Shown piece by piece: positions 1-64,000 of a DNA stretch of 64,000 nucleotides. The stretch is from positions 1-64,000 of the forward strand of contig JAHOYZ010000039.1 in NCBI GenBank assembly GCA_019038695.1. The letters run 5' to 3'. The notes beneath the pieces are model-generated. The model saw only the letters and a program-made list of their open reading frames with translations, did no database searches and had not been told where the DNA came from. This stretch comes from Candidatus Zixiibacteriota bacterium (lineage in GTDB: Bacteria > Zixibacteria > MSB-5A5 > GN15 > FEB-12). The position numbers and the translations under genes were made by a program. Each line of letters opens with the position of its first letter. The first letter of the stretch is position 1.

Positions 1-54
1 CAGCGCGCCTGCTTTGGGAGCAGGATGTCGGAGGTTCAAATCCTCTCACCCCGA
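1..54 (+). tRNA. tRNA-Pro(UGG), 3' part, cut by the window start
   Basis: The anticodon stem is 8-12 paired with 20-24, with anticodon TGG at 15-17 inside a seven-base loop. The T arm follows (30-34 with 42-46, loop TTCAAAT), then the 3' acceptor strand at 47-53 and discriminator A54. No CCA is encoded. The D arm and 5' acceptor strand lie outside the window. The last 36 bases recur exactly at 2945-2983. Confidence 0.9.
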
Positions 55-57
55 TTT
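19..57 (+). repeat. Left copy of 39-bp direct repeat (attL-like, in tRNA-Pro)
   Basis: Bases 19-57 are identical to 2945-2983. The copy runs from the 3' side of the anticodon loop to three bases past the discriminator, which is where tyrosine recombinases often integrate. This copy belongs to the apparently intact tRNA gene. Confidence 0.75.
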
Positions 58-255
58 ATCTTACTTCCCTATAGGTGTCATTAATTTCGATATACTTCGT
101 CCGAATTACTGGAAGACACATAATAAGATGAAGACAATCCTGTATGGGTAAGTTTGTCTTCGTAGACAGATCCCCTGTACGAAGCTGGATCGGATTTTTG
201 TCCCGATATTCCAATACAAATTGAATTTGTAGATAGGCTCATAAACAAAATAGTG

Positions 256-291
256 TTGACAAATAATATTGGTAGCATATACTACCAATAT
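256..291 (+). promoter_or_regulatory. Promoter with palindromic operator; leaderless start
   Basis: TTGACA at 256-261 and TATACT at 278-283 are 16 bp apart. A perfect inverted repeat, ATATTGGTAG (266-275) and CTACCAATAT (282-291) with a 6-bp spacer, covers the -10 box. The expected transcription start, six or seven bases after the -10, falls at the ATG at 290, and no Shine-Dalgarno sequence precedes it. The mRNA is therefore probably leaderless. The palindrome is a good candidate operator for autoregulation by the gene it precedes. Confidence 0.7.
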
Positions 292-1177
292 GACAAGCAA
301 AGACTATACTCTGCCATTACAGGCTCTCGGTTTCACAGAGATCGAGGCTCTCATCTACGGTTTCCTTGTAGAAAACTCCCCGGCGACCGGCTATCGGATC
401 AGCCACGCCGTCGGTAAGCAGCCTCCCAACACATACAAAGCGATAGCTTCCCTTGAGGACAAAGGGGCAATCATCGTCGAGGTGGGAGAAAGAAGACTTT
501 GCCGGGCGGTGCCACCGGTGGAACTACTCGACAAACTCGAACAGTGCTTCAAACAACACCGTCAGGAAGCTGACCGTGCGCTGAAAACTCTTTCGAGCTC
601 CCCGCAGGATGACGGGATATATCATCTCAAGACCGTGGATCAGGTGATCAGTCAAAGCATAGCCATGCTGGATCGAGCCAAGGGGATTGTTCTTTGTGAC
701 CTGTCTCCCGGTCCTTTCAGCCTGCTTGCAGATTCCCTCAGAGAAACCGCAACCAGGGGCGTACGCATCATCTGCAGAGTTTACAGCGAGGTGCAGATCC
801 CGGACGTGATTACTCAGCAACTGACCGGGTACGATCCGGCTTTGGATACCTGGCCCGGTCAGCAGATCAGTATTGTAGTCGACGCTGAAGAACACCTGCT
901 CGGGTTACTCACAAAAGACATGAAGGGTGTGCATGAGACCGTATGGAGCAATAGTACTTACTTGTCCTGCCTGCATCACAATCACGTGGCCTCTGAGATT
1001 CTGTACACAAATCTCGAGTCGGGACAAGCTAACCTGTCAGCCGAAGCCGAGGAGAAATTGAAAAACATATCATTACTGACATTCCGCCCGTCCGGCTTGG
1101 AGACTCTCATCAAACGCTATCGAACCACCCCTCCCTCATTTGACCAACACTCCAGTGAAAAGGAATCAGATGATTAA
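290..1177 (+). CDS. TrmB-family transcriptional regulator
   Basis: This 295-residue protein has an N-terminal winged helix of the TrmB type (about residues 8-75, opening with LGFTEIEALIYGFL) and a C-terminal TrmB-like effector domain of the phospholipase-D-like fold (about 105-240). Archaeal TrmB proteins bind sugars through this domain, and bacterial members are mostly uncharacterised. A TTG at 269 would add seven residues, but it lies inside the promoter, so the ATG at 290 is preferred. The next gene starts within its last codons, so the two are probably co-transcribed. The palindrome over its promoter suggests autoregulation. The ligand is unknown. Confidence 0.75.
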   Translation: MTSKDYTLPLQALGFTEIEALIYGFLVENSPATGYRISHAVGKQPPNTYKAIASLEDKGAIIVEVGERRLCRAVPPVELLDKLEQCFKQHRQEADRALKTLSSSPQDDGIYHLKTVDQVISQSIAMLDRAKGIVLCDLSPGPFSLLADSLRETATRGVRIICRVYSEVQIPDVITQQLTGYDPALDTWPGQQISIVVDAEEHLLGLLTKDMKGVHETVWSNSTYLSCLHHNHVASEILYTNLESGQANLSAEAEEKLKNISLLTFRPSGLETLIKRYRTTPPSFDQHSSEKESDD

Positions 1178-2318
1178 GCGTTCAATCACAGCAATCAATC
1201 TTCTAATCCTATTTGCCCTGATGACAGCATCCAGCGTGGTAGCCCAGCCTCCCGAAGTCCGAACCGACACAGACCTGGAGTCGTTACTTGCAAACAGAGC
1301 GAACCTCACTATTAACTTGCCTGACCTTGGATACACCTGGAGTGATTCCAATTTCACCGGTTCTGCTGACACCGGTACATTGTTAGTAAACACGACAAAA
1401 GTGATTTATTACTTCCTGCACTGGGGGCCGATCGAAGTACCCGAAATTACCGAAGACTATGTCAGAGAGAGAATTCCAAAAATCTGGCCTGGCGAAGGTC
1501 TGAAGGTTCTTTCGGTGAACGATACAATTGTAGCCGGGCACCCGGCATATTTCGCCGAGGTGATGCCCCAACGCGATTTCTATCGTGCGTTCTTTTTGAT
1601 CTGGAACTGCCCCGAGAGTGGTCGCCAGTTTATCACCGACATGAATTACAATGTTCGGTACCACACACCACGGGCCGAACTAGAAGCCGAGTTCGCTACT
1701 ACATATCATACTCTCGCCTGCCATCCGGGAGCAAAAACTAAAGAGTTGCCGGACCATGTCGTGCGGTTCGATAGCCGTCGTTTCGGCATTCGTTTCGATC
1801 ACCCATTGCACTGGTTTGTTTTTGAGAATCCTTACGGTGTCCCCCACCCTGAGTATCGTGGTATGCGCAACAAGGATATTGGTTCGCTACTGGCGCACCT
1901 TCAGGATATGACAACAGACATCTTCTTCAAATGGGTAACGCTACCTGAAAAATCGGCTGACGACACCCAAACCATGGGTAGTGCAATAGAACACTACCGA
2001 GTGGCGATCAAGTGTGCCAGCACAATGGATCTAGTAGAGTCATTCAAGTACGACGACGTGGAGACTGTGATTATAAATGGCCGGAAAGTATTCAAACTTT
2101 TTGGTGACGTGGTGCGCAAAGCTCCGGCGCAACCCGACCCCGATTTTGTCTCCCACGCACGGACGATGGTTGTACTGATGGACGATCAGCAGAACAAGCG
2201 GCGGCTTCATGTTGTGATACTCATCGATGAATACGAGGTAGATGGAATCCCCCGGAAACCGGTACGGGATATCTTCGACCGCTGGGCGGTCACACTCGCG
2301 GAAGGGGTTTCTTTCTGA
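1170..2318 (+). CDS. Secreted protein of unknown function
   Basis: This protein of 382 residues has a clear signal peptide (hydrophobic core LLILFALMTAS, likely cleavage after VVAQ). The ATG at 1170 has an AGGA ribosome site 5' of it and overlaps the regulator stop by 8 bases; a TTG at 1140 would put a charged tail before the signal peptide and is rejected. The exported part is soluble-looking and may hold two related halves (about 30-185 and 190-382), each rich in aromatic residues. I recognise no family. Overlap with the TrmB-like gene suggests it is the regulated output or a sensor partner. Confidence 0.7.
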   Translation: MIKRSITAINLLILFALMTASSVVAQPPEVRTDTDLESLLANRANLTINLPDLGYTWSDSNFTGSADTGTLLVNTTKVIYYFLHWGPIEVPEITEDYVRERIPKIWPGEGLKVLSVNDTIVAGHPAYFAEVMPQRDFYRAFFLIWNCPESGRQFITDMNYNVRYHTPRAELEAEFATTYHTLACHPGAKTKELPDHVVRFDSRRFGIRFDHPLHWFVFENPYGVPHPEYRGMRNKDIGSLLAHLQDMTTDIFFKWVTLPEKSADDTQTMGSAIEHYRVAIKCASTMDLVESFKYDDVETVIINGRKVFKLFGDVVRKAPAQPDPDFVSHARTMVVLMDDQQNKRRLHVVILIDEYEVDGIPRKPVRDIFDRWAVTLAEGVSF

Positions 2319-2401
2319 GTATTTTTCATTGTTAAGAACTGTTGGATACACACGAGACTATAGCTGAATTTACTATTTAACAAGAAAAGGAAAGAACGAA
2401 A

Positions 2402-2596
2402 ATGATGAAAAGAGGACCGCTGATTATTATCAACGCGTGCATCTGGGGATTGGTTATATTAAGTTGCGCGTGGGCTTTAAAGGGAACGGACGCGTACCCG
2501 TTGATTCAGACCATTCTCTCTGGTGGAGCGGGAGCTACATTGTTCTTATTATTATTTGGTACTCGGAAGGACCCCAAGAAACAGAAGGAACGATAA
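2402..2596 (+). CDS. Small two-TM membrane protein, copy 1
   Basis: This 64-residue protein has two predicted transmembrane segments (about residues 5-25 and 33-52) joined by a short loop with the motif ALKGT, and a basic C-terminal tail. An AAGGAA ribosome site precedes the ATG. The following gene is a diverged duplicate that keeps an almost identical first segment. I recognise no function; small paired membrane proteins can be toxins, holin-like or regulatory subunits, but nothing here decides. Confidence 0.65.
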   Translation: MMKRGPLIIINACIWGLVILSCAWALKGTDAYPLIQTILSGGAGATLFLLLFGTRKDPKKQKER

Positions 2597-2598
2597 TA

Positions 2599-2826
2599 AT
2601 GATAACAGAAGCGATTAGAACAGGAGTGATGATTATTGTCAACGCGTGCATCTGGGGATTGGTTATATTAAGTTGCTCGCATGCTTTAAAGGGAACTGGC
2701 GCGTACGAGGAGATTCAAAACATTCTCGTTGGTGGGGCGGGAAGTACAATGCTCTTAATATTATTCGGCACTCGGATGCCCTTCAAGAAACAAAATGGTG
2801 AGAGCGCTGATCAGGATGTGAAATAA
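2599..2826 (+). CDS. Small two-TM membrane protein, copy 2 (tandem paralogue)
   Basis: This 75-residue protein is a paralogue of the preceding gene. They share residues such as NACIWGLVILSC, ALKGT, the GGAG turn and LFGTR. At DNA level about 37 bases around the first segment are identical, so the duplication is recent. The ATG lies two bases after the stop of copy 1, with GAAGGAA inside copy 1 as ribosome site, so the pair is translationally linked. The C-terminus carries an extra acidic tail. Function is unknown. Confidence 0.65.
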   Translation: MITEAIRTGVMIIVNACIWGLVILSCSHALKGTGAYEEIQNILVGGAGSTMLLILFGTRMPFKKQNGESADQDVK

Positions 2827-3056
2827 GGAGAACAATTCTACATCTTCCTATAGATCTTCATCTTCTTTCATTGGAGATACCACCAATTTCGGCGTTCTGG
2901 CGTTGTAGTTTCTTGAGATGTCTGTTTAGTTTTGCCCTGTAGGAAGCAGGATGTCGGAGGTTCAAATCCTCTCACCCCGATTTTGTTCTCCTCCGATAAC
3001 ATAGGTTCATATCCTCGACAATTGCATCCTGAACCCATTTGTATTATAATCACACC
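2827..3056. other. Intergenic, no gene seen
   Basis: Between the second small membrane protein and tRNA-Sec I see only the partial tRNA-Pro copy at 2945-2983. The reading frame across it on the minus strand yields the familiar spurious tRNA-derived peptide with GVRGFEPPTSC and is not a gene. Confidence 0.6.
2945..2983 (+). repeat. Right copy of 39-bp direct repeat (attR-like, partial tRNA-Pro)
   Basis: This is an exact copy of 19-57. It contains the 3' half of the anticodon stem, the T arm and the acceptor strand, but not the anticodon or any 5' part, so it cannot be a functional tRNA. It lies 74 bp upstream of tRNA-Sec. Confidence 0.75.
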
Positions 3057-3150
3057 GGAAGCGGATGCCGTCTGGTGGCGGTCCCGGCCTTCAAAGCCGT
3101 GCGGGGGGCAATCATATTGTCCCCGGTGGGTTCGATTCCCACCCCTTCCG
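3057..3150 (+). tRNA. selC: tRNA-Sec (selenocysteine), anticodon UCA
   Basis: The gene is 94 bases without an encoded CCA. Diagnostic features are anticodon TCA at 3091-3093 in loop CTTCAAA, a six-pair D stem (3067-3072 with 3077-3082) closing a four-base loop, and a nine-pair variable arm (3104-3112 with 3116-3124) with a three-base loop. The T arm has loop TTCGATT. The acceptor begins GGAAG, as in many selC genes. Acceptor plus T stem gives about 12 pairs with a C-C mismatch at position 6, rather than the usual bacterial 8+5. The host should encode SelA, SelB and selenoproteins elsewhere. Confidence 0.9.
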
Positions 3151-3266
3151 CTTTCTAAGTAAGTCTTTATCCTTCGGACTGCGGGGAAGAATCTGCTAAA
3201 ATGTAAGTTAGCTCTACTACTGCTTCAGGTGGCGTTCCAGCAGCTTTGAATTTGAATCGCCCCGGT

Positions 3267-4196
3267 TTAGATGTCTGTCTTCAATTCCGGATCAGTGTGG
3301 ATAATAACGCGGGTGACATCGGAAAACTCTTCCAATAACCGCTTCTTGACATTGTGAGCAATAGCATGCCCGGCGCGAACAGTCAGATCAGGATCGACAA
3401 CGATATGCAATTCGACGAATATCTGCGACCCGCTTAACCGGGCACGCATGTCATGAACCTGCTGTATCCCATCGATCTGCTCGGCGCATTCTGTCAATTG
3501 GATCAATACTTCCCGGTCGGGAGCCGTATCCGATAGTTCCTTAAAAGCCGACCAGACCAACTGCAGGCCTATCTTGGCTACGAAAAATGTCACAACCAGG
3601 GCAGCATAGGAATCGGCCAGAGACCAGTCGGGATTCACAAAAGTGGCACCCACTCCAAACAAAACAGCTACCGAAGTAAGCGCATCAGAACGGTGATGCC
3701 AGGCGTTGCCGATAAGAGCGAGGCTACGAAGGCGACGGCCGATTATTATTGTGTACCAGTACAACCCTTCTTTGAGAATAATACTTGTCGCGGCCGCTAT
3801 GACAGCAAAGAGGCTTGGGCTGGATGGTTCATGATGGTAGATTGACTGCAAGCCGCTGTAGGCGATCCCAACCGCCACACCGACCAACAGCATACCGACA
3901 ATCATACTTGATATAGTCTCAATACGGGCGTGTCCGTAAGGATGGTCCGCATCCTCATGCCGACGGCCCCACTTCAACCCCAGGATAACAACGAAATCAC
4001 TGAACAGATCGGACAGCGAGTGTATCCCGTCAGCGATCAGAGCCTGACTGCCGCTGAGGATTCCTGCCCATAGCTTGAACACAACCAGGACGACGTTGAC
4101 GACCGATCCGACAACTGTTGCTCTCAAGCCCGCACCGATATCACCGAGAGATGACTCCTTACCGATCGCGAGTGTATTTTGTTTATTCATACCCAT
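3267..4196 (-). CDS. Cation diffusion facilitator (CDF) metal exporter
   Basis: This is a proton-coupled divalent metal exporter of the CDF family (FieF/ZitB-like), about 309 residues. Six transmembrane segments span roughly residues 20-210. Metal-site motifs are DGIHSLSD in the second segment and HHRSD in the fifth, and a cytoplasmic ferredoxin-like domain of about 85 residues follows. The start is uncertain: ATG at 4196, ATG at 4190 or TTG at 4211, none with a strong ribosome site. It lies about 25 bases after bshB1 and closes the efflux-bacillithiol operon. Bacillithiol is an established zinc buffer in Bacillus, so this placement fits metal homeostasis. The metal is not predictable. Confidence 0.88.
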   Translation of the reverse strand: MGMNKQNTLAIGKESSLGDIGAGLRATVVGSVVNVVLVVFKLWAGILSGSQALIADGIHSLSDLFSDFVVILGLKWGRRHEDADHPYGHARIETISSMIVGMLLVGVAVGIAYSGLQSIYHHEPSSPSLFAVIAAATSIILKEGLYWYTIIIGRRLRSLALIGNAWHHRSDALTSVAVLFGVGATFVNPDWSLADSYAALVVTFFVAKIGLQLVWSAFKELSDTAPDREVLIQLTECAEQIDGIQQVHDMRARLSGSQIFVELHIVVDPDLTVRAGHAIAHNVKKRLLEEFSDVTRVIIHTDPELKTDI

Positions 4197-4221
4197 AGTA
4201 ATCAAGAGCAACCGGTGGTTG

Positions 4222-4944
4222 TTAGATTGACTGCACCGGCATAAGAAAAGGGTCGTCTAATAATATCTTCTCCTTGACCGTATAAGCCTCGGCGTATTTC
4301 ACATCAACAACCTGCCCCAACGCTCCCGCACGGGTACGCATGAGATCAAAAATATCCACGCCCGGCTGGAAAATCTGCTTAGCTGTCACGGCGCCACCAA
4401 ACTGGGACTTATAGGCAGCGACAGCCTCACATTTCTTGTCCATTTCGTCAGATATATCCACCAGGAATGAGTAGTCAGAGTTGCGGAAGTATGAGGCATA
4501 GATGATTTTGCGAGGACGGAAAGCTTCACCGCTGAGGTCAGCCTTTTTGAGTCCAGCCAGGTAGCAAGCATCGTAACCCAGCCTACAGCAAGCCAGATGA
4601 TCAGGATGACGCTGTTCCCAATGGGGTAGAACGACCATCTCCGGTCTGGTGTCACGTATGACCTGCGCCAGCTTGAGTTTGTTGGCCGAAGTGGACTCCA
4701 CTGCGGCATCGGGTAAACCTAAATTGGCCCGCCAGGATAGACCCAGAATCTCAGCGGCCGCGGCCGCCTCAGTTTGACGGCTTTCAGTCGTACCCAGGGT
4801 ACTCATCTCCCCTTCAGTCAAATCGAGTACACCGGTAGTGCGACCGAGTGAGGCCATCTTGATCATAAGCCCACCACAAGTAATCTCGACATCGTCGGGA
4901 TGGGCGGCAATCGCCAGTACGTCAAGATGAATCCGGTCAGCCAT
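4222..4944 (-). CDS. bshB1: Bacillithiol biosynthesis deacetylase BshB1
   Basis: BshB1 deacetylates GlcNAc-malate to GlcN-malate, the second step of bacillithiol synthesis. The 240-residue protein is a zinc-dependent PIG-L/LmbE deacetylase. It shows AHPDD near residue 14, the GEM/GT segment near 46-52, and HPDH near 110, which together form the zinc site. The start at 4944 overlaps the bshA stop by 8 bases, indicating translational coupling; a longer frame to 4992 would lie inside bshA. Adjacent bshA and bshC make the assignment firm. Confidence 0.93.
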   Translation of the reverse strand: MADRIHLDVLAIAAHPDDVEITCGGLMIKMASLGRTTGVLDLTEGEMSTLGTTESRQTEAAAAAEILGLSWRANLGLPDAAVESTSANKLKLAQVIRDTRPEMVVLPHWEQRHPDHLACCRLGYDACYLAGLKKADLSGEAFRPRKIIYASYFRNSDYSFLVDISDEMDKKCEAVAAYKSQFGGAVTAKQIFQPGVDIFDLMRTRAGALGQVVDVKYAEAYTVKEKILLDDPFLMPVQSI

Positions 4945-6067
4945 TGAGAACTTCCTCGTAGTACTGCTCATATTCTGCCACAATTTTCTCACCAGCGAAT
5001 TTTTCCAAAGCCATTTTGGCCGCAGCTTTCCGGAACTGCTGTAACCTCTCGGTGTCCTTTAGTAGCGATACAGCCGCCCGCGACATGGAACCGGTGTCTC
5101 CCACAGGCAGCAGGAAGCCGTTCTTATAGTCGTCAACCACTTCGGTCAGCCCTGTACCCGAAGAGCCGATCACTGGAACGCCGCACGCCAGTGCTTCCAT
5201 GGCCGCCAATCCAAACGACTCCTCCTCGGAGGGAATCAGAAACAGATCGGCACATGGCAAAACAGCCTCGATACGATCCTGGCTTCCAAGGAACCGAACT
5301 CGGTCGACGAGTCCTTTTTTCTTCACCTGTCGTCGTGTCAAAACGATATCAGGTCCGTCGCCGATCATCAGCAATCGAGCCGGCACCTGGGCAGAGATTC
5401 TCTCAAAAATATCGATCACGTCCAGGGTTCGCTTTACAGGACGGAAGTTCGATATGTGCACGATAATGAACTCGTCGGGAGTGGCAAAATCCGCCCGAGC
5501 GCATCTACATTCAGATGAACGGAAACGTTCGGGATCGAAAAAGTTATGAATCACCCGGATGTCTTTGTCGAGCTTGAAGACCTCCTTTGTTTCGTCGGCC
5601 AGATACTGCGAGACAGCAGTCAGACCATCTGAGGCATTGATCGAAAAGCGTGTCATGTCATAGAACGATGGATCCTGCCCCACCAGTGTTATATCTGTGC
5701 CGTGCAGAGTTGTTATGATCTTCGGTGGCACTTCACCGTTGTCGGACAGTAAACGCTGAGCCAGATAAGCACACGTAGCATGCGGAATTGCGTAATGCAT
5801 GTGCAGAATGTCGAGCTTGGAGTTGCGTGCCACCTCGGCCATCTTGGCCGCGAGTGTGATCGTGTACGGCGGAAACTTGAACAGCGGATAGGCAGTGGTC
5901 TCAACACCATGATAGCTTATATTCGCTTCGTACTTGTCCAGACGAAAGGGAATCGCATATGAAATAAAATGTACCTGATGTCCGCCCCGGGCTAGATGGA
6001 GCCCCAATTCCGTCGCAACAACTCCCGAACCACCGGTCGAGGGATAACAGGTAATGCCAACGTTCAT
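4937..6067 (-). CDS. bshA: N-acetyl-alpha-D-glucosaminyl L-malate synthase BshA
   Basis: BshA is a GT4-family glycosyltransferase joining UDP-GlcNAc to L-malate, the first step of bacillithiol synthesis. The 376-residue protein begins with GITCYPSTGGSGVVATELG, the hallmark BshA N-terminus, and keeps the C-terminal E-x7-E sugar-nucleotide motif (EEESFGLAAMEALACG). The ATG at 6067 has a GGAGG site and overlaps the bshC stop as ATGA. An upstream extension to 6232 would run into bshC. It is cytoplasmic and coupled to bshC before it and bshB1 after it. Confidence 0.95.
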   Translation of the reverse strand: MNVGITCYPSTGGSGVVATELGLHLARGGHQVHFISYAIPFRLDKYEANISYHGVETTAYPLFKFPPYTITLAAKMAEVARNSKLDILHMHYAIPHATCAYLAQRLLSDNGEVPPKIITTLHGTDITLVGQDPSFYDMTRFSINASDGLTAVSQYLADETKEVFKLDKDIRVIHNFFDPERFRSSECRCARADFATPDEFIIVHISNFRPVKRTLDVIDIFERISAQVPARLLMIGDGPDIVLTRRQVKKKGLVDRVRFLGSQDRIEAVLPCADLFLIPSEEESFGLAAMEALACGVPVIGSSGTGLTEVVDDYKNGFLLPVGDTGSMSRAAVSLLKDTERLQQFRKAAAKMALEKFAGEKIVAEYEQYYEEVLNG

Positions 6068-7692
6068 GGTGCCTCCTTCAGATCGGACAAGTGTATGAGT
6101 TGGTGCGAAGTTTCCTCGCTGTCGAGCTGCTCGAACAGAAATGGAATGATTCCACGACCATACCGCGACAGGAAATAGCTCATGTTGAGCGTTCGTTCCT
6201 GCAAGGCTCGATGTGGGTACAGCACTCTCCATAAGCGGTAGATACTATCCCGCACCTGTGCACTTCGTCGCTTGTGAGCAGCGAACAATTTCCCTTCCAT
6301 CTGCCGAAGCAAATGGTCAATTTTTCCCCGCACCTGGTTGCTGTAGGTCTCAAGTGACGGCTCAAACTTCAAGGCCATATCAACGAAGCTGCCGACAGTC
6401 TCATCGACATCAGTCTTCATCGTCTGAGATTTCTGCTCCAGATCAGAGGGAAATGAAACCCCCAGAACACGGTTGACAACTTGTTCAACGTCGCCCGCAA
6501 GGTCCTCAAGAGATATGTCGTGAGCAGTCATAATCTTCTGAAATCTTTTCTCAACGATGGTGGCCGTAGCTCTCGCCCTGTAATAAGGAGCGACTCTATC
6601 AAATAGCGGGAAAAGACGATTCATCTGTGCCAGATACGCAATCTCGGCCGGACCACCTTTCTGAGACAGGACCGGGAATAAATACGACTGGAACACCGGC
6701 TTGGTCATCACATCAGGCGAGAATCTCTCCGGTTCGGATCGGATTAACTGCAACAATTCGTCAAGTATAAATCGTTCCTCACCCGCAACAAACATGTCAC
6801 CATCCCGAAGGATCGGCCTGCGACCCTCACGATTGAGGAAAAGATGAACCGCCTCTGGTTTCTTCTCTACTTGAAGATGATAGCCACTGTCAACGATCTC
6901 CCGGTTGGCTGCGTTCAGCTGTCCGTGAAGCTCGTCCTGTTTGTGGAGTATCTGTTCAAACAACGGAACAGCCAATTGCTTGGCCTTAGGATCGGATGGC
7001 GAGAACAGGACCAACCCGTACTCTCCAACCAGAGCAGTCATCAGCTTCGCAAACGCCGAGACAAAGGTGTCCTCAGTAGTATAACAACGATCAATCAGAC
7101 TATACAGATCGTCCGTGAAATCGGAATCCCCAAGTTCTTCTCGCAACTGTTGCCTGGCTCGATCGAGCGCATCGACATCACTCAGCGATGTTTCGCCCAT
7201 CGGCAGTTCCAAATCACGCACTCCGTCGTAGGAAACCCGACATACTTCACTGCCGTGGTCGAGAATAAACGTGTGGTTGACCTCGGCAAAATCATGATCG
7301 TCGGCGGCAATCCAAAACATCGGAACCACCGGCCGATTCAATGTCTTAGCGTATTTGCGGCAGGCCTTGACTATTGCCAAAGCTTTGAAGATAACCAGCA
7401 TCGGCCCACCAAAAAGCCCCGCTTGCTGACCGGAAAAAACGCATAGCGTTCCCGAATCACGTAGCTTGTCTATGTTGTCAAAAGTAGCCTGACTGCAACC
7501 ATAGGAACGATTCTGAGTTTCGAGTAAGTCTGCTACCGCGTCCCTTGGATAGTTGATGCCATCCAGGGAGTCAGCCACTTCTTCCAGGCTCTGACCGGCA
7601 TAGAAATGCAGAGCTTCAGAGTTCCCACTAACCTGATCGAGATAGAGCCGGGAATATCCAAGCGATGAATTGGGGTTAACAAGCTCAACCAC
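6064..7692 (-). CDS. bshC: Putative bacillithiol cysteine ligase BshC
   Basis: BshC adds cysteine to GlcN-malate, the last step of bacillithiol synthesis; its mechanism is not fully settled. The 542-residue protein matches the usual BshC length and carries the SGQQAGLFGGP loop near residue 90, the AADDHDFAEVNH segment near 130 and a long C-terminal coiled coil (about 400-480). It starts with GTG at 7692, overlapping the RND pump stop by 8 bases, and ends in an ATGA overlap with bshA. The coupling to an efflux pump gene is the unusual point. Confidence 0.93.
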   Translation of the reverse strand: MVELVNPNSSLGYSRLYLDQVSGNSEALHFYAGQSLEEVADSLDGINYPRDAVADLLETQNRSYGCSQATFDNIDKLRDSGTLCVFSGQQAGLFGGPMLVIFKALAIVKACRKYAKTLNRPVVPMFWIAADDHDFAEVNHTFILDHGSEVCRVSYDGVRDLELPMGETSLSDVDALDRARQQLREELGDSDFTDDLYSLIDRCYTTEDTFVSAFAKLMTALVGEYGLVLFSPSDPKAKQLAVPLFEQILHKQDELHGQLNAANREIVDSGYHLQVEKKPEAVHLFLNREGRRPILRDGDMFVAGEERFILDELLQLIRSEPERFSPDVMTKPVFQSYLFPVLSQKGGPAEIAYLAQMNRLFPLFDRVAPYYRARATATIVEKRFQKIMTAHDISLEDLAGDVEQVVNRVLGVSFPSDLEQKSQTMKTDVDETVGSFVDMALKFEPSLETYSNQVRGKIDHLLRQMEGKLFAAHKRRSAQVRDSIYRLWRVLYPHRALQERTLNMSYFLSRYGRGIIPFLFEQLDSEETSHQLIHLSDLKEAP

Positions 7693-10600
7693 TTATAGCC
7701 GTTCCCTCATTTTCCACCAATGAACCATCCTTCTTCTTGCGCCGGAACAATCCGACAAAATCATCAACCAGAGTATACACTACCGGCACGACCACCAGAG
7801 TCAACAGCGTTGACGATAGCATTCCACCGATTACAGCTTTTGCCATTGGTGCCCGGAACTCAGCACCGGGCCCAATACCGAGTGCCAATGGCAGCATTCC
7901 AAAAACCGTGGCCAAAGTAGTCATCAGAATTGGTCGCAATCTGATCGGTCCGGCACTAAGTATGGCATCAGTTCTTGAAACACCTTTGGCACGTTCTTGT
8001 TTCACAAAATCGATAAGCAGGATGGCATTCTTCGTTACCAATCCCATCAGCAACACGATGCCGATCATGGACATGATGGAGAACGATGATCCGACCAGTC
8101 CCAGAATTGCTCCTACCAGCGAAAGAGGCAACGAAATCATGATTGAGAACGGATCAAAGAACGATTCATACTGAGATGCCAGGAGCAGGTAGATGAAAAT
8201 GACAGCCAGCATCAGCGCCAAAAGAATGTTGGTAAACGATTCCTCCATCATCTCCGCTTCGCCCACAGGTTCAATAACATAACCAGGCGATAGCTTCATC
8301 AGGCTTACTTTATCCATTATCTGTTGCGTTATAGTACCTGCAAAAGCCCAACTGGCCACGTTGGAATTAACCCTGATTTCGCGCTGGCGATCAAAACGAT
8401 TGTACTGACCTATAGAAGAACCTTTCTCCAACTCGGCCACACGATCCAACGGAATCAACGGCTTCTCGCCACCCGCCAATTCCTTATCGCTCAGGACGAG
8501 TATTCGTCCTATGTCATTCATGGAAGACCGGAATTTCTCTTCGAGCCTGACGCGAACATCGTATTCCTCGGTCCCATCCTTGAAAGTTGAGACAACCTCC
8601 CCTTCGACCAACGTTCGCACGGTAGCCGGTATTGCATAAAGATCCAGTCCCAGATCATCGGCCAACCGGCGATCAACATCCACCAGAATTTCCGGTTTTC
8701 CTTCTTCCATCGTATTATCGATGTCAGCTGTTCCGGAAGTTTCTCGCATTATCGCCTGCACCTTGTGGGCCAGCCGTGCCAACTCATCCAGATCACTGCC
8801 CCTGATAGACAACTCAACCGGTTTCTCACCTCCGCCTTCCCCCTGTTGATCTGCCACAGCGATACGCGCCCCGGCAATATCGGACAGGAGTATGCGCACC
8901 GAATCCACGAGTTGTCGAGCTGTCAGTTCTCGTTCACTGCGATCTATGAGTTTGACAAACATCGATCCGTCGGTGACAGGAGCATTTCCAACGCCAATGG
9001 TGACATATGTGTGGGCTACTTCCTTCAGTTCTCGAATGCGGTTCTCGGCCGTCCTGAAACGAGCGGTCGACTCCTCCAGATTCGTTCCCGGAGGTGTAAC
9101 CACTGACACAATCAGTTGATTCTGATCCGAGGCGGTCATAAACTCTGCGCCCACATACTTGGTCATATACGCTGCCAGTGCAACCGACCCCAGGGCGCCC
9201 AGGATGACAAGCCACCGTCTACGCAAAGAAGCTGCCAATAGACCTTTGTACCTGGGTTTGAGACGGTCGAAGAACTTGTTCCATAAAGAGAGTACGTTGC
9301 GCACTCTATACCACATACGTAGTAGTATTCCGCCTGACGAAGTTCTTGCAGCAACAGCTGTCGCCTTGTGCAGCCACCGCGAGGAGAGCATGGGCGTTAA
9401 GGAAAAAGCCACAAAAAGTGAAATCAATACCGCAAAGGCTACCGAGATGCCAAACTCGAAGAAGAACTGTCCGACCATACCTTCCATATAGGCTACCGGC
9501 AGAAACACTACCATGATAGCAAACGTCGTTGCCGAGACAGCCAGTCCTATTTCCTTGGTTCCGTCGATGGCGGCCGCAACCGGCGATTTTCCCATGTCGA
9601 TGTGTCGGTAGATATTCTCCATGACGACGATAGCGTCATCGATGAGTATTCCGACTGATAACGACAATCCCATCAATGTCATCATGTTAATCGTAAAACC
9701 AAGCGAATTCATTATCGTGAATGTAGCCACCAGCGAAATCGGGATAGACAAACCTGCAATAATCGTCGGGCGATAGTCCAGCAGAAACATGAATATTACG
9801 AGCACTGCTAAAATTGTTCCAAACCGGATATTGAACAGGATTTCGTGAACGGAATCCTCGATAAATGTAGCATTGTCCTGAACAATCTCGATGGTAATAT
9901 CGGAAGGGAGTTCCTCCTCCAATTGGACTATTGCGGCTCTGACTAAGCGCGCCATATCCACAGTATTGGCACCGGACTGCTTGGTAACAATCAACGACAC
10001 GGCCGGATTCATATCATAGCTTGAGTATGACCTCTGTTCGGCTATGGTGTCGGAGACGGTGGCCACATTCTTGAGATAAACAGGTATGCCGTTCTTGTTC
10101 TTGACGATGACATTGTCGAAGTCGCGTACTCGCACCAGACGACCAGCCATTCGCACCGTATACTCCCGGGCCGATTCGTCAATTCGTCCGCCGGGTATCT
10201 CAAGGTTGGCGGCCGTAATAGCCCCGGTTATATCAAGAACGCTGATACCGTACGATTCCATCCTGTCCGGGTCAAGTGCCACCAGGATTTCGCGCTCCTG
10301 GCCTCCTGAAAGTTCAATGTTGCCGACGCCCTGGATAGTCTCCAGACGTTTCTTGATAACATTTTTTGCCAGTTCGGTGACTTCACGGGCTGGGCGTTCT
10401 CCCGATACCGCCAACGACAAGATCGGCTGAGCATCAGGGTCCCAGTTCTGGATGAGTGGCTCTTCCACTTCATCCGGCAACTCGGCTCGCACACCCGCTA
10501 CTTTCTCACGAACCTCCTGGGTCGATTCAAAGCCCCCCTTGTACATCTCGAACTCGATAACAATCAGCGAGAAGCCCTCCTGAGATCGGGAAGTAATATG

Positions 10601-10834
10601 CCGGACACCGGATATTTGGTTGATGACATCTTCGATCTTCTTGGATACTTCCGTCTCGACCGTCTCTGCCGCCGCACCCGGATATATCGTCTGCACGACA
10701 GTAATCGGGAAATCGACATCCGGAAAGAGATCAACCGAAAGTTGGTAGTAAGAAAACAATCCCAGCACCACCAGGGCGCTGATCATCATGGTCGCGAAGA
10801 CTGGACGTTTGACTGATATTTCAGAGAGCTTCAT
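7685..10834 (-). CDS. RND-family efflux pump, inner-membrane transporter (AcrB/MexB type)
   Basis: This proton-driven tripartite efflux pump subunit has 1049 residues, typical of the HAE1 class. The first transmembrane helix precedes a periplasmic porter domain. The proton-relay aspartates lie in GILIDDAIVVMEN (about residue 400) and the matching lysine in LVTKNAILLIDF (about 935). The internal duplication of two six-helix halves with two large periplasmic loops is visible. The start overlaps the adaptor stop by one base (TAATG) and the stop overlaps bshC. Substrates cannot be told from sequence; HAE1 members export hydrophobic drugs, bile-like compounds or conjugates. Confidence 0.95.
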   Translation of the reverse strand: MKLSEISVKRPVFATMMISALVVLGLFSYYQLSVDLFPDVDFPITVVQTIYPGAAAETVETEVSKKIEDVINQISGVRHITSRSQEGFSLIVIEFEMYKGGFESTQEVREKVAGVRAELPDEVEEPLIQNWDPDAQPILSLAVSGERPAREVTELAKNVIKKRLETIQGVGNIELSGGQEREILVALDPDRMESYGISVLDITGAITAANLEIPGGRIDESAREYTVRMAGRLVRVRDFDNVIVKNKNGIPVYLKNVATVSDTIAEQRSYSSYDMNPAVSLIVTKQSGANTVDMARLVRAAIVQLEEELPSDITIEIVQDNATFIEDSVHEILFNIRFGTILAVLVIFMFLLDYRPTIIAGLSIPISLVATFTIMNSLGFTINMMTLMGLSLSVGILIDDAIVVMENIYRHIDMGKSPVAAAIDGTKEIGLAVSATTFAIMVVFLPVAYMEGMVGQFFFEFGISVAFAVLISLFVAFSLTPMLSSRWLHKATAVAARTSSGGILLRMWYRVRNVLSLWNKFFDRLKPRYKGLLAASLRRRWLVILGALGSVALAAYMTKYVGAEFMTASDQNQLIVSVVTPPGTNLEESTARFRTAENRIRELKEVAHTYVTIGVGNAPVTDGSMFVKLIDRSERELTARQLVDSVRILLSDIAGARIAVADQQGEGGGEKPVELSIRGSDLDELARLAHKVQAIMRETSGTADIDNTMEEGKPEILVDVDRRLADDLGLDLYAIPATVRTLVEGEVVSTFKDGTEEYDVRVRLEEKFRSSMNDIGRILVLSDKELAGGEKPLIPLDRVAELEKGSSIGQYNRFDRQREIRVNSNVASWAFAGTITQQIMDKVSLMKLSPGYVIEPVGEAEMMEESFTNILLALMLAVIFIYLLLASQYESFFDPFSIMISLPLSLVGAILGLVGSSFSIMSMIGIVLLMGLVTKNAILLIDFVKQERAKGVSRTDAILSAGPIRLRPILMTTLATVFGMLPLALGIGPGAEFRAPMAKAVIGGMLSSTLLTLVVVPVVYTLVDDFVGLFRRKKKDGSLVENEGTAISG

Positions 10835-11877
10835 TATTCACCTGTTGCTGTACCAGTGATGTTGACCTTGACGCCATCTTCCAGGTAATCCTGTCCCAAA
10901 GTCACAAGGATATCACCGGGATTAAGCCCCGATACTATCACCACCGAGCCGTTCACCTCGGGTCCAAGTTCTACAACTCGTCGTTCGGCGGTATCCTCAT
11001 TGACTATATAAACCACATCTCTTCCGCCGAGGTTCAGTACGGCGTTGCGAGGAATAACCAATACTCCTTCCAACTGCTCGACAATCAAGCTGACTCGCAC
11101 AAACATTCCCGGGGTGAAGAGTCCGTCGGAATTATCCAGGGTCGCCTCGACTTCATAGGAGCGCGTGGCGGGGTCGGCGGATCTGGCCACGGCCGTGACC
11201 GTACCTGTCGCGACAAGACCGAGGGCATCAACCGCAATTCTTACTTCGTCGTCCAGCGAAACCAGTTGAATGTCGGAAGTATTGATGGGGAACCTGACAC
11301 GCAACCGATCAACACTGGCTACTGTTGCCACAACCTGACCAGCACTAAGATAATTCCCATCGACAACATCGACCGAAGTGACCGTGCCGGCGAAGGGAGA
11401 ACGTATATCAACCAGTCTGGCGGCAGCATCGAAAGCCGCCCTGGCAACTTCGTATTCCGTGCGCGCCCCGTCGGCGGCGGCCTCGCTTACGGCACCTTCA
11501 TCGAACAGATAGGCCATTCTATTGTTCTGTTTCTCAGCATTCAGATAGAGAGATTTCGCCTGCTGGTAGCTTGAGCTTGGACCTGATTTATTCAACGACA
11601 CAATGACCTGTTCAGCCTTCACATGATCACCTTCGCGAACACGGACTTTCTCAACCGCCTCTGATATCTTGCAATAAATGACAGCTTGCTTCTGACCTTC
11701 CAGAGAACCTGTGTAGGTCCGAACCATTTCCTGATCCGATATCTCGACGACTTGCGTCATCACTGCCACTACTTTCTCTGAGGCCACCTGGTCTGCTTCG
11801 TCTTCACCACCACAGGAGAGTCCCACCAAAGTAAACATGGCCGCCACTAATCCAACTTTGAGAATCTTCTTATTCAT
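10834..11877 (-). CDS. RND efflux periplasmic adaptor (membrane fusion protein), lipoprotein
   Basis: This 347-residue adaptor links the RND pump to the outer-membrane channel. The lipobox VGLSC puts the lipidated cysteine at residue 22. A biotinyl/lipoyl-like half-motif, a short alpha-hairpin (about 95-140) and beta-barrel and membrane-proximal domains follow, the usual HlyD/AcrA order. It lies 23 bases after the TolC-like gene and overlaps the pump gene by one base. Confidence 0.93.
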   Translation of the reverse strand: MNKKILKVGLVAAMFTLVGLSCGGEDEADQVASEKVVAVMTQVVEISDQEMVRTYTGSLEGQKQAVIYCKISEAVEKVRVREGDHVKAEQVIVSLNKSGPSSSYQQAKSLYLNAEKQNNRMAYLFDEGAVSEAAADGARTEYEVARAAFDAAARLVDIRSPFAGTVTSVDVVDGNYLSAGQVVATVASVDRLRVRFPINTSDIQLVSLDDEVRIAVDALGLVATGTVTAVARSADPATRSYEVEATLDNSDGLFTPGMFVRVSLIVEQLEGVLVIPRNAVLNLGGRDVVYIVNEDTAERRVVELGPEVNGSVVIVSGLNPGDILVTLGQDYLEDGVKVNITGTATGE

Positions 11878-11900
11878 GTCTTGTGTGTTCCGTACTATTA

Positions 11901-13274
11901 TTAGAGTGTGCTTGCTATTCTTAATTGTGATCTTGCTTGTCTGAACAGAAATACTGCTTCAGCCTGAGCGTTGCGGGCATCAGTCAGAGCCACCTGAGCT
12001 GAGAGTACTTCCAATAGTGTTCCTATTCCTGACTCATAACGAAGATTCGATATCCTGAGTCCGGCTTCAGCCTCCGCAATGTTGGCGCCTTGAATATCCA
12101 TCGTCTCTTTTGCCTGCGTCAACAAGTCGTATGCTTCCTCTACTTGAAGCCGCACATCATCCCGAAGTTGTTCTCGAACGAGCATGGCTTGCCGATGATC
12201 CGCCTTACTGATTCCGACCTCTCCCCCGCGAGCGCCACCCTGGAAGATCGGAATGGTAAACGAAAGCCCGGCAGTCCAGGAGTTGCTGTTGTTTTTCCTC
12301 AGGCTTAGTTCATCCGATCCAGCTTGCCAGTCATACGACAGAAATACACCTGCTGACGGATAGTAATCGCCCTGGGCAACCCGAATCGCCTTTCGTCTCA
12401 TATCAACCATATACTCGGCCTGATGTATTTCCGGGCGAGCTTCAAGAGCCATTTGAAAATGTTCTTCAAGCGACGGCAGAGCCTGTAGTGAAGTATCCTC
12501 CGCTTCTTCCCGCAGCGTTACATCAGAATTGAATTCAATACCAAGGAACGATTTCAGTCGCTTCTCTGATAGCCGAACTTCTGATTTAACAGCCAGAATT
12601 CGAGGCAGGAGATTGTTCTTTTCAACTCTCGCCCGGAGAACCTCATACTCCGACACCAAACCCTGCGAAAACTGTTTCTCTACTACCTCAAGATTGTAAC
12701 TATTAGCCTCCAGAGCTTTCTCAAGCACCAGCAATCTAGATCGTTGCAGGAGAGCCGAGTAGAACAGCAGTTCAGCATTGTATATGACTTCGGATCGCGA
12801 CTGGTCGGCCATTGCCTTAGAAAATTTCCGATAGTCCTTGGCAATGGAGTAGGCAGCAAATACTTTCCCGCCCTGAAACAACGATTGGCTTACCGTGAGT
12901 CCGGCGCTGAACGAATTCGCATACCCGAATTGCAATTCCTGAGTCTCACCGTCAGCCTCGAAAAAGGTCTTGGGTATCTTGAAACTATGAAGATAACCGC
13001 CGGTAGCCTCAATCGTTGGAAACGCTCCTGCGCGAGCTCTGGCAACTTCCCCGCCTGCCTTGGTAACTTCCTCCTGAGCCGCAAGGTATGCGCGATTGAA
13101 AACCAGCGCTTTCTCTCTGGCCTTATCTATAGTCAATTCGAGAGGCTGCGCGTTGGCGACCGCAGCTATCAGTACCAGCGCCAGTAGGGCGGTAACCGCC
13201 ATTCGTCGCGTCAGGTTTGTCAACCAACCAAGCTTCCCTGTTATTCTTCGGGGCATAAGCTCACTGATGCTCAT
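11901..13274 (-). CDS. TolC-family outer-membrane efflux protein
   Basis: This 457-residue outer-membrane channel component has a signal peptide ending near AVANAQ (about residue 42, preceded by a basic stretch) and two outer-membrane efflux protein repeats (about 60-240 and 260-450) rich in alternating coiled-coil helices. Motifs such as the LRYESG segment near the C-terminus match the family. Its ATG overlaps the TetR gene stop by four bases, so regulator and pump are one unit. Confidence 0.92.
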   Translation of the reverse strand: MSISELMPRRITGKLGWLTNLTRRMAVTALLALVLIAAVANAQPLELTIDKAREKALVFNRAYLAAQEEVTKAGGEVARARAGAFPTIEATGGYLHSFKIPKTFFEADGETQELQFGYANSFSAGLTVSQSLFQGGKVFAAYSIAKDYRKFSKAMADQSRSEVIYNAELLFYSALLQRSRLLVLEKALEANSYNLEVVEKQFSQGLVSEYEVLRARVEKNNLLPRILAVKSEVRLSEKRLKSFLGIEFNSDVTLREEAEDTSLQALPSLEEHFQMALEARPEIHQAEYMVDMRRKAIRVAQGDYYPSAGVFLSYDWQAGSDELSLRKNNSNSWTAGLSFTIPIFQGGARGGEVGISKADHRQAMLVREQLRDDVRLQVEEAYDLLTQAKETMDIQGANIAEAEAGLRISNLRYESGIGTLLEVLSAQVALTDARNAQAEAVFLFRQARSQLRIASTL

Positions 13275-13888
13275 TTTCCTCTCCGATTCCTTGCCTTCCC
13301 GGGCTTCCCGGCGTCAAAATGTTTTGTAAACAGACGAGCCTGTTTGTCGAAATCTATATGATTAGGATGCATGAAACTCCCCCAGCAAAGACCGTCATAG
13401 AAGTTGACGGTCAGCAGAGCTAACTGCCATAACCCCTTCCGGGATGTAGCCAGGGTCGGATCAAGACAGCGCGTGCACAGCCCCAGGAACTCCTCGTATC
13501 CATCATCAATGGCTCTCCGGATACGCGGAATCTGTATTATCTCAGCCAGCAAGGACAGGTTGTGCCTGGCTCCGTGCATAGGTGCCTCCCCATCGATTTT
13601 CTTGAGGCGGCGGATTAGTTCACCGGGCTGCAGGCTCCCTCGGGGCAGTTTGCCGACCCCGTCCTGGTACAAATTTAGGATCATCTGTGTAAGCTCCAGG
13701 AGAATAGCCTCTTTATTCCTGAAATGATGATAGACAGCACCCTTGGTAAGACCCACTTCCGTAGCGATGTCATCGAGCGTCGTGGCTCGGTACCCCTTCT
13801 TGTCAAAGAGGTTGTGGGCCGCCATGAGAAGCTGCTGGCGGCGAGCTTCGGCCGGGAGTTTGGGGCTTTGTTTGATCTGTCTCTTCAT
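13271..13888 (-). CDS. TetR/AcrR-family transcriptional regulator
   Basis: This 205-residue protein has an N-terminal TetR helix-turn-helix (about residues 18-65: LFDKKGYRATTLDDIA then GLTKGAVYHHF) and a variable ligand domain. It is first in an apparent operon of eight genes ending with the CDF exporter. The palindrome over its promoter at 13907-13940 indicates autorepression, and repression would extend to the pump and the bsh genes. The inducer is unknown; pump substrates are usual TetR inducers. Confidence 0.93.
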   Translation of the reverse strand: MKRQIKQSPKLPAEARRQQLLMAAHNLFDKKGYRATTLDDIATEVGLTKGAVYHHFRNKEAILLELTQMILNLYQDGVGKLPRGSLQPGELIRRLKKIDGEAPMHGARHNLSLLAEIIQIPRIRRAIDDGYEEFLGLCTRCLDPTLATSRKGLWQLALLTVNFYDGLCWGSFMHPNHIDFDKQARLFTKHFDAGKPGKARNRRGK

Positions 13889-13906
13889 TCCAGCCTTGAT
13901 CCAATT

Positions 13907-13959
13907 CTATACATACCTACTGGTCAGTATCTATGTATAGATATATCGCAAAATGTCAA
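13907..13959 (-). promoter_or_regulatory. Promoter and TetR operator of the efflux-bacillithiol operon
   Basis: On the minus strand TTGACA (13954-13959) is followed after 16 bases by TACATA as a likely -10. A 34-bp palindrome at 13907-13940 pairs 14 of 17 positions: outer arms CTATACATA and TATGTATAG, inner arms TACTG and CAGTA around a GT centre. The palindrome overlaps the -10 and start region, as expected for TetR-type repression. Confidence 0.7.
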
Positions 13960-13982
13960 GGAAAGTTTCCAAGAAAGATCAA

Positions 13983-14954
13983 TTACAACCACTTTTTTTT
14001 GCGAAAGAAGACTACCAGACCGAAAACTACTACCAGCATAATCCCCAGAGCATACCAGTAACCGTATTTCAAGCTCAGTTCAGGCATAGAATCGAAGTTC
14101 ATCCCCCACAAGCCAACGAGGAAAGTAGGTGGAATAAACAGCACGGTGAATATCGTCAGGATCTTGATTATGGCATTGGTTCTGGTCGAGATTGAGGAAT
14201 AGTAGACTTCGAGGGAAGAATTGAGAATCTCGCGGTGAAAACTGGCAATGTCGTCAATTCGCACCAGATGATCGTGGACATCCGAAAAATAGACGGCCGC
14301 TTTGCTGGAAATCTGACTGAATTGCTCGCGGGAGAACCGCGCCAGGACTTCCTTCTGGGGCATCACGATCCGCTTCAGATGGACTATATCACGGCGCAGA
14401 GTAAAAATCGTTTTGAGCGTGTCCTCCTCAGCCTCTCCCCCCAGAACGTCGTCCTCAATCTGGTCAATATCATATTCAAGGATGTCCAGCGTTGCACTGT
14501 AGTTGTCAACAATACTATCGATAACAGCATGAGAAAGGAAATCGACTCCACGAGACATGAGTCGCTCGTCACGTTCAGCTCGATGGTGCAGATAGTCAAA
14601 AATACGGTGGTCATCGTAGTGGACCGTTACCAGTGCATTGTCGGTAACAAATAAGTCGATCTCACCAATCTTGAGTCCTTCTTCCCGTCCTATGTAGTCT
14701 ACAATCTGAAAGACGACAAAAAGATACTGATCATAATCATCAACCTTGGTGCGCGGTTTTTCGGAGATCACGTCCTCAATAGCGAGCGGGTGAAAATGGA
14801 AATCATGCGTCAGGACAAACGATTCCTCATCGGTCGGTTTGCACATGTCAACCCACAGAACACTGTCCTCGAGTTTCACCATCTCGTCGAAACTCTGGAT
14901 GCCGTCCATGACCACGATGTCCTGGCCGGGCGAATTAAGGAAGGACTTGATCAT
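13983..14954 (-). CDS. corA: CorA-family magnesium/cobalt channel
   Basis: This 323-residue Mg2+ channel subunit has a large N-terminal cytoplasmic domain with long helices (about 150-260) and two C-terminal transmembrane segments. The diagnostic GMN motif sits in GLWGMNFDSMPEL (about residue 286) between them, and the C-terminus ends in a basic tail as in other CorA proteins. The ATG overlaps the stop of the upstream flippase-like gene (ATGA), so the two are co-translated. Confidence 0.95.
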   Translation of the reverse strand: MIKSFLNSPGQDIVVMDGIQSFDEMVKLEDSVLWVDMCKPTDEESFVLTHDFHFHPLAIEDVISEKPRTKVDDYDQYLFVVFQIVDYIGREEGLKIGEIDLFVTDNALVTVHYDDHRIFDYLHHRAERDERLMSRGVDFLSHAVIDSIVDNYSATLDILEYDIDQIEDDVLGGEAEEDTLKTIFTLRRDIVHLKRIVMPQKEVLARFSREQFSQISSKAAVYFSDVHDHLVRIDDIASFHREILNSSLEVYYSSISTRTNAIIKILTIFTVLFIPPTFLVGLWGMNFDSMPELSLKYGYWYALGIMLVVVFGLVVFFRKKKWL

Positions 14955-15988
14955 ACTTTCTCCCGGTCGAGAAGAACGCCGTCCTCGGAAATATGATCTA
15001 TCAGTTCTTCGTCCTGGTGTTCCTTCTGAATTTCCTGAAGTGACATTCGTTCGCTACGGAGAAAGGCAAGACCGAATATCCACATCGGGATGATATCGAT
15101 AATGTGCAGAGCCAGGGCAAACATCACGGCGTCCGACCGCCCCACCGAAAAAGCCACCAAAGACGTACTGACCGCCACTTCAAATGTGCCTGCGTTGCCA
15201 GGGGTGATAGGGACCATCAGAGCAATAGTGTTGATAATCATCACAGCTGCTGCCGCAGCAATAGGTAATCCGAAACCGAAGGCCTTAAAGAGGAAATAGA
15301 CTACCAGCATATGGGTCGTCCAGAAAACCAGAGAAATACACAGCGATCCGGCTAGATGCTGGCTGGAGCGAAGCAGTTCAATACCCTTGCAAAATGAACG
15401 GATGAACTTCTTAAGACCTATATACAGCCCAGGTCGTCGTTCACGGAAGCAGCGGCGGCCCAAATCCTCGAGCGCACGACTATAGTGCAGGAACACATAT
15501 AATCCGGCCAATAAGGCCAGCGTAATCCCAGCCACGACCCAACTCAGCGAACGATACTCATCGGGAAAGGCAAACGCCAGCGAAGTAAGAAGCAGAAACA
15601 GAACCAGTGTAATGGCGTCAAACAGAATTTCAAGAACAATCGTTGAGAAGACAAAAGTCTTCCGCAATCCCTCTTTCCTCGCAAAAAGGATCACCCTCCC
15701 AAGCTGACCAGTAAGGGCCGGCATGAGGATATTCAATACCTGTCCGGCAGAATAGAGGGTTATGCTTCGATAAACCGGGATTATCTTCTGGGGAGCGACC
15801 ATGAGCTTCCAACGCAGGGCTTTGAAAGCAACAAAAGCCACTGAACAAATCAGGGATAGAAGAATATAGAGAAGATTGACGCGATGATACAGCAACTCCA
15901 GTTCGCTGAGCTTAACATCCTTTACGCAGAAAGCCAGCAGAGCAACGGCAAATACTGTCCCCCAGAACTGTTTCTTCTTCCACATCAT
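14951..15988 (-). CDS. Flippase-like integral membrane protein (LPG synthase TM / UPF0104 family)
   Basis: This 345-residue protein has about eight transmembrane segments and the family features VAFKALRW near residue 58, GQLGRVILFARK near 105 and ITPGNAGTFE near 265. This fold forms the flippase half of MprF and also stands alone in many bacteria, where roles in lipid or glycolipid translocation have been proposed. No synthase domain is attached. It is first in a two-gene unit with corA. Confidence 0.85.
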   Translation of the reverse strand: MMWKKKQFWGTVFAVALLAFCVKDVKLSELELLYHRVNLLYILLSLICSVAFVAFKALRWKLMVAPQKIIPVYRSITLYSAGQVLNILMPALTGQLGRVILFARKEGLRKTFVFSTIVLEILFDAITLVLFLLLTSLAFAFPDEYRSLSWVVAGITLALLAGLYVFLHYSRALEDLGRRCFRERRPGLYIGLKKFIRSFCKGIELLRSSQHLAGSLCISLVFWTTHMLVVYFLFKAFGFGLPIAAAAAVMIINTIALMVPITPGNAGTFEVAVSTSLVAFSVGRSDAVMFALALHIIDIIPMWIFGLAFLRSERMSLQEIQKEHQDEELIDHISEDGVLLDREKV

Positions 15989-16033
15989 AATCGAATATTC
16001 TTCTCCCCATAGAAAACAACGCCGATAAAGATA

Positions 16034-16054
16034 GACGCCCTCCTGATGGGTGTC
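16034..16054 (-). terminator. Weak hairpin between batE and the flippase gene
   Basis: GACGCCC and GGGTGTC form a seven-pair stem with a seven-base loop (one A-C mismatch in the minus-strand RNA). The following bases are only mildly T-rich. It could mark the end of the Bat operon transcript, but support is thin. Confidence 0.3.
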
Positions 16055-16089
16055 AACTAATTAGAAAGGGTTCAAATGATGATGTCCGA

Positions 16090-16839
16090 CTATATCTCGG
16101 CCAGGAGAGATTTTTTCATCCAGCCACGTCGTTTGTTCTCAAACAGCACGTTATAGTAATCGCCGGTCTCAGCCATAATCTCGACAATCAGTCCCGGGGC
16201 ACCCCGAAATTCAAGGTCGGCACCATCGGTTGGTCCCGATAGCACAAGGCTCTCGTCGGCCACAACCACTGCCCAACGGGTTAGATAGTCAGTCCGATAC
16301 TTGAAAGTGGTCAGACCTGATATGCCCAACAGAATTACCAGCACCACCACGGTGGACACCCGCTGTAAGGGATTGTTGTATCCTAGTCCGAAACGGACCA
16401 TAAGCAACAGGCAGAACAATATGAATATGGCCGACATAGCCCAGGCCAGGGTATCCAGACGATATGAAGCCACCAGTGATTCCATAAAGCTATTGATCGG
16501 ATTAAGCTTTACCCCTTCCATCTGAACACTGGGGAATTGCCGGGCAAATTCAAGATTATGAACCAGGTCTTCATCGTCCGGGGCTAGCCGTCGCGCCCTG
16601 TGATAGGAAAGTACGGCTCGTCCCAAATCGCCGGCCTTGAAGTATGCGTTCCCCAGATTATAATATAGAGGTGCCGATTCGACACCGTGACTCAGGGCAG
16701 CCAGATATTTGTCTATCGCAGACTCATAATCCTTATCCTCGTAAGCCTGATTACCCTGAAGAAAGAGACTATCGGTGGCAGGCGTAGCGCTGACAGAAGT
16801 CACCATCACCATGATGAGAATGGCGTAGAACCTAAGCAA
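16090..16839 (-). CDS. batE: BatE-like TPR membrane protein
   Basis: This 249-residue protein has a signal peptide, two or three TPR repeats (about 25-100, with LYYNLGNAYFKAGDLGRAVLSYHRA), two transmembrane segments (about 130-180) and a C-terminal SH3-like domain. The arrangement matches BatE of the Bacteroides aerotolerance operon. The start is TTG at 16839, supported by AGGAG six bases upstream, and it overlaps the batD stop by 8 bases. It is last in the Bat operon. The biochemical role of BatE is not established. Confidence 0.82.
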   Translation of the reverse strand: MLRFYAILIMVMVTSVSATPATDSLFLQGNQAYEDKDYESAIDKYLAALSHGVESAPLYYNLGNAYFKAGDLGRAVLSYHRARRLAPDDEDLVHNLEFARQFPSVQMEGVKLNPINSFMESLVASYRLDTLAWAMSAIFILFCLLLMVRFGLGYNNPLQRVSTVVVLVILLGISGLTTFKYRTDYLTRWAVVVADESLVLSGPTDGADLEFRGAPGLIVEIMAETGDYYNVLFENKRRGWMKKSLLAEI

Positions 16840-18652
16840 ATCGTACTCCTTCGAGGTGGATCATTATCTGTTCGGCCATCAAGAGCAATTGATCAATATT
16901 CTCCTGTTTGGTCTCGGCTGGCGCAAACCGCCCGAAGTCGCACTTCTGTAGAGCCATGCAGACATCTTCTATCACTACCTCTTCAACTGAACGTTCCTCC
17001 AGCAATTCGCGGAGGCTATCAGTGGTCAGACCGTGGGGCGAAATGTTGAGCTTGTCGGCTACATACGAAGTCAGAGCAAAATGCACTTCGGCAAAGAAAT
17101 CACCGGCCTGGTCGGGTTTCGCCAGAGATCGAGCCCGAGCCAGACGTTTCCGGGCCAGTTTGCCAGCTTGCCGGGAACGGGCATAGCTGACATCGGAGGC
17201 CAGTCTTTCCCGCCGTCGTCGCACGAAGATCATACCGGCCAGCACGAGCACCGGCAACCCATTCACAACCAGATAGACCGGCGTGGTGAAAAACACACGA
17301 CCGATCAACGACATCTCTCCAGCATCAGTCTTGATGTATCGGATATCCCGCGCATCACTACCGATGAGCAAACTGGGACGGGCAAAGGGGGCATCAGTCG
17401 CAGCCACATATCCTTCCGGCTTGATCACCCGCAGTTTGATCGGAGCGGTTGCAATTGTCCGGTAACGCCCCTCGGAAGGAACAAAGTAGTTGTACGAGAT
17501 AGCTGGTATTTCCAGAGTTCCGGGACGTTTCGGGATGAACACTTCTTCATATATTTTGCTTCCGCCGATGCGGTCTTTGACTTTAGTGATGTTCTCACTG
17601 CTGGAAGCCCGGTAGATACGAAACTCATCCAACTCCGGAATGACCGGCTCAGCCGCGGCCTTAATATTGCCCGTCCCAGAGATACGTAGCGTTAGAGTCA
17701 CTGGCTGATTGACCTCGACTTCACGCTTGTCGGTCTTACCACTGATCTTGAAATTCCCGATACTGCCCGTAAAATCAACGGGACGGCCCTCGTCAGGCAG
17801 AGATCGAACATTGATCCTGATCGGCTTGCTACTGACCGAGATTTCCTTGCCGGTATTAAAGAAATCACCGAAAGCACTAAAGGGATCCCGCCCTCGATTA
17901 CCCCTCGCGGGAACATTGACACGAATAGTAGCACGACCAATAGTGAGATCGCCAGTCTGAGTAGGAAACAGGGCATATTTGCGCTCGATAATCTTGTACG
18001 TACGATTGTTGATCTTCTGGCGGTAGGGAGCCTTGTTTCCAAGGAGTTCTGTCCAGAAGCCGGTGGTGGTCGGTTCCGAGAGTTCCGGACTGCCATAATA
18101 CTGTATCGCGATACAGAACTTCAGCGTGAGCGTAACCTGCTCATTGACGTATGGGTTCTTTTTGTCAATGACAGCTTCCAGGAAGTGATCTTTCCCGCGA
18201 CTAGTTGATGCCGATGCTTCATCCTGAAGCTGTGATGAGGCCGAAGTTCCAGTGTTCAGAACCGTTAGTTCAACCGGATTGCCCTTGTATCGTTTCTTGC
18301 TGTGAACAATCGCGATGTTATCAATGACAAAGACACCGTGCTTACGCGGCATGAGCAGGTAACGATAGGTAACAGAGGAAGTGACCTGGCCGTTGATGAT
18401 GCTGAAATTACTGGATCTCCCCTGTGAATAAACTTCGAAAGCGGCCAATGTTGGAACCTGTGGATTAGGAAGGTCCTGAGATGTGCCTGCGACGATTATC
18501 TGAAGTGTGGCGTGTTCATCAAGACCAATCGTATCCCGGTCAAGCGAGACGGTCAGGGTGACATCATCTCCCTGTCCGACGGCACTGACCGTTCCACATA
18601 CCATAACAGACAGCAGTAACGTACACCAAATTATGAAGCCGGCTCTAGTCAT
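16832..18652 (-). CDS. batD: BatD-like envelope protein
   Basis: This 606-residue protein has a signal peptide (cleavage near VSAVGQ), several tandem immunoglobulin-like domains (about 25-420), a transmembrane helix (about 455-475) followed by a basic stretch, and a cytoplasmic helical tail. This is the BatD architecture, and the length is typical. Two other BatD-like proteins occur upstream in the same operon (21470-22507 and 25340-26218). Confidence 0.87.
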   Translation of the reverse strand: MTRAGFIIWCTLLLSVMVCGTVSAVGQGDDVTLTVSLDRDTIGLDEHATLQIIVAGTSQDLPNPQVPTLAAFEVYSQGRSSNFSIINGQVTSSVTYRYLLMPRKHGVFVIDNIAIVHSKKRYKGNPVELTVLNTGTSASSQLQDEASASTSRGKDHFLEAVIDKKNPYVNEQVTLTLKFCIAIQYYGSPELSEPTTTGFWTELLGNKAPYRQKINNRTYKIIERKYALFPTQTGDLTIGRATIRVNVPARGNRGRDPFSAFGDFFNTGKEISVSSKPIRINVRSLPDEGRPVDFTGSIGNFKISGKTDKREVEVNQPVTLTLRISGTGNIKAAAEPVIPELDEFRIYRASSSENITKVKDRIGGSKIYEEVFIPKRPGTLEIPAISYNYFVPSEGRYRTIATAPIKLRVIKPEGYVAATDAPFARPSLLIGSDARDIRYIKTDAGEMSLIGRVFFTTPVYLVVNGLPVLVLAGMIFVRRRRERLASDVSYARSRQAGKLARKRLARARSLAKPDQAGDFFAEVHFALTSYVADKLNISPHGLTTDSLRELLEERSVEEVVIEDVCMALQKCDFGRFAPAETKQENIDQLLLMAEQIMIHLEGVRFA

Positions 18653-18655
18653 ATT

Positions 18656-19396
18656 TTACCAGTCATTCCCACGGTAGGCTCCAGCCGCGATTTGTCGTTT
18701 GATTTTCTTCTGAAGATCCTGCTCATCATCACGCAGAGCATTGAGAATTCGTTCAGCATCCTCCTTTGATATCTCGTTTTGCTCCTGTTGCTGCTGCTGC
18801 TGTTGTTGTTGCTGATCCTGCTGGTCTTGTTCACCATCCTGTTGATCCTGATCCTGTTCTTCTTCCTGCTCGCCTTCCTGCTGTTCCTGCTCTTGTTGCT
18901 GTTGCTGTTCCTGTTGTTGCTGTTCCTGTTCCTGGTCCTGATCCTGTTGCTTCGGTTGAGTGTTCTCTTTGAGCATCTTGCGAGCCAGTTCCAGGTTGAA
19001 CTTCGCATTCAGATCGTCAGGGTTGATCTCCAACGATTTCTCGTAGTTCGTGATGGCGTTCTGATAATCACCCATGCGGAAGTAGGTATTGCCGATATTA
19101 TAGTAAACCTGCGCCGCCAGTCCTATATTAGTCGTGTTGAGTGCCCTGGTGTAATTGTCAACTGCCTGTTCATAGTCTCCCTGCTTGAAAGACGCTCCAC
19201 CGATATTGTAGAGCAACTCCGGCGATTCGGGAATCTCCACTTCTGCGCTGTGATATTTTTCCATCGCCGTTGCGAAATCACCATCATTAAAAGCCTCGTT
19301 GCCCTCCCGGACCAGATCCACATGATCGGCTGCCACACCGGTCCCCACCATGAGGAGTATCAGCAGTGCCACCATAGCTACCCATCGCATATTCAT
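18656..19396 (-). CDS. batC: BatC-like TPR protein with Q/E-rich tail
   Basis: This 246-residue protein has a signal peptide (about 1-22), three TPR repeats (about 25-125, e.g. YYNIGNTYFRMGDYQNAITNY) and a glutamine and glutamate-rich stretch (about 147-205) before a short charged C-terminus. The low-complexity tail is common in BatC homologues. The ATG at 19396 overlaps the batB stop by one base (TAATG). The tail may be a flexible linker or an interaction surface for the VWA proteins; this is inference. Confidence 0.85.
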   Translation of the reverse strand: MNMRWVAMVALLILLMVGTGVAADHVDLVREGNEAFNDGDFATAMEKYHSAEVEIPESPELLYNIGGASFKQGDYEQAVDNYTRALNTTNIGLAAQVYYNIGNTYFRMGDYQNAITNYEKSLEINPDDLNAKFNLELARKMLKENTQPKQQDQDQEQEQQQQEQQQQQEQEQQEGEQEEEQDQDQQDGEQDQQDQQQQQQQQQQEQNEISKEDAERILNALRDDEQDLQKKIKRQIAAGAYRGNDW

Positions 19397-20412
19397 TAGA
19401 CAATCCTCTTCCGCGGCTTTTTTCGTTCCGGCAGGAAAAACTCTCCGATAATGAATAGCATCGCCAACAGTAACGGCCACTGGAAGCGATCATCGTAACG
19501 GGTTACCAATGTACCTTCCAATTCCTTTTTCTCCAGACTCGCGATCTCATCAAATATCCGATCAAGCTCCATCTCACCGGCCGAAGCGTGGTAGTACTTG
19601 CCACCGGTGGCCAGAGCGATTTTCTGCAAAGTGACCTCATCCAGACGAGTCAGTATAACCTCGCCATCCTGGTCCTTCTTGAAGCCTACCTGCTTACCAC
19701 TACGGTCAACAATAGGAATAGGTTCCCCATTTGGATTGCCAATCCCCACCGTATATATCTTAACACCCTGCTTGCGAGCCTCCTCGGCAGCCTCAATCGC
19801 GCCCTCGTCCTGATCTTCTCCATCGGTCAACAGGATCATAACCTTATGCTTCTTCTCCTGCTGGTTAAAAGCACGAGCGGTCGCTTCAATAGCGGAGGAC
19901 AGGGACGTTCCCTGAATGCTGACCGATGTTTGATCGACAGCACCCAGTAAGAAACCGGCTGATGCGTAGTCGAGCGTCAGGGGACATTGAATAAAAGCAT
20001 CTCCGGCGAAAACGACCAACCCAATACGATCACCCTGAAGTCGATCAATAATAGACTGAAGTTCCTGCTTGGCCTTACCCAGTCGGTTGGGTTTCATATC
20101 ACGGGCCAGCATGGAATTGGAAACATCCAACGCCACCATGAGGTCGATCCCTTCTCGCTTGAGCATCTCAAGGTGAGTTCCAAATTGCAGCCGGGCCAGA
20201 GCAAGTACAATAAGCACCAGAGCAATCATCAAAAAGGTGGCTTTACTGCCCTGACGGACAAACGAAATATAGGGCGCGTTCTTCATAATCAAAGGCAGAT
20301 CACCGAAACGCTGAAGAAGCTTTTTCTTTCTCCTGAGCGCCCAGAAGACAAAACCGATCAAAGCCAGTACAACGAGCAACAACAGGAAGTTTTCAGGTTG
20401 GGCGAAACGCAT
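19396..20412 (-). CDS. batB: BatB-like VWA domain membrane protein
   Basis: This 338-residue protein has N-terminal transmembrane helices (about 6-26 and 55-75), a periplasmic VWA domain (about 88-300) with an intact MIDAS motif DVSNSM and the ILLTDGED strand, and a C-terminal transmembrane helix. VWA domains with an intact MIDAS bind partners through a divalent metal. It lies 17 bases after batA and is coupled to batC. Confidence 0.9.
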   Translation of the reverse strand: MRFAQPENFLLLLVVLALIGFVFWALRRKKKLLQRFGDLPLIMKNAPYISFVRQGSKATFLMIALVLIVLALARLQFGTHLEMLKREGIDLMVALDVSNSMLARDMKPNRLGKAKQELQSIIDRLQGDRIGLVVFAGDAFIQCPLTLDYASAGFLLGAVDQTSVSIQGTSLSSAIEATARAFNQQEKKHKVMILLTDGEDQDEGAIEAAEEARKQGVKIYTVGIGNPNGEPIPIVDRSGKQVGFKKDQDGEVILTRLDEVTLQKIALATGGKYYHASAGEMELDRIFDEIASLEKKELEGTLVTRYDDRFQWPLLLAMLFIIGEFFLPERKKPRKRIV

Positions 20413-20429
20413 CGTCTATCTCATCTCCC

Positions 20430-21473
20430 TTACGGCAGCTTGCGAAAATATGTGTGGGCCAGCAGCATTTCAAGCATTAGCAACAATAAGCCGGCATAGG
20501 CGAAAAAGTGGAATAGCTCAACATACTGAATATGAGCTGCCACTTCGATTTCGGTTTTTTCCAGTTCGTCTATCAGGGTATAGATCTCCTGGAGTTCATC
20601 GCCCGACCTGGCCCGGAAGAATTTCCCGCCGGTACGCTCGGCTATCTTCTTGAGGGTTTCTTCGTCAATCTTGGTCGGCTGATATACATAGCGCTTGCCA
20701 AATACCGGGTCCTGGTACGGATACATAGCTCGACCGGATTTGCCTGCACCGATCGTGTATACCTTAATATCGAACGCTGCGGCGAGGTTAGCGGCAGTAA
20801 CAGGGTCGATCTCACCGGCATTGTTGTCGCCATCAGTTAACAAAATGATAATCCTGCTCTCGCTCTCCGAATCCCGCAGACGATTGACAGAGTTAGCCAG
20901 CGCCATACCGATTGCAGTGCCGTCATCAATCAATCCAAAATCGACCTGATCGACAAAACTCAACAACACCCCATAGTCAGTCGTGAGCGGACACTGTGTA
21001 TACGAATATCGCGCGAATACAACCAGACCGATACGGTCGTTAACTCGCTTCTCAATAAAATTCTTGATTTCTTCCTTGGCCACATAAAGGCGATTGTTGG
21101 GTTTGAAATCTTCGGCCTGCATCGATGATGACACATCCAGGGCGATCACAATATCGACACCTTCCGAAGTCACCTCCTGATACTCGGTTCCCGACCGGGG
21201 TCGAGCAAAAGCCACCACAAACGCCGCCACCGCCAGCACACGTAGCAACAACAGCACGAAGCGGAAACGCTGACGGCTGCTCCGAGCGGCGCGTTTGACA
21301 ATTCGTATATCGGAGTACTTGATTGAGGCTGATTTAAAGCGCCGGTATTTGAAATGGTAAATCAGCATCGCGGCGATAACAAAGGCACCGACGCCAAAGA
21401 TAATCAGGGCAGGGACAGTAGTGTCGATCAATTCCAGGAAGCTTACCGACAATCCACCAAACTCTACATTCAT
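20430..21473 (-). CDS. batA: BatA-like VWA domain membrane protein
   Basis: This 347-residue protein has two N-terminal transmembrane helices (about 18-40 and 75-92), a VWA domain (about 105-300) with MIDAS DVSSSM and IILLTDGDN, and a C-terminal helix. It is a paralogue of BatB. Its ATG overlaps the stop of the upstream BatD-like gene. BatA and BatB usually act with MoxR ATPases in envelope-protein maturation or stress tolerance; the precise role is unknown. Confidence 0.9.
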   Translation of the reverse strand: MNVEFGGLSVSFLELIDTTVPALIIFGVGAFVIAAMLIYHFKYRRFKSASIKYSDIRIVKRAARSSRQRFRFVLLLLRVLAVAAFVVAFARPRSGTEYQEVTSEGVDIVIALDVSSSMQAEDFKPNNRLYVAKEEIKNFIEKRVNDRIGLVVFARYSYTQCPLTTDYGVLLSFVDQVDFGLIDDGTAIGMALANSVNRLRDSESESRIIILLTDGDNNAGEIDPVTAANLAAAFDIKVYTIGAGKSGRAMYPYQDPVFGKRYVYQPTKIDEETLKKIAERTGGKFFRARSGDELQEIYTLIDELEKTEIEVAAHIQYVELFHFFAYAGLLLLMLEMLLAHTYFRKLP

Positions 21474-22507
21474 GACGCTCTCTCCTGCTGTGAGGGCGTA
21501 CCAGTATTTTGATCGGACTGTGTATCAACAGTTGTGGTAACAGCCAGACGTTGCACCTGATCGGTGCGAACTCTTTCCACGATGGCATGAACGGAGTCGA
21601 AATCTAACCCTGTTCGTTCTCCGGCAGGCACTAGTTTGGCAAACTTTACCAGATCGGCATGACTGAGAAATCCAATCGTATCATCGAAAATACCGGGAGG
21701 CAGAGTCAAACTCTCAAACTGGGCCATGAACTCTTCTGTTGTCATATCGAGTGCATTACACTGGTAGACACGACCAAGATACCAACGAGCAATCTCGGAC
21801 AGTTCAATATAGTAGAGTTTATGTCCGTCACCGTCGATGAGGTTCTTTCCCTGAAGAACGGCCAGCCGTTCAAATGCAATTTCCCATGGCGGGCGGAGGT
21901 CCACCGGCTCAACCTCCGTCTTCTTCTTTCGTAACCGCCGCCAGAACCACAGACCGACCAACAACAGGACAAGCGCGATAGCCCCTCCCCAATAATAGTA
22001 TATGGTCAGATCGCGAAGGAACTCATACTGAGTCTTCAAGGGTTTAATATCCAGCGAGTCATCGGTGTTTAGCAGAAGCGAGTTCACCTTGACCGGCACT
22101 GCCTCTGAAATCATAACCTTGCGAGTGCCGTCGGGTAGATCGAAAATGACCGGGATCGGCGGAATAACATAATCTCCGGTCGTAAACGTGGACAGGACAA
22201 ACCTGTTTTCGCTCTGCACCCGGCCGTCTTCCAGTACCGTGACGATATCAGGTTGATAGTCCTTGACATCGAAAGCTCCGAGGTTGGCTCCCAGCGGTGG
22301 AGGAATCAGTTTGTAGGTCGAGTCATGGACGATTGTCAGGATGTACGTTACCAGGTCGCCCACATACATGTCGGCGCGATCAACGGAGGTGGTGATCTCT
22401 ACTCCCGGTAGAGAAGCTACCGTGTCAGCCTCGCTCTGAGCAAGCGTCACTGAAGGCAGCAAGCAAATCAAAAAACAGACAAATATGTAGTGACGTAACA
22501 AAATCAT
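21470..22507 (-). CDS. BatD-like / DUF4381-like membrane protein
   Basis: This 345-residue protein has a signal peptide ending near TLAQ, a BatD-type beta-rich periplasmic region (about 35-165), one transmembrane helix (about 172-190) followed by RRLRKKK, and a helical cytoplasmic domain (about 205-345). Such proteins usually sit between DUF58 and VWA genes in MoxR operons, as here. Its stop overlaps the batA start. It is one of three BatD-like proteins in the operon. Confidence 0.75.
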   Translation of the reverse strand: MILLRHYIFVCFLICLLPSVTLAQSEADTVASLPGVEITTSVDRADMYVGDLVTYILTIVHDSTYKLIPPPLGANLGAFDVKDYQPDIVTVLEDGRVQSENRFVLSTFTTGDYVIPPIPVIFDLPDGTRKVMISEAVPVKVNSLLLNTDDSLDIKPLKTQYEFLRDLTIYYYWGGAIALVLLLVGLWFWRRLRKKKTEVEPVDLRPPWEIAFERLAVLQGKNLIDGDGHKLYYIELSEIARWYLGRVYQCNALDMTTEEFMAQFESLTLPPGIFDDTIGFLSHADLVKFAKLVPAGERTGLDFDSVHAIVERVRTDQVQRLAVTTTVDTQSDQNTGTPSQQERAS

Positions 22508-22510
22508 AGC

Positions 22511-23428
22511 TTACTTCACATTATGGTCGAGAAACTCAACCCTCTCTGTTTGCGCCAAGCGGTTGATGTAGTCACCAAAAGCTGACTGGGTCTTCTCGGA
22601 CTGGTAATCCATAAAAGCCTGTGCCCGAACTGAATCGAAGGGGGCATTTTGATAGCGAGCGGTCTTATTGGCCAGATAGTAATTGTGTACATCGGAATTA
22701 TCAATCTGAACTTGGGGAATCACTTTGTCGACTACATAGCGATCCACCAGCAATTGCTTATAGAACAGATGCTGACGGCGTTTGACTTCGGGATCGTCGC
22801 CATAGTTCTCCCTGACCGCAGCATGATAGATCAACTCAAGACCAACCTGCTGATGCACAAACTCGATCTTCGCTTCACGACTGAGATAGCGCTGCTGCAC
22901 TTCAACCGGCAACGCCTGTATCCGGTCGGTGATTTCCGACATATAGAATGGCACGCCGCCGATCCGAGCTACAGCCACGTCCTTGTCATCACGTGGTCCC
23001 GCGTCCAGATTAGCGACCTGATCCAGCTGCCTTCGGGCGTCAACGATATTACCCATCTTCTCCAGCGAAGCAACCAATTTGCGGCCGACCTCATCCGAGA
23101 AAGAAGCATCCGGGTCCAGTGTCTGCGCCCGAACATAGTGGGCTGCTGCCTGCTCATAATCCAGAAGATGCTCGAAGTAAATGCGAGCCATAAGATAGTT
23201 CACGTTGGCTCTGGTCTTCTTCTCGATCCCCTCTATATCAAGGATACGCGCATATTCCAAAACAGCAGCAGAATACAGACGGTTGTCGCGTAACTCACCG
23301 GCCAATTTCTTATGACGTTCGATTGCCTCACCATAATCGGTCGTATTCATACACGACACAAAAGCCAGACATATAATCAAACCAAGGCCCAGCATCAGGA
23401 GACTGTATATTTTTATGCTTGATGTCAT
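22511..23428 (-). CDS. Lipoprotein with TPR and SurA-like chaperone region
   Basis: This 305-residue lipoprotein has lipobox FVSC with the cysteine at residue 26. An N-terminal TPR-like helical part (about 32-140) is followed by a region resembling the SurA/PpiC N-terminal chaperone fold (about 150-290: VARIGGVPFYMSEI, then helices with LVDRYVVDKVIP). The parvulin isomerase domain is absent, so it would be a chaperone-only protein. It sits three bases after the BatD-like stop within the Bat operon, which is not part of the classical bat gene set. Confidence 0.65.
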   Translation of the reverse strand: MTSSIKIYSLLMLGLGLIICLAFVSCMNTTDYGEAIERHKKLAGELRDNRLYSAAVLEYARILDIEGIEKKTRANVNYLMARIYFEHLLDYEQAAAHYVRAQTLDPDASFSDEVGRKLVASLEKMGNIVDARRQLDQVANLDAGPRDDKDVAVARIGGVPFYMSEITDRIQALPVEVQQRYLSREAKIEFVHQQVGLELIYHAAVRENYGDDPEVKRRQHLFYKQLLVDRYVVDKVIPQVQIDNSDVHNYYLANKTARYQNAPFDSVRAQAFMDYQSEKTQSAFGDYINRLAQTERVEFLDHNVK

Positions 23429-23439
23429 AGTAAGTTCAG

Positions 23440-24315
23440 TTAGAATCGTTTCTCGCGCTTCCGGAAGAAATTGATTAACGGTATGGTGTATGGCTGGTCG
23501 GTACGGATATTGATAAAGTCAAGGTCTATCAACTGGAACTCGCGGGTCAGGTTGGCGACATCTTCATCAGAACGAGCCGCAAATTCACGACGAAACTCCC
23601 TGGACGACGTATCGACCATATAGACTTCGCCTGTCTCAGCATCTTCAAGCTCAATCAACCCTACATCCTCGAAGGTTGTTTCACGGGGATCGCTGATTTT
23701 GATAGCCACCACATCGTGTTTGCGATTGGCGATCTGAAGCGGCTTGCGGTAGCCTTCCGAAAGAAAATCGGAAATGAGAAACACGACCGACTTGCGTCTT
23801 ATGACCCGATTGAAATACTCCATCGCACCACCGATATCAGTGCCAATTCCCTTCGGCTTGAAATAGAGTATCTCCCGGATAAGACGCAGAACGTGAGCAC
23901 GACCCTTCTTGGGAGGAACGAACTTCTCAATCTCGTCGGTGAATATGATCAACCCCACCTTGTCGTTATTCTTGATCGCGGAGAAAGCCAGTAGCGCTCC
24001 GATTTCGGCAGCCGTTTCGCTCTTGAAACGGTCACGAGTTCCAAAGCGCCCCGACGATGATGCATCGACCAGTAACACAACCGACAGTTCGCGTTCTTCT
24101 TTGAATTTCTTAATATGCGGATAGCCGGTGCGTGCGGTAACGTTCCAATCGATCAGACGGATGTCATCACCAGACACATACTCTCGCACTTCCTCAAATT
24201 CCATCCCCTGACCCTTGAAGGTCGAATGGTATTCGCCGGAGAAAAGATCATTGACCAGTTTCTTGGTACGAATCTCGATCCGTCGTATTTTCTTCAGTAC
24301 TTCTGCCGGTAGCAT
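23440..24315 (-). CDS. DUF58 domain protein
   Basis: This 291-residue protein has the DUF58 core motif SGDDIRLIDWNVTAR (about 48-62) and a VWA-like fold with a partial MIDAS (VDASSSGRFG, about 87-96) and LISDFLSEG. DUF58 proteins almost always accompany MoxR ATPases, and their function is unknown. It lies 12 bases after moxR. Confidence 0.9.
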   Translation of the reverse strand: MLPAEVLKKIRRIEIRTKKLVNDLFSGEYHSTFKGQGMEFEEVREYVSGDDIRLIDWNVTARTGYPHIKKFKEERELSVVLLVDASSSGRFGTRDRFKSETAAEIGALLAFSAIKNNDKVGLIIFTDEIEKFVPPKKGRAHVLRLIREILYFKPKGIGTDIGGAMEYFNRVIRRKSVVFLISDFLSEGYRKPLQIANRKHDVVAIKISDPRETTFEDVGLIELEDAETGEVYMVDTSSREFRREFAARSDEDVANLTREFQLIDLDFINIRTDQPYTIPLINFFRKREKRF

Positions 24316-24327
24316 AATTGATTGTGC

Positions 24328-25317
24328 CTACGGAACCTCAATGGCGTCAAATACTTTGGCCACGATGGAATCGCTGTCGATTTCCTCAGCCTCAGCTTCA
24401 TAGGTGATAAGAATACGATGGCGCAGCACGTCGTGGCCAATCGCCTTGATATCTTCCGGTGTAACGTACCCGCGTCCCTTCAGGAAAGCGTGCGCCTTGG
24501 CCGCCAGGTTAAGGTAGATCGTGGCACGAGGAGAAGCGCCATAGGCAATTAGGTTCCCCAACTCGCCCAAACCATATTTGTCCGGCTCACGAGTGGCAAA
24601 GATGATATTTACGATATACTCCTTGACCTTGTCATCAATATAAATCGAACGCACAACTCCGCGAGCACGAATAATATCTTCAGGTGTGATAACCTTATCG
24701 ATCTCCGGCAGGGCACCGCCGGTGTTGCGCTCCATGATCTCACGTTCCTCGGCCGGACTGGGGTATCCAATCTTGAGCATGAACATGAAACGATCAATCT
24801 GCGCCTCAGGGAGCGGGTACGTGCCTTCCTGCTCAATCGGATTCTGGGTGGCCAGCACCAAAAAAGGCTCGTCCAGCTTGAAAGTAGAATCGCTGATCGT
24901 CACCTGACGTTCCTGCATTGCCTCCAGAAGCGCCGACTGGACCTTGGCGGGGGCACGGTTGATCTCGTCAGCCAGAATGATATTGGCGAAGATCGGGCCT
25001 TTCTTGACCGAGAACTGAGCGGTCTGGGGATTGTAGATCATGGTACCGATCAAATCGGCCGGCAGCAGATCAGGCGTAAACTGCAAACGCTGAAATTTGG
25101 TCTGAACAGCGTCTGACAGCGTCTTGACTGCCAGGGTCTTGGCCAGACCGGGAACACCCTCGATAAGGATATGGCCATCAGCCAGAATACCGATCAGAAG
25201 CCGGTCGAGGAGGTACTCCTGTCCGACGATGACTGTCGCCATTTGCTCCGTCAGACGCTTAATGAACGATGATTCCTGCTCCACGCGAGCCTGAATTTCT
25301 TGAATATCGGTGTGCAT
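24328..25317 (-). CDS. MoxR-family AAA+ ATPase
   Basis: This 329-residue AAA+ ATPase has Walker A EGVPGLAKT (about 53-61), Walker B IILADEINRA (about 113-122), sensor 1 LATQNP and an arginine finger region QIDRFMF. The ATG at 25317 has GGAGG six bases before it; a TTG one codon earlier is less likely. MoxR proteins act as chaperone-like ATPases with VWA partners. BatA, BatB and the DUF58 protein encoded downstream are the obvious partners. Confidence 0.94.
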   Translation of the reverse strand: MHTDIQEIQARVEQESSFIKRLTEQMATVIVGQEYLLDRLLIGILADGHILIEGVPGLAKTLAVKTLSDAVQTKFQRLQFTPDLLPADLIGTMIYNPQTAQFSVKKGPIFANIILADEINRAPAKVQSALLEAMQERQVTISDSTFKLDEPFLVLATQNPIEQEGTYPLPEAQIDRFMFMLKIGYPSPAEEREIMERNTGGALPEIDKVITPEDIIRARGVVRSIYIDDKVKEYIVNIIFATREPDKYGLGELGNLIAYGASPRATIYLNLAAKAHAFLKGRGYVTPEDIKAIGHDVLRHRILITYEAEAEEIDSDSIVAKVFDAIEVP

Positions 25318-25339
25318 CAATCCTCCGGATATATGTACT

Positions 25340-26218
25340 TCATAATTTACTTAATAACTCGCGCACTTCGGATTCCAACCGGATAGTATCTCCCGGTGCG
25401 GATATTACCGGGCGGAACTTGTCCTTTTCGGCAACGACCATCAATTGCACCAGTTTGTCGATCTGTGATGACGATAACGATGAGCCTTCAAACGCGGCTG
25501 ACAGGTCTGCCTCGTTGAGACCTTCGGCCTTTATGGAATACTGTGCGGCCAGGAAATCTATCAACAACCGGTGTAGTCCGGACTGGAATTTCTTCATGTC
25601 GGAGTCGGCTTCCTGTTTGAGCAAAGCCAATTCATCGAGAGCCTTCTCGGTCGGTCTTTGCTCCGATGGTCCGTCCGCTTTTCTTTTTGAGCGCACTACC
25701 ACCACAACTACAATTACTACGACCACAATGGCCGCAATGACCACGATTAGCCAGATCGAGACACCGGCCTTCTCCTTTTCGACCGGAACAGGTTCCCGGA
25801 TCTGGACCGTCATCGCCTCAGTGACTAATTCTCCCTCGGCACTATCAGCCCGGGTTATATAACTAATGACGATAGGATCGATCTTCCCAAGTCCGGCCGA
25901 GGTCGGAATAAGTGTGTACCTATAGGTTTTGGTTGTGATCTCATCCGATCCTGATCCCGATGCTGCTATGGAGGAAGTGAACCCTCCAACCCGCAGACGA
26001 TCAAAATATGTTTCGAGAGGTTGCTTGAACCTGTAAGACGCCTGAGACCCATCCCACTGCAACTTGATCTCAAAGACCGTGCTATCCTCGAAAGCTACCG
26101 TCGCTTTTTCAAGTGACTGCGAGACAGATATGCCGTCAGCCAGACAAGAACTCGCCAGGATCACCAATGCTGTCAGAACCAGAGTAGCTAATCTCACAAA
26201 CTTCCGATCACCTTTCAT
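25340..26218 (-). CDS. Short BatD-like membrane protein
   Basis: This 292-residue protein has a signal peptide ending near SCLADG, a BatD-like beta domain (about 30-145), a strongly hydrophobic helix made mostly of I and V (about 152-176), a basic stop-transfer RSKRK, and a helical cytoplasmic tail. It resembles the BatD-like protein at 21470-22507 in layout. It is first in the Bat operon, 22 bases ahead of moxR. Confidence 0.65.
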   Translation of the reverse strand: MKGDRKFVRLATLVLTALVILASSCLADGISVSQSLEKATVAFEDSTVFEIKLQWDGSQASYRFKQPLETYFDRLRVGGFTSSIAASGSGSDEITTKTYRYTLIPTSAGLGKIDPIVISYITRADSAEGELVTEAMTVQIREPVPVEKEKAGVSIWLIVVIAAIVVVVIVVVVVVRSKRKADGPSEQRPTEKALDELALLKQEADSDMKKFQSGLHRLLIDFLAAQYSIKAEGLNEADLSAAFEGSSLSSSQIDKLVQLMVVAEKDKFRPVISAPGDTIRLESEVRELLSKL

Positions 26219-26311
26219 TCTCGAAAACCCAACTGCAACGATGAGTTGAGCCAGACTACCTTACAGTTGATCTTATACTCCAAATTCGGACGACAGTTTC
26301 ACAAAAAGCCG

Positions 26312-27157
26312 TCATGCAAGCACCAACGCGACAATACCAAGAACCATGCCGACCTTCAGACCAAATGTTCCGATAGCCAGCATCCGCGGGCTGGGATTGC
26401 CCCAGATCAGAATCAATAGTGCCAACAGGGGCAGGTCAATAATATAAACAGTTATGATCTTGTAGACTGAGCCAAACCACCCGACCAGAACAGGCACAAT
26501 AGTCAGAACAACCAGAACGCCGAACAACACCAGGGCCGTAGCAAGAGCGGAGCGGGGTTCAATAATTTGTGGAAACGTCCTGATACCGACCCGGCGATCA
26601 CGGTCAATACCCTCAACATCCTTAAGAATCTCGCGCACCAGGTACAGAAACACAGCAAACAGAGCCGGTATCAGAGGCCCTGGCAATTCCCATGTCCAGG
26701 CTGTATTTATTGCCAATCCGCCAGTAATAAACGTTAGACCACTTAGTACGGCGATAATGACATTACCCAGCAACGGAACACGTTTGAGTTTGAAATTGTA
26801 TGCAATCAGCATAACCAGAGCCAACCCTACCACGGTGGTCACAGACCAGTTGACCGAAATCGCCGCAATCAATGCACCAAGAGCACAGACCACCGCTACA
26901 ACGACAGCGAACTTCTTCGACAAACGCCCCTCTGCCAAAACCCGGTGGGGATAATTGACACGGTCGATCTCGACATCAAGCAGATCATTGACGCAGTTAC
27001 CACAGGCACAGACCAGAAACGCCGCCACAGAAGCCAGCAGGGGACCATAATAGATGGGATCACCCCAGGTCATGTACGCTCCCACCCACACCGCCATCAT
27101 AGTCAGGAGACAATTGAAAAAGCGGATGAGACGGAAGATATCAAGAACGACTCGCAT
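26312..27157 (-). CDS. UbiA-family prenyltransferase, DGGGP-synthase-like
   Basis: This 281-residue integral membrane prenyltransferase has about eight helices. The first aspartate-rich motif is NDLLDVEID (about residue 58) and the second is REILKDVEGIDRD (about 180), with YNFKLKRVPLLGN between them. The second motif is close to that of (geranylgeranyl)geranylglyceryl phosphate synthases of archaeal lipid synthesis, which also occur in FCB bacteria. A quinone or chlorophyll-type UbiA is the alternative. It is last in the secretion locus, 38 bases after the Omp85 gene. Confidence 0.82.
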   Translation of the reverse strand: MRVVLDIFRLIRFFNCLLTMMAVWVGAYMTWGDPIYYGPLLASVAAFLVCACGNCVNDLLDVEIDRVNYPHRVLAEGRLSKKFAVVVAVVCALGALIAAISVNWSVTTVVGLALVMLIAYNFKLKRVPLLGNVIIAVLSGLTFITGGLAINTAWTWELPGPLIPALFAVFLYLVREILKDVEGIDRDRRVGIRTFPQIIEPRSALATALVLFGVLVVLTIVPVLVGWFGSVYKIITVYIIDLPLLALLILIWGNPSPRMLAIGTFGLKVGMVLGIVALVLA

Positions 27158-27195
27158 GTCAGAGGATAGACACCACCCCGGAAGCCGGTCAACTT

Positions 27196-28662
27196 TTATA
27201 TCTCTGAGGAAATCTCAATCGAGAGACGGGCTTGACCGATGGGCGTGTCCGGATTCAATCCCAACGATATTCTAACACCTCGGGTAGCACTTTGCACGGC
27301 TATGCCAATTCCAAACCCCCAGTGAAAGTCTTCCTGGGTGCGCACACCCTCGTCAGCATCGGCAACCCGATTGTTGAGGTAAGCTCCGTCGGCGAAGCCG
27401 AAGATGTAACCACTCTCGAAACGAAGACGCGGTTCGACCGTGATGATCGCCGCACGAACGACGGCAAACTGTTCATTGCGGTATCCGCGAAGCGATCCGG
27501 GACCTCCAACCAGAACCAACTCAGATACTGGTGGTAAGTCTTCCTCGGTCTCAAGCCCGCGATACCTTAACCCGATGTGGCCAGTCAACGATCCCACCAG
27601 CGGTTGGTATGTGCTTATACTTATAGCGATACGAGTTTCGTCAAAAGCCACCCCTGTGGCGGCAGAATCCTGTTTGTGGCGTCGGTACGAATAGAGCAGG
27701 GACCAATTCAGATTTACACCACGAGAGGGATTGAAAATGTTATCCAGCGTTCGCCATTGGATTTGATGCTCAACTGCATAGACCGAGAAGGAAGATCGAT
27801 CTCCGACCGGTTCTACACTGCGATAGGCGAGGGACAGAGCTGTCGATGTTTCCCGCCATCGGTCGAGACGATATGAGCTACGAAGCAAGAACTCGTAGAA
27901 TAAATCACGGTAGTCACGAGTGGCTACCTGAAACTCAGCACTCCCCGGACCAAGCCAGAAAACCGGCTGTGTGTATCCCAAGCGCAGCTCGTTATGATTG
28001 CGTTCGCGTCGCTGCGACAACAACGATGCACAACGACCTTGGCCAAAAAGGTTGTTGAATCGAAGGTCCAGATGCCAGACCAAACCGGTTGGATCATCGG
28101 GCACATAACCACCTCCAGCCGATATTTCGACAGGCCTGACTTCCTTAAAGTAACACTCTATATCAGCAACCGTATATCCCTCTAATGCACGAATATGTAT
28201 CGGTTCCATAAAATGTAGATAGCCTATCCGCGAAGCGGCCTCAGCCACTGATAAGAGACGCCGCTCAATCAGCAAGCTGTCGGCAACCAACGGGAAATAA
28301 CGGTGAAGTGTTGCCGGGGCAGTGCGACTGAGACCGGAGAATAACAGACGGCCAATCCGTACTTTAGGCCCAGCTTCAACCTTTGCGTTTATTGAAATTC
28401 GATCGCGATTTTTCGCTATGCGAATCGGATGAATGACGGCATAATAGTAGCCGCTGTCCTGCCAGGGAGTCAGTAGATTGTCGCACAGTCGTGTCAATGC
28501 TGGTTCGGAAAAGGGGATTCCCGGCGTCAAAGTATCATCGATACTACCCGAGAGAATCAGGGTGTCGATGATTGCATTATCCTGATCACGATCATTCCCA
28601 CTAACATGTGCTGTGCATATCAGCGAACTCACCAGAATAATTACATGTACTACTTGTTTCAT
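27196..28662 (-). CDS. Omp85/BamA-superfamily outer-membrane protein
   Basis: This 488-residue protein has a signal peptide, one or two POTRA-like segments (about 30-175) and a C-terminal 16-strand surface-antigen barrel (about 185-488). The conserved lid-lock motif appears as GGPGSLRGYRNEQF (about residue 385). It is shorter than BamA, with fewer POTRA domains, so it is closer to accessory Omp85 or TpsB-like proteins. Position two bases from the large barrel gene suggests it inserts or exports products of this locus. Confidence 0.85.
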   Translation of the reverse strand: MKQVVHVIILVSSLICTAHVSGNDRDQDNAIIDTLILSGSIDDTLTPGIPFSEPALTRLCDNLLTPWQDSGYYYAVIHPIRIAKNRDRISINAKVEAGPKVRIGRLLFSGLSRTAPATLHRYFPLVADSLLIERRLLSVAEAASRIGYLHFMEPIHIRALEGYTVADIECYFKEVRPVEISAGGGYVPDDPTGLVWHLDLRFNNLFGQGRCASLLSQRRERNHNELRLGYTQPVFWLGPGSAEFQVATRDYRDLFYEFLLRSSYRLDRWRETSTALSLAYRSVEPVGDRSSFSVYAVEHQIQWRTLDNIFNPSRGVNLNWSLLYSYRRHKQDSAATGVAFDETRIAISISTYQPLVGSLTGHIGLRYRGLETEEDLPPVSELVLVGGPGSLRGYRNEQFAVVRAAIITVEPRLRFESGYIFGFADGAYLNNRVADADEGVRTQEDFHWGFGIGIAVQSATRGVRISLGLNPDTPIGQARLSIEISSEI

Positions 28663-28663
28663 A

Positions 28664-31600
28664 TCAGAATCCCGCCACCATTTCGCCCTGCCCTATGATA
28701 CGGGCTGCCCTCGTATCGGCATGACGGCCGGAAATTGACAGATTAATCCGTAGCCTCGACTTGCCCCCATAGCGCACCCCCACCGACCAAACTGCTCCCT
28801 GGCGACCGGGACGATTGTCGGTCAGCAGAAATGACGGCATACCGGACAGGGCCGAAAGAGTCTGTCGATACAACTCCAGTGAGATACGGAGTTCACCATT
28901 GCCGACAAATCCAAGACGTGAAGATGTCAACAGCCGGTAAAGATCAGAACGTTCGCCGACAGCCGATGTTGCTCGGCGATAGGCAGTGCCCAACGTCAAT
29001 TCGTGAGCGCCCATGAGCTGTCGGATAGTGAGATCAATCGAGTATCCGTCCACTTCACCAGCCCCACTAAAATAGATATCTCGATCTGAGTCAAACAGTC
29101 CTACAGTCTCTTCGAAACGAGTACTACCGACAACCTGTCGGAAAGACAACGAACCGCGTCGATCGCGCCGTTCTCGTGGCGTATCCGCCACGCGACGTAT
29201 CTCCTGATCCTCACTCACCGATAGACTGACAGCATAGATATTCTTGATGGGAAACAGACGCAGATCGGTGCTATGATGACGATTGTAATAAAGGTACGGC
29301 TGGCTCTGGTCGGACACGAATGGCAACACCCACCAGACTGACCGCTGACCCGACGCCAGTAATTCCTCCCTGACACGTGAATCTAGTCGCAGGAGTACAA
29401 TCGACCAGTCCCGGGACAAATGGAACGTCTTCTCGCCGCGAGACACTTGGGCCTGAGTAGACAATATCTCCTCGATCCTTACGAAATCACCATTAGGATC
29501 GGGGCGATACTCTTCCTCTTCAAAGATGTACTGCCCCTCCCCCGATTCTACCCGTAGATAGTTTATTCCGCGAGCATGTCGTGATTCCTCGGATAGCAGA
29601 TATGAGCTGCCCACTCTAAATCGTCCGGGTGAATCATTGTAGTCAAGGTTGAGTCTCCCCAGGTAGCTTTCGTCATGGGACTGAGGAGAACGTCGCCATT
29701 GATGGAACAGTGTCGTATTATAGCTCAGTTTGCCGATCCGGCGACGTGACTCAACACTAACGTGAGTGCGACGCAATAGCTCATTCCAGTCACCTCTTAA
29801 GGTGTCCTCAATATATCGCTGAACTTCCAGACGCTCGGTCGGTCGGTCAAGAGAAAAACTCAGGCGATCATACCGTGTCCCCCGATCTTCTCCCTTGTAA
29901 TCATGTCTCCGATCGTCATGCTCATAGTCAGTGGAGAACGTCCACCCAAGAGGAACTTTCCACGCCACAACGCAGCCATACGAGTCTGCCCTGCCAGTAA
30001 TCGGGCGTGTGTCAACGGCACTCGTATCAGCGGTACTTGTACCAACGGCACTAGTGCCATCGATACGGATCATACGCCATTTCAGACGGCCGGTAACATT
30101 GCGATGAGCCATAATTTCAACATCGCCACCACCACGCCATGATGACGGACCGTGCTGATAATCCAACCGCGCCAGATTCGGAGAAACGGCTACATGCGAC
30201 GATGGCGAGAGCCGTCCTTCTATCGATTGATAGCTCTCGTCTGAGGTCATAACAAAACTGTCGGGAAGAAAGAAATCCCTGGCAAAATCGGCCTTATCCA
30301 GCCGGTGCGGGGACCTATATCGCGGTTCTCTGAACCTGGTTCTGGCAGTGACATATTGGGTGTTGTCAGGAGGACCCCAGTCTTTCCGAAGCGAGGCTAC
30401 ATACAACGCCCCATTATTGTCATCATCATCGAGGTCGGAGAAAAGATTCTTATCGGATTGACTTTGCCGCCATTCGGCTGTAAGAGTTCCCAGAGCACCG
30501 CTTCTGATTCCGAGGCTAGTCTGAAAATACTCGTTTCGCTCAGGCAATGGGAGAGTTCTGACTGGCAGATAGTCACCTTTTCCCTCACCCGCATACTGGT
30601 AAATCGCGTTGCCTACATAGCGATACTCGCCCTTGCTAACTCCGACAAAACTGAAGGTCACTCTGTAATCCCCGGTATCCCCCACGATATGTTGGTAGAT
30701 TGTGTCAGGTAGACTATCAGGTAGAATGATGTAGTTGCCCATACTATCGGGAAACACCCCTGATTCACGGGCCGCATCGGAATTGTCTCCCACCGCTTCT
30801 AATAGCGCCCGACCGGCCTCCGACAATTCCCCCTGGAGTGGCTGGTGACTGTCATCACCATCATGTGTCCAGGCCATGTCGAAGATAACGGTGGAATCTC
30901 CAAGAGCTACCCCTCCCCCGGCAGTGAACAACTCCCCACGGTAATCCGAGGACTGCGGTTCATAATCAATCTCGATACGGCTGCGGCTGTCGATGGAGTG
31001 ATTGACGCCAAACGTTATCTGACCAGCCGGGTAGTCAACAATGTAATCCTTGTGTGTACCTCTTTCCAGAAGCTGACCATCGAGCCACACCTGTTCCGAA
31101 CCCGGGACAACCGGCACCGCGGCCGGGTCGATCTGATAGGGACCTTGAAGCTGATCCAGACTGTGTAGCCGTATGGTCTGGAAACGTCCTCGCGGTCGAG
31201 CCGCCGACATGTAGGCACTCTGATGAAAGTCGCGATAAGCAAAGGTCACTCCCGAAAGACGCCGGTCACGTCTGGTAAACGGCATTTGAGTCATCGGATC
31301 AAAACGATTGCTCACCATGAGATCACCAACTCGACCGGTGAACCGTCGTGAGTTTACCTCCAGATGGATTCGGTCGAGTTCCTTCAGAGTACTGTTGGCT
31401 GTTCCGTAGATGGGGTCATAACCTCGATCCGAGACCGCCCCGGTTACATCTACTCCCGAAGCCAACTGACCGGAGATAGTGAGATCAAGACCCTGGCTGA
31501 AGCTTGAACCTCCTCTCGAACGAGTCATAAATCGAAACGACTTGGTTCCTGACAGACTCAGATCCGAACCACGCGATGTTAAGTTTCTTTTACCTGAATG

Positions 31601-31984
31601 AACCACTCCCCTCGTTTCAGGGAGCGCGTATTGTCCTATCGGTGGGAGTGACCGTCCATAGGTAGTGGACAACCACGAAGGCAAAAGGGTATAGCACAGA
31701 CGAAGCGTGTCGCCATGTGCGACCGTGATACGCGACAGATCAAATCGCATATATTTGTTGTCATAATTGTATTCTGTCCCTCGCCTGAGTAAACTATCGC
31801 CAACATAGAGCGAGTCGGACAAATCGAATATGCCTCTGGGAGCAACCGAGTAAACTGCCGGCAGACTGTCCCCGGCGATTTCGACACAGGTGCCAGAGAC
31901 GGCGGCATAAGGCGCAAGAAGGATGCAGAAAAATATGATGGTGATCAAGAACGACGGAGATTTCCATGGATAGTGATCGCCCAT
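28664..31984 (-). CDS. Large outer-membrane barrel-like protein of unknown function
   Basis: This 1106-residue protein has an N-terminal signal peptide and a mostly beta-rich sequence with alternating polar and aromatic strands, as in large barrels. The motif PGSEQVWLDGQLLERG followed by DYIVDYPAGQITF (about 295-330) resembles repeats I associate with SprA-type and related surface proteins of FCB bacteria. A weaker copy lies at about 45-75 (VGDSLLRRGTEYNYD). True SprA proteins are about twice this length, so a translocon role is only a hypothesis. It lies between the NHL lipoprotein and Omp85 genes with almost no spacing. Confidence 0.55.
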   Translation of the reverse strand: MGDHYPWKSPSFLITIIFFCILLAPYAAVSGTCVEIAGDSLPAVYSVAPRGIFDLSDSLYVGDSLLRRGTEYNYDNKYMRFDLSRITVAHGDTLRLCYTLLPSWLSTTYGRSLPPIGQYALPETRGVVHSGKRNLTSRGSDLSLSGTKSFRFMTRSRGGSSFSQGLDLTISGQLASGVDVTGAVSDRGYDPIYGTANSTLKELDRIHLEVNSRRFTGRVGDLMVSNRFDPMTQMPFTRRDRRLSGVTFAYRDFHQSAYMSAARPRGRFQTIRLHSLDQLQGPYQIDPAAVPVVPGSEQVWLDGQLLERGTHKDYIVDYPAGQITFGVNHSIDSRSRIEIDYEPQSSDYRGELFTAGGGVALGDSTVIFDMAWTHDGDDSHQPLQGELSEAGRALLEAVGDNSDAARESGVFPDSMGNYIILPDSLPDTIYQHIVGDTGDYRVTFSFVGVSKGEYRYVGNAIYQYAGEGKGDYLPVRTLPLPERNEYFQTSLGIRSGALGTLTAEWRQSQSDKNLFSDLDDDDNNGALYVASLRKDWGPPDNTQYVTARTRFREPRYRSPHRLDKADFARDFFLPDSFVMTSDESYQSIEGRLSPSSHVAVSPNLARLDYQHGPSSWRGGGDVEIMAHRNVTGRLKWRMIRIDGTSAVGTSTADTSAVDTRPITGRADSYGCVVAWKVPLGWTFSTDYEHDDRRHDYKGEDRGTRYDRLSFSLDRPTERLEVQRYIEDTLRGDWNELLRRTHVSVESRRRIGKLSYNTTLFHQWRRSPQSHDESYLGRLNLDYNDSPGRFRVGSSYLLSEESRHARGINYLRVESGEGQYIFEEEEYRPDPNGDFVRIEEILSTQAQVSRGEKTFHLSRDWSIVLLRLDSRVREELLASGQRSVWWVLPFVSDQSQPYLYYNRHHSTDLRLFPIKNIYAVSLSVSEDQEIRRVADTPRERRDRRGSLSFRQVVGSTRFEETVGLFDSDRDIYFSGAGEVDGYSIDLTIRQLMGAHELTLGTAYRRATSAVGERSDLYRLLTSSRLGFVGNGELRISLELYRQTLSALSGMPSFLLTDNRPGRQGAVWSVGVRYGGKSRLRINLSISGRHADTRAARIIGQGEMVAGF

Positions 31985-31994
31985 GGCTCCTCGC

Positions 31995-32954
31995 CTATCG
32001 TTCGGGACTGATTATGCGGCAAACCAACAGACGATCATTGCCGGTGTCGGAGACAACGATACGACCGTCGGGGAGAATGGCAACGTCCGATGGTTCCCTC
32101 AGGTCAATTGAGGTCCCGGACATCTGAGGTCCAACCATAAGCTTACGCTCTCCCTGATGCGAGAATAAGAACAATCGACCAACAACTCCGTCTACGACCC
32201 ATAATCCATGTCCGTCGATTGTCACTGCAATAGGATAATCAAGCTCAGGGGATGATATACTTCGCACAAAGTTACCGTAGTCGTCATAGACAACCAGACG
32301 GCTGTTGCCTGCATCGCACACCAGGAATCCACCTTGCCGGCCAACCACAATCTTCTCGGGCGAGTGAACCTGGTCGCCGCTGTATCCGAAATCACCCACG
32401 AAACGGTCGAATTGTCCCACGTGATTGAAAACGGCAATGCGGTTCTGATCCCGATCGGCAATCCATAACTCGCCGAACTCCGTGAGTGCCGCACCCGAGG
32501 GATACCCGAACTTGAGAAGGTCTTCACTATCATAGAAGGCAATATCACCAGCATACGTAAGGCGATTATCAAAACGCGCCAGACGTCGATTGCCCTCATC
32601 AGTAACAAGCAGGTTGAGTTCATTATCAATGACTGCAAAAGTCGGACCATCCAGAAGACCAGCTGCTGATCCATGGCCTCCAATCTCCCTGACAGGAGTT
32701 AAATCGGAATGAAACTGGATTATCCGATGGTTGCCGGCATCAACACAGTAGAGCGACCCACGACCGTCAATCGCAAGACCGAATGGACGACTCAGTCTGG
32801 CTCCAAGAACAACACCGGCAATTTCCTGCTCCACTACAAGAGCAACAGGAACCACCGCCGCCTGTTCGTCAATAACCTGATCTCTCTTGGCTCCTCCACA
32901 TGATAGCAAACCAAGAGCCACTATTCCGACCAGTATTCCACTAAGGCGTCCCAC
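31995..32954 (-). CDS. NHL-repeat beta-propeller lipoprotein
   Basis: This 319-residue lipoprotein has a lipobox GLLSC with the cysteine at residue 19 when read from the GTG at 32954. That start is preferred because a longer frame to 33020 would overlap the upstream gene and spoil the signal peptide. The body consists of about six NHL blades (e.g. RPFGLAIDGRGSLYCVDAGNHRI), forming a six-bladed propeller. NHL domains bind proteins or glycans. It is probably an envelope scaffold for the locus. Confidence 0.8.
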   Translation of the reverse strand: MGRLSGILVGIVALGLLSCGGAKRDQVIDEQAAVVPVALVVEQEIAGVVLGARLSRPFGLAIDGRGSLYCVDAGNHRIIQFHSDLTPVREIGGHGSAAGLLDGPTFAVIDNELNLLVTDEGNRRLARFDNRLTYAGDIAFYDSEDLLKFGYPSGAALTEFGELWIADRDQNRIAVFNHVGQFDRFVGDFGYSGDQVHSPEKIVVGRQGGFLVCDAGNSRLVVYDDYGNFVRSISSPELDYPIAVTIDGHGLWVVDGVVGRLFLFSHQGERKLMVGPQMSGTSIDLREPSDVAILPDGRIVVSDTGNDRLLVCRIISPER

Positions 32955-32964
32955 ACCTATTCGC

Positions 32965-33765
32965 TCAAAAACCCGGGTACACAGTAATCGCGACCTGGTT
33001 GCGCTCAGCCAGAGGATCAACGCTCAACTGCACCGGTTTGCCAGCTACTGACAGGAAGAATCCGTCATCAGTCAGTCCCCCCCCACGGGCATCGCGAACA
33101 GCATCGACGACTGCCAGAACACGGTCAAAGAGACCAACCAACATGACCCACCTGGCTCGTCGATAGGCAGTTCGGCTGGATTCACGGAGCTCACGGAAAA
33201 CAGCCCTGTCCTCGGTTGACTGCCAAGACCAGTGATGACTTGCATCATCGGGAAAGTACTCCGAGCCAGTCTCCAGCAGACGTCCGATATCATTGTACCG
33301 ATCAATATCGCGGTATTTCTCCAGCCAGACAAAGAAATCATCATCCTTACCATCCAGGTTTGCGCCTGCTTTTGCTTCGGCATGACGTATCATGTCATCC
33401 TTCTTCCATGCGCCGTAGGTACGCAGGGAAAAATAGGAAACCCAGGTCACTATCTCCGCCGCAAAGAAAACGCGAGCCTTGGTCTTCCGACCGTTGTAAT
33501 ATTGCCCCCACCCCGGAACCAGCAACGAATACAGTCCGGCTCTGAGCTTCGATTGACCACCAAACTTCTGGCCGGACAAAGTAGCCTTGGCCTCTACATT
33601 GCTGGAGTCGAAGGCATTGAGTGCGACTGCTTTCAGTCCGAAACCCGAACCGGCAATGGTCTGTGACATCTGGGTTTGAATAGGCGTCTTGCTCAATTCA
33701 AGCCCGTGTCCGACGACCACCATTACAATCAGCAGGGAAACAGTCAGGGACAATATGCGCTTCAT
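32965..33765 (-). CDS. DUF5683-like membrane protein, copy 2
   Basis: This 266-residue protein has a signal peptide and the characteristic VPGWGQYYNGRKTKARVFF segment (about 85-103) with adjacent hydrophobic stretches. It is a paralogue of the next gene upstream. DUF5683 proteins are common in Bacteroidetes and other FCB bacteria, and their function is not known. It lies 10 bases after its paralogue. Confidence 0.72.
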   Translation of the reverse strand: MKRILSLTVSLLIVMVVVGHGLELSKTPIQTQMSQTIAGSGFGLKAVALNAFDSSNVEAKATLSGQKFGGQSKLRAGLYSLLVPGWGQYYNGRKTKARVFFAAEIVTWVSYFSLRTYGAWKKDDMIRHAEAKAGANLDGKDDDFFVWLEKYRDIDRYNDIGRLLETGSEYFPDDASHHWSWQSTEDRAVFRELRESSRTAYRRARWVMLVGLFDRVLAVVDAVRDARGGGLTDDGFFLSVAGKPVQLSVDPLAERNQVAITVYPGF

Positions 33766-33775
33766 TTGCTCTACC

Positions 33776-34681
33776 TTAGAATTTATAAGTGAACGTCACA
33801 AAAGGCGTATCCCGTCTGGCATGATACGACTTTAGCGACGCCTTTATCTTGACCCGAGCCAATGTCGATCCACTCTGGGTTTCGATCCGGCTATTGTGCT
33901 TTTTGGCTGAAATCAAACCCTCAAATGCACTTACCAGACGATTGGCTATGGAGACAAAGATCATGCGTCGGGCTCGCTTGTAACGACCGTCAGTATCCTT
34001 CCGCATCTGCTCATATTCCAGTCGGTGGGATGTGGACGGAATGTTCTCGTCTGTATTAACATGCGGCGGCGGGGCGATTTCACTGTAGTCATACAGATAC
34101 TGCCCCTCGAGATTAGCATCATCCCATCCCCAGGCAAACTGATCGTACTTACCGGTCATCTCGTAGTATTGCTGAGTGCGAGTATCCGGCAGATGATGCG
34201 ACAGTTCGCGGGCGGTGAGGGAATCGTCATCGTCCTTCCCATAGGCCCACAGAAGATAGGTTTCGTAATCCTCCTGATTCCAGTGATCACGATTGAACTG
34301 TTCGAACTCGGCGGTCATATCATCGGCCTGTCCATGCCACTTGCTGTAAAAAATCCATGAGGTTACTTCAGCTCCAAGAAATCCGACTGCCTTGAACCGA
34401 CTGCCATTGTATAACTGACCCATTCCTGGAACCGCGAGCGAGAGTAAAAATGCCTTGGCTGGCGACTTGCTTCGGAAATTATTCGGGCGAGGTATCTGGT
34501 CTGATGATGGATCGACGACGAGCGGCTCGTCAGTGTTTAGGGCCAGGGCAACGTCATACCGAATCTTGTGTCCTTCTAGAGCGAAAGCGGATGTAGTCGA
34601 TTGTACGGCGGCTGCGTTTCCGGCAACCATCAATAGGCCGACAGTTATAGCGAAGACACAAATGGTGTTGGATCGGATCAT
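33776..34681 (-). CDS. DUF5683-like membrane protein, copy 1
   Basis: This 301-residue protein has a signal peptide (cleavage near NAAAVQ) and the segment VPGMGQLYNGSRFKAVGFL (about 83-101), followed by TSWIFYSKW. It shares the layout of the neighbouring copy but carries a longer, aromatic and acidic central region. The two may form a heteromeric unit; that is inferred only from adjacency. Confidence 0.72.
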   Translation of the reverse strand: MIRSNTICVFAITVGLLMVAGNAAAVQSTTSAFALEGHKIRYDVALALNTDEPLVVDPSSDQIPRPNNFRSKSPAKAFLLSLAVPGMGQLYNGSRFKAVGFLGAEVTSWIFYSKWHGQADDMTAEFEQFNRDHWNQEDYETYLLWAYGKDDDDSLTARELSHHLPDTRTQQYYEMTGKYDQFAWGWDDANLEGQYLYDYSEIAPPPHVNTDENIPSTSHRLEYEQMRKDTDGRYKRARRMIFVSIANRLVSAFEGLISAKKHNSRIETQSGSTLARVKIKASLKSYHARRDTPFVTFTYKF

Positions 34682-34701
34682 TATCGCTGGTTCCTCCTGA
34701 A

Positions 34702-37700
34702 CTATCGAATTATCGCAATATCTGTGAAGGCTGTTTGTTCCGAACCACTAAAATCAATCTTGATAAAGCAACGATATACACCCGGGCTGACATCGTCACA
34801 ATTCCAGACGACTTCATTATCCAGGCCACCGGAAGTTGGTCCGCTTAGGGCGTCAATTTCTATCCCTGACAAATCGTAGATGGTAAGCCTTACTCGATTG
34901 GCTTCCTTTCCCAGGAAGTATCGAATGGTCGTGTGCCCGTCAACGACCGGGTTAGGATAGTTGTAGAATCGGTCGTCATGCCAATTTTGACTAAACTGTA
35001 CGGGCGAGATCAATCTGGTCGAATCAAAGGTCAGCGAGTTGGTCGGATCGGCACCACCCATAGGCCAGTAGTTACGGGTCGAATCGGCGTCTACCTGCCA
35101 CATGTAGAACCATCCATCACCACCAAGGTACCCCAACCATCCGCCGGTCGAATCATTAAGCGTGATCGGCGACCCGGCTGCGAGTTCCCCGGCCGAAAGT
35201 GGGAATCCGTAGGCTAGATTCTGACCATAGGCATATATATTTCCCGCAGCGGTAGCTGCTACAATCTCGGACCGTCCACCACGCTCAAGGTCGGATACTA
35301 TCGGCGGCGCAGACACAAAATTGTCGGCAAGAAGTCCGTCGTCAATCTCAATAGGGAAACCGGTCTTAGCCGTGAGTTCGTGATTGAAAGCATATATAGC
35401 GTTGGGACCACCACAGATGATGTCGGGATAGCCATCATCATCAATATCCGCTGCGATCGGATTTACGGTCACCGTTGCTCCCGTTTCTTGATAGCGTAGC
35501 AAAGACAGATCCGGCGGGGATTGGTTCTGGTCAACACTAATCAGTACCATCTCCCCATTGGCTGACACGCCTACAATCTCGATGACTCCATCACGATCGA
35601 CATCGACGGCAATAGGACCATAGCGAAAATGGCCGTTCAGTGAAATCGAATCAACGTGATCATCATCCATAACATAAAAGGTAGTGACATCCTCATCCCC
35701 GGCCATCAGAATCATCGCTTCTCCGGCTCGGCAGATACCGTGATATTCGTCATTAACAAATGTCCCAATCAGCACCAAAGATCCGGAAACCAGTCCGGTC
35801 TTATGATAAACATTTCCAAGGCTGGTCAGTCCATATAAATCGTGGCCAAAGGTAATGGCAATAGGAGTGCCTGACGTGATGAATTCGGATCGTAAGTCCG
35901 CCTGCCCATCGTGGTCATCATCAGTCGCTTTATAAATAAGTATGCGCCCGTCGGACTCACCATAGGGAATACCAACCGCGACGAGTTTTTCGGTAAGCGC
36001 CTTCTCGCCAAAGTCACCGGTCACCGGACCGGACCAGATTACCTGGTTGGGAGCCAACTCGACAAACAGCGGCACCGGATGAGGACGCCCGGTATGTATA
36101 CTGGCCAGGGCTGTGTCATAGAAAGTGTCTGCCTCGGGTGTGTAGAACTTCCTGATATAGCGCTCCCCCTCGGTCGTGAAGACTGAAATGAGGTTCTGCG
36201 AAGCGACAATCAACTCATCAGTCCCATCACGATTGAGGTCATCGGCTATTACGTTAAGGTGATAGGCCGGTGAGCCAGCGCGTATAGGGAAACCGGGGGC
36301 AAGCCTGTCGGTCTCCAAATCAAACCGCATGATGTTGTCGTCAATGTAGATGTTATTAAGACCTACCGTATCGATATCACGACTAATGCCGGAGACATAG
36401 ATATGGGTGTTATTGCCTGAATTATCAATTGCCGGTGGATTGGTATTAGGTGTAAAAGAAGTGTTGCGGTCATCGCGATACATATCCTCAGCGCGTCCGA
36501 AACCACTGCGGTAGTACCCTCCGAGATGAACCTGGCCATCACCCTCGATCAAACGAATGAATCGACGCTCCGAGTCCCACTGGAGGTCGTTGTCGTCAAA
36601 ATTGTTCATTCCGTCACCGTCATAATCCAGACCGGCAACAGCCTCGTCAACATGGTAAATAAGCATCCCAGAGCCGGGCATCAGCTGGTCATACTCCCGC
36701 GAGTATGATCCGTACCCGACAAGATTGCCTTCATTGTCTCGAATAATCTCCACAGGACCCTGGATAACACCGGTGGCCGAGTCCGCCCGAACTCCGGTTT
36801 CCTTGCCATCGATTTCAATAACCCGGTTCTCCAATAAGTAGTATTCCTTTTCGGTGATCGGAATGCGGGCAATCTTGATGCTGTCGGAGATCATTGCAGC
36901 CGCTGCCAGCGTTATGTCGGTACCCTGACGGAAGTCATGGACATCGACAAAGCCGAGATGCGCCCGCGACCAGGCTGTTGGGAATAACGGCATGGCTCCA
37001 AACACACGACCCGCATCGAACCCAAAATCGATCCCGGTTCCAAAGCCATTGTTATCCATGAGGGAAAAATCACCAAGTTGGGTCATAAAGTTGTTCGTAC
37101 TGTAGATGTCCACCAATCCCAATTGATGACCAAATTCGTGGGCCAGAACCGCGTTGAGAGCAGTGGCACGATTATCCTGGCAGGCCGTCTCCGGCATCAT
37201 CAGCGCAGTTCGCACGAACGTAGCACCGTTGTCAACCCACACCGAGTCACCGAAACTGATGAACCCTGTAAACAGGTCATTGCACGTTTCCGGAAAGCCT
37301 ATATCATTCTGCCGGTCGGAACCGGCATGAAAGAGAAAGATCGACTCGTACCGAGCGAAATCTATCGCGGGTGTTTCGGCATCGGCTGTTTCAATGCAAT
37401 CTATAAAGTACAGCTCGAGTCCGTAGACCACAGAGTCATAGCCACACTTCCCGTAGTGGCTCATAGGGTGTGGTAAAGTGTAGGCAGCATCGCTCTCTGG
37501 TGGGAATATCTCCCAGTGAAGATCGATCTTGCCTTCAGAAACTGTCTCCCAATAGCGACTGAGCGCCTGCATATGAGCATCGAAGTAGGCTGCGTTGTGC
37601 GGTGGGGGATCTATCCAATGACCAATGGTATCATAGTAGGCGGCTGAATCCTCAGGCGTAGCCAGGGGATTGCTTAAGTCGATTACACCTCGACCGGTAG

Positions 37701-38013
37701 TATTGGGATCGTCGGTGTCTTCCCGCTGAAAATCAAACCGCAGCACCAGGACTTCGATAGTCCTGTCGGCCATGGCATCAAGCGCCTGGCTGGGCAGGGA
37801 CCAGGATCTGTCTCGTTTTACCCCGAGGTCGATCGGATCCTTTACCTCTGGCGTGAGACAGCGTTGACGTACATGATTATCGCCGGGGTCAGTGGTGACG
37901 GCCTGACGACTCAAAATAGGCAAAGCTTTGTCACCGGCGGCGACGTTGGTGGTGGCGACCAGCAAGGCCGCCACCACTACTATCTGGCGAAGATCAAACA
38001 ATCCTATGTTCAA
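34702..38013 (-). CDS. Secreted M6-type metalloprotease with C-terminal sorting-like domain
   Basis: This 1103-residue secreted protein has a signal peptide, then a metalloprotease domain with zinc site HEFGHQLGLVD (about 291-301), typical of the M6/immune-inhibitor-A-like family. FG-GAP/VCBS-like repeats rich in D-x-D-x-D loops follow (about 560-980). The C-terminal 80 residues (YPNPVVDGHTTIRYFL, then SPGVYRC) match FlgD-like or type IX sorting domains. It lies directly after the PorU and PorV-like genes, so it is the natural candidate cargo of that apparatus. Confidence 0.85.
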   Translation of the reverse strand: MNIGLFDLRQIVVVAALLVATTNVAAGDKALPILSRQAVTTDPGDNHVRQRCLTPEVKDPIDLGVKRDRSWSLPSQALDAMADRTIEVLVLRFDFQREDTDDPNTTGRGVIDLSNPLATPEDSAAYYDTIGHWIDPPPHNAAYFDAHMQALSRYWETVSEGKIDLHWEIFPPESDAAYTLPHPMSHYGKCGYDSVVYGLELYFIDCIETADAETPAIDFARYESIFLFHAGSDRQNDIGFPETCNDLFTGFISFGDSVWVDNGATFVRTALMMPETACQDNRATALNAVLAHEFGHQLGLVDIYSTNNFMTQLGDFSLMDNNGFGTGIDFGFDAGRVFGAMPLFPTAWSRAHLGFVDVHDFRQGTDITLAAAAMISDSIKIARIPITEKEYYLLENRVIEIDGKETGVRADSATGVIQGPVEIIRDNEGNLVGYGSYSREYDQLMPGSGMLIYHVDEAVAGLDYDGDGMNNFDDNDLQWDSERRFIRLIEGDGQVHLGGYYRSGFGRAEDMYRDDRNTSFTPNTNPPAIDNSGNNTHIYVSGISRDIDTVGLNNIYIDDNIMRFDLETDRLAPGFPIRAGSPAYHLNVIADDLNRDGTDELIVASQNLISVFTTEGERYIRKFYTPEADTFYDTALASIHTGRPHPVPLFVELAPNQVIWSGPVTGDFGEKALTEKLVAVGIPYGESDGRILIYKATDDDHDGQADLRSEFITSGTPIAITFGHDLYGLTSLGNVYHKTGLVSGSLVLIGTFVNDEYHGICRAGEAMILMAGDEDVTTFYVMDDDHVDSISLNGHFRYGPIAVDVDRDGVIEIVGVSANGEMVLISVDQNQSPPDLSLLRYQETGATVTVNPIAADIDDDGYPDIICGGPNAIYAFNHELTAKTGFPIEIDDGLLADNFVSAPPIVSDLERGGRSEIVAATAAGNIYAYGQNLAYGFPLSAGELAAGSPITLNDSTGGWLGYLGGDGWFYMWQVDADSTRNYWPMGGADPTNSLTFDSTRLISPVQFSQNWHDDRFYNYPNPVVDGHTTIRYFLGKEANRVRLTIYDLSGIEIDALSGPTSGGLDNEVVWNCDDVSPGVYRCFIKIDFSGSEQTAFTDIAIIR

Positions 38014-38040
38014 ACTCAGACTCCCATGTCTTTGGACAAA

Positions 38041-41013
38041 TTATGGTCTCACAGAAAGTGACATACGCAAGGTGTTCGCCAATATTGACTCGTTATTGCT
38101 GGGAATATAAGAGAAATCAAATCCGAAGCGGTCCATCAGCGTAAGACCGACACCAAGAGTGAGAATCTTAATTTTCCCGTCTTCATCATGCTTGTATCCA
38201 GCTCTGAGAGCAATCAGGTCAGCATAAACAAACTCTGCTCCAGTGTTAATGATTGTCTCTTTGATCTCTTCATTAAAACTGCCAATGGAAACTAGTTGTT
38301 TATTCAGTTCGCCGGTGATCAACAGACGGTTGTAGTCCGATCGCAGGAGCTTGTATGCGAATCCAATTGCGAGGTTACGCGGCAATGGATCACTCTGTGC
38401 ATCCTGACTGTACTGGATCTCCGGTCCGATGTTGGTGATGCTCATGCCAAGATTCAACCGTGGTGTCATGTGGTAGAGCAATCCCAGATCGAGCGCGACT
38501 CCGGTAGCGGTGCCATCACCAAAACCTCCCGATTCCTCTCCTGAAAGCTCGCCCACTTCAGATAGGTGGGAATACAACACTTTGGCTGAGATACCACCTT
38601 TGAGCGATTGGGTCAGAGAAGCGCCGTAGGATAGCCCGACGGCAAACTCGTACGCCTCCCCCATACCAGCATCGTGACCCTGCTCGTCGGTATACGGCAT
38701 GGACCCATATGTCAGGTATGTAAAATTGAAACCGACTGTACCCCAACCACGTAGATGATGTACACCTGAAAAGAATTCATAATAAATGTCGTCGGCAAGA
38801 TCAAGTTCGGGCAACCAGTTAACATGCATCAGGGAATACTCCGAACGTGCATTGGCTTTGGCAACAACTCTATCTTCGCTGGCCATCCAGAGTTCGTCAC
38901 CAATCATTATCACGTTGATGGCATTCGACCGGTCAAGCCCCATCCGATTCACGCTCATCACTCGCTTTTTCTCTTTGTCAAAGAATCTGAGACCATTGGC
39001 AGTCGCAAGGTAAACATACTTGCCACTCCCCGTGATCTTGTTGATTCGGGATGCCAGAGCGTTGCGATATACTTTGATTGTATCACCTATTTGGAGAGTA
39101 CCGTCGTCCAAATCATTTATCGCGATGAGAGCTTCGCGGTATAGGTTCGCATCATCGGGATCTATTTCTTCACCCCACCTTAGACCGATCAAGTTACTAT
39201 CGAGTGTTTCTCCCTCGGCAACAACGTGTTCACCATAACCGAGAATGCGCGACGAATCACCAGAGAGTAACACTAATCCGTAATCTGTACCCAGCCATGT
39301 TCTGTCACCAGCAGAGTAAATGCTGGTCGCATCCCCTCTAATCCGGGCCACATAGGGAACCAAAATAACATCGCCAGCTCTCAGAGCATCCATATCAACC
39401 GGTCGGGCAGGCATCGCCGGAACCTCGGAGGTAGTGACTGAATCCATCTGCTCAAGGGTTTCATCTATCACCAGAGCAGTATCTTCAACAGAAGTCTCCG
39501 GCAACACATCAACATCCTCAGATGCTTCACCAACACTGTCTGACGGAACAACCTCAGTTACTTCACCAGCACTATCTGACGGAACAACCTCAGTTACTTC
39601 ACCAGCACTATCTGACGGAACAACCTCAATTACTCCACCAACACTGTCTGACAGAACAACCTCGGTGGCTTCAGTGACACTATCGGACTGTACAACCTCC
39701 GTAGCTTTTGACGGATCAACCAACACATCTTCCAGACCGGCTTCCGGTGATGGCTCGTCTGGCCGCTGGTTAATGTCAAGCATCTTTGCGATGAATTCAC
39801 TTTTTTCAGCTTCCAGGCCATAGATTGCGAACTTGTCGGCAATTGACTCTGGGGTGTCATCCAACACCACCGTATAGGCAAAGCTGTTTGACCAGGTATC
39901 GCCGTTAAATGAGTATAAGTCGTTATCGATCACGACCCATTCATGTTGGCTGCTGAATCCGGGACCAACAGCACTAACCCGACCGCCTGGTAAACTCTCA
40001 GAACCAGTGACAGGTATCACCTTGGCTCCAGCAAAAGAGACCAGACCCTTGCTAGTGCCAACGTATATCAAACCTGGTGAGGTATACAGCGCAGTAATCT
40101 CCGAAGAAGGCAGACCATCGAGTTCGGTCATAGTCCGCCAGGTTTTTCCATTGTAGAAATACAAACCGTTTGTCGTTCCTACCAGAAGGGACTTCTCGCC
40201 TGAAACAATACAGGTGAGTTCGCCCTCAAACAGAGCTGCATAGGGAATCTTCAGTTCTTCGGGAATGAATCTTGATCTGGCATTTTCAATCGCTATGTTT
40301 ATGCGATCACACTCAACCTCAGACAAGACCGAATCTTTCATGCCGTCATTGTAATTCTTACGGGCAGTCTCGAACCTATCCCAGTTGATACGACACTCGT
40401 CGTAGGCCGCCGTCAGGGTATCAAAATCATCAGTAATTGCTGAGAGGCGGGGATAATCCTCGGGAATGCTTGCAATAATGTTATCCCTAAGCTGCAGTAG
40501 CTCCTGTTTGCTGTAAGGGCTGTTGGCCTCAGCCACGACAGCCACTCGGGCTGCGAGCCGCTCTTCGTCCTTTTCGTTGAAATAACGAGTGACCTTTTGA
40601 GATACAGTCTGATCGGTACGGGTATTGAATATTTCCTCTGTGTACCAATTGCGATAATCATACCGTACAAGTCCTTGAGTGGATATGGCCCATATTTCAT
40701 AGGATTGGTAGTCCGAGCCAGTCCCTTTCCTCAGGGCCACCATGCTTCGCAACGGCCGAAGATGATTGGGAACTCGGGAGTCCTTCCATGAATCCGAAAG
40801 CGGGTAGGCTCCGAGACCAGCCGGGTTCCAGTATGTTGTGGTGGCATCATCAGCAACCGCCACGAATGACTCACCCATTGCAGCCGCTCGGGCTCCAGGT
40901 GCAATGCGAAGGAAAAGAGCTGAAGCGCTCGAGACCTGTGCCTGGCCGCTGGTGGCCAGAGCGGTGACGATCAAACATGTGAGGACAAGAGTAACAACGT
41001 GTCTCGTGAGCAT
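38041..41013 (-). CDS. porV: PorV-like outer-membrane protein with a giant internal insertion
   Basis: This 990-residue protein begins (signal peptide 1-26, then 27-75) and ends (about 730-990) like PorV/PorQ barrels: LRIAPGARAAAMGESFVAV with YWNPAGL, and later NWLPELDLADDIYYEFF. Between them lie about 650 extra residues: propeller-like strands (GLYFYNGKTW, VGTSKGLVSF), a helical part, a tandem repeat (about 436-496) and two LysM-like motifs. PorV in type IX systems shuttles cargo to PorU. The gene follows porU by 19 bases, as in Bacteroidetes. Typical PorV proteins have about 400 residues. Confidence 0.75.
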   Translation of the reverse strand: MLTRHVVTLVLTCLIVTALATSGQAQVSSASALFLRIAPGARAAAMGESFVAVADDATTTYWNPAGLGAYPLSDSWKDSRVPNHLRPLRSMVALRKGTGSDYQSYEIWAISTQGLVRYDYRNWYTEEIFNTRTDQTVSQKVTRYFNEKDEERLAARVAVVAEANSPYSKQELLQLRDNIIASIPEDYPRLSAITDDFDTLTAAYDECRINWDRFETARKNYNDGMKDSVLSEVECDRINIAIENARSRFIPEELKIPYAALFEGELTCIVSGEKSLLVGTTNGLYFYNGKTWRTMTELDGLPSSEITALYTSPGLIYVGTSKGLVSFAGAKVIPVTGSESLPGGRVSAVGPGFSSQHEWVVIDNDLYSFNGDTWSNSFAYTVVLDDTPESIADKFAIYGLEAEKSEFIAKMLDINQRPDEPSPEAGLEDVLVDPSKATEVVQSDSVTEATEVVLSDSVGGVIEVVPSDSAGEVTEVVPSDSAGEVTEVVPSDSVGEASEDVDVLPETSVEDTALVIDETLEQMDSVTTSEVPAMPARPVDMDALRAGDVILVPYVARIRGDATSIYSAGDRTWLGTDYGLVLLSGDSSRILGYGEHVVAEGETLDSNLIGLRWGEEIDPDDANLYREALIAINDLDDGTLQIGDTIKVYRNALASRINKITGSGKYVYLATANGLRFFDKEKKRVMSVNRMGLDRSNAINVIMIGDELWMASEDRVVAKANARSEYSLMHVNWLPELDLADDIYYEFFSGVHHLRGWGTVGFNFTYLTYGSMPYTDEQGHDAGMGEAYEFAVGLSYGASLTQSLKGGISAKVLYSHLSEVGELSGEESGGFGDGTATGVALDLGLLYHMTPRLNLGMSITNIGPEIQYSQDAQSDPLPRNLAIGFAYKLLRSDYNRLLITGELNKQLVSIGSFNEEIKETIINTGAEFVYADLIALRAGYKHDEDGKIKILTLGVGLTLMDRFGFDFSYIPSNNESILANTLRMSLSVRP
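39526..39705 (-). repeat. Five tandem 36-bp units within the PorV-like gene
   Basis: Five units of 36 bp start at 39526, 39562, 39598, 39634 and 39670. The middle units are nearly identical and the outer ones diverged. Each encodes twelve residues of the type VVPSDSAGEVTE, an acidic, proline and serine-rich spacer. The length keeps the frame, so copy number can vary without breaking the protein. Confidence 0.9.
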
Positions 41014-41032
41014 AAACAGTCTCCTAATACTA

Positions 41033-44000
41033 TCAGTTCACAACTACTATTTTTCCAAGTGCTTCGACTACTTCTCCCCCATTCGAAGGGACAGCAATCG
41101 CTTTATAGATATAGACACCGGTTGCGACCCGGTCGCCGGCGGCATCAAGTCCATACCATATTATATCGTCAAAATAGCCCGCTTCTACGGGGTACCGTTC
41201 AAAGGTTTTGATCTTTCGACCTGAGAGCGTAAATATCGCCAGAGACAGCCGTTTCATCGGTTGTGTCAAACGGCAGGAAAATCGGGTCATGTCATTCATG
41301 GGATTGGGAAAATTGAGAAGGTCGGCAATAGCCGCTTCTGAGGAGACCATAATCTCGGCCACAAACTCGGTACTCGACGAGTTGTTGGCATTGTCCCAGG
41401 CCTTGACCTTGAAAGTGTGTCGACCGGGCTCCAGTTCGTCAAGCGGATACTCCAGACTGCCAGTGGAGAAATCACCCTGATCGTGACTAAAACTGCTGGT
41501 CAAATCGATCTGGTTCTCCGATTGTCCATCGATGGTAAGAGTTATTCCGTGCCCCAGCGCCCCAGACAAATTCACGCCACTCGGATCGGTCAGGACAATT
41601 TCCAGTCGATCACTGCGAAGAACCACGTCACCGCTTACAAACTGATTGCTGCCCTCCAGACCGTATTCGATCTCCGGTCCGGTAGAATCTGTCGAGGCAG
41701 CCGCGTTGTCTGCGATGCGCAACGAATCAGCCAGACCGATAGCATCGGTGTTGCCCAATTGAGCATAGAGCACAATGCGGCCGCCATGACCACCATAGCC
41801 AACATCAAGCGGCGTTACGAACTCAAAATCGAAATCTCCAGCGGTTATTGCAGTCGTACCTCGGTACAGAGTAGGACCGGATACAAAGTAATCAATATTA
41901 CGGTATGTCTTGGGACGATCCGAGTCGTAGATATTGATCGACAATTGGCCATCGGCCATTAATGTTTGCCCGTCGTGATTTATAACCCTTCCTGCTACCC
42001 GGGCGCGGTCAAGCGCGATTAAACTATCGGGACAGGTGGTGATTTCAATGTCCAGACGAGGTTGCCCCAGACTCAGACACGGATCCCCGAAAAATACATA
42101 AATGCGGTCATTTGTAACCGGTATCGGTGAATCGGGATTGGCATATTGGCGACGTAACTTTGCCAGATACATAGCCTCGGCTATGGTCAACGAATCATCT
42201 TCGAAAAGAGCGCTGAACACAGTCTGATTAAATACGGCATTGTCACTCGAATAGACAATGCGAGCCGCGCTGATCACTCCAATAGCCCCCCCTGCGGGGT
42301 GGACCAACAAATCTTCGGCCATCGCATCATTAAGTGGTTCATCGAAAAAACCGATGGCACATGAGGCCACAAATACCAAGGGCAAACGATCATAATTGCT
42401 CAGCTGGGGTAAATCCTCCAGACGGGTAAAAACATGCTCATGAGCCCAGAGTTCGGGATTGCCATGACCAACGTAGTTGATAATTAATGAACCATTATTG
42501 AATGCCGCCACGATATCAGGGTTGGCGGTTGGTTTGTACCGTCCCACAAAGGGGTAGTCCCATATATATATCTTATTACGCAGAAAACTCCGAGGCGTGT
42601 ATCCCCGCGACAGCTGTTCAGTCTGGTTGGCATGGAAAGTCTCATCGTGGCCGGTATCGGTGTGTTCGTCATCGGCAACAAACGTTATCCGATTACGCCA
42701 GAGACCAAGGTTGGACGGTGACTCATAGTGTTTGCTCTTGGCCACGATAGTATTGATTTCTTCCACCGTTCGTACCGGCCAACGAGCTACCAACATGTCA
42801 AAACCACGATCTCCGGTCATATAAGTGGTATCACTATCAAGCAGCCCATAGGTGCCAAAATACACATAGGCATCGTCGGAAGTAGACTCCTCCGACGGCA
42901 ATATCCACGACGGCACACGGTTGACAAATCCGGTACCAAAGTGATCGAGGTAGTCGTAGGTGCCATCACCAACAAGCAATACAGATGATGGCGCTGGAGT
43001 TGGATAGCTTTCGTAGGCATACTTGAGAAAATCCCGGATAGCCGCTGGGTCAAACAATCCCCAGGAGAAGTTGTCATAAATATCTTCTACCGCCACCACC
43101 GAGATTGATCGTTCACCGTTCTGCCGATATTCGACATACTCATCAAGAGCACCAATTAGATCTCTGGAAGATATGATAATGAGATCCACCTGCCTATCAG
43201 TCGCATACAGATCAGTCGGCCAGGATCGTTCAATGGACAGCGGTGCAAGCGGACCCGAACGACGAGCCAGGTAGAACCGATTACTCAGTAAGGGATCGAT
43301 CATTGCTGAAAATGAAACACTGCCGCCAGAATGCTCGACTCCTGTCAGCAAAGTGGGGTGGTGTGGATCGGCCAGATTGAGAATCATCAACGGAGCATTA
43401 AAGTTATCAACTACATCCATTCGCGCCCGCCCCGCAAATGGCTCCAATGTGATATCCAGGACGTTTCCTTCGGGCACCAGCAAACTTATGTATTCGATAT
43501 TGAGATAGTTGAAAAACGGATCCGCCTCCGTGCTACCATGTAGATCAATGCGAATCTCGTTCAACCCATCATGCAAAGATGAAACCCCAAACCGACAATT
43601 GAACTGATTACACGTATCAACGGCTGGAACGCCATTCACCCACAAGTCCATATAACCGGGATTGTAAGTTCGACCATCGGTCTTGATCCGTGCCCGCGCA
43701 CCCTCGACAGCACCCGGAGTCGTCACGAACAACTCCAGCAAGGTGGAGTCCGTCCAATACCACGTATAATAATCAGACAGTCGACCGTTCTTTAGCTTTC
43801 GAAGTATGTTGTCTTGCTCACTATGCCGATAGCGTCGGAAAGTAGTGACTAATGTATCAGTCGGCAACTCGGGTGAGGCTCCGACCTCTGACATGCGTAC
43901 CGGAGTGTCGTCGGATATATTCAACCAGTAGACGTTGGCATTTTCATAGACATTGTTGACGAAACGTGGCACATAAGCAACCTGGTAGAGCCAGCGATCC

Positions 44001-44836
44001 ACTGCTTCGCCGAAGAAGAAAACAGTGTCATCGTGACCAAATAGACCGTCACCACCGTCCGCCACAATGATCGAAATTTCTTCAAGCGTCGGACGATCTG
44101 TATTATTGTTGATGGGCAGAATCAATCCACTACCATTTAGAAGATGAATGTGGTCGCTCGACAGGTTGCCCAGGTTCACCCCGGCCTCCTCCAGCTGTGT
44201 TCCGGTAAGGCCATAAAGACCAGTCTGGTTGACCTCAATCCGGTACCATTCTTCCGCCCCTGAAAAGGGTCCGACACTCGCTGTAGGTTTGGCCATCACA
44301 CGAACTGGAACCTGCCACTGACGGAACTGCTGATAATTTGCTACCGCCGCTTTGAAAATGCGGTCAAACAAAGGATCGTTTGCAGGCGCTCCTACAATCG
44401 AGCGACCGCCATCGAAAGAAAGCTGTACTTCCACCTCGTGGAACATCATGGAGCCGGTCACAGGATAAATATTTATCGATACTAACCTGCGGTCTCGGAT
44501 TGTGCGCGGAGGTAAAACCTCAACCAAAGGATGAGAAGTTGAAGACATCTCCACAGCCATTTTCGTGGCATCCATGCTCCCGAGCGATCTGCCCTCTGCA
44601 AATCTCAGGTGAGGCTGAGCTAAATGTGGAAGACCAACTTGTACTGAGTAGAAGTGCGATTGCAGAGAATCGGTTTCCGCATGAGAAAGGAGGTCGTCGT
44701 CATCTAAAGTAAGAACAAAATGGAACAGTGTGTCGGAAGAGGATACTACCTGGAGGTCGGCTCCATTGACCGACAACACGCCCAATAGAATTACAAGGCA
44801 AAGCAAGATGAATGATTTACACAGTCTACACGTCAT
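41033..44836 (-). CDS. porU: PorU-like C25 (gingipain-family) peptidase, putative sortase
   Basis: This 1267-residue protein has a signal peptide, a beta-rich N-terminal region, a C25 peptidase domain (about 555-900) and a C-terminal FlgD/sorting-like domain (about 1175-1267: FPNPMNDMTRFSC, ATGVYIY). The catalytic pair is intact: His in YVGHGNPELW (about 790) and Cys in FVASCAIGFF (about 824), 34 residues apart as in gingipains. PorU removes C-terminal signals in type IX secretion and attaches cargo to lipopolysaccharide. Adjacency to a PorV-like gene supports this over a plain gingipain. It is first in a nine-gene apparent operon. Confidence 0.82.
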   Translation of the reverse strand: MTCRLCKSFILLCLVILLGVLSVNGADLQVVSSSDTLFHFVLTLDDDDLLSHAETDSLQSHFYSVQVGLPHLAQPHLRFAEGRSLGSMDATKMAVEMSSTSHPLVEVLPPRTIRDRRLVSINIYPVTGSMMFHEVEVQLSFDGGRSIVGAPANDPLFDRIFKAAVANYQQFRQWQVPVRVMAKPTASVGPFSGAEEWYRIEVNQTGLYGLTGTQLEEAGVNLGNLSSDHIHLLNGSGLILPINNNTDRPTLEEISIIVADGGDGLFGHDDTVFFFGEAVDRWLYQVAYVPRFVNNVYENANVYWLNISDDTPVRMSEVGASPELPTDTLVTTFRRYRHSEQDNILRKLKNGRLSDYYTWYWTDSTLLELFVTTPGAVEGARARIKTDGRTYNPGYMDLWVNGVPAVDTCNQFNCRFGVSSLHDGLNEIRIDLHGSTEADPFFNYLNIEYISLLVPEGNVLDITLEPFAGRARMDVVDNFNAPLMILNLADPHHPTLLTGVEHSGGSVSFSAMIDPLLSNRFYLARRSGPLAPLSIERSWPTDLYATDRQVDLIIISSRDLIGALDEYVEYRQNGERSISVVAVEDIYDNFSWGLFDPAAIRDFLKYAYESYPTPAPSSVLLVGDGTYDYLDHFGTGFVNRVPSWILPSEESTSDDAYVYFGTYGLLDSDTTYMTGDRGFDMLVARWPVRTVEEINTIVAKSKHYESPSNLGLWRNRITFVADDEHTDTGHDETFHANQTEQLSRGYTPRSFLRNKIYIWDYPFVGRYKPTANPDIVAAFNNGSLIINYVGHGNPELWAHEHVFTRLEDLPQLSNYDRLPLVFVASCAIGFFDEPLNDAMAEDLLVHPAGGAIGVISAARIVYSSDNAVFNQTVFSALFEDDSLTIAEAMYLAKLRRQYANPDSPIPVTNDRIYVFFGDPCLSLGQPRLDIEITTCPDSLIALDRARVAGRVINHDGQTLMADGQLSINIYDSDRPKTYRNIDYFVSGPTLYRGTTAITAGDFDFEFVTPLDVGYGGHGGRIVLYAQLGNTDAIGLADSLRIADNAAASTDSTGPEIEYGLEGSNQFVSGDVVLRSDRLEIVLTDPSGVNLSGALGHGITLTIDGQSENQIDLTSSFSHDQGDFSTGSLEYPLDELEPGRHTFKVKAWDNANNSSSTEFVAEIMVSSEAAIADLLNFPNPMNDMTRFSCRLTQPMKRLSLAIFTLSGRKIKTFERYPVEAGYFDDIIWYGLDAAGDRVATGVYIYKAIAVPSNGGEVVEALGKIVVVN

Positions 44837-44858
44837 AAGAAACCGGGTACAAACCCGG
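44837..44858 (-). promoter_or_regulatory. porU: Hairpin directly before the porU start codon
   Basis: CCGGGT and ACCCGG (44843-44848 and 44853-44858) form a six-pair stem with a four-base loop, six bases before the ATG. There is no Shine-Dalgarno sequence in the usual position, because the hairpin occupies it. It may limit or gate translation. No U-run follows, so a terminator is unlikely. Confidence 0.4.
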
Positions 44859-44919
44859 CCCTTACCGCAGAGGTTATAGCCTACGGCATCGGGCCCTAGT
44901 TCTGAAAGTACTAATCTTA

Positions 44920-45072
44920 CTACTGTCTTCGAACCAAAACCAATTTAGCCGTACGGTCTATAGAAAATCCTCCATCTGTATAAATCGCCAGATTATAAAA
45001 GGTTCCCTGCAAAAAGTCAAGCTGGGAGACCCTGGGACCACTTTTCCTGCAATTTGCCCGCCCAAACCGGAC
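44920..45072 (-). pseudogene. Remnant of a type IX-like C-terminal sorting domain
   Basis: Within the 380-bp stretch upstream of porU, an open frame of 50 codons without a start ends in LQGTFYNLAIYTDGG, then KLVLVRRQ and stop. This matches the last strands of type IX or FlgD-like sorting domains (G-x-Y/F, T-D-G-G, K-L-V-L-x-R). It is probably the tail of a lost secreted protein. The resemblance is read by eye and the fragment is short. Confidence 0.4.
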
Positions 45073-45216
45073 CTAAAGGCTTCTTATTGTCTAAACTGTT
45101 GCCATTACACACCATACGACAACAAAGAGCTCCCTTTAAATCAACCCTTATCCGGGACAAGTGGTGCAAACCTTCCGGTAAAGCATGAAAACTTGTTCAC
45201 AAAGGTGACAGATCAC

Positions 45217-45816
45217 CTACTCCAGTTCCCGAAATAAGTTCTGACTGACAGATTCCATCTCGATCTGCAGCGACCGTAACCAATCGCCATAATCTTCCAC
45301 CGTACCGTTGGGATACATAACACCACTGTATACACTGTAGTACTGGTCGATCACCCCTTGAATAGCATTCATCTGCCGCTCATCATAATACGCCTGCTGG
45401 CGTATCAACTCCCAAGTGTATTCGATGTTATCTTCCCAAGCTTTCAGAATGGGACGCTCACGACCAATCCAGGAGTCGATGACCTCGTGTATCTCGTTGT
45501 CAGGGATAGCCTCTCCCCGTCCGGCATTGCCCTCAAGCCATCTTTCTTCGAGCCTCCATCCATAGTCCAGCAATGATCCCGAGGTAGAATCGACGTAGTT
45601 CCTGAGCAAATTGGCTACTTCTCCGGGCGCGGTGTTATCAACCCGTCGTGCCCAATTGGATCGAATACCTCGCGCTCTGGTCTCGGAGGAAGCCACTGCT
45701 TCCTCGTTGGTCTGGCCGGTTTCAATCCTAACTCCACAACCAACCATAACGAGCCCTATGACCAGCAAGCTAATTAGAAGCACACCGATGGGAACGATTC
45801 GTAGCGATCTCGTCAT
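45217..45816 (-). CDS. Lipoprotein of unknown function
   Basis: This 199-residue protein has a lipobox MVGC with the cysteine at residue 27. The mature part is helical and rich in W, Y, E and R (e.g. LDYGWRLEERWLEG). No family is recognised. Its ATG overlaps the stop of the tryptophanase-like gene (ATGA), so the two are translated together, which is an odd pairing of enzyme and lipoprotein. Confidence 0.65.
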   Translation of the reverse strand: MTRSLRIVPIGVLLISLLVIGLVMVGCGVRIETGQTNEEAVASSETRARGIRSNWARRVDNTAPGEVANLLRNYVDSTSGSLLDYGWRLEERWLEGNAGRGEAIPDNEIHEVIDSWIGRERPILKAWEDNIEYTWELIRQQAYYDERQMNAIQGVIDQYYSVYSGVMYPNGTVEDYGDWLRSLQIEMESVSQNLFRELE

Positions 45817-47213
45817 GTGACCACTTTTTCATGGGCCAAAGACTCCAGATCGCAAGTAAAGTGCCGCAGGAAAGCTGTCTGACGGACAATCCGATACCCG
45901 GCCAACGAGTCACGTCGGTTGGCGATGCCGGCAGCGATATCAGCTACATAGTCATAGTGTGTGTTGGAATAGACCCTTCTGGGCATAGCCATCCGCACCA
46001 ATTCGCGTGGTGCCATAAACTCCTCACCCGTGTTAGGATCTTTGCCGCCAAACATGAGCGAACCTATCTCGACAACTCGCACTCCCCCCTCACGATAGAA
46101 CTCGACTGTAAGAGATTGGCCGGGAAACTGGTTCGGCCTGATATGAGGAAGCAAAGCCCCGGCATCAATAAACACGGCATGGCCGCCGGTAGGTTCGACA
46201 ATCGGCATACCTGCCCGTTTGATCTGTTCACCGAAATAGGCCACCTGGCTGATGCGGAAATGGAGGTAGTCGAAATCCTGTACCTCGCGCAGACCAATAG
46301 ATAGAACTTCGAGATCACGACCAGCCAGTCCGCCATAAGTCGGAAAACCTTCAATGATAATCATCAGTTGGGTTAGTTGTTCATACAAAGCTCCATCATT
46401 GAGCGCAATGAATCCCCCGATATTGGCCATACCGTCCTTCTTGGCTGACATCATTACGCCATCACAGCATTCGAACATCTCCCGAGCAATAGTCTCGATC
46501 GGTTTTTCCCCCCAGCCGGATTCGTCCCGTTTAATGAAATAGCAGTTTTCAGCAAACCGTGCACAGTCAAAGAAGAACGGGATATTGTGCGCTCGACAGA
46601 TTTCCGAGGTCGCCCGGATATTGGCCATTGATACCGGTTGGCCGCCGATGGAGTTGTTGGTTACAGTCATTATGACCATGGCTACCGACGCCTGCCCGTG
46701 TTCGACGATGAACTCCTGCAGACGTTTGGTGTCCATATTACCTTTGAACGGTATCACTTCGTCGGTGGCAGCCTCCGGACATGGAAGATCAATGGGGATG
46801 CCGCCCTTATGCAGCGTATTGCCACGAGTAGTATCAAAGTGGGTATTGTTCAGCACGTATTTTCCTTTTTTCAGGATCGTACTAAACATCAGGTTTTCTG
46901 CCGACCTTCCTTGATGGCAGGGGATTACGTACTTCTTGCGAAATATATCCTGCACCGTGCGCTCAAAATTACGGAACGAGGACGCACCGGCGTAGGTTTC
47001 ATCGCCAAGCATCAGCGCCGCCCACTGACGCGCCGACATAGCCGTAGTGCCGGAGTCGGTGAGAAGGTCTATGAAAATATCCGGTCCGTCGATCTTGAAG
47101 ATATTGTATCGCGCCTTTGTAATCCTCTGCTCCCGTTCGTGAGCGGAGAGGCGCTTGATTGGTTCCACCGACTTGACGCGGTGAGGTTCGACTGGTTGAT
47201 GTCTTTTGGGCAT
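45813..47213 (-). CDS. tnaA: Tryptophanase-like beta-eliminating lyase
   Basis: This 466-residue PLP enzyme of the tryptophanase/tyrosine phenol-lyase family has the PLP lysine in MSAKKDGMANIGG (about residue 258) and the aspartate in FFFDCARFAEN. The C-terminal GGVRVVEIGS follows the tryptophanase pattern rather than the MERG of tyrosine phenol-lyase. It would cleave L-tryptophan to indole, pyruvate and ammonia. No TnaB permease or TnaC-like leader was seen. Tyrosine or another substrate cannot be excluded. Confidence 0.85.
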   Translation of the reverse strand: MPKRHQPVEPHRVKSVEPIKRLSAHEREQRITKARYNIFKIDGPDIFIDLLTDSGTTAMSARQWAALMLGDETYAGASSFRNFERTVQDIFRKKYVIPCHQGRSAENLMFSTILKKGKYVLNNTHFDTTRGNTLHKGGIPIDLPCPEAATDEVIPFKGNMDTKRLQEFIVEHGQASVAMVIMTVTNNSIGGQPVSMANIRATSEICRAHNIPFFFDCARFAENCYFIKRDESGWGEKPIETIAREMFECCDGVMMSAKKDGMANIGGFIALNDGALYEQLTQLMIIIEGFPTYGGLAGRDLEVLSIGLREVQDFDYLHFRISQVAYFGEQIKRAGMPIVEPTGGHAVFIDAGALLPHIRPNQFPGQSLTVEFYREGGVRVVEIGSLMFGGKDPNTGEEFMAPRELVRMAMPRRVYSNTHYDYVADIAAGIANRRDSLAGYRIVRQTAFLRHFTCDLESLAHEKVVT

Positions 47214-47336
47214 TAGTAACTCCTGTTGTGATTGGTTTCCGTACCTTCGCTGTTCACAGGAGACAGATTAACTATGTCGTTTTACACGCCGACGGTGGTA
47301 CTTAAGTCCCAAATGACTATGTCCGTATAAAATCAC

Positions 47337-48356
47337 TTAGACCTCTCGAAGTTTAAACTCGGTCACCACATGACCGGTCAGAATATTGCGATAATTGCGG
47401 ATTTCCGGACGCTCATGTCTGGCCAGCAGCGGATAGTCTTCGATATTCTCAATGATACCCAACTGCTTCAGAACCGAAACACACACAGCCCCAAGCGCGC
47501 GCTGGTTGCCATCGTGAATCTTTACCACTATTCCCAGCGGTGGATCAGATAACCCGATAGCCTCGACCGACTCCGCACCCACTTTGCAAATGAGCCGAGT
47601 CGGAAACGAACGAGCGAGATCAAGATCAAGACGTTTTTCACCCGACACCATTTCGGGATATGTTGTCATTGCCTGTCGAATCCTTGCGAGTATGTCGGCG
47701 CTAACCCCTGCATGGGCCTGACAATTAGCCAGCTTCTTGAATCCTAGAGCAAGATTATATGGCGGCAGAGGCCAATTCGGAGCACTGCAACCATCGGTCC
47801 CAACGGGCATCTTATTAGCCGGGTATTCGCAGAAATCGGACAAGGTCCCCTTTACCATCTGCTGAGTCTTGCTGTCGGGGTTGAGATATTCTTCTTTGGC
47901 ATCGCCCAGGAATTGGGCCAGAGCCAGAAAACCAGAGTGCTTGCCGGAGCAATTATGCCGGACCGGGTCCTTATCTTCACCAGCCATCGGGTATTTCTTA
48001 TCGATCTGCATTCCCAACGGCCAGTGACTGCCACAAAGAAGATTATCGGGGCCGGAGTCGGACAGATCAAGATTGGATGAGATCACCTGATGATGGTCGT
48101 TACTGCCGGTATGAGAACCACACATTACGGCCAGTTGACGTGGTGTGAAACCGTAGTTGTCGGCGGCACCGCTCACAAGCAACGGCATCAGTTGGAACGG
48201 CTTAATGGAGGAACGCGTCATAAACGGTTCATGGGGGTCGCCCACAAAATGAGTCAAACTCCCGTCACCATCAACTACGGCAATTACTCCGTAATGGATT
48301 GCCTCGACGGCCTCTCCCCGGTATACCCGGGCCAATATTTCGACACCTTTAGTCAT
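47337..48356 (-). CDS. L-asparaginase II family protein
   Basis: This 339-residue protein matches the Rhizobium-type asparaginase II family, unrelated to E. coli AnsB. Characteristic segments are SSIKPFQLMPLL (about 48-59), CGSHTG (about 79-84), HNCSGKHSG (about 135-143) and GTDGCSAP (about 188-195). It hydrolyses asparagine to aspartate and ammonia in the cytoplasm. The ATG at 48356 begins the usual family N-terminus, and a longer frame to 48398 is less likely. It is read toward the tryptophanase gene, 123 bases ahead of it. Confidence 0.88.
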   Translation of the reverse strand: MTKGVEILARVYRGEAVEAIHYGVIAVVDGDGSLTHFVGDPHEPFMTRSSIKPFQLMPLLVSGAADNYGFTPRQLAVMCGSHTGSNDHHQVISSNLDLSDSGPDNLLCGSHWPLGMQIDKKYPMAGEDKDPVRHNCSGKHSGFLALAQFLGDAKEEYLNPDSKTQQMVKGTLSDFCEYPANKMPVGTDGCSAPNWPLPPYNLALGFKKLANCQAHAGVSADILARIRQAMTTYPEMVSGEKRLDLDLARSFPTRLICKVGAESVEAIGLSDPPLGIVVKIHDGNQRALGAVCVSVLKQLGIIENIEDYPLLARHERPEIRNYRNILTGHVVTEFKLREV

Positions 48357-48486
48357 GCAATTACCAGCCAAGATAATCAAGGGGTCGAAAAAAGCCAAAC
48401 ATTTCCGTCAGTCAACGCGCAAAAGAGATCAGGACCGAAAGAATCCTGACCCTTGGAACCCATCCACCAGGTGGTTATTCGTTATT

Positions 48487-49599
48487 CTATTCCCCCTCCA
48501 TTATGCTCTTCGTTTCTTCATCAAGAGCCGTGTTGAAATCGACCACGTGTGTAGTCAAAATCATGTAGCTTTTGATCTCTTCGTTGGTTTTGGTGTCACG
48601 CGAAAACAAGAAAGGCAAAATATGACCAAGTATCGGGAATCGCTTGACACTCTTCCGTTCGACCGTTCGGGACAGGCCACCCAGTAGCACTGACTCACCA
48701 TCCTTGACGATGACAGTGTTCTCTATCATCTGACCGTCTTTTACCGGACTACCTGAAATCGACTCGCTCAACGTAGTTAGCTCCGCGTTGATCTGAAGAG
48801 TGATGTAACCACTTTCACCCAACGAGGGCAGTACGCTCAGAGTCAGACCGGCATCAAGAGAGTCTGTCTCAAAAAGATTGGTGTAGGCAGCATAGCGAGT
48901 AACATAGGTTACGCGCTGTCCGTCAAGAATCGTAGCACGACGGTTATTGAGGGTCAGAACGTGCGGTGCGGTGTGAATCCGGGCGGCGCCGGATTCGTCA
49001 AGAATACTGAGTATGTCATCCAAATCTATGGTGGACATGAAATCCAAGTCTGACCTAATGCTCTGTCTTTTGTCCGTTGAAGAATTCACCCTCCACCCGT
49101 TGGCCACACTTGTCCGCCGAGCGTCATCCTTATCTTTGGAATAGCGGTAGGAAAGTCGGGGATTAGCCCTGTCCAGTGCTTGCTCCCAATCAAGGCCGAT
49201 GTCACGCGCCTTAGAAGTGCTCACTTCGATGATCTTGACCTCTATCTCAATCTGGCGCGGTGGTACATCAGCCTTGTGAATCAATGCCACCACATGATCA
49301 ACATCAGCCACTTCACCCGAGAGGACCAAGATGTTCGCGGCATCGTTCAGACGAATTTCTACCTGATGAAATCCATCTGGCATCTCCCATCTCATAAAAT
49401 TGCGGCCACCGACTGAGCGAACACCTAGAAACTCGGCAACTTCCGACGGCGGGAGAAAATCCGGTTTCACTGACGTCACCGTGGATTGCGGTATTATTGC
49501 TGCTGTTTCCTCCGCTATAGACTCCTGCGCCTGGACAGATCCAAATAGAATGACAAAGAATGTGAAGAACAATAACCCTTGCTGAATACATTTGCGCAT
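48487..49599 (-). CDS. Orphan secretin-domain protein
   Basis: This 370-residue protein has a signal peptide ending near SVQAQ, one N-domain-like module (about 75-140, ILVLSGEVADVDHVVALI) and a full secretin domain (about 140-355). The signature end reads RFPILGHILPFLFSRDT, and IEIEVKIIEVSTSKARDIGLDW is typical. The start at 49599 has AAGGAGAG before it. It is much shorter than GspD or PilQ, and no type II, III or IV pilus genes surround it. It may serve a reduced export system or another complex. Confidence 0.85.
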   Translation of the reverse strand: MRKCIQQGLLFFTFFVILFGSVQAQESIAEETAAIIPQSTVTSVKPDFLPPSEVAEFLGVRSVGGRNFMRWEMPDGFHQVEIRLNDAANILVLSGEVADVDHVVALIHKADVPPRQIEIEVKIIEVSTSKARDIGLDWEQALDRANPRLSYRYSKDKDDARRTSVANGWRVNSSTDKRQSIRSDLDFMSTIDLDDILSILDESGAARIHTAPHVLTLNNRRATILDGQRVTYVTRYAAYTNLFETDSLDAGLTLSVLPSLGESGYITLQINAELTTLSESISGSPVKDGQMIENTVIVKDGESVLLGGLSRTVERKSVKRFPILGHILPFLFSRDTKTNEEIKSYMILTTHVVDFNTALDEETKSIMEGE

Positions 49600-49653
49600 G
49601 ATCTTCTCTCCTTTTTGAATCTGGAACTTCATGATATCGTCATTGCTGTAATG

Positions 49654-49682
49654 AACATATCAGTTCGGACCCATTGAGGCAA
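49654..49682 (-). promoter_or_regulatory. Possible promoter of the secretin gene
   Basis: On the minus strand TTGCCT (49677-49682) and TATGTT (49654-49659) are separated by 17 bases. This leaves a leader of about 48 bases before the ATG at 49599. Confidence 0.35.
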
Positions 49683-49706
49683 GTCCTAACCATCTTCTGC
49701 AAAACC

Positions 49707-49735
49707 TTGTTCAAAAAAGCCCCATCCCGTATATT
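49707..49735 (+). promoter_or_regulatory. Possible promoter of the phosphotransferase gene
   Basis: TTGTTC (49707-49712) and TATATT (49730-49735) are separated by 17 bases, about 33 bases ahead of the ATG at 49775. It is divergent from the secretin promoter. Confidence 0.45.
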
Positions 49736-49774
49736 GGATAAAACTCTCGACCAAGATCAGGCGAACCGATCCGT

Positions 49775-50707
49775 ATGGATGAAAACAGACTAATCACTCC
49801 CTTAGATGTTTCCTCTGCCCGACAAGTTGTGCAGACAGCCTTACCTGATTTGGAAATTTCCGAAATCGAGTATCTGGGCGGCGGCGATCATTCTGTATTT
49901 GCCGTCAACAACGAGTTGCTCTTTCGTTTCCCAAAGAACGCCAACGAGACAAGTACGGAGAGGTTTACGTTCGAGAACAGGTTGTTTGACCTGATCCGCC
50001 CCCGCGTGAACCCGCACGAAATCCCTGTCCCACTTTTTGATGTCAATACAGAGGATATCCCGGCCCGACACGTCCGTTGCTACCGGATGTTCTTCGGACA
50101 ACGGATCAGCCAACTTTCAATGAATGATCGGCGGACTGTCGCTGAACTGCTTGGGGATTTCCTCACTCGACTCCACTCAATTGAAAAAACTGATTGTATC
50201 GAAATCGGACTCAGGTCGATTTCCTGGCAGGACATAGTGAATAACGTTCGTGGTTCATTCGAGAAAATCAAGACGCGCCTGCTCCCACTCCTGAAACCCG
50301 ACGAACGTGAATGGATGATAAACCAGTATGAACTGTTTCTGTCCGATGCGGTAACAATGAAAGTCCCTGTGGTTCTAATCCATGGTGATCTGGGGGATGA
50401 AAACGTCCTGCTACCGAAGAAACTCGATCATCTTCAGGTGATAGATTTTGATGAAGTTGGTTTCTATGATCCGGCCGCCGATTTCTGTCTGTGGTGGGGA
50501 GAATTCGGAGACGATTTTCTAAGGGATATTGTGAATCGCTACGACCTCCCGATCGGAGACGATCTAATGGCAAGGGTTAGATTCTACTACAATCGTATTC
50601 CCGTGATCTACTTCGAGTTGGCGAACACCCTTCAGAATGATCGATTCTTTCAATATGGCCACGAACTTCTGTCTGCCAGAATGAACGCTACTCGTCTATC
50701 AGACTGA
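49775..50707 (+). CDS. Aminoglycoside phosphotransferase-like kinase
   Basis: This 310-residue protein has the APH/choline-kinase fold. The catalytic loop is HGDLGDENVL (about 204-213), the metal-binding motif is DFDEVGFYDPAADF (about 223-236), and the N-lobe lysine lies in LFRFPK (about 49-54). Such proteins phosphorylate antibiotics, sugars or other small molecules. Nothing in the context fixes the substrate, so a resistance role should not be assumed. Confidence 0.85.
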   Translation: MDENRLITPLDVSSARQVVQTALPDLEISEIEYLGGGDHSVFAVNNELLFRFPKNANETSTERFTFENRLFDLIRPRVNPHEIPVPLFDVNTEDIPARHVRCYRMFFGQRISQLSMNDRRTVAELLGDFLTRLHSIEKTDCIEIGLRSISWQDIVNNVRGSFEKIKTRLLPLLKPDEREWMINQYELFLSDAVTMKVPVVLIHGDLGDENVLLPKKLDHLQVIDFDEVGFYDPAADFCLWWGEFGDDFLRDIVNRYDLPIGDDLMARVRFYYNRIPVIYFELANTLQNDRFFQYGHELLSARMNATRLSD

Positions 50708-50765
50708 AACATCGCAGCTTTCCCTTCGTAGAGACAGGGTATAGAAACTTATCGGAGGATTCGGA

Positions 50766-51341
50766 ATGAAGACATTGACAATTGTATTGCTGGCCATACT
50801 ACTGAGCATCGCGCCGGTTCAGAACGGTAACTGCGGCGGGCGGGACATTTCCATTACTAACCTGCACGAATGGCAAATGGACGACGTTGAGTACGAAATT
50901 GATGACGGCTCACTCTTTCTGTCCCACGATGGACGCAAGTTTGAGACGATTGAAATTACCGAAGAGTACAAACTAATCATCAATGACAAACAGGTCAAAC
51001 TTGATGCTGACCAACAAAAACTGGTGAAGGAATATCGTGACACAGTCATGGAGATCGTTGCCAGGGCTAAGAAGATTGGCTGGGAAGGAGTTCAGATCGG
51101 TATCGCTGGCGCAGCCTTGGGTATGAAAGCGGTTGGGGGCGTGGTTAAGATGATCTTTACGTCATACGACGAAGATGATCTTGAATACGACATGGACCGT
51201 GAAGCCGAGAAGCTTGAGAAACGAGCCGAGAAACTGGAAAAGAAGGCTGAGGTTCTGGAGGACCTGGCCAACAATATGGAAGATATCGCCGAACAGATGT
51301 CCCGCGAGATTCCCGAGGTGGGCAAGCTGCGCTGGTTCTGA
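50766..51341 (+). CDS. Secreted protein with C-terminal coiled coil (DUF2884-like)
   Basis: This 191-residue protein has a signal peptide ending near APVQNG, an N-terminal beta-rich part, a short hydrophobic segment (about 105-130) and a strongly charged heptad coiled coil (about 140-178, with EKLEKRAEKLEKKAE). The overall pattern resembles YggN-type DUF2884 proteins. GGAGG precedes the ATG. Function is unknown; a periplasmic location is likely. Confidence 0.7.
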   Translation: MKTLTIVLLAILLSIAPVQNGNCGGRDISITNLHEWQMDDVEYEIDDGSLFLSHDGRKFETIEITEEYKLIINDKQVKLDADQQKLVKEYRDTVMEIVARAKKIGWEGVQIGIAGAALGMKAVGGVVKMIFTSYDEDDLEYDMDREAEKLEKRAEKLEKKAEVLEDLANNMEDIAEQMSREIPEVGKLRWF

Positions 51342-51428
51342 TTGACTGATCGCCTCTTGTTTATTATCTTGGTATAGGGTTCGAAGACCCGTAGTTTGGT
51401 TTATGGGCTGGATGGGAGAAGATCGCTG

Positions 51429-51701
51429 TTGGATACTTTAAGTTTCATCGTTATGGGTTCGTTGCTGGCAGTAATTTTCGGGGGTTGTGGCTGGGTTATA
51501 AAACGTCATTGGCTCGACAAGGAGTGGATCAACCCGGGTAGCCGCCTGATCGGCAGACATATCGTGACGCAGTTTCAAAATGCTGACGGTCGGGATAATA
51601 TCGAGCATGTCATCTACATGAGCGAAGACGAACGGGAAGAAGACGATGAAGGCGAAGGCAACGGACCTCAGATCGAGATATTTGATCCAACCGAACGGTA
51701 G
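51429..51701 (+). CDS. Small membrane-anchored protein
   Basis: This 90-residue protein, read from a TTG at 51429 with GGGAGAAG upstream, has one N-terminal hydrophobic helix ending GGCGW (possibly a lipobox) and a soluble acidic tail (EDEREEDDEGEG). A start at 51396 would put eleven residues before the helix. I recognise no family. Confidence 0.5.
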   Translation: MDTLSFIVMGSLLAVIFGGCGWVIKRHWLDKEWINPGSRLIGRHIVTQFQNADGRDNIEHVIYMSEDEREEDDEGEGNGPQIEIFDPTER

Positions 51702-51720
51702 TGCCGCGACCTTTTTTTCC
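51698..51720 (+). terminator. Possible terminator between convergent genes
   Basis: A short CGG/CCG stem at the end of the small membrane gene is followed by seven T residues (51712-51718). The stem is weak, but the site sits between convergent genes where a terminator is expected. Confidence 0.3.
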
Positions 51721-51721
51721 C

Positions 51722-52492
51722 CTATAACTGAAACTCCATCCCATCAATGGCAGTGCAGAAATTGTCCATCCCGATCTTGCGCGCCATCTGGTTCAGCTTC
51801 AACACCTCGTCATTGCTACCAAAATGTGTAATCACAAACTCCCCAACATCAATGGTAGCCGCAAACTCAAAAAACTTCTCGGCATCGACATGTGTCATCT
51901 CGGTCACAACTAGATCATTGCCGTCAAGATGATCGCGAATATCGTCAAGACTCCCGATGTCACCAGAATAGAACAACCGCTTCTCCCCCACTTCAAGCTG
52001 GAATGAATGCGCCTGCATCCGGTTGGGCAAACCAAACCGGGATATCGGGTCGGAGTATTTCTCGAGATGCGAATTGGCGATGGCCTTCAAGCGGAACTCT
52101 TCATCGAATTCGAAACCGTCACTGTAGCCGATAATGTTCAGTTCAAACGGCAGCCTTTCAGGTATAAGGTAAACCGCATTGAGATAGGCCGCGAGCGGCT
52201 CTGTGAATTCATCGGGAACAAAAACGTCCAACGTCCGGCTGCGTCCGGCCAGGTAAATCATCTGGAGAAAGAGCGGCAAATCACAAACGTGGTCGGGGTG
52301 GGTATGACTTATGAATACCCGATCCACATTGAGCGGATCGAACCCTCGTCGCAGAAATGAAGACGTCACTCCTCCCCCGCAGTCGATTAGGGTAAGTTTT
52401 CCACTGACGCTCAGAATATGGCCAGATGAATTTCGATCTGCCTGCGGCACTCCCGACGCAGACCCGAGAATGGTGAGTTTGTTTGATGGCAT
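51722..52492 (-). CDS. Metallo-beta-lactamase-fold hydrolase (RNase Z-like)
   Basis: This 256-residue protein has zinc motif HTHPDH (about 61-66), then DIG (about 175) and a C-terminal HFG. The opening TILGSASGVPQADRNSSG is typical of RNase Z/ElaC-like and related phosphodiesterases. A full-length RNase Z is near 300 residues, and the exosite arm is not evident, so tRNA processing is not certain. Confidence 0.82.
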   Translation of the reverse strand: MPSNKLTILGSASGVPQADRNSSGHILSVSGKLTLIDCGGGVTSSFLRRGFDPLNVDRVFISHTHPDHVCDLPLFLQMIYLAGRSRTLDVFVPDEFTEPLAAYLNAVYLIPERLPFELNIIGYSDGFEFDEEFRLKAIANSHLEKYSDPISRFGLPNRMQAHSFQLEVGEKRLFYSGDIGSLDDIRDHLDGNDLVVTEMTHVDAEKFFEFAATIDVGEFVITHFGSNDEVLKLNQMARKIGMDNFCTAIDGMEFQL

Positions 52493-52513
52493 ATCTCGTT
52501 TCCTCCTTCTGCC

Positions 52514-54514
52514 TTAAGGCCGGATGGTGTCACAGTCTTCCTGAAGTTGTGGGTCGGGGTAAATTCGATCCTTGACCAGAAGGTCACAGCCCAGAGTGTA
52601 GAAAGCAACAGCCTTCTCCCACAACGATCTCGCCAGAACGGTATCAGTGTAAGCCACGTCGGTAGAGAAATCTCCTCCGGCCAGATCATAGACAAGCGGG
52701 AGTTTATGGCTAAGGTCCATAATGGCAATATGCTCTCCCTGCGTCCAACCGATCTTCATCCCCGATATCCAGTAGGCAAAACCGCAATCCTCGGGAACAG
52801 CCATCAGATCTCGGCCCATTGTAGCATGGTGCGGAAGCCCCAGCAGCCCGGCAATGGTAGCCGGAATATCGGTGTGTGAGCCAATCGTCGATCTGCGCCC
52901 GGGTTCGACAATCCCGGGAGCATAGATTAGTAATGGAACATGCTGGTTTTCGTAGAGATTCAGCCGCTTGTGGTAGGTATGGTCGCCGGTGATGATAAAT
53001 ATCGTTCGGTCGAGGTAGCCGTCGCGGGCAGCCCAAAACATTAACCGGCCCAAAGCCCAGTCCGCATAATGAAGAGCATTCAAGTACTTGTACTCAGGGG
53101 AATCATTCGAATTGAAACGTTCATATTTCTCATCAGGAACGTCGTATGGGGAATGACTGGATATGGTCATTACGTATCCAAAAACTGGTTGTTCCCCACA
53201 CCCGAGTATCTCCTCATGAAGCCAACGATAGATTTGTTCATCATCATATCCCCACATATGGCGCGGTTGCCCAAAGCCCTCAATCTCGTTCACTCCCATT
53301 ACGAGGTCAAACTGCTCCTGGAGCAGCATGTCGTCAAGATTGTCAAAGTCGAGGTGTCCTCCGGTAACAAAGATGTTCTTGTAACCCTGCTCACCGACCA
53401 AAACACTGATAGAACTGAATCTATTCTGAAGCTCGGGACGGCGCATAACCGGAGCACCAGGTTGGTCGGGTATACCGGTGAGCGCGGAGAACAATCCGGA
53501 AGTACTCCGGAATCCGGCAGCGAAAAACCTGTCAAAGAGAAATCCGTGGTCGGCCAGACGGGAGAACTCCGGCATCACACCAAGAGTATCTCCTCCAGCC
53601 ACAGTGAACTTGGCCGTAAGGCTCTCGACTAGAATAAGGATCACGTTGTACGGACGGATCGAATCGGGCGGGTCAGCCCCGACCCTGGTAAAAAGAGGGT
53701 AATCCGAAAGCGGCAGACCTTCGATATCCCTGCCCAACATCTTCAGAACGATCTCCTGTGCCTTACTACTATCCATAAGAAGGATACGATCCTTCCCATA
53801 CTGGAGTGTCCTAAAGGCCATGTAGGGAGCGTTAACTGTCAGAAGGTTCACCGGACGGAAGCGACTGACGGATGAATCAGCTGGTCGCAAGGGTACACGT
53901 TGCCAGCCGCCACGAGCCATGAGCACCAGTGCCCCTAAAGCCAGGACAACAATTACCCACTGACGAAATGACCGGAATGAATTCCGACCGGGCTGTAGCT
54001 TTCTCACATTCCACCACGCCGCTACCAGAAAAATGAAAAAAAACAGGAATGCGGCAATAAAGATAAGAGGGGATTCCTTCATGGCTGCTCCGGCAATCGG
54101 TAGCATAGACAGGTCAAGGTAGGCAAACGCTTCGTAACCCAGGCGCTTGCGGGCGTGAGCGAAATAGAGCAGATCACCGAAAGACATGAGGAAGAATATC
54201 ACGAATACGACGTGCGCCACGACTATCCACAGCCAGCGAAAAAGGCGGAACCGGTTAATCAAGGGCAGATGGGACAGAATGAGAACCACGACCACACCAA
54301 AGGCTGTCGCCGATGCATCAAATCTCAGGCCGTGGAGAAACCCGAGCAATGTTTCCCCCAGAGGTACATCGGTGTAATCATAGTGATAGACTATAAAGAA
54401 AACCAGTCGTGAGAGAGAAAGCAGAATCATACATGCCGCAAAGAACTGCGCCACGAAAACCAACTCGGAGCCGAAGGGCTGTGGACGTCTTCTTGTCCTG
54501 GTTTCTCGGGTCAT
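52514..54514 (-). CDS. LTA-synthase-type membrane sulfatase/phosphotransferase
   Basis: This 666-residue protein has five N-terminal transmembrane helices (about 20-205) and an extracytoplasmic alkaline-phosphatase-superfamily domain (about 285-590). Key segments are ILILVESLTAKF, the nucleophile loop FRSTSGLFSALTG and the metal site ITGDHTYH. The layout equals LtaS, OpgB and related phosphoglycerol or phosphoethanolamine transferases. In a Gram-negative cell, modification of periplasmic glucans or lipids is likelier than lipoteichoic acid synthesis. Confidence 0.87.
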   Translation of the reverse strand: MTRETRTRRRPQPFGSELVFVAQFFAACMILLSLSRLVFFIVYHYDYTDVPLGETLLGFLHGLRFDASATAFGVVVVLILSHLPLINRFRLFRWLWIVVAHVVFVIFFLMSFGDLLYFAHARKRLGYEAFAYLDLSMLPIAGAAMKESPLIFIAAFLFFFIFLVAAWWNVRKLQPGRNSFRSFRQWVIVVLALGALVLMARGGWQRVPLRPADSSVSRFRPVNLLTVNAPYMAFRTLQYGKDRILLMDSSKAQEIVLKMLGRDIEGLPLSDYPLFTRVGADPPDSIRPYNVILILVESLTAKFTVAGGDTLGVMPEFSRLADHGFLFDRFFAAGFRSTSGLFSALTGIPDQPGAPVMRRPELQNRFSSISVLVGEQGYKNIFVTGGHLDFDNLDDMLLQEQFDLVMGVNEIEGFGQPRHMWGYDDEQIYRWLHEEILGCGEQPVFGYVMTISSHSPYDVPDEKYERFNSNDSPEYKYLNALHYADWALGRLMFWAARDGYLDRTIFIITGDHTYHKRLNLYENQHVPLLIYAPGIVEPGRRSTIGSHTDIPATIAGLLGLPHHATMGRDLMAVPEDCGFAYWISGMKIGWTQGEHIAIMDLSHKLPLVYDLAGGDFSTDVAYTDTVLARSLWEKAVAFYTLGCDLLVKDRIYPDPQLQEDCDTIRP

Positions 54515-54530
54515 GATATGTCACTGAGAC

Positions 54531-55559
54531 TCAGACAAAGACCTTACCGATACGGGCTAAAGCTTCCTCGCAATCCGACCGGTTGACATCGAGATGCGTC
54601 ACCATACGAATACGCATCGGACCAAAAGGTACCGCCCAAACACCGACCTCCTGCATCTTTGCCAGCACCGATTCGGCTGTCTCCGGTTCTGCAATATCGG
54701 CCAGCACGATGTTGGTTTCGACACGACTCAAATCGACAGTGAAACCGCTTAGCCCATTCAGACCCTCAGCAACAATCCGAGCATTGGTATGGTCCTCGGC
54801 CAGGCGTGCGAGATTGTTCTTCAGAGCATACAGACCTGCGGCGGCAAGAATGCCAGCTTGACGCATACCACCACCAAACAGTTTACGCTCTCGACGACAA
54901 CGTTCTACAAACTCAATAGTACCCAGAATCATTGAACCCACCGGAGCGCCCAGACCTTTTGACAAACACACTGAGACAGAATCAAACGGCCTCGTCAACT
55001 CCGGCAGCGACAGACCGGAGGCAATATTGACATTCCAGATACGGGCGCCATCAAGATGCAAAATAAGGCCAAACTCGTCGCAGACCTCCCGTACACGCAG
55101 GATTTCGTCCTGTGGCAGGATCGTACCCCCATGACGGTTGTGGCTGTTCTCCAACGTCACCATCTTGGTAAGGGGACAGTGCAGATTGATCGGGCGAACA
55201 TTCTCCCGAACCATCTCGGCAGTGACCATACCTCGTTTGGTGGTTAACAAGTTCACCAGCAATCCAGAGTGTATTGCCGGTCCAGCCGCCTCATAGTTGA
55301 CGACATGACAATCCCGGTCGCAGAGCAACTCCCAGCCCGGAGTCGAATGTGTCTTCAGACAAACCTGATTGGCCATCGTTCCCGACGGCATGTAGATTGA
55401 TGCCTCGCGTTCGAACAATTCCGCAACGTATCGTTCGAGTTCATTAACGGTGGGATCGTCACCAAAAACATCATCCCCCACTTCGGCGGTCATCATAGAC
55501 TGGAGCATGGCCGGAGTCGGCCGCGTCACAGTATCAGATCGCAAATCAATTGTTTTCAT
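54531..55559 (-). CDS. ltaE: Low-specificity L-threonine aldolase
   Basis: This 342-residue PLP enzyme splits L-threonine and allo-threonine to glycine and acetaldehyde. The N-terminus IDLRSDTVTRPTPAM is diagnostic, as are GDDVFGDDPTVNELE and the PLP lysine in VCLSKGLGAPVGS (about residue 199). The ATG at 55559 begins this motif; a longer frame to 55607 is rejected. Confidence 0.93.
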   Translation of the reverse strand: MKTIDLRSDTVTRPTPAMLQSMMTAEVGDDVFGDDPTVNELERYVAELFEREASIYMPSGTMANQVCLKTHSTPGWELLCDRDCHVVNYEAAGPAIHSGLLVNLLTTKRGMVTAEMVRENVRPINLHCPLTKMVTLENSHNRHGGTILPQDEILRVREVCDEFGLILHLDGARIWNVNIASGLSLPELTRPFDSVSVCLSKGLGAPVGSMILGTIEFVERCRRERKLFGGGMRQAGILAAAGLYALKNNLARLAEDHTNARIVAEGLNGLSGFTVDLSRVETNIVLADIAEPETAESVLAKMQEVGVWAVPFGPMRIRMVTHLDVNRSDCEEALARIGKVFV

Positions 55560-55829
55560 TCGGGGAATATAGACAGTCTCATCGCCAGACACAAGAGGTG
55601 CCTTCATCGCTACTGAAGTTGGAGCGATTCAAGATGTTTGAACGTAGCTCTTTTACTAGCTGAGTAATGACGAAATCTGTTTTCAAATTCGACAGGACTC
55701 CTGTTGTTCTAACGCAAACCCTAATCAGAACCTTAGGTAACGGGTAGAATTCTTCCTCTTCCCGTCCGAGTCCCCCACCCACCCGAGGTCTGTGACCCTG
55801 GGCTGGTGCCACAAGGTCCCCCCGGGAGC
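55560..55829. other. Intergenic, no gene seen
   Basis: This is a 270-bp region between the dockerin gene end and the threonine aldolase start. Apart from the hairpin at its right edge I see no structure, RNA gene or convincing promoter. Confidence 0.5.
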
Positions 55830-55841
55830 TCAGTCTCCCGG
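55822..55841 (-). terminator. Hairpin spanning the dockerin gene stop codon
   Basis: CCGGGAG and CTCCCGG form a seven-pair stem with a six-base loop that contains the stop TGA. No U-tract follows, so it could act as an RNA-stabilising 3' end rather than a standard terminator. Confidence 0.4.
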
Positions 55842-56513
55842 AATACAATCAGGTGGTGGTCCACCGGTGAACAGGTAAGCCACTAACCAGGTCAGGTCCA
55901 TAATATTGACTTCTCCATCGCAATCCGTGATATCGCCACAGGGGCATCCTGGCACAATCGAGAAGCAGTGAGGACCATCCCAAGGCGGGTAGAAAGCTCC
56001 CATCGGGCCATTCGTATTCCACAGCCACTGATTGGGAGGATAGAAACATGAGTCGAGACACAGGTTCTTTCCGACTTGGTTTTCATCAACCTCTGTCGAG
56101 ATATTGAAGACAACCTTATCAAACGGGTCCCGCATTCCTTGTGAGAACATCGCAAAACCGCCAAGACCGATTGTATCAGCTCCGCTGCCTGTAACCGATC
56201 TCGGAGCCATAAAAACGCCACCATCATAAATGTTACTCCAGCCTATGCTGGCAGTATCCCAGGTGATCGGTTGCCAGGTCGCCCCGCTTTGTGAGTAAAC
56301 GCGGAAGCCGTTGCTCGAGCCGATGATCGCACTACCGTTGCCAGGCGTATACGTGTAACGAATGTGAAAGGTGATCGGCGTATTGGCCTTGATTTGTCCC
56401 GGGCCCGCCAGCCCGTCTACATGATCAAGCGTGACCTCAGTCGCACCGTAGGCTGGTTGGGCATAGGCAATTGCAAGAACAGCCATCATTAGAATTAGCG
56501 TTCTCTTCCGCAT
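55830..56513 (-). CDS. Secreted protein with a C-terminal dockerin-like repeat
   Basis: This 227-residue protein has a signal peptide ending near PAYGA and a beta-rich middle part (about 25-185). A single dockerin-type repeat closes it: CGDITDCDGEVNIMDLTWL (about 194-212), where D, D, G, N and D sit in calcium-loop positions, followed by GGPPPDC. True dockerins have two repeats. No cohesin gene is present nearby. The ATG at 56513 has TTGGAGG upstream. The repeat may be a sorting or anchoring tag. Confidence 0.78.
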   Translation of the reverse strand: MRKRTLILMMAVLAIAYAQPAYGATEVTLDHVDGLAGPGQIKANTPITFHIRYTYTPGNGSAIIGSSNGFRVYSQSGATWQPITWDTASIGWSNIYDGGVFMAPRSVTGSGADTIGLGGFAMFSQGMRDPFDKVVFNISTEVDENQVGKNLCLDSCFYPPNQWLWNTNGPMGAFYPPWDGPHCFSIVPGCPCGDITDCDGEVNIMDLTWLVAYLFTGGPPPDCIPGD

Positions 56514-56665
56514 GGTAAAATACCTCCAATGTTTTTGATTGCGCACCGGCAAGATAGTTTCTGCGTCCTATTTTGTCAAGGATGAGGGAGATTGTCCGGC
56601 CCGTCCAGTCCGTGTGCAGGCGGTGGATGCCGGACTATCCTCGAAGAAGAAACAGTCGATGCCTG

Positions 56666-57979
56666 CTACCCCTTGAAAATCCACCGCGCGATGTCCGCCA
56701 GGCGAGGCGGCTTGCCTTGTAGCAGAATCCCGATACGAAAAACACGCCCACCAATCCATACTGCCAGAAACGTACATATTATTACGCCCGTAATCGCCAC
56801 CCATGGCTGCCACCCGGGAACTCCAGCAGGTGTTGCCATGCGTAGCATCATAAGCGTTGGCGCAAAGGGTGGCATCAACGACATCCAGGTAGCAAAACCG
56901 GATAAGGGCTGTTTGATGACAGGGCCAAGAACAAACATTGTCATCATCAGAGGTAACATGGCCGGGAAGGTCAGTGCTTGAGCATCTTTGGGATCATTGC
57001 AAAGTGAACCGATAGCACCAAACATCGACCCGAACATGATAATCCCCAGTGTGAAGAAAGCAAAAAACCACGGCAGAACATGAAACGGTATGTATTGTAC
57101 GAAGCCGGAATTCAGTGCGAAAACAACGCCACCCAAAACATATACAGCCGAAGTTGTCAGCGAGACAGCCATACCACCAAGAATCTTGCCCATCATAAAC
57201 TGAAAAGGAGTCATAGAACCCAGAAGCACTTCGGCAATCTTCTGTGTCTTCTCCTCGATAACTGAACTGAGCATCGGGGCAGCACCGATGGCAATCATTA
57301 CGAGCGTCAGCATAGTCATCCCTATGGGAATACCGACGGCAATCCCTCTGCTGGCTTTCTTCGCCTCGACGATTGCTCCCGCTTCGTCGACCTGTACCGG
57401 ATTCATTCGCTCGATGTTGAGCCATATCAGGGCATCATCGACGGTATTACTATCCATTCCCGCTTTGATCATCCGCGTAGCACGAAGGTGTCTATTAACG
57501 GGTGAGTTCATCCAGCTCGGGATTCCGTCTATCGCCGCTCCTTCGGCATGATACGCAATAGTGTGCTCAGTTGAATCGCCACGCGGATGAAGTACATCGG
57601 GACCAATCTCCAGAAAGGCGTGTATCTCACCGGCGCGTATCCTATCCGACAGTTCCAGCCGCTGCTGGTCGGGATCAATAGTATCAGGAGCAATGATGGT
57701 GAACTCATAGGCCGGTTTGACCTTCTTGCCTGAAATCGAATCAATGATCTCCGCTTCGTTTCGTTCCTGCGCCATGCGTATGAGTTCGTCAGCGACAACA
57801 CCCGACCGATCAATGACGACAATTGTACGGTCGGTCGTATCAACTCTGTCCTTCAGCAAAAGCATCGCAATGACACTGCCGCTCATGACTATCGGGATAG
57901 CCACCAGCGCAATGATAAACCCGGTGGTACGAACAGCAGCCAGATATTCCCGACGGGCGAGCCAGAGTATCTTACGCAT
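56666..57979 (-). CDS. ABC transporter permease, NatB-type (ABC-2 family)
   Basis: This 437-residue permease has one N-terminal helix, a large extracytoplasmic domain (about 40-195) and five or six C-terminal helices, as in NatB/YhaP proteins. EEKTQKIAEVLLGSMTPFQFM (in part) is the classical NatB motif before the core helices. Its start overlaps the ATPase stop by 8 bases. NatAB exports sodium in Bacillus, but homologues differ, so the substrate is open. Confidence 0.87.
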   Translation of the reverse strand: MRKILWLARREYLAAVRTTGFIIALVAIPIVMSGSVIAMLLLKDRVDTTDRTIVVIDRSGVVADELIRMAQERNEAEIIDSISGKKVKPAYEFTIIAPDTIDPDQQRLELSDRIRAGEIHAFLEIGPDVLHPRGDSTEHTIAYHAEGAAIDGIPSWMNSPVNRHLRATRMIKAGMDSNTVDDALIWLNIERMNPVQVDEAGAIVEAKKASRGIAVGIPIGMTMLTLVMIAIGAAPMLSSVIEEKTQKIAEVLLGSMTPFQFMMGKILGGMAVSLTTSAVYVLGGVVFALNSGFVQYIPFHVLPWFFAFFTLGIIMFGSMFGAIGSLCNDPKDAQALTFPAMLPLMMTMFVLGPVIKQPLSGFATWMSLMPPFAPTLMMLRMATPAGVPGWQPWVAITGVIICTFLAVWIGGRVFRIGILLQGKPPRLADIARWIFKG

Positions 57980-58883
57980 TGTTCACCTCCTTTGCTTCCG
58001 GTCCAGCAATTCGAACAAAAATATCATGTAACGATGGCGTCGACATTTCAAAACTATTGACCCTGGTACGAGACATTATCTCCGCGACGATTTTCTGAGG
58101 GTCGGCGTCGGCCACCATATGAAGCTCCTGCAACTGGCCATGATCGTTGACACGATCGACGCCGGGGATATCATGTAAGACGTCACGGCCATTGGCACAA
58201 CTGATACGCAGGGTGTCGTGGCCATATTGACCTTGAATCGACGTCAATGTGCCGTCGAGGACTTTCTTGCCCTGGAAGATCATAAAAATAAAATCACACA
58301 TCTTCTCAGCAATGGCCATATCGTGCGTACTGAATATGATCGTCGCGCCTTTGTCTCGCAGGTCTAGTATTGATGCTCGGATCGTATCGGTATTGACCGG
58401 ATCGAGACCGGTGAAGGGTTCATCGAGAATGATCAACTCCGGATTAGAAACGACAGTCGATATGAACTGAACCTTCTGGCTCATCCCTTTGCTGAGCGCA
58501 CCGACCTTTTTGTTGGCCCATTCAGTCAGATCAAACATCTCCAGCCAGCGGTCAACCTCGTCATGAATGGGCACGCCTTTTTTCAGACCACCATAAAAAC
58601 GAAGAAGTTCGCGAACTTTCATCTTCTTGTACAGCCCACGTTCTTCCGGAAGATAACCAATACGTTCCGAACATGCTCCACTGGCTTGCTCGCCGAATAC
58701 CTTGATCATCCCGTGGTCAGCATAGATAACGCTCATGATCATTCGCAGCGTAGTCGTCTTCCCTGATCCGTTGGGACCTATAAAACCGTAGATACTTCCC
58801 TGAGGAACGGCGAGAGTCAAATCATCGACGGCGGTGTGCTCACCGAACGTTTTGGTGACATTCTCTATTTCAACGATATTCAT
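57972..58883 (-). CDS. ABC transporter ATP-binding protein, NatA-type
   Basis: This 303-residue ATPase has Walker A GPNGSGKTT (about 38-46), Q-loop YLPEERGLY, signature LSKGMSQKVQF (about 132-142), Walker B LIILDEPF and H-loop STHD. The ATG at 58883 is chosen because the family N-terminus begins there; the longer frame to 59075 adds unrelated sequence. It is co-translated with the permease. Confidence 0.93.
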   Translation of the reverse strand: MNIVEIENVTKTFGEHTAVDDLTLAVPQGSIYGFIGPNGSGKTTTLRMIMSVIYADHGMIKVFGEQASGACSERIGYLPEERGLYKKMKVRELLRFYGGLKKGVPIHDEVDRWLEMFDLTEWANKKVGALSKGMSQKVQFISTVVSNPELIILDEPFTGLDPVNTDTIRASILDLRDKGATIIFSTHDMAIAEKMCDFIFMIFQGKKVLDGTLTSIQGQYGHDTLRISCANGRDVLHDIPGVDRVNDHGQLQELHMVADADPQKIVAEIMSRTRVNSFEMSTPSLHDIFVRIAGPEAKEVNNA

Positions 58884-59298
58884 ACTACTCTTTCTCGCGG
58901 CATCACATACAACGCCGCATTGATTAAGAGTCTGTTTATCAACACTTGATACAATTACGCCTTGATAACGATAATATTCATATTTGTCTACGTTTTTGTT
59001 GGGGACTAGACTACTTGACTTCGGTCGGTGGTCCACAGCAAGGGGACTGTTAATAAACCCAGATAATTGAAACATGCTTCGACTCCGCTCAGCATGACAA
59101 ACTGCAACATGTTGTCTTTCAAGTCACCCAACCTGGCAATGCCAGTGAGCGGAGTCGAAGGGTCATGAACAACGTATCTAACTTTTTCAACAAGCCCCTT
59201 GCTATGGGTTCAGTTCGGTATCAAGTCGTCGAAGTCAGTACCGCCTGTTCTATGGCAGGAGCGCACGACCCCTGTCCTACCGAATAAGGGCGCTTACC
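58884..59298. other. Intergenic region with inverted repeat
   Basis: This 415-bp gap holds the inverted repeat at 59077-59160 and an AT-rich stretch upstream of the ABC ATPase gene. I see no gene and no firm promoter call. Confidence 0.5.
59077..59160. repeat. Perfect 15-bp inverted repeat, REP-like element
   Basis: CTTCGACTCCGCTCA (59077-59091) and TGAGCGGAGTCGAAG (59146-59160) are exact reverse complements, separated by 54 bp. Elements with CTTCGAC...GCTCA ends are scattered in intergenic regions of many bacterial genomes, so this is probably a dispersed palindromic element. Only one copy occurs in this window. Confidence 0.75.
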
Positions 59299-60870
59299 CT
59301 AATGCTTGAAGTGTCGGTGGCCAGTGAAGACCATTGCGGCATTCGCATTGTCGGCCGCCTCAATAGCCGCCTCGTCGCCCTTTGATCCACCCGGCTGAAT
59401 GATTGCCGTCACGCCCGCATCGGTACCAACCTCGATACCATCCGGCATCGGATAGAAAGCATCAGACGCCATCACCGACCCTTTAGTCCGTTCACCAGCT
59501 CGCTTGACCGCCATGAAACCGGAATCAACCCGCGAGGTCTGTCCCATACCAATCCCGACCGTGGCGTTGCCTTTCACCAGCACAATGGCATTTGACTTTG
59601 TGTGTTTGACAACCTTCCAAGCAAACAGCAATGATTTCAATTCTTCGGGCGTCGGTTCGCGCTTGGTGACAACCTTCAGTTCGGTCGCATTGGTTTCGAG
59701 TTCGTCCTGCGCCTGCAACAGAAGCCCACCCCGGATGTATTTGGAGACAACACCATCTTTGGGCAGACCTTTCGCGATTTGCGGCAGAGCCAACAGACGA
59801 CGAGCTTTTTTGCGCTTGAGCAGTTTGAACGCTTCATCGGTAAACGACGGCGCGATCATACACTCCACAAACGGTGTCTCATGCAGCAACTTGGCGCACT
59901 CAATATCCACTTCGCGGTTGAGCCCGATGATCGATCCAAAAGCCGACAACGGATCACTGTCGTAGGCATCTTTGTACGCCTGTGCGATACTCTCCCCTAC
60001 GGCCGCTCCACATGGGTTGGCATGTTTGACAACGCAGGCGAAGGGCTCTTTGAAATCGAGCAGCATATCAAGACACGAATCAAGGTCGCCATAATTGTTG
60101 TACGAAAGCTCCTTACCGGAAAGAATCTTCCCGTCGAGTAGAGTCGGCCCCTGGTATTCATCAGCAACATACAACGCCGCCGCCTGATGCGGATTCTCGC
60201 CATAGCGCAAACCTGAGCGATAAGTGAAACCCGACTTGATCGCTGGCGGGAACATCTCGGCTTCATCCTTCGTTGCCGCAGCGAAATAGCGGGCGATGGA
60301 AGTATCATAACGTGAGGTCATCGCAAACGCCTTGGCCGCACACTGGCGACGGAACTCCAGGCTAGTGGCACCGTCGTTGGCTTCCATTTCCTTCAAAAGC
60401 TGCTTGTAGTCAGCCGGATCAACCACAACTGTTACGCTGGTATGATTCTTCGATGCGGACCGCAACATAGATGGTCCACCGATGTCGATATTCTCGATAA
60501 TCTCGTCGTCGGTGGCATCGGAACGAGCGACGGTTTGTTCAAAGGGATAGAGATTGACAACGACCAGATCAATCAACCGAAAGTCGGCTTCGTTGAGCGT
60601 GTCAATATCGGATTGATTATCGCGGCGGGCAAGAAGACCGGCGTGAATTTTCGGATGCAGCGTCTTCACCCGCCCATCGAGTATTTCCGGTGAACCGGTG
60701 AAAGTTGATACGGATATGGCATGAAATCCAGCATCCTTGATAGCCTTCAGCGTTCCGCCAGTGGAAAGAATCTCAACGCCCATGTCGGTCAATCCCTGAG
60801 CGAGTTTTTTGATACCGGCCTTGTCAGAAACTGAAACCAACGCTCTCTTTATCTTCACATCACCACTCAT
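59299..60870 (-). CDS. purH: Bifunctional AICAR transformylase / IMP cyclohydrolase
   Basis: PurH performs the last two steps of IMP synthesis. The 523-residue protein has an N-terminal MGS-like cyclohydrolase domain (about 1-195, RALVSVSDKAGI) and a C-terminal AICAR formyltransferase domain with KHANPCGAAVG (about 270-280). The end reads VFTGHRHFKH, as in other PurH proteins. Downstream of purC with a 64-bp gap. Confidence 0.97.
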   Translation of the reverse strand: MSGDVKIKRALVSVSDKAGIKKLAQGLTDMGVEILSTGGTLKAIKDAGFHAISVSTFTGSPEILDGRVKTLHPKIHAGLLARRDNQSDIDTLNEADFRLIDLVVVNLYPFEQTVARSDATDDEIIENIDIGGPSMLRSASKNHTSVTVVVDPADYKQLLKEMEANDGATSLEFRRQCAAKAFAMTSRYDTSIARYFAAATKDEAEMFPPAIKSGFTYRSGLRYGENPHQAAALYVADEYQGPTLLDGKILSGKELSYNNYGDLDSCLDMLLDFKEPFACVVKHANPCGAAVGESIAQAYKDAYDSDPLSAFGSIIGLNREVDIECAKLLHETPFVECMIAPSFTDEAFKLLKRKKARRLLALPQIAKGLPKDGVVSKYIRGGLLLQAQDELETNATELKVVTKREPTPEELKSLLFAWKVVKHTKSNAIVLVKGNATVGIGMGQTSRVDSGFMAVKRAGERTKGSVMASDAFYPMPDGIEVGTDAGVTAIIQPGGSKGDEAAIEAADNANAAMVFTGHRHFKH

Positions 60871-60934
60871 CTTGTTTCTCCGTTAATTGTCTTTCTTTCT
60901 CTATCCCGCAGCTCTTCCGGCTCCCGGGACTAAC

Positions 60935-61831
60935 TCACTTCCCGGTGAGCAGTCGTTGGGCTTCACGATAGCGATCCGCCGAGGCCTTCGTCACTTCATC
61001 CGGCAAGGCCGGCGCCGGTGGTTTTTTAACCCAATCAAGCGTGTCAAGGTAATCGCGGACAGGCTGCTTGTCAAACGATGGCTGACCATGCCCCACCTTG
61101 TATTCACTCACCGGCCAGAAACGGCTGGAGTCCGGCGAGAGGACTTCGTCGATAAGAATGAAACGGCCATCCTTGAATCCGAACTCGAACTTCGTGTCGG
61201 CGATAATTATCCCCTTAGTCAGGGCATAATCGGCCGCTTTGGTATAGACTTCCAACGACTTGTCGCGGCACAGGTAAGCCTGTTCTTTTCCAATAAGATC
61301 GACCAATTGATTGAAACTGATGTTCTCATCGTGGCCGGTGTCACTCTTGGTCGAGGGCGTGAAAATCGCTTCGGGCAGTTTCCCTGATTCCTGAATGTCG
61401 GACGGAAAATCAAAACCGTGGACGGTGTTACTGCCTTCTTTGCGAGCGCTTTTTAGTTCCTTCCACATCGAACCGGAGATATACCCTCGCACGATACACT
61501 CGGCGTCGATCCGTTCAGCCTTGATGACAATCATAGAACGCCCGTCGAGGACATCGGCATACTTGCGTAATACCTCCGGGTATTCGTCGATATTGGCTGT
61601 GACGAGATGATTCTCAACCACGTCACGCAGAAAATCAAACCAGAACAGCGACATTGCCGTCAGGACTTTGCCTTTGCCGGGAATGCCGTGGGGCATTACC
61701 ACATCGAAAGCACTAATGCGGTCAGTGGCGACAAACAACAGCTTGTCATCCAGATCATAAACGTCGCGAACTTTGCCCCGTACCAATAACGGGAACTCTT
61801 TAATGTCGGTAGTGAGTACAGTATCAGTCAT
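60935..61831 (-). CDS. purC: SAICAR synthase
   Basis: PurC joins CAIR and aspartate with ATP. The 298-residue protein is the longer, PurC-type form, with VRGKVRDVYDL near the start and the family segments IVRGYISGSMWKE and DTKFEFGF. The ATG at 61831 has GGAG six bases upstream and overlaps the purN stop by 8 bases, so it is preferred over the ATG at 61843. Confidence 0.96.
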   Translation of the reverse strand: MTDTVLTTDIKEFPLLVRGKVRDVYDLDDKLLFVATDRISAFDVVMPHGIPGKGKVLTAMSLFWFDFLRDVVENHLVTANIDEYPEVLRKYADVLDGRSMIVIKAERIDAECIVRGYISGSMWKELKSARKEGSNTVHGFDFPSDIQESGKLPEAIFTPSTKSDTGHDENISFNQLVDLIGKEQAYLCRDKSLEVYTKAADYALTKGIIIADTKFEFGFKDGRFILIDEVLSPDSSRFWPVSEYKVGHGQPSFDKQPVRDYLDTLDWVKKPPAPALPDEVTKASADRYREAQRLLTGK

Positions 61832-62435
61832 TATGGTCTCCATATTCTCCTCTTATGAGCTTATCAAGAACTCGCGCGTACCACCGGTGTTCCTGCTCCA
61901 GTACGCGCGCCGCTAAACTATCAGGGGTGTCATCCGGCAGAACGGGTACTTTGACCTGGTGCAAAATCCGGCCATTGTCATAAATCTCATCCGCCAGGTG
62001 GACAGTTATTCCGGACTCCTTATCTCCAGCCGCCAGCACGGCATCGTGTACGTGGTGGCCATACATACCCTTTCCGCCATACTTCGGCAACAGAGCAGGA
62101 TGGATATTCGTGATCCTGCCTTTGAAGGCCTCAACAACATTAGCCGGCAGGAGTCTGAGATATCCTGCTGTAGCGATATACTCGATGCCGTGTTGCTTAA
62201 GCCGGGCAAACAGGTCGATGTCAGCTGCCTCAGGCGAATTGTATTTTTTCTTCTTGAATACAAATGTATCGATACCAGCCTTGCGGGCGCGCTCAAGACC
62301 GAACGCTTTGCGCATATTGGAAACAACCAGCACGATCTCGCCATGCAGAAGTCCGGATTTCGAGGCATCGATCAGAGCCTGAAGATTGGATCCTCCGCCG
62401 GAAACGAACACTGCGATACGCGCCAATGTGGTCAT
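61824..62435 (-). CDS. purN: Phosphoribosylglycinamide formyltransferase
   Basis: PurN transfers a formyl group from 10-formyl-THF to GAR. The 203-residue protein has VSGGGSNLQALID at the N-terminus, the catalytic region NIHPALLPKYGGKG and HLADEIYDNGRIL. It is first of the purN-purC-purH cluster. Confidence 0.96.
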   Translation of the reverse strand: MTTLARIAVFVSGGGSNLQALIDASKSGLLHGEIVLVVSNMRKAFGLERARKAGIDTFVFKKKKYNSPEAADIDLFARLKQHGIEYIATAGYLRLLPANVVEAFKGRITNIHPALLPKYGGKGMYGHHVHDAVLAAGDKESGITVHLADEIYDNGRILHQVKVPVLPDDTPDSLAARVLEQEHRWYARVLDKLIRGEYGDHND

Positions 62436-62556
62436 GTTTTCTCTCTCCTTAAGTCACATTCCCAGTTGGGCAATGCCGTTGCTATTCATCGAGACTTCAG
62501 TCGCCAACTCCTGTCGGCCACGATAACAAATCTCGTCAGAAGAAAGAATATAGGCG

Positions 62557-63132
62557 CTACAGAGCGAGGATGTCAATCCTAATCCAATCCACGACACCAA
62601 CCCATTTGGCGACAAGGACAAGAACCAGAACTTGAATGAGGATCTTGAGTAAACGCACCGAGGTGAGCTTTTCGGCGTGTTCGACGGAATAACCGGCCCG
62701 ACGGAATATGAGCAGGGGTAGTTCAGCAATGAAACCGGCTCCATGATAGAGCCAGAAAAGCGGATTATAAAGCACCAGTGTCTGCCGCCACAGAAGCGTC
62801 TTATAACGGATAATTCCCCGGTCGAGAATATCGAGAGCGGCCTGATCACCGAGTGAATAATCACGACGCAACTGGTCACGGAAGATCGCTTTAATTAGGT
62901 TGATCCTTACCCGTTTTCCGCCCTTGGCGGGGGCATTGCGGGTAATCAATCGTCCCAGTTTCACTCGTCGCAGGGAGTCGCAAACCTGGATCGTCATCGG
63001 CTCCATCTTCTGCCGAACTATTTGGGCAGGGATATTGTTCTCGCGGTTGGTGAAATCGAGATACTCGCGGTATAGATCGCGGAATTCCTTTAGTCCTGCC
63101 ATACGTTCCCGGACTTCGAAATAGATCATCAT
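62557..63132 (-). CDS. Membrane-associated protein of unknown function
   Basis: This 191-residue protein has a basic, helical N-terminal half and two hydrophobic segments (about 115-140 and 165-185). The start overlaps the stop of the hydrolase gene (ATGATGA), so they are co-translated. I recognise no family. It may be a peripheral partner of the hydrolase, but only location supports that. Confidence 0.6.
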   Translation of the reverse strand: MMIYFEVRERMAGLKEFRDLYREYLDFTNRENNIPAQIVRQKMEPMTIQVCDSLRRVKLGRLITRNAPAKGGKRVRINLIKAIFRDQLRRDYSLGDQAALDILDRGIIRYKTLLWRQTLVLYNPLFWLYHGAGFIAELPLLIFRRAGYSVEHAEKLTSVRLLKILIQVLVLVLVAKWVGVVDWIRIDILAL

Positions 63133-63941
63133 GGTGCGATCACCTCATCGAGGAATGCTCCCAGATCATGATTGAAACGGTCAGATAATTCGAGATTGAG
63201 CATATGCCCCACACATTCATACTCAAAGAGACGACTATCAGGAAGGCGCTCCGCCAGTTCTCTCGCCAACGGCACAAACAGCTTATCCTCGCTACCTACA
63301 AAAACGGCGGTAGGAATACTTATTTGCGATACCCATTCCAGATCATTGCCCGGTGACGGATACCGGCCCCGCATCGAGTCCAGCCATGGCGCGCCTGAGT
63401 GTTCGGTCATCATAGTCTTCACCAACTCCCTGATCGACCGCTGGTGTTCTCCATAGTATATCAACGCGTGTTTCATCCACACCTTGCGAGCCGCTTCTAA
63501 ACCGCGCTCGCGAACCATCCGGTCGACGCGGTCTATCTTCAAGCCAAGGTCCGCTCCGGCGACACTGGTGCTGACTAATGTCAGCGAAGCCAACCGTGTC
63601 TGATGGTTTCGGGCGTACGCGAGGGCAGTCGAGCCACCCATTGACAAGCCCACCAGGTGAAACCGGTCGATACCAAGTCTATCGACAAATTGGCTCAAAT
63701 CCTCGACCCGATCAACCCGACTGTAACCGGTTTCTGGCGCATCGGATAGTCCGTGCCCACGAGCATCCGGGACTAGAACACGGTACCTCTGACCAAAAAA
63801 AGTCGCTTGCGACTGCCACATCCGACGATCGAGAGTGAATCCGTGTAGAAAAATCACCGGCTCAGGCGAGCCTGTTTTTAAACCCGGTAATACTTCATCA
63901 TAATACAAGCGATGCCTGTTTGATATGCGAGCGTACGGCAT
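63129..63941 (-). CDS. Alpha/beta-fold hydrolase
   Basis: This 270-residue hydrolase has the oxyanion loop FLHGFTLDRRMW (about 31-42), nucleophile elbow GLSMGG (about 98-103), acid residue in VGSEDKLFVP and catalytic His in VGHMLNLE. The fold is of the esterase, lactonase or haloperoxidase type, and the substrate is unknown. The ATG at 63941 is used; a TTG at 63974 is possible. Confidence 0.88.
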   Translation of the reverse strand: MPYARISNRHRLYYDEVLPGLKTGSPEPVIFLHGFTLDRRMWQSQATFFGQRYRVLVPDARGHGLSDAPETGYSRVDRVEDLSQFVDRLGIDRFHLVGLSMGGSTALAYARNHQTRLASLTLVSTSVAGADLGLKIDRVDRMVRERGLEAARKVWMKHALIYYGEHQRSIRELVKTMMTEHSGAPWLDSMRGRYPSPGNDLEWVSQISIPTAVFVGSEDKLFVPLARELAERLPDSRLFEYECVGHMLNLELSDRFNHDLGAFLDEVIAP

Positions 63942-64000
63942 AGTCAGAGCGGTTCCCTTATGGCATAGTAGCAATTCACGGTGCGAATTATACGCATCAA

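Follow-up and report, generated by a model that had tools for sequence, protein, structure and literature searches.

In Flavobacterium, the substrates of the type IX secretion system (T9SS) bind to the loops of PorV inside SprA, from which PorV is believed to be withdrawn by an input of energy, and disruption of the GldLM motor traps the substrate (PMC10994853). According to the same paper, the role of the proton-motive force in this transport has yet to be established (PMC10994853). PorZ, which resembles BT4663, forms a complex with PorU, PorV and PorQ (PMC8545088). A T9SS has been described as possible in Chlorobiota, Ignavibacteriota, Rhodothermota, Gemmatimonadetes, Cloacimonadota and Fibrobacterota (PMC11285876), and FCB genomes, Kryptonia among them, have been reported to encode sorting domains (PMC4737851). 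Zixibacteria are named in neither report, and our literature search found no paper in which Zixibacteria are linked to T9SS or "type IX secretion".

Here, we analysed a 64,000-nt stretch of DNA (hereafter the window) from a Candidatus Zixiibacteriota genome (3.28 Mb, 96% complete), a host that agrees with the original prediction of a type IX-like locus in another FCB phylum. An ORF check of the window confirmed all nine minus-strand ORFs (Table 1), eight of them tightly packed and the ninth, UbiA, 38 bases beyond Omp85. The other gaps are equally as predicted: 19 bases between PorU and PorV, 27 between PorV and M6, 20 between M6 and the first DUF5683 gene, 10 between the two DUF5683 genes, 10 between NHL and the 1106-residue gene, and 1 between the latter and Omp85. 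One start was corrected: the longest frame of the NHL lipoprotein opens at a TTG and overlaps the upstream gene by 56 bases, and its start more likely lies some codons downstream. The domain assignments of the locus proteins were also borne out by Pfam and NCBIfam (C25 4e-84 and PorV 5e-19 in Pfam, with the remaining Pfam values in Table 1).

Table 1. Features of the locus, with positions counted in the window.
Feature	Position	Strand	Characteristics
PorU, T9SS sortase, C25 family	41033..44836	-	1267 aa; own divergent C-terminal sorting-like domain
PorV fusion	38041..41013	-	990 aa; propeller with LysM-like motifs set between an N-terminal PorV hatch and a 14-strand PorV barrel
PorV hatch segment, N-terminal	40792..40941	-	Residues about 25-74; matches N-termini of PorV-family models; strongly conserved in alignment
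PorV-fusion inserted propeller, about seven blades	38842..40791	-	Residues about 75-724; helical insertions, two LysM-like motifs; predicted periplasmic
14-strand PorV barrel	38044..38841	-	Residues 725-990; fold matches and strand count
M6-like metalloprotease	34702..38013	-	1103 aa; FG-GAP repeats; secreted; NF052323 256 bits
M6 protein C-terminal sorting-like domain (YPNP motif)	34705..34968	-	TIGR04183 18.3 bits; genome's own CTD profile
DUF5683 protein 1	33776..34681	-	DUF5683 8e-9; position conserved
DUF5683 protein 2	32965..33765	-	DUF5683 4e-7; position conserved
NHL-repeat lipoprotein, lipobox LLSC	31995..33020	-	NHL 8e-27; N-termini compared with homologues; true start probably downstream of 33020
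1106-residue large outer-membrane barrel, not SprA	28664..31984	-	Predicted about 37 long strands
SprA-like segment of the 1106-residue protein	30860..31117	-	Residues 290-375; hhalign to SprA alignment
Omp85-family barrel, partner of the 1106-residue protein	27196..28662	-	Omp85 4e-14; BamA model 67 bits vs cut-off 297
UbiA-family prenyltransferase, end of conserved block	26312..27157	-	UbiA 1e-33; adjoins the block in almost every locus viewed

Throughout the class, the gene order is maintained. The whole series from PorU through PorV, M6, the two DUF5683 genes, NHL, the 1106-residue gene and Omp85 to UbiA repeats across the family and order of the host, where it is followed by a BatD-like gene, MoxR, DUF58 and VWA genes, and more distant families (f9, f16 and f19), still within the class, have the core block at low identity. 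Given that several families of the class share this order while the protein identity of some members falls below 30%, the arrangement of the locus is not due to chance.

Several findings place the locus in a T9SS. PorU scored 650.8 bits against the NCBIfam equivalog NF033707, whose cut-off is 420, and its His (NYVGHG) and Cys (ASCAIG) motifs were intact in all eight homologues, in which the C-terminal domain is conserved too. A full-length SprA of 2036 aa is encoded elsewhere in the genome (514 bits against a cut-off of 200); it resembles the solved F. johnsoniae SprA (3.8e-39). A genome-wide profile search found the type A sorting domain TIGR04183 over its cut-off at 47 places, and in nearly all of the 30 cargo tails read, the last residues are [KR]KMxLxK or a near variant of it. 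At least eight stand-alone PorV/PorQ-family proteins are also over the cut-off elsewhere in the genome. A PorU above its equivalog cut-off, a full-length SprA and 47 sorting-domain places together identify a true T9SS, of which the Zixibacteria locus is a part, secretion itself being predicted from the genes. The type IX-like character put forward for this locus is thus upheld. Of the three outcomes named beforehand as refuting it (a C25 protein that groups with plain gingipain-like proteases, a barrel that groups with unrelated FadL-like proteins, and a genome otherwise free of sorting-domain proteins), none was encountered.

The idea of a minimal, self-contained system is not, since SprA lies outside the locus. 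In the genome of the window it sits on a separate 16-kb contig (C29), and in five relatives (G004, G008, G010, G013 and G017) it is found on the same contig as the 1106-residue gene, about 27-35 kb away. SprA matches were obtained in 40 of the 41 genomes of the order, 39 of them over the cut-off. As a side observation on sprA records, a Parabacteroides entry labelled "plasmid" is probably a chromosomal fragment, because sprA and core metabolic genes are aboard.

The second gene of the locus encodes a PorV of unusual architecture. The 990-residue protein scored 243 bits with the PorV/PorQ-family model NF033709 (cut-off 90), while it stays below the cut-off of the PorV equivalog (179 vs 250), and a profile search matched it to F. 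johnsoniae PorV (6h3i_F) at 1.3e-39. Homologues were matched in 132/132 genomes of the phylum, mostly as frames of about 800-1060 aa, and the Pfam PorV domain was present in all 28 fusion members. The best fold matches of the barrel are the T9SS PorV structures 8gl6_F and 6h3i_F, which come before FadL/TodX (E 3.8e-16 vs 8.6e-8 for TodX). A FadL-type transporter was accordingly rejected, T9SS PorV ranking first in both fold and sequence. The PorV-like barrel named in the original prediction is therefore indeed a T9SS PorV barrel; what had been overlooked is its fusion with a propeller. Between hatch and barrel lies an insert of ~650 residues, made up of the propeller, helical insertions and a disordered linker, for which the AF2 model gives a pLDDT mostly about 90 outside the linker (419-535). 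The insert groups with the Reg_prop sensor propellers, BT4663 (4a2l) being its best propeller match, and a Reg_prop match was obtained in 16/28 fusion members. Moreover, most members of the alignment share two conserved LysM-like motifs; Pfam LysM was matched in 11/28 at E<=0.01, and the protein of the window narrowly misses the cut-off (20.7 vs 20.9).

The side of the membrane on which this insert lies can be predicted from the barrel. In outer-membrane barrels, short turns usually mark the periplasmic side. In the AF2 model, the barrel has 14 strands, with even loops of 3-4 residues and odd loops of 4-18. With such short even loops, strand 1 would start in the periplasm, so that the propeller that precedes it should be periplasmic as well, a model-based placement with which the LysM-like motifs agree.

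This topology bears on whether the insert could instead be an equivalent of PorZ at the surface, PorV then forming a one-chain attachment complex that presents the glycan to PorU. The propeller family does include PorZ, which acts at the cell surface, and BT4663, the propeller that the insert matches best, is the protein that PorZ resembles (PMC8545088). The PorQ and PorZ models also match the fusion weakly. However, these matches are all below cut-off (for PorZ on the insert, 20.6 vs 27 bits in Pfam and 17 vs 260 bits in NCBIfam), the insert holds about one propeller instead of two and carries LysM-like motifs, and, lying ahead of strand 1 in a barrel whose even loops are short, it is predicted to be periplasmic. 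We rejected an assignment to PorZ on these scores and on the topology, and keep a PorZ equivalent as an unlikely rival to the periplasmic propeller.

The original prediction had seen no porK-L-M-N set in the locus. This absence stands, and with sequence models PorK, PorL, PorM and PorN were found nowhere else in the genome either. The GldM, GldL and GldN models gave nothing credible in the 41 genomes of the order and no match in the genome of the window, and the first domain of GldM (Pfam) was over its cut-off in 0 of the 132 genomes of the phylum; these models, like that of GldK, are built from Bacteroidota, so that a strongly diverged motor could escape them, and their reach outside that phylum is uncalibrated. 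GldK gave no match in the genome of the window and none over the cut-off in the 41 genomes. Its sub-cut-off matches in 12/41 genomes, obtained in 4 control genomes as well, were taken as generic FGE-sulfatase-domain proteins.

A standard T9SS could still be present, with PorL-PorM and PorK-PorN diverged past recognition and the whole working exactly as in Bacteroidota. The sequences of GldM and GldL are less conserved than that of SprA, which together with the Bacteroidota origin of the models would favour such a reading, and a total absence would be surprising for a motor that is essential in Flavobacterium (PMC10994853). On the other hand, the SprA, PorU and PorV-family models cross the same phylum gap and lie far over their cut-offs in this genome, where the K, L, M and N models find nothing credible, indicating that the motor gap is not simply a general failure of the models. 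Moreover, SprA is flanked by genes of a housekeeping kind, namely recG, DUF1844, murB, an M28 peptidase, selA and selB, and its neighbourhood holds neither por genes nor a K-L-M-N-like block. We therefore regard a hidden standard motor as improbable.

Four MotA/ExbB-family loci were found in the genome: two flagellar MotAB sets, one TolQRA-like set and one ExbB-ExbD-ExbD-TonB-TonB set with a TPR protein. As GldL-like motors they were rejected, none being GldL-like and none being tied to the por operon. The last two sets are possible candidates for an energy source only.

Overall, we consider it likely that the locus is a carrier-and-sortase operon of a T9SS variant found throughout the phylum, whose periplasmic coupling differs from that of the known T9SS. 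Proteins with a sorting domain would exit the periplasm via the canonical SprA encoded elsewhere. Cargo would then bind to the PorV loops, and PorU would trim it and possibly attach it. The propeller of PorV, with its two LysM-like motifs, would hang in the periplasm, where we infer that it may serve as a handle, either anchoring PorV to peptidoglycan or allowing it to be pulled off SprA. This handle would replace the missing hub; force would either be supplied by a different trans-envelope system, such as the ExbBD-TonB or the TolQRA-like set of this genome, or be dispensed with. A bolder proposal, which we make tentatively and would not yet call probable, is that the T9SS of Zixibacteria does without the PorLM/PorKN rotary machine, its carrier being pulled or anchored from below by another energy source through the periplasmic propeller of PorV and its peptidoglycan-binding handle; the rotary motor would then be a Bacteroidota add-on and not a defining part of the system.

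The M6 protease, for its part, may be a component of the surface complex. The M6 assignment is weak in Pfam and clear in NCBIfam (M6-like family 6e-76; M6 domain 3e-18), with the NF052323 score under the cut-off of that family (600 bits). The metzincin motif HEFGH..G.VD was intact in all 13 homologues. Its tail, like that of PorU, matches the cargo CTD profile of the genome and lacks the terminal KKMxLxK. In P. gingivalis, PorU retains an uncleaved CTD. The same is reported for PorZ (PMC8545088), and M6 may thus join these two as a resident.

The original prediction had proposed M6 as the locus's own candidate cargo. An ordinary T9SS substrate whose position in the operon is incidental would indeed fit the YPNP-type C-terminal domain, and the sorting-like tail is retained from that proposal. 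Against it, no examined locus that extends past PorV is without the M6 gene, those that miss other genes included, and the protein is without the end found in nearly all of the 30 cargo tails, its TIGR04183 score also being below the cut-off of 23. On this comparison we think that M6, exported to the surface, is probably a resident protease of the complex, ordinary cargo being rather unlikely.

The 1106-residue protein had been noted for SprA-reminiscent motifs. They come down to one SprA-like segment of ~85 residues: hhalign against the SprA alignment gave a single match (83 columns, probability 94, E 1.5e-7), and TIGR04189 (SprA) gave 26 bits against a cut-off of 200, over 60 residues only. 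The protein was thus rejected as the SprA of the system, the real one being encoded elsewhere. In the AF2 model (pLDDT 79) it forms a large barrel, and the best fold match is SprA, with a poor superposition (TM 0.25, rmsd 30) and TonB receptors close behind.

Matches to this protein were found in 119/132 genomes of the phylum, some of them being cross-matches to SprA. Among genomes at least 90% complete, 11 are without the gene, having either no match or an SprA cross-match only, and the specific Omp85 partner was found in 0/11. In the five of these whose locus was viewed (G027, G026, G030, G033 and G053), the 1106-residue and Omp85 genes are both gone while the flanks are kept, and NHL is also gone in three. 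PorV is retained in all 11, and SprA in all nine that were included in the order-level search. The joint loss of the two genes while SprA and PorV stay indicates that they form one unit, which is accessory.

Alternatively, the 1106-residue protein could serve special cargo as an additional translocon of the SprA type, smaller than SprA itself, with Omp85 as its assembly factor. The number of predicted long strands, close to the 36 of SprA (PMC10994853), would suit such a role, as would SprA as top fold match, the common 85-residue segment and the place of the gene within the PorU operon. Yet the fold match is loose and TonB receptors score similarly, the homology is confined to one segment, and both genes have been lost in many lineages that retain SprA and PorV. 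A second translocon appears quite improbable, and we infer that the barrel and its Omp85 partner act as a separable accessory outer-membrane unit.

The motor is treated as essential for type IX secretion. Zixibacteria, a phylum of uncultured bacteria, retain SprA, PorV, PorU and dozens of cargo proteins, while neither motor nor ring could be recognised; such a phylum would allow the core that carries out translocation to be told apart from the chain that supplies its energy, and would reveal what may take over from that chain, the PorV fusion being a concrete candidate. The power source of the Zixibacteria T9SS thereby becomes a testable question. The presence of a T9SS in Zixibacteria is in itself a moderate extension of the known FCB range, adding this phylum, with genomic detail, to those in which a T9SS was only said to be possible. 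The new part is the phylum-wide PorV fusion combined with no recognisable motor or ring.

Compared with the Bacteroidota T9SS of Porphyromonas gingivalis and Flavobacterium johnsoniae, the Zixibacteria system has in common the PorU sortase, a PorV-type barrel, SprA and dozens of proteins with a type A CTD. It differs in having no recognisable PorK, PorL, PorM or PorN, in the fusion of PorV to a propeller with LysM-like motifs, and in an operon that also holds an M6 protease with an intact active site, two DUF5683 proteins, an NHL lipoprotein, the 1106-residue barrel and an Omp85 protein. With F. johnsoniae PorV (6h3i_F, 8gl6_F), the fusion shares the 14-strand barrel and the hatch motif, whereas the ~650 residues between the two are extra. 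The insert belongs to the same propeller family as PorZ and BT4663; unlike them, it comprises about one propeller and not two, precedes strand 1, bears LysM-like motifs and has no CTD. Finally, the M6 protein is similar across its M6 region to the T9SS-dependent M6-like family NF052323, but that family is named "inactivated", whereas the Zixibacteria homologues retain the complete metzincin motif.

The Bat-type operon comes directly after the type IX secretion system (T9SS) block in the window, and gene neighbourhoods in relatives indicated that this adjacency is kept across the order of the host.

Using a profile search, we found at least eight stand-alone PorV/PorQ-family proteins over the cut-off in the window's own genome (G000), which may act as alternative carriers. 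Moreover, the same genome holds a single run of genes for a TPR protein, an uncharacterised 330-aa membrane protein, ExbB, two ExbD and TonB (L178), possibly an alternative trans-envelope motor; more TonB-like genes follow immediately downstream.

Elsewhere in the window, BshC was identified by Pfam, and the adjoining glycosyltransferase and LmbE-like deacetylase genes were assigned by reading their translations; judged from sequence, the cluster likely serves bacillithiol biosynthesis.

A profile search of the relatives' genomes also revealed ~270-aa proteins that share a short SprA-like segment with the 1106-aa predicted barrel of the T9SS block. Separately, sprA, ruvA, dxs and cytochrome bd genes are present on the Parabacteroides distasonis record NZ_OY725768.1, which is probably a piece of a chromosome despite its plasmid label.

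Coordinates of the features (C, contig; G009, G010 and G029, relatives' genomes)
Feature	Position	Strand	Remarks
BshC, glycosyltransferase and LmbE-like deacetylase genes	window 4222-7692	-	
Bat-type operon	window 16090-26218	-	two BatD-like genes, MoxR ATPase, DUF58, VWA proteins, TPR proteins
Stand-alone PorV/PorQ-family proteins	G000, among others C7:223949; C26:119115; C25:29321; C54:11938; C22:80735		
TPR protein, 330-aa membrane protein, ExbB, two ExbD, TonB	L178:5163-10874		single run
SprA-like segment, ~270-aa protein	G009:C14:20935-21111		example
SprA-like segment, ~270-aa protein	G029:C12:251762-251914		example
SprA-like segment, ~270-aa protein	G010:C1:58901-59059		example

Follow-up and report, generated by a model that had tools for sequence, protein, structure and literature searches.

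PorV is described in the literature as a freely diffusing shuttle of the type IX secretion system (T9SS); in P. gingivalis, PorV and its cargo are proposed to reach the PorU complex together by diffusion (PMC5562754). The PorV of F. johnsoniae (6h3i, 8gl6) comprises 402 aa and consists of a hatch and a 14-strand FadL-type barrel, which are joined by about six residues (64–69). Its loop 193–199 lies on the periplasmic face and is contacted by SkpA (PMC10994853).

Propellers are found in other T9SS proteins. PorE (PG1058) of P. gingivalis is a periplasmic protein that combines a propeller with an OmpA-type wall-binding domain; this domain was crystallised together with a fragment of peptidoglycan (PMC5053529, PMC7192894). 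It is a separate lipoprotein with TPR and CRD, its wall binder is not of the LysM type, and it has no barrel. PorZ (5m11) belongs to the T9SS attachment complex and has a seven-bladed propeller of the two-component-regulator type with velcro closure (PMC5121618). It carries two propellers and a CTD and is located at the surface. The sensor propellers BT4663 (4a2l) and BT3049 (3v9f) form the periplasmic part of membrane-bound kinases and have neither LysM arms nor a barrel.

The window analysed here is a whole stretch of 64,000 nucleotides of a Candidatus Zixiibacteriota genome. Positions 38041–41013 (minus strand) form a single uninterrupted ORF of 990 aa, a PorV-family gene split by an insert, with full-length homologues collected in alignment A1. 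The protein matched NF033709 (PorV/PorQ family, NCBIfam) with E 5.6e-72 and 243.1 bits against a curated cut-off of 90, and Pfam PorV with E 5.2e-19. The main NF033709 match covered residues 718–988 (profile 40–324 of 326), and the hatch was matched on its own by NF052325 (residues 9–67). With the PorV equivalog NF033710 it scored 179.4 bits, below the curated cut-off of 250, with the match broken up by the insert; this score was higher than that of the PorQ model (83.9). Judged by these profile scores, the protein is filed in the PorV/PorQ family as PorV-like and not as a confirmed PorV equivalog. Pfam detected PorV in every one of the 45 full-length homologues; 34 of them also have Reg_prop (best E 2.8e-16) and 27 have LysM (best E 1.2e-12). 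The architecture of hatch, propeller/LysM insert and barrel is well beyond chance.

An AlphaFold2 model was built from the 45 homologues (pLDDT 81, pTM 0.77). It begins with a predicted signal peptide, approximately residues 1–25 (40939–41013, minus strand; MLTRHVVTLVLTCLIVTALATSGQA), modelled as a helix (2–20) followed by low pLDDT. The hatch, or plug, comprises residues 26–75 (40789–40938, minus strand), carries the motif NPAGLG and has helices at 33–36, 41–45, 59–62 and 64–68. The outer-membrane barrel comprises residues 725–990 and the stop (38041–38841, minus strand), with strands from 725–732 to 981–988. The model thus has the hatch and the 14-strand FadL-type barrel that characterise the PorV/PorQ family. 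It matched F. johnsoniae PorV (8gl6_F) with Z 35.6, rmsd 3.8 Å and 30 % identity over 305 residues spanning 26–990, followed by 6h3i_F (Z 34.7) and FadL proteins (Z about 29). The structural alignment with F. johnsoniae PorV takes in the hatch, starting at residue 26, and the hatch also aligned to the NPA of 6h3i_F. Together with the two profile matches, this confirms a genuine PorV-family protein, as the first-pass annotation had proposed.

That annotation had read both ends of the protein as PorV and had expected them to close one barrel. The first part of this stood, as both ends align with F. johnsoniae PorV. The second did not: all 14 strands lie C-terminal to the insert, in the last 266 residues, which rules out a single barrel closed by N- and C-terminal parts, and only the signal peptide and the hatch precede the insert. 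An N-terminal part other than the first barrel strand had been named beforehand as grounds for giving up the reading, and formally this is what the model contains. This does not undo the finding: in PorV and FadL the hatch and the barrel form a single domain, and the model aligns over both.

In the model, the insert (residues 76–725; 38839–40788, minus strand) takes the place of the few residues that normally join the hatch to the first barrel strand, so that about 650 residues stand where F. johnsoniae PorV has about six. The ingredients listed from the sequence earlier were borne out here: propeller strands, a six-helix segment (137–244) and LysM-type beta-alpha-alpha-beta units. Folded alone, the insert reached pLDDT >90 over most of its length except the linker, and a pTM of 0.77.

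The propeller appears to be seven-bladed, the count being read from the strand list of the model and not from coordinates (residues 90–130, 266–295, 306–334, 346–381, 562–591, 657–687 and 698–720). Strand 75–80 (40774–40791, minus strand), beside the hatch, is likely the velcro (closing) strand of blade 7, as judged from the strand count. Blade 1 (40624–40746) has strands 90–95, 105–111, 114–118 and 126–130. Blades 2 to 4 (residues 266–376; 39886–40218), blade 5 (39241–39330) and blades 6 and 7 (residues 657–720; 38854–39045) follow on the same minus strand. A weak PorZ_N_b_propeller match, below the cut-off, covered residues 650–721. The fold searches returned propellers for the most part; 3v9f_A (BT3049, Z 22.3) and 4a2l_D (BT4663, Z 22.0) matched, and many other propellers were as good. 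By sequence, BT4663 (E 1.2e-32 overall) and BT3049 (E 3.1e-23) stood out with the A1 profile, and blades 2 to 4 lie within these matches. The Reg_prop threshold (PF07494) was passed in 34 of the 45 homologues, for example in L070 with 58 bits against 20.4; for the window protein, Reg_prop was not listed by Pfam at E 0.1. Membership in the PorZ family (NF052228) was rejected, with 17.1 bits against a curated cut-off of 260, one propeller and no CTD.

Two further observations concern the propeller. A 356-aa likely lipoprotein with propeller-like repeats is encoded on another contig of the same genome (L002:1339–2406, minus strand, contig C7). It is related to blades 2–3 of the insert (E 1.3e-11) and is possibly, by sequence, a relative of the propeller donor. 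Three homologues (L069, L073, L074) have two copies of blade 1 with its arm; their segment corresponding to 76–264 is 377–381 aa long instead of 189, and this may give an eight-bladed propeller.

Three beta-alpha-alpha-beta arms leave the propeller in the model, between blades 1/2, 4/5 and 5/6. Arm 1 (residues 131–264; 40222–40623, minus strand) is a LysM-like unit extended by four helices, with helices in 137–244 and a strand at 253–257. In the second phylum in which the insert was found, the same position holds a compact unit of 62–88 aa with a LysM-like pattern, and the four extra helices are seen in Zixiibacteriota. Arm 1 is called LysM-like on the basis of this pattern and position.

Arm 2 (residues 377–553; 39355–39885, minus strand) is modelled as a LysM unit (strand 377–381, helices 388–395 and 401–416, strand 549–553) split by a disordered linker with pLDDT <50 at residues 421–532. 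The linker is about 130 residues long in the window protein and 5 to 120 aa among homologues. It contains the peptide EVVPSDS, encoded by a 36-bp tandem repeat of 5.2 copies (39511–39699, minus strand; Tandem Repeats Finder). Where homologues have a short linker, this unit is a LysM, and their arm-2 profile matched the LysM structures of LytE (8i2e, E 1.4e-12) and of endopeptidase 4uz2 (E 1.1e-8).

Arm 3 (residues 593–649; 39067–39237, minus strand; strand 593–597, helices 604–613 and 619–633, strand 645–649) is LysM-like, with a Pfam LysM match at residues 627–648 (E 4e-4), and its profile matched LysM structures weakly. Arms 2 and 3 are homologous (hhalign 98.7 %, E 4e-16). The LysM cut-off (PF01476, 20.9 bits) was passed in homologues (48.0 bits in L072, 34.3 bits in L070), and the window protein scored just under it (20.7 bits). 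Unlike tandem terminal LysM repeats, the unit here is a loop between blades, of about 57 aa and with a longer middle. Arms were lost singly: arm 1 is absent in L082 and L083, and arm 3 in L015 and L027.

LysM folds usually bind N-acetylglucosamine-containing glycans, and the periplasm contains such a ligand. At the level of the family, LysM suggests a peptidoglycan-binding role, which would fit a periplasmic location of the insert, and we infer from this that the arms bind peptidoglycan. In some insert carriers, glycan binding may have been lost, because arm 1 is strongly modified in Zixiibacteriota, arm 3 matches LysM weakly and, in the window protein, the linker interrupts arm 2.

The side of the membrane was derived from the barrel. 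In the profile alignment, the periplasmic F. johnsoniae loop 193–199 falls at the turn between strands 6 and 7; in an antiparallel barrel, this places all even-to-odd turns, and with them the start of strand 1, in the periplasm. Turn lengths agree with this parity (even-to-odd turns of 3–4 residues, other turns of 4–18). Paralogues without an insert have the usual short passage from NPAGL to strand 1. Read from topology, strand parity and homology and not from the coordinates, the insert should hang in the periplasm.

The gene lies in a T9SS setting. Directly upstream is the gene of the sortase PorU (41033–44836, minus strand; NF033707 with E 3.4e-195 and 650.8 bits, where the cut-off is 420). 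Of 100 fetched loci, 97 have porU beside the split porV; the remaining three are truncated by the end of a contig. Directly downstream, an M6-like metalloprotease, a possible cargo, is encoded (34702–38013, minus strand), with an M6 domain, a weak T9SS sorting tail and a match to NF052323 (256 bits, below the cut-off of 600). Its adjacency to the split porV is conserved. The order porU – porV – M6 – two DUF5683 genes – NHL is widely conserved, and in the second-phylum locus L164 it is the same without the NHL gene. SprA was found in the same genome, as three matches within a single frame that total 506.9 bits, and above the cut-off in 59 of 61 relatives. The PorV equivalog takes type A cargo from SprA/Sov over to PorU, and the split protein may do the same; what the genome shows is the genetic linkage to PorU and the presence of SprA.

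Some neighbours deserve mention in their own right. The protease resembles the T9SS M6 family named 'inactivated' by NCBI, with a score below the cut-off, yet it has a HEFGH motif; its homologue in L164 has a Por_Secre_tail. The two adjoining DUF5683 genes (32965–33765 and 33776–34681, minus strand) are kept behind porU-porV-M6 in both phyla. A conserved neighbour of 1106 aa (28664–31984, minus strand) had no Pfam match and a short SprA match at 282–344 (E 9.4e-7). Upstream of porU, the genes of a beta-eliminating lyase (45813–47213) and of L-asparaginase II (47337–48398, both minus strand) are kept in many relatives.

The insert would most likely serve either as a tether between this PorV, with its link to PorU, and peptidoglycan, or as a docking domain towards the translocon on the periplasmic side. 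Computation gives the fold, its conservation and the gene order with PorU. For the specific reading, a T9SS PorV linked to PorU in which a propeller with three LysM-type arms, set into the turn between hatch and strand 1, tethers the barrel to the wall, we consider the chances evenly balanced. The LysM-type arms would bind peptidoglycan, and the propeller itself may in addition contact the translocon SprA from the periplasm. The barrel and the surface sortase PorU carried on it would then be held in place and would not drift in the outer membrane. A tether that relies on several weak contacts would be consistent with the single-arm losses and with the elastic linker. Against it stands the freely diffusing shuttle of the literature (PMC5562754). 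A tethered PorV would reverse that picture; a carrier that drifts freely elsewhere may be fastened to the cell wall in these bacteria. PorE, as described in published work, would be the closest functional parallel, homology not being implied; none of the OmpA, TPR and CRD families was listed by Pfam for the 990-aa protein.

The insert could also be a docking domain for the periplasmic mouth of SprA or for chaperones that helps to release PorV, with the LysM-type folds being structural only. This is possible but clearly less probable. In F. johnsoniae, a helix of SkpA makes contact with PorV at its periplasmic base, and an input of energy is proposed to drive PorV off SprA (PMC10994853). While SprA is conserved, GldL and GldN were undetected in 31 genomes and GldM in the own genome, so that another periplasmic link could be needed; these searches had no positive control, as the controls gave no match either, and absence is not claimed. 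Moreover, most members keep LysM-type arms, of which pure docking needs none.

A PorZ-like module fused to PorV, that is, a surface propeller binding the lipopolysaccharide used by PorU, would suit the fact that PorZ acts jointly with PorU and PorV (PMC5562754). The insert did match PorZ models weakly (PF21544 E 5.7e-4, NF052228 E 0.0015), as well as 5m11 by PDB profile (E 0.0014) and by Foldseek (E 1.9e-5). By strand parity, however, the insertion point is periplasmic, which makes such a fusion unlikely. Sensor propellers matched better than PorZ (4a2l, E 1.2e-32), the genome has a PorZ-like protein in its own right, 742 aa long and equipped with a sorting tail, and PorZ has two propellers and no LysM. 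We regard this reading as very improbable.

The first-pass annotation had called the insert sensor-like. A domain that reports the cell-wall or secretion state, comparable to the propellers that hybrid two-component systems have in the periplasm, would agree with the Reg_prop repeats and with BT4663-type sensor domains as the closest propeller sequences. The same propeller family occurs in non-sensor proteins such as PorZ, though, and no kinase or regulator part was found in the protein or recognised among the conserved neighbours scanned. Apart from the shared propeller family, the sensor label found no support, and we give this reading as little weight as the PorZ fusion.

An assembly or gene-fusion error, which had been named as a possible refutation, is practically out of the question and is refuted by conservation: the same architecture occurs in >100 genomes of two phyla (126 of 132 Zixiibacteriota and 15 of 17 second-phylum genomes) in open frames of about 780–1060 aa without stops, and no evidence favouring such an error was found.

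This conservation was seen at several levels. Of 61 relatives searched at the protein level, 59 had the split PorV, in frames of mostly 800–980 aa where the contig was long enough. Query residues 1–399, which cover the hatch and the start of the insert, matched in 129 of 132 Zixiibacteriota genomes at E 1e-8, and in 126 at E 2e-19 or better; the whole architecture was inspected in part of these matches. The three weakest matches (1e-9 to 1e-10) may be ordinary paralogues. Named loci matched were almost all Candidatus Zixiibacteriota. Sampling for the insert covered this phylum and one second phylum (including L164), in which 15 of 17 genomes had hatch and insert in frames of 810–860 aa, and in the remaining two the gene runs off the contig.

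The earlier remark that no PorV with such an insertion was known still holds: none was present among solved PorV structures, and the literature search found no paper describing a PorV with such a propeller/LysM insert. Nor were papers found for Zixibacteria or Zixiibacteriota in combination with T9SS or PorV. This is a new PorV variant, conserved in two phyla, with a propeller/LysM module that would lie in the periplasm and probably face the wall. A phylum-wide PorV with a large domain of wall-binding type, likely periplasmic and encoded behind the sortase, offers a handle on whether the sortase complex is anchored. The split PorV also offers a way into the workings of type IX secretion beyond Bacteroidota, a field on which almost no literature was found.

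The same genome encodes four PorV/PorQ paralogues of 314–338 aa that matched NF033709 over its full length (167–223 bits). In contrast to the split PorV, they have no insert and some lie beside cargo-like genes; by family scores they are closer to PorQ, and the split protein is closer to PorV. If the split PorV is tethered, these small barrels would be mobile shuttles for individual cargoes. Extending the tether to a wall-anchored hub, in which PorU sits on a LysM-fixed barrel, insert-free barrels bring the cargo and the T9SS may lack the PorL/PorM motor and the PorK/PorN ring, is a tentative step that we think unlikely to hold in full.

At four places in this genome (L199:3950–7696, L200:675–4835, L201:1812–5401 and L203:1804–7301), a PorV-family gene lies directly behind a gene with a T9SS-like sorting C terminus. 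The sorting-domain matches were weak and below the cut-offs. The arrangement looks as if cargo genes were each paired with their own PorV-family shuttle. One of these genes (L203:1804–3627, minus strand, contig C6) encodes a PorV-family barrel of 608 aa (NF033709, 116.5 bits). The TPR region at its C terminus would likewise be periplasmic.
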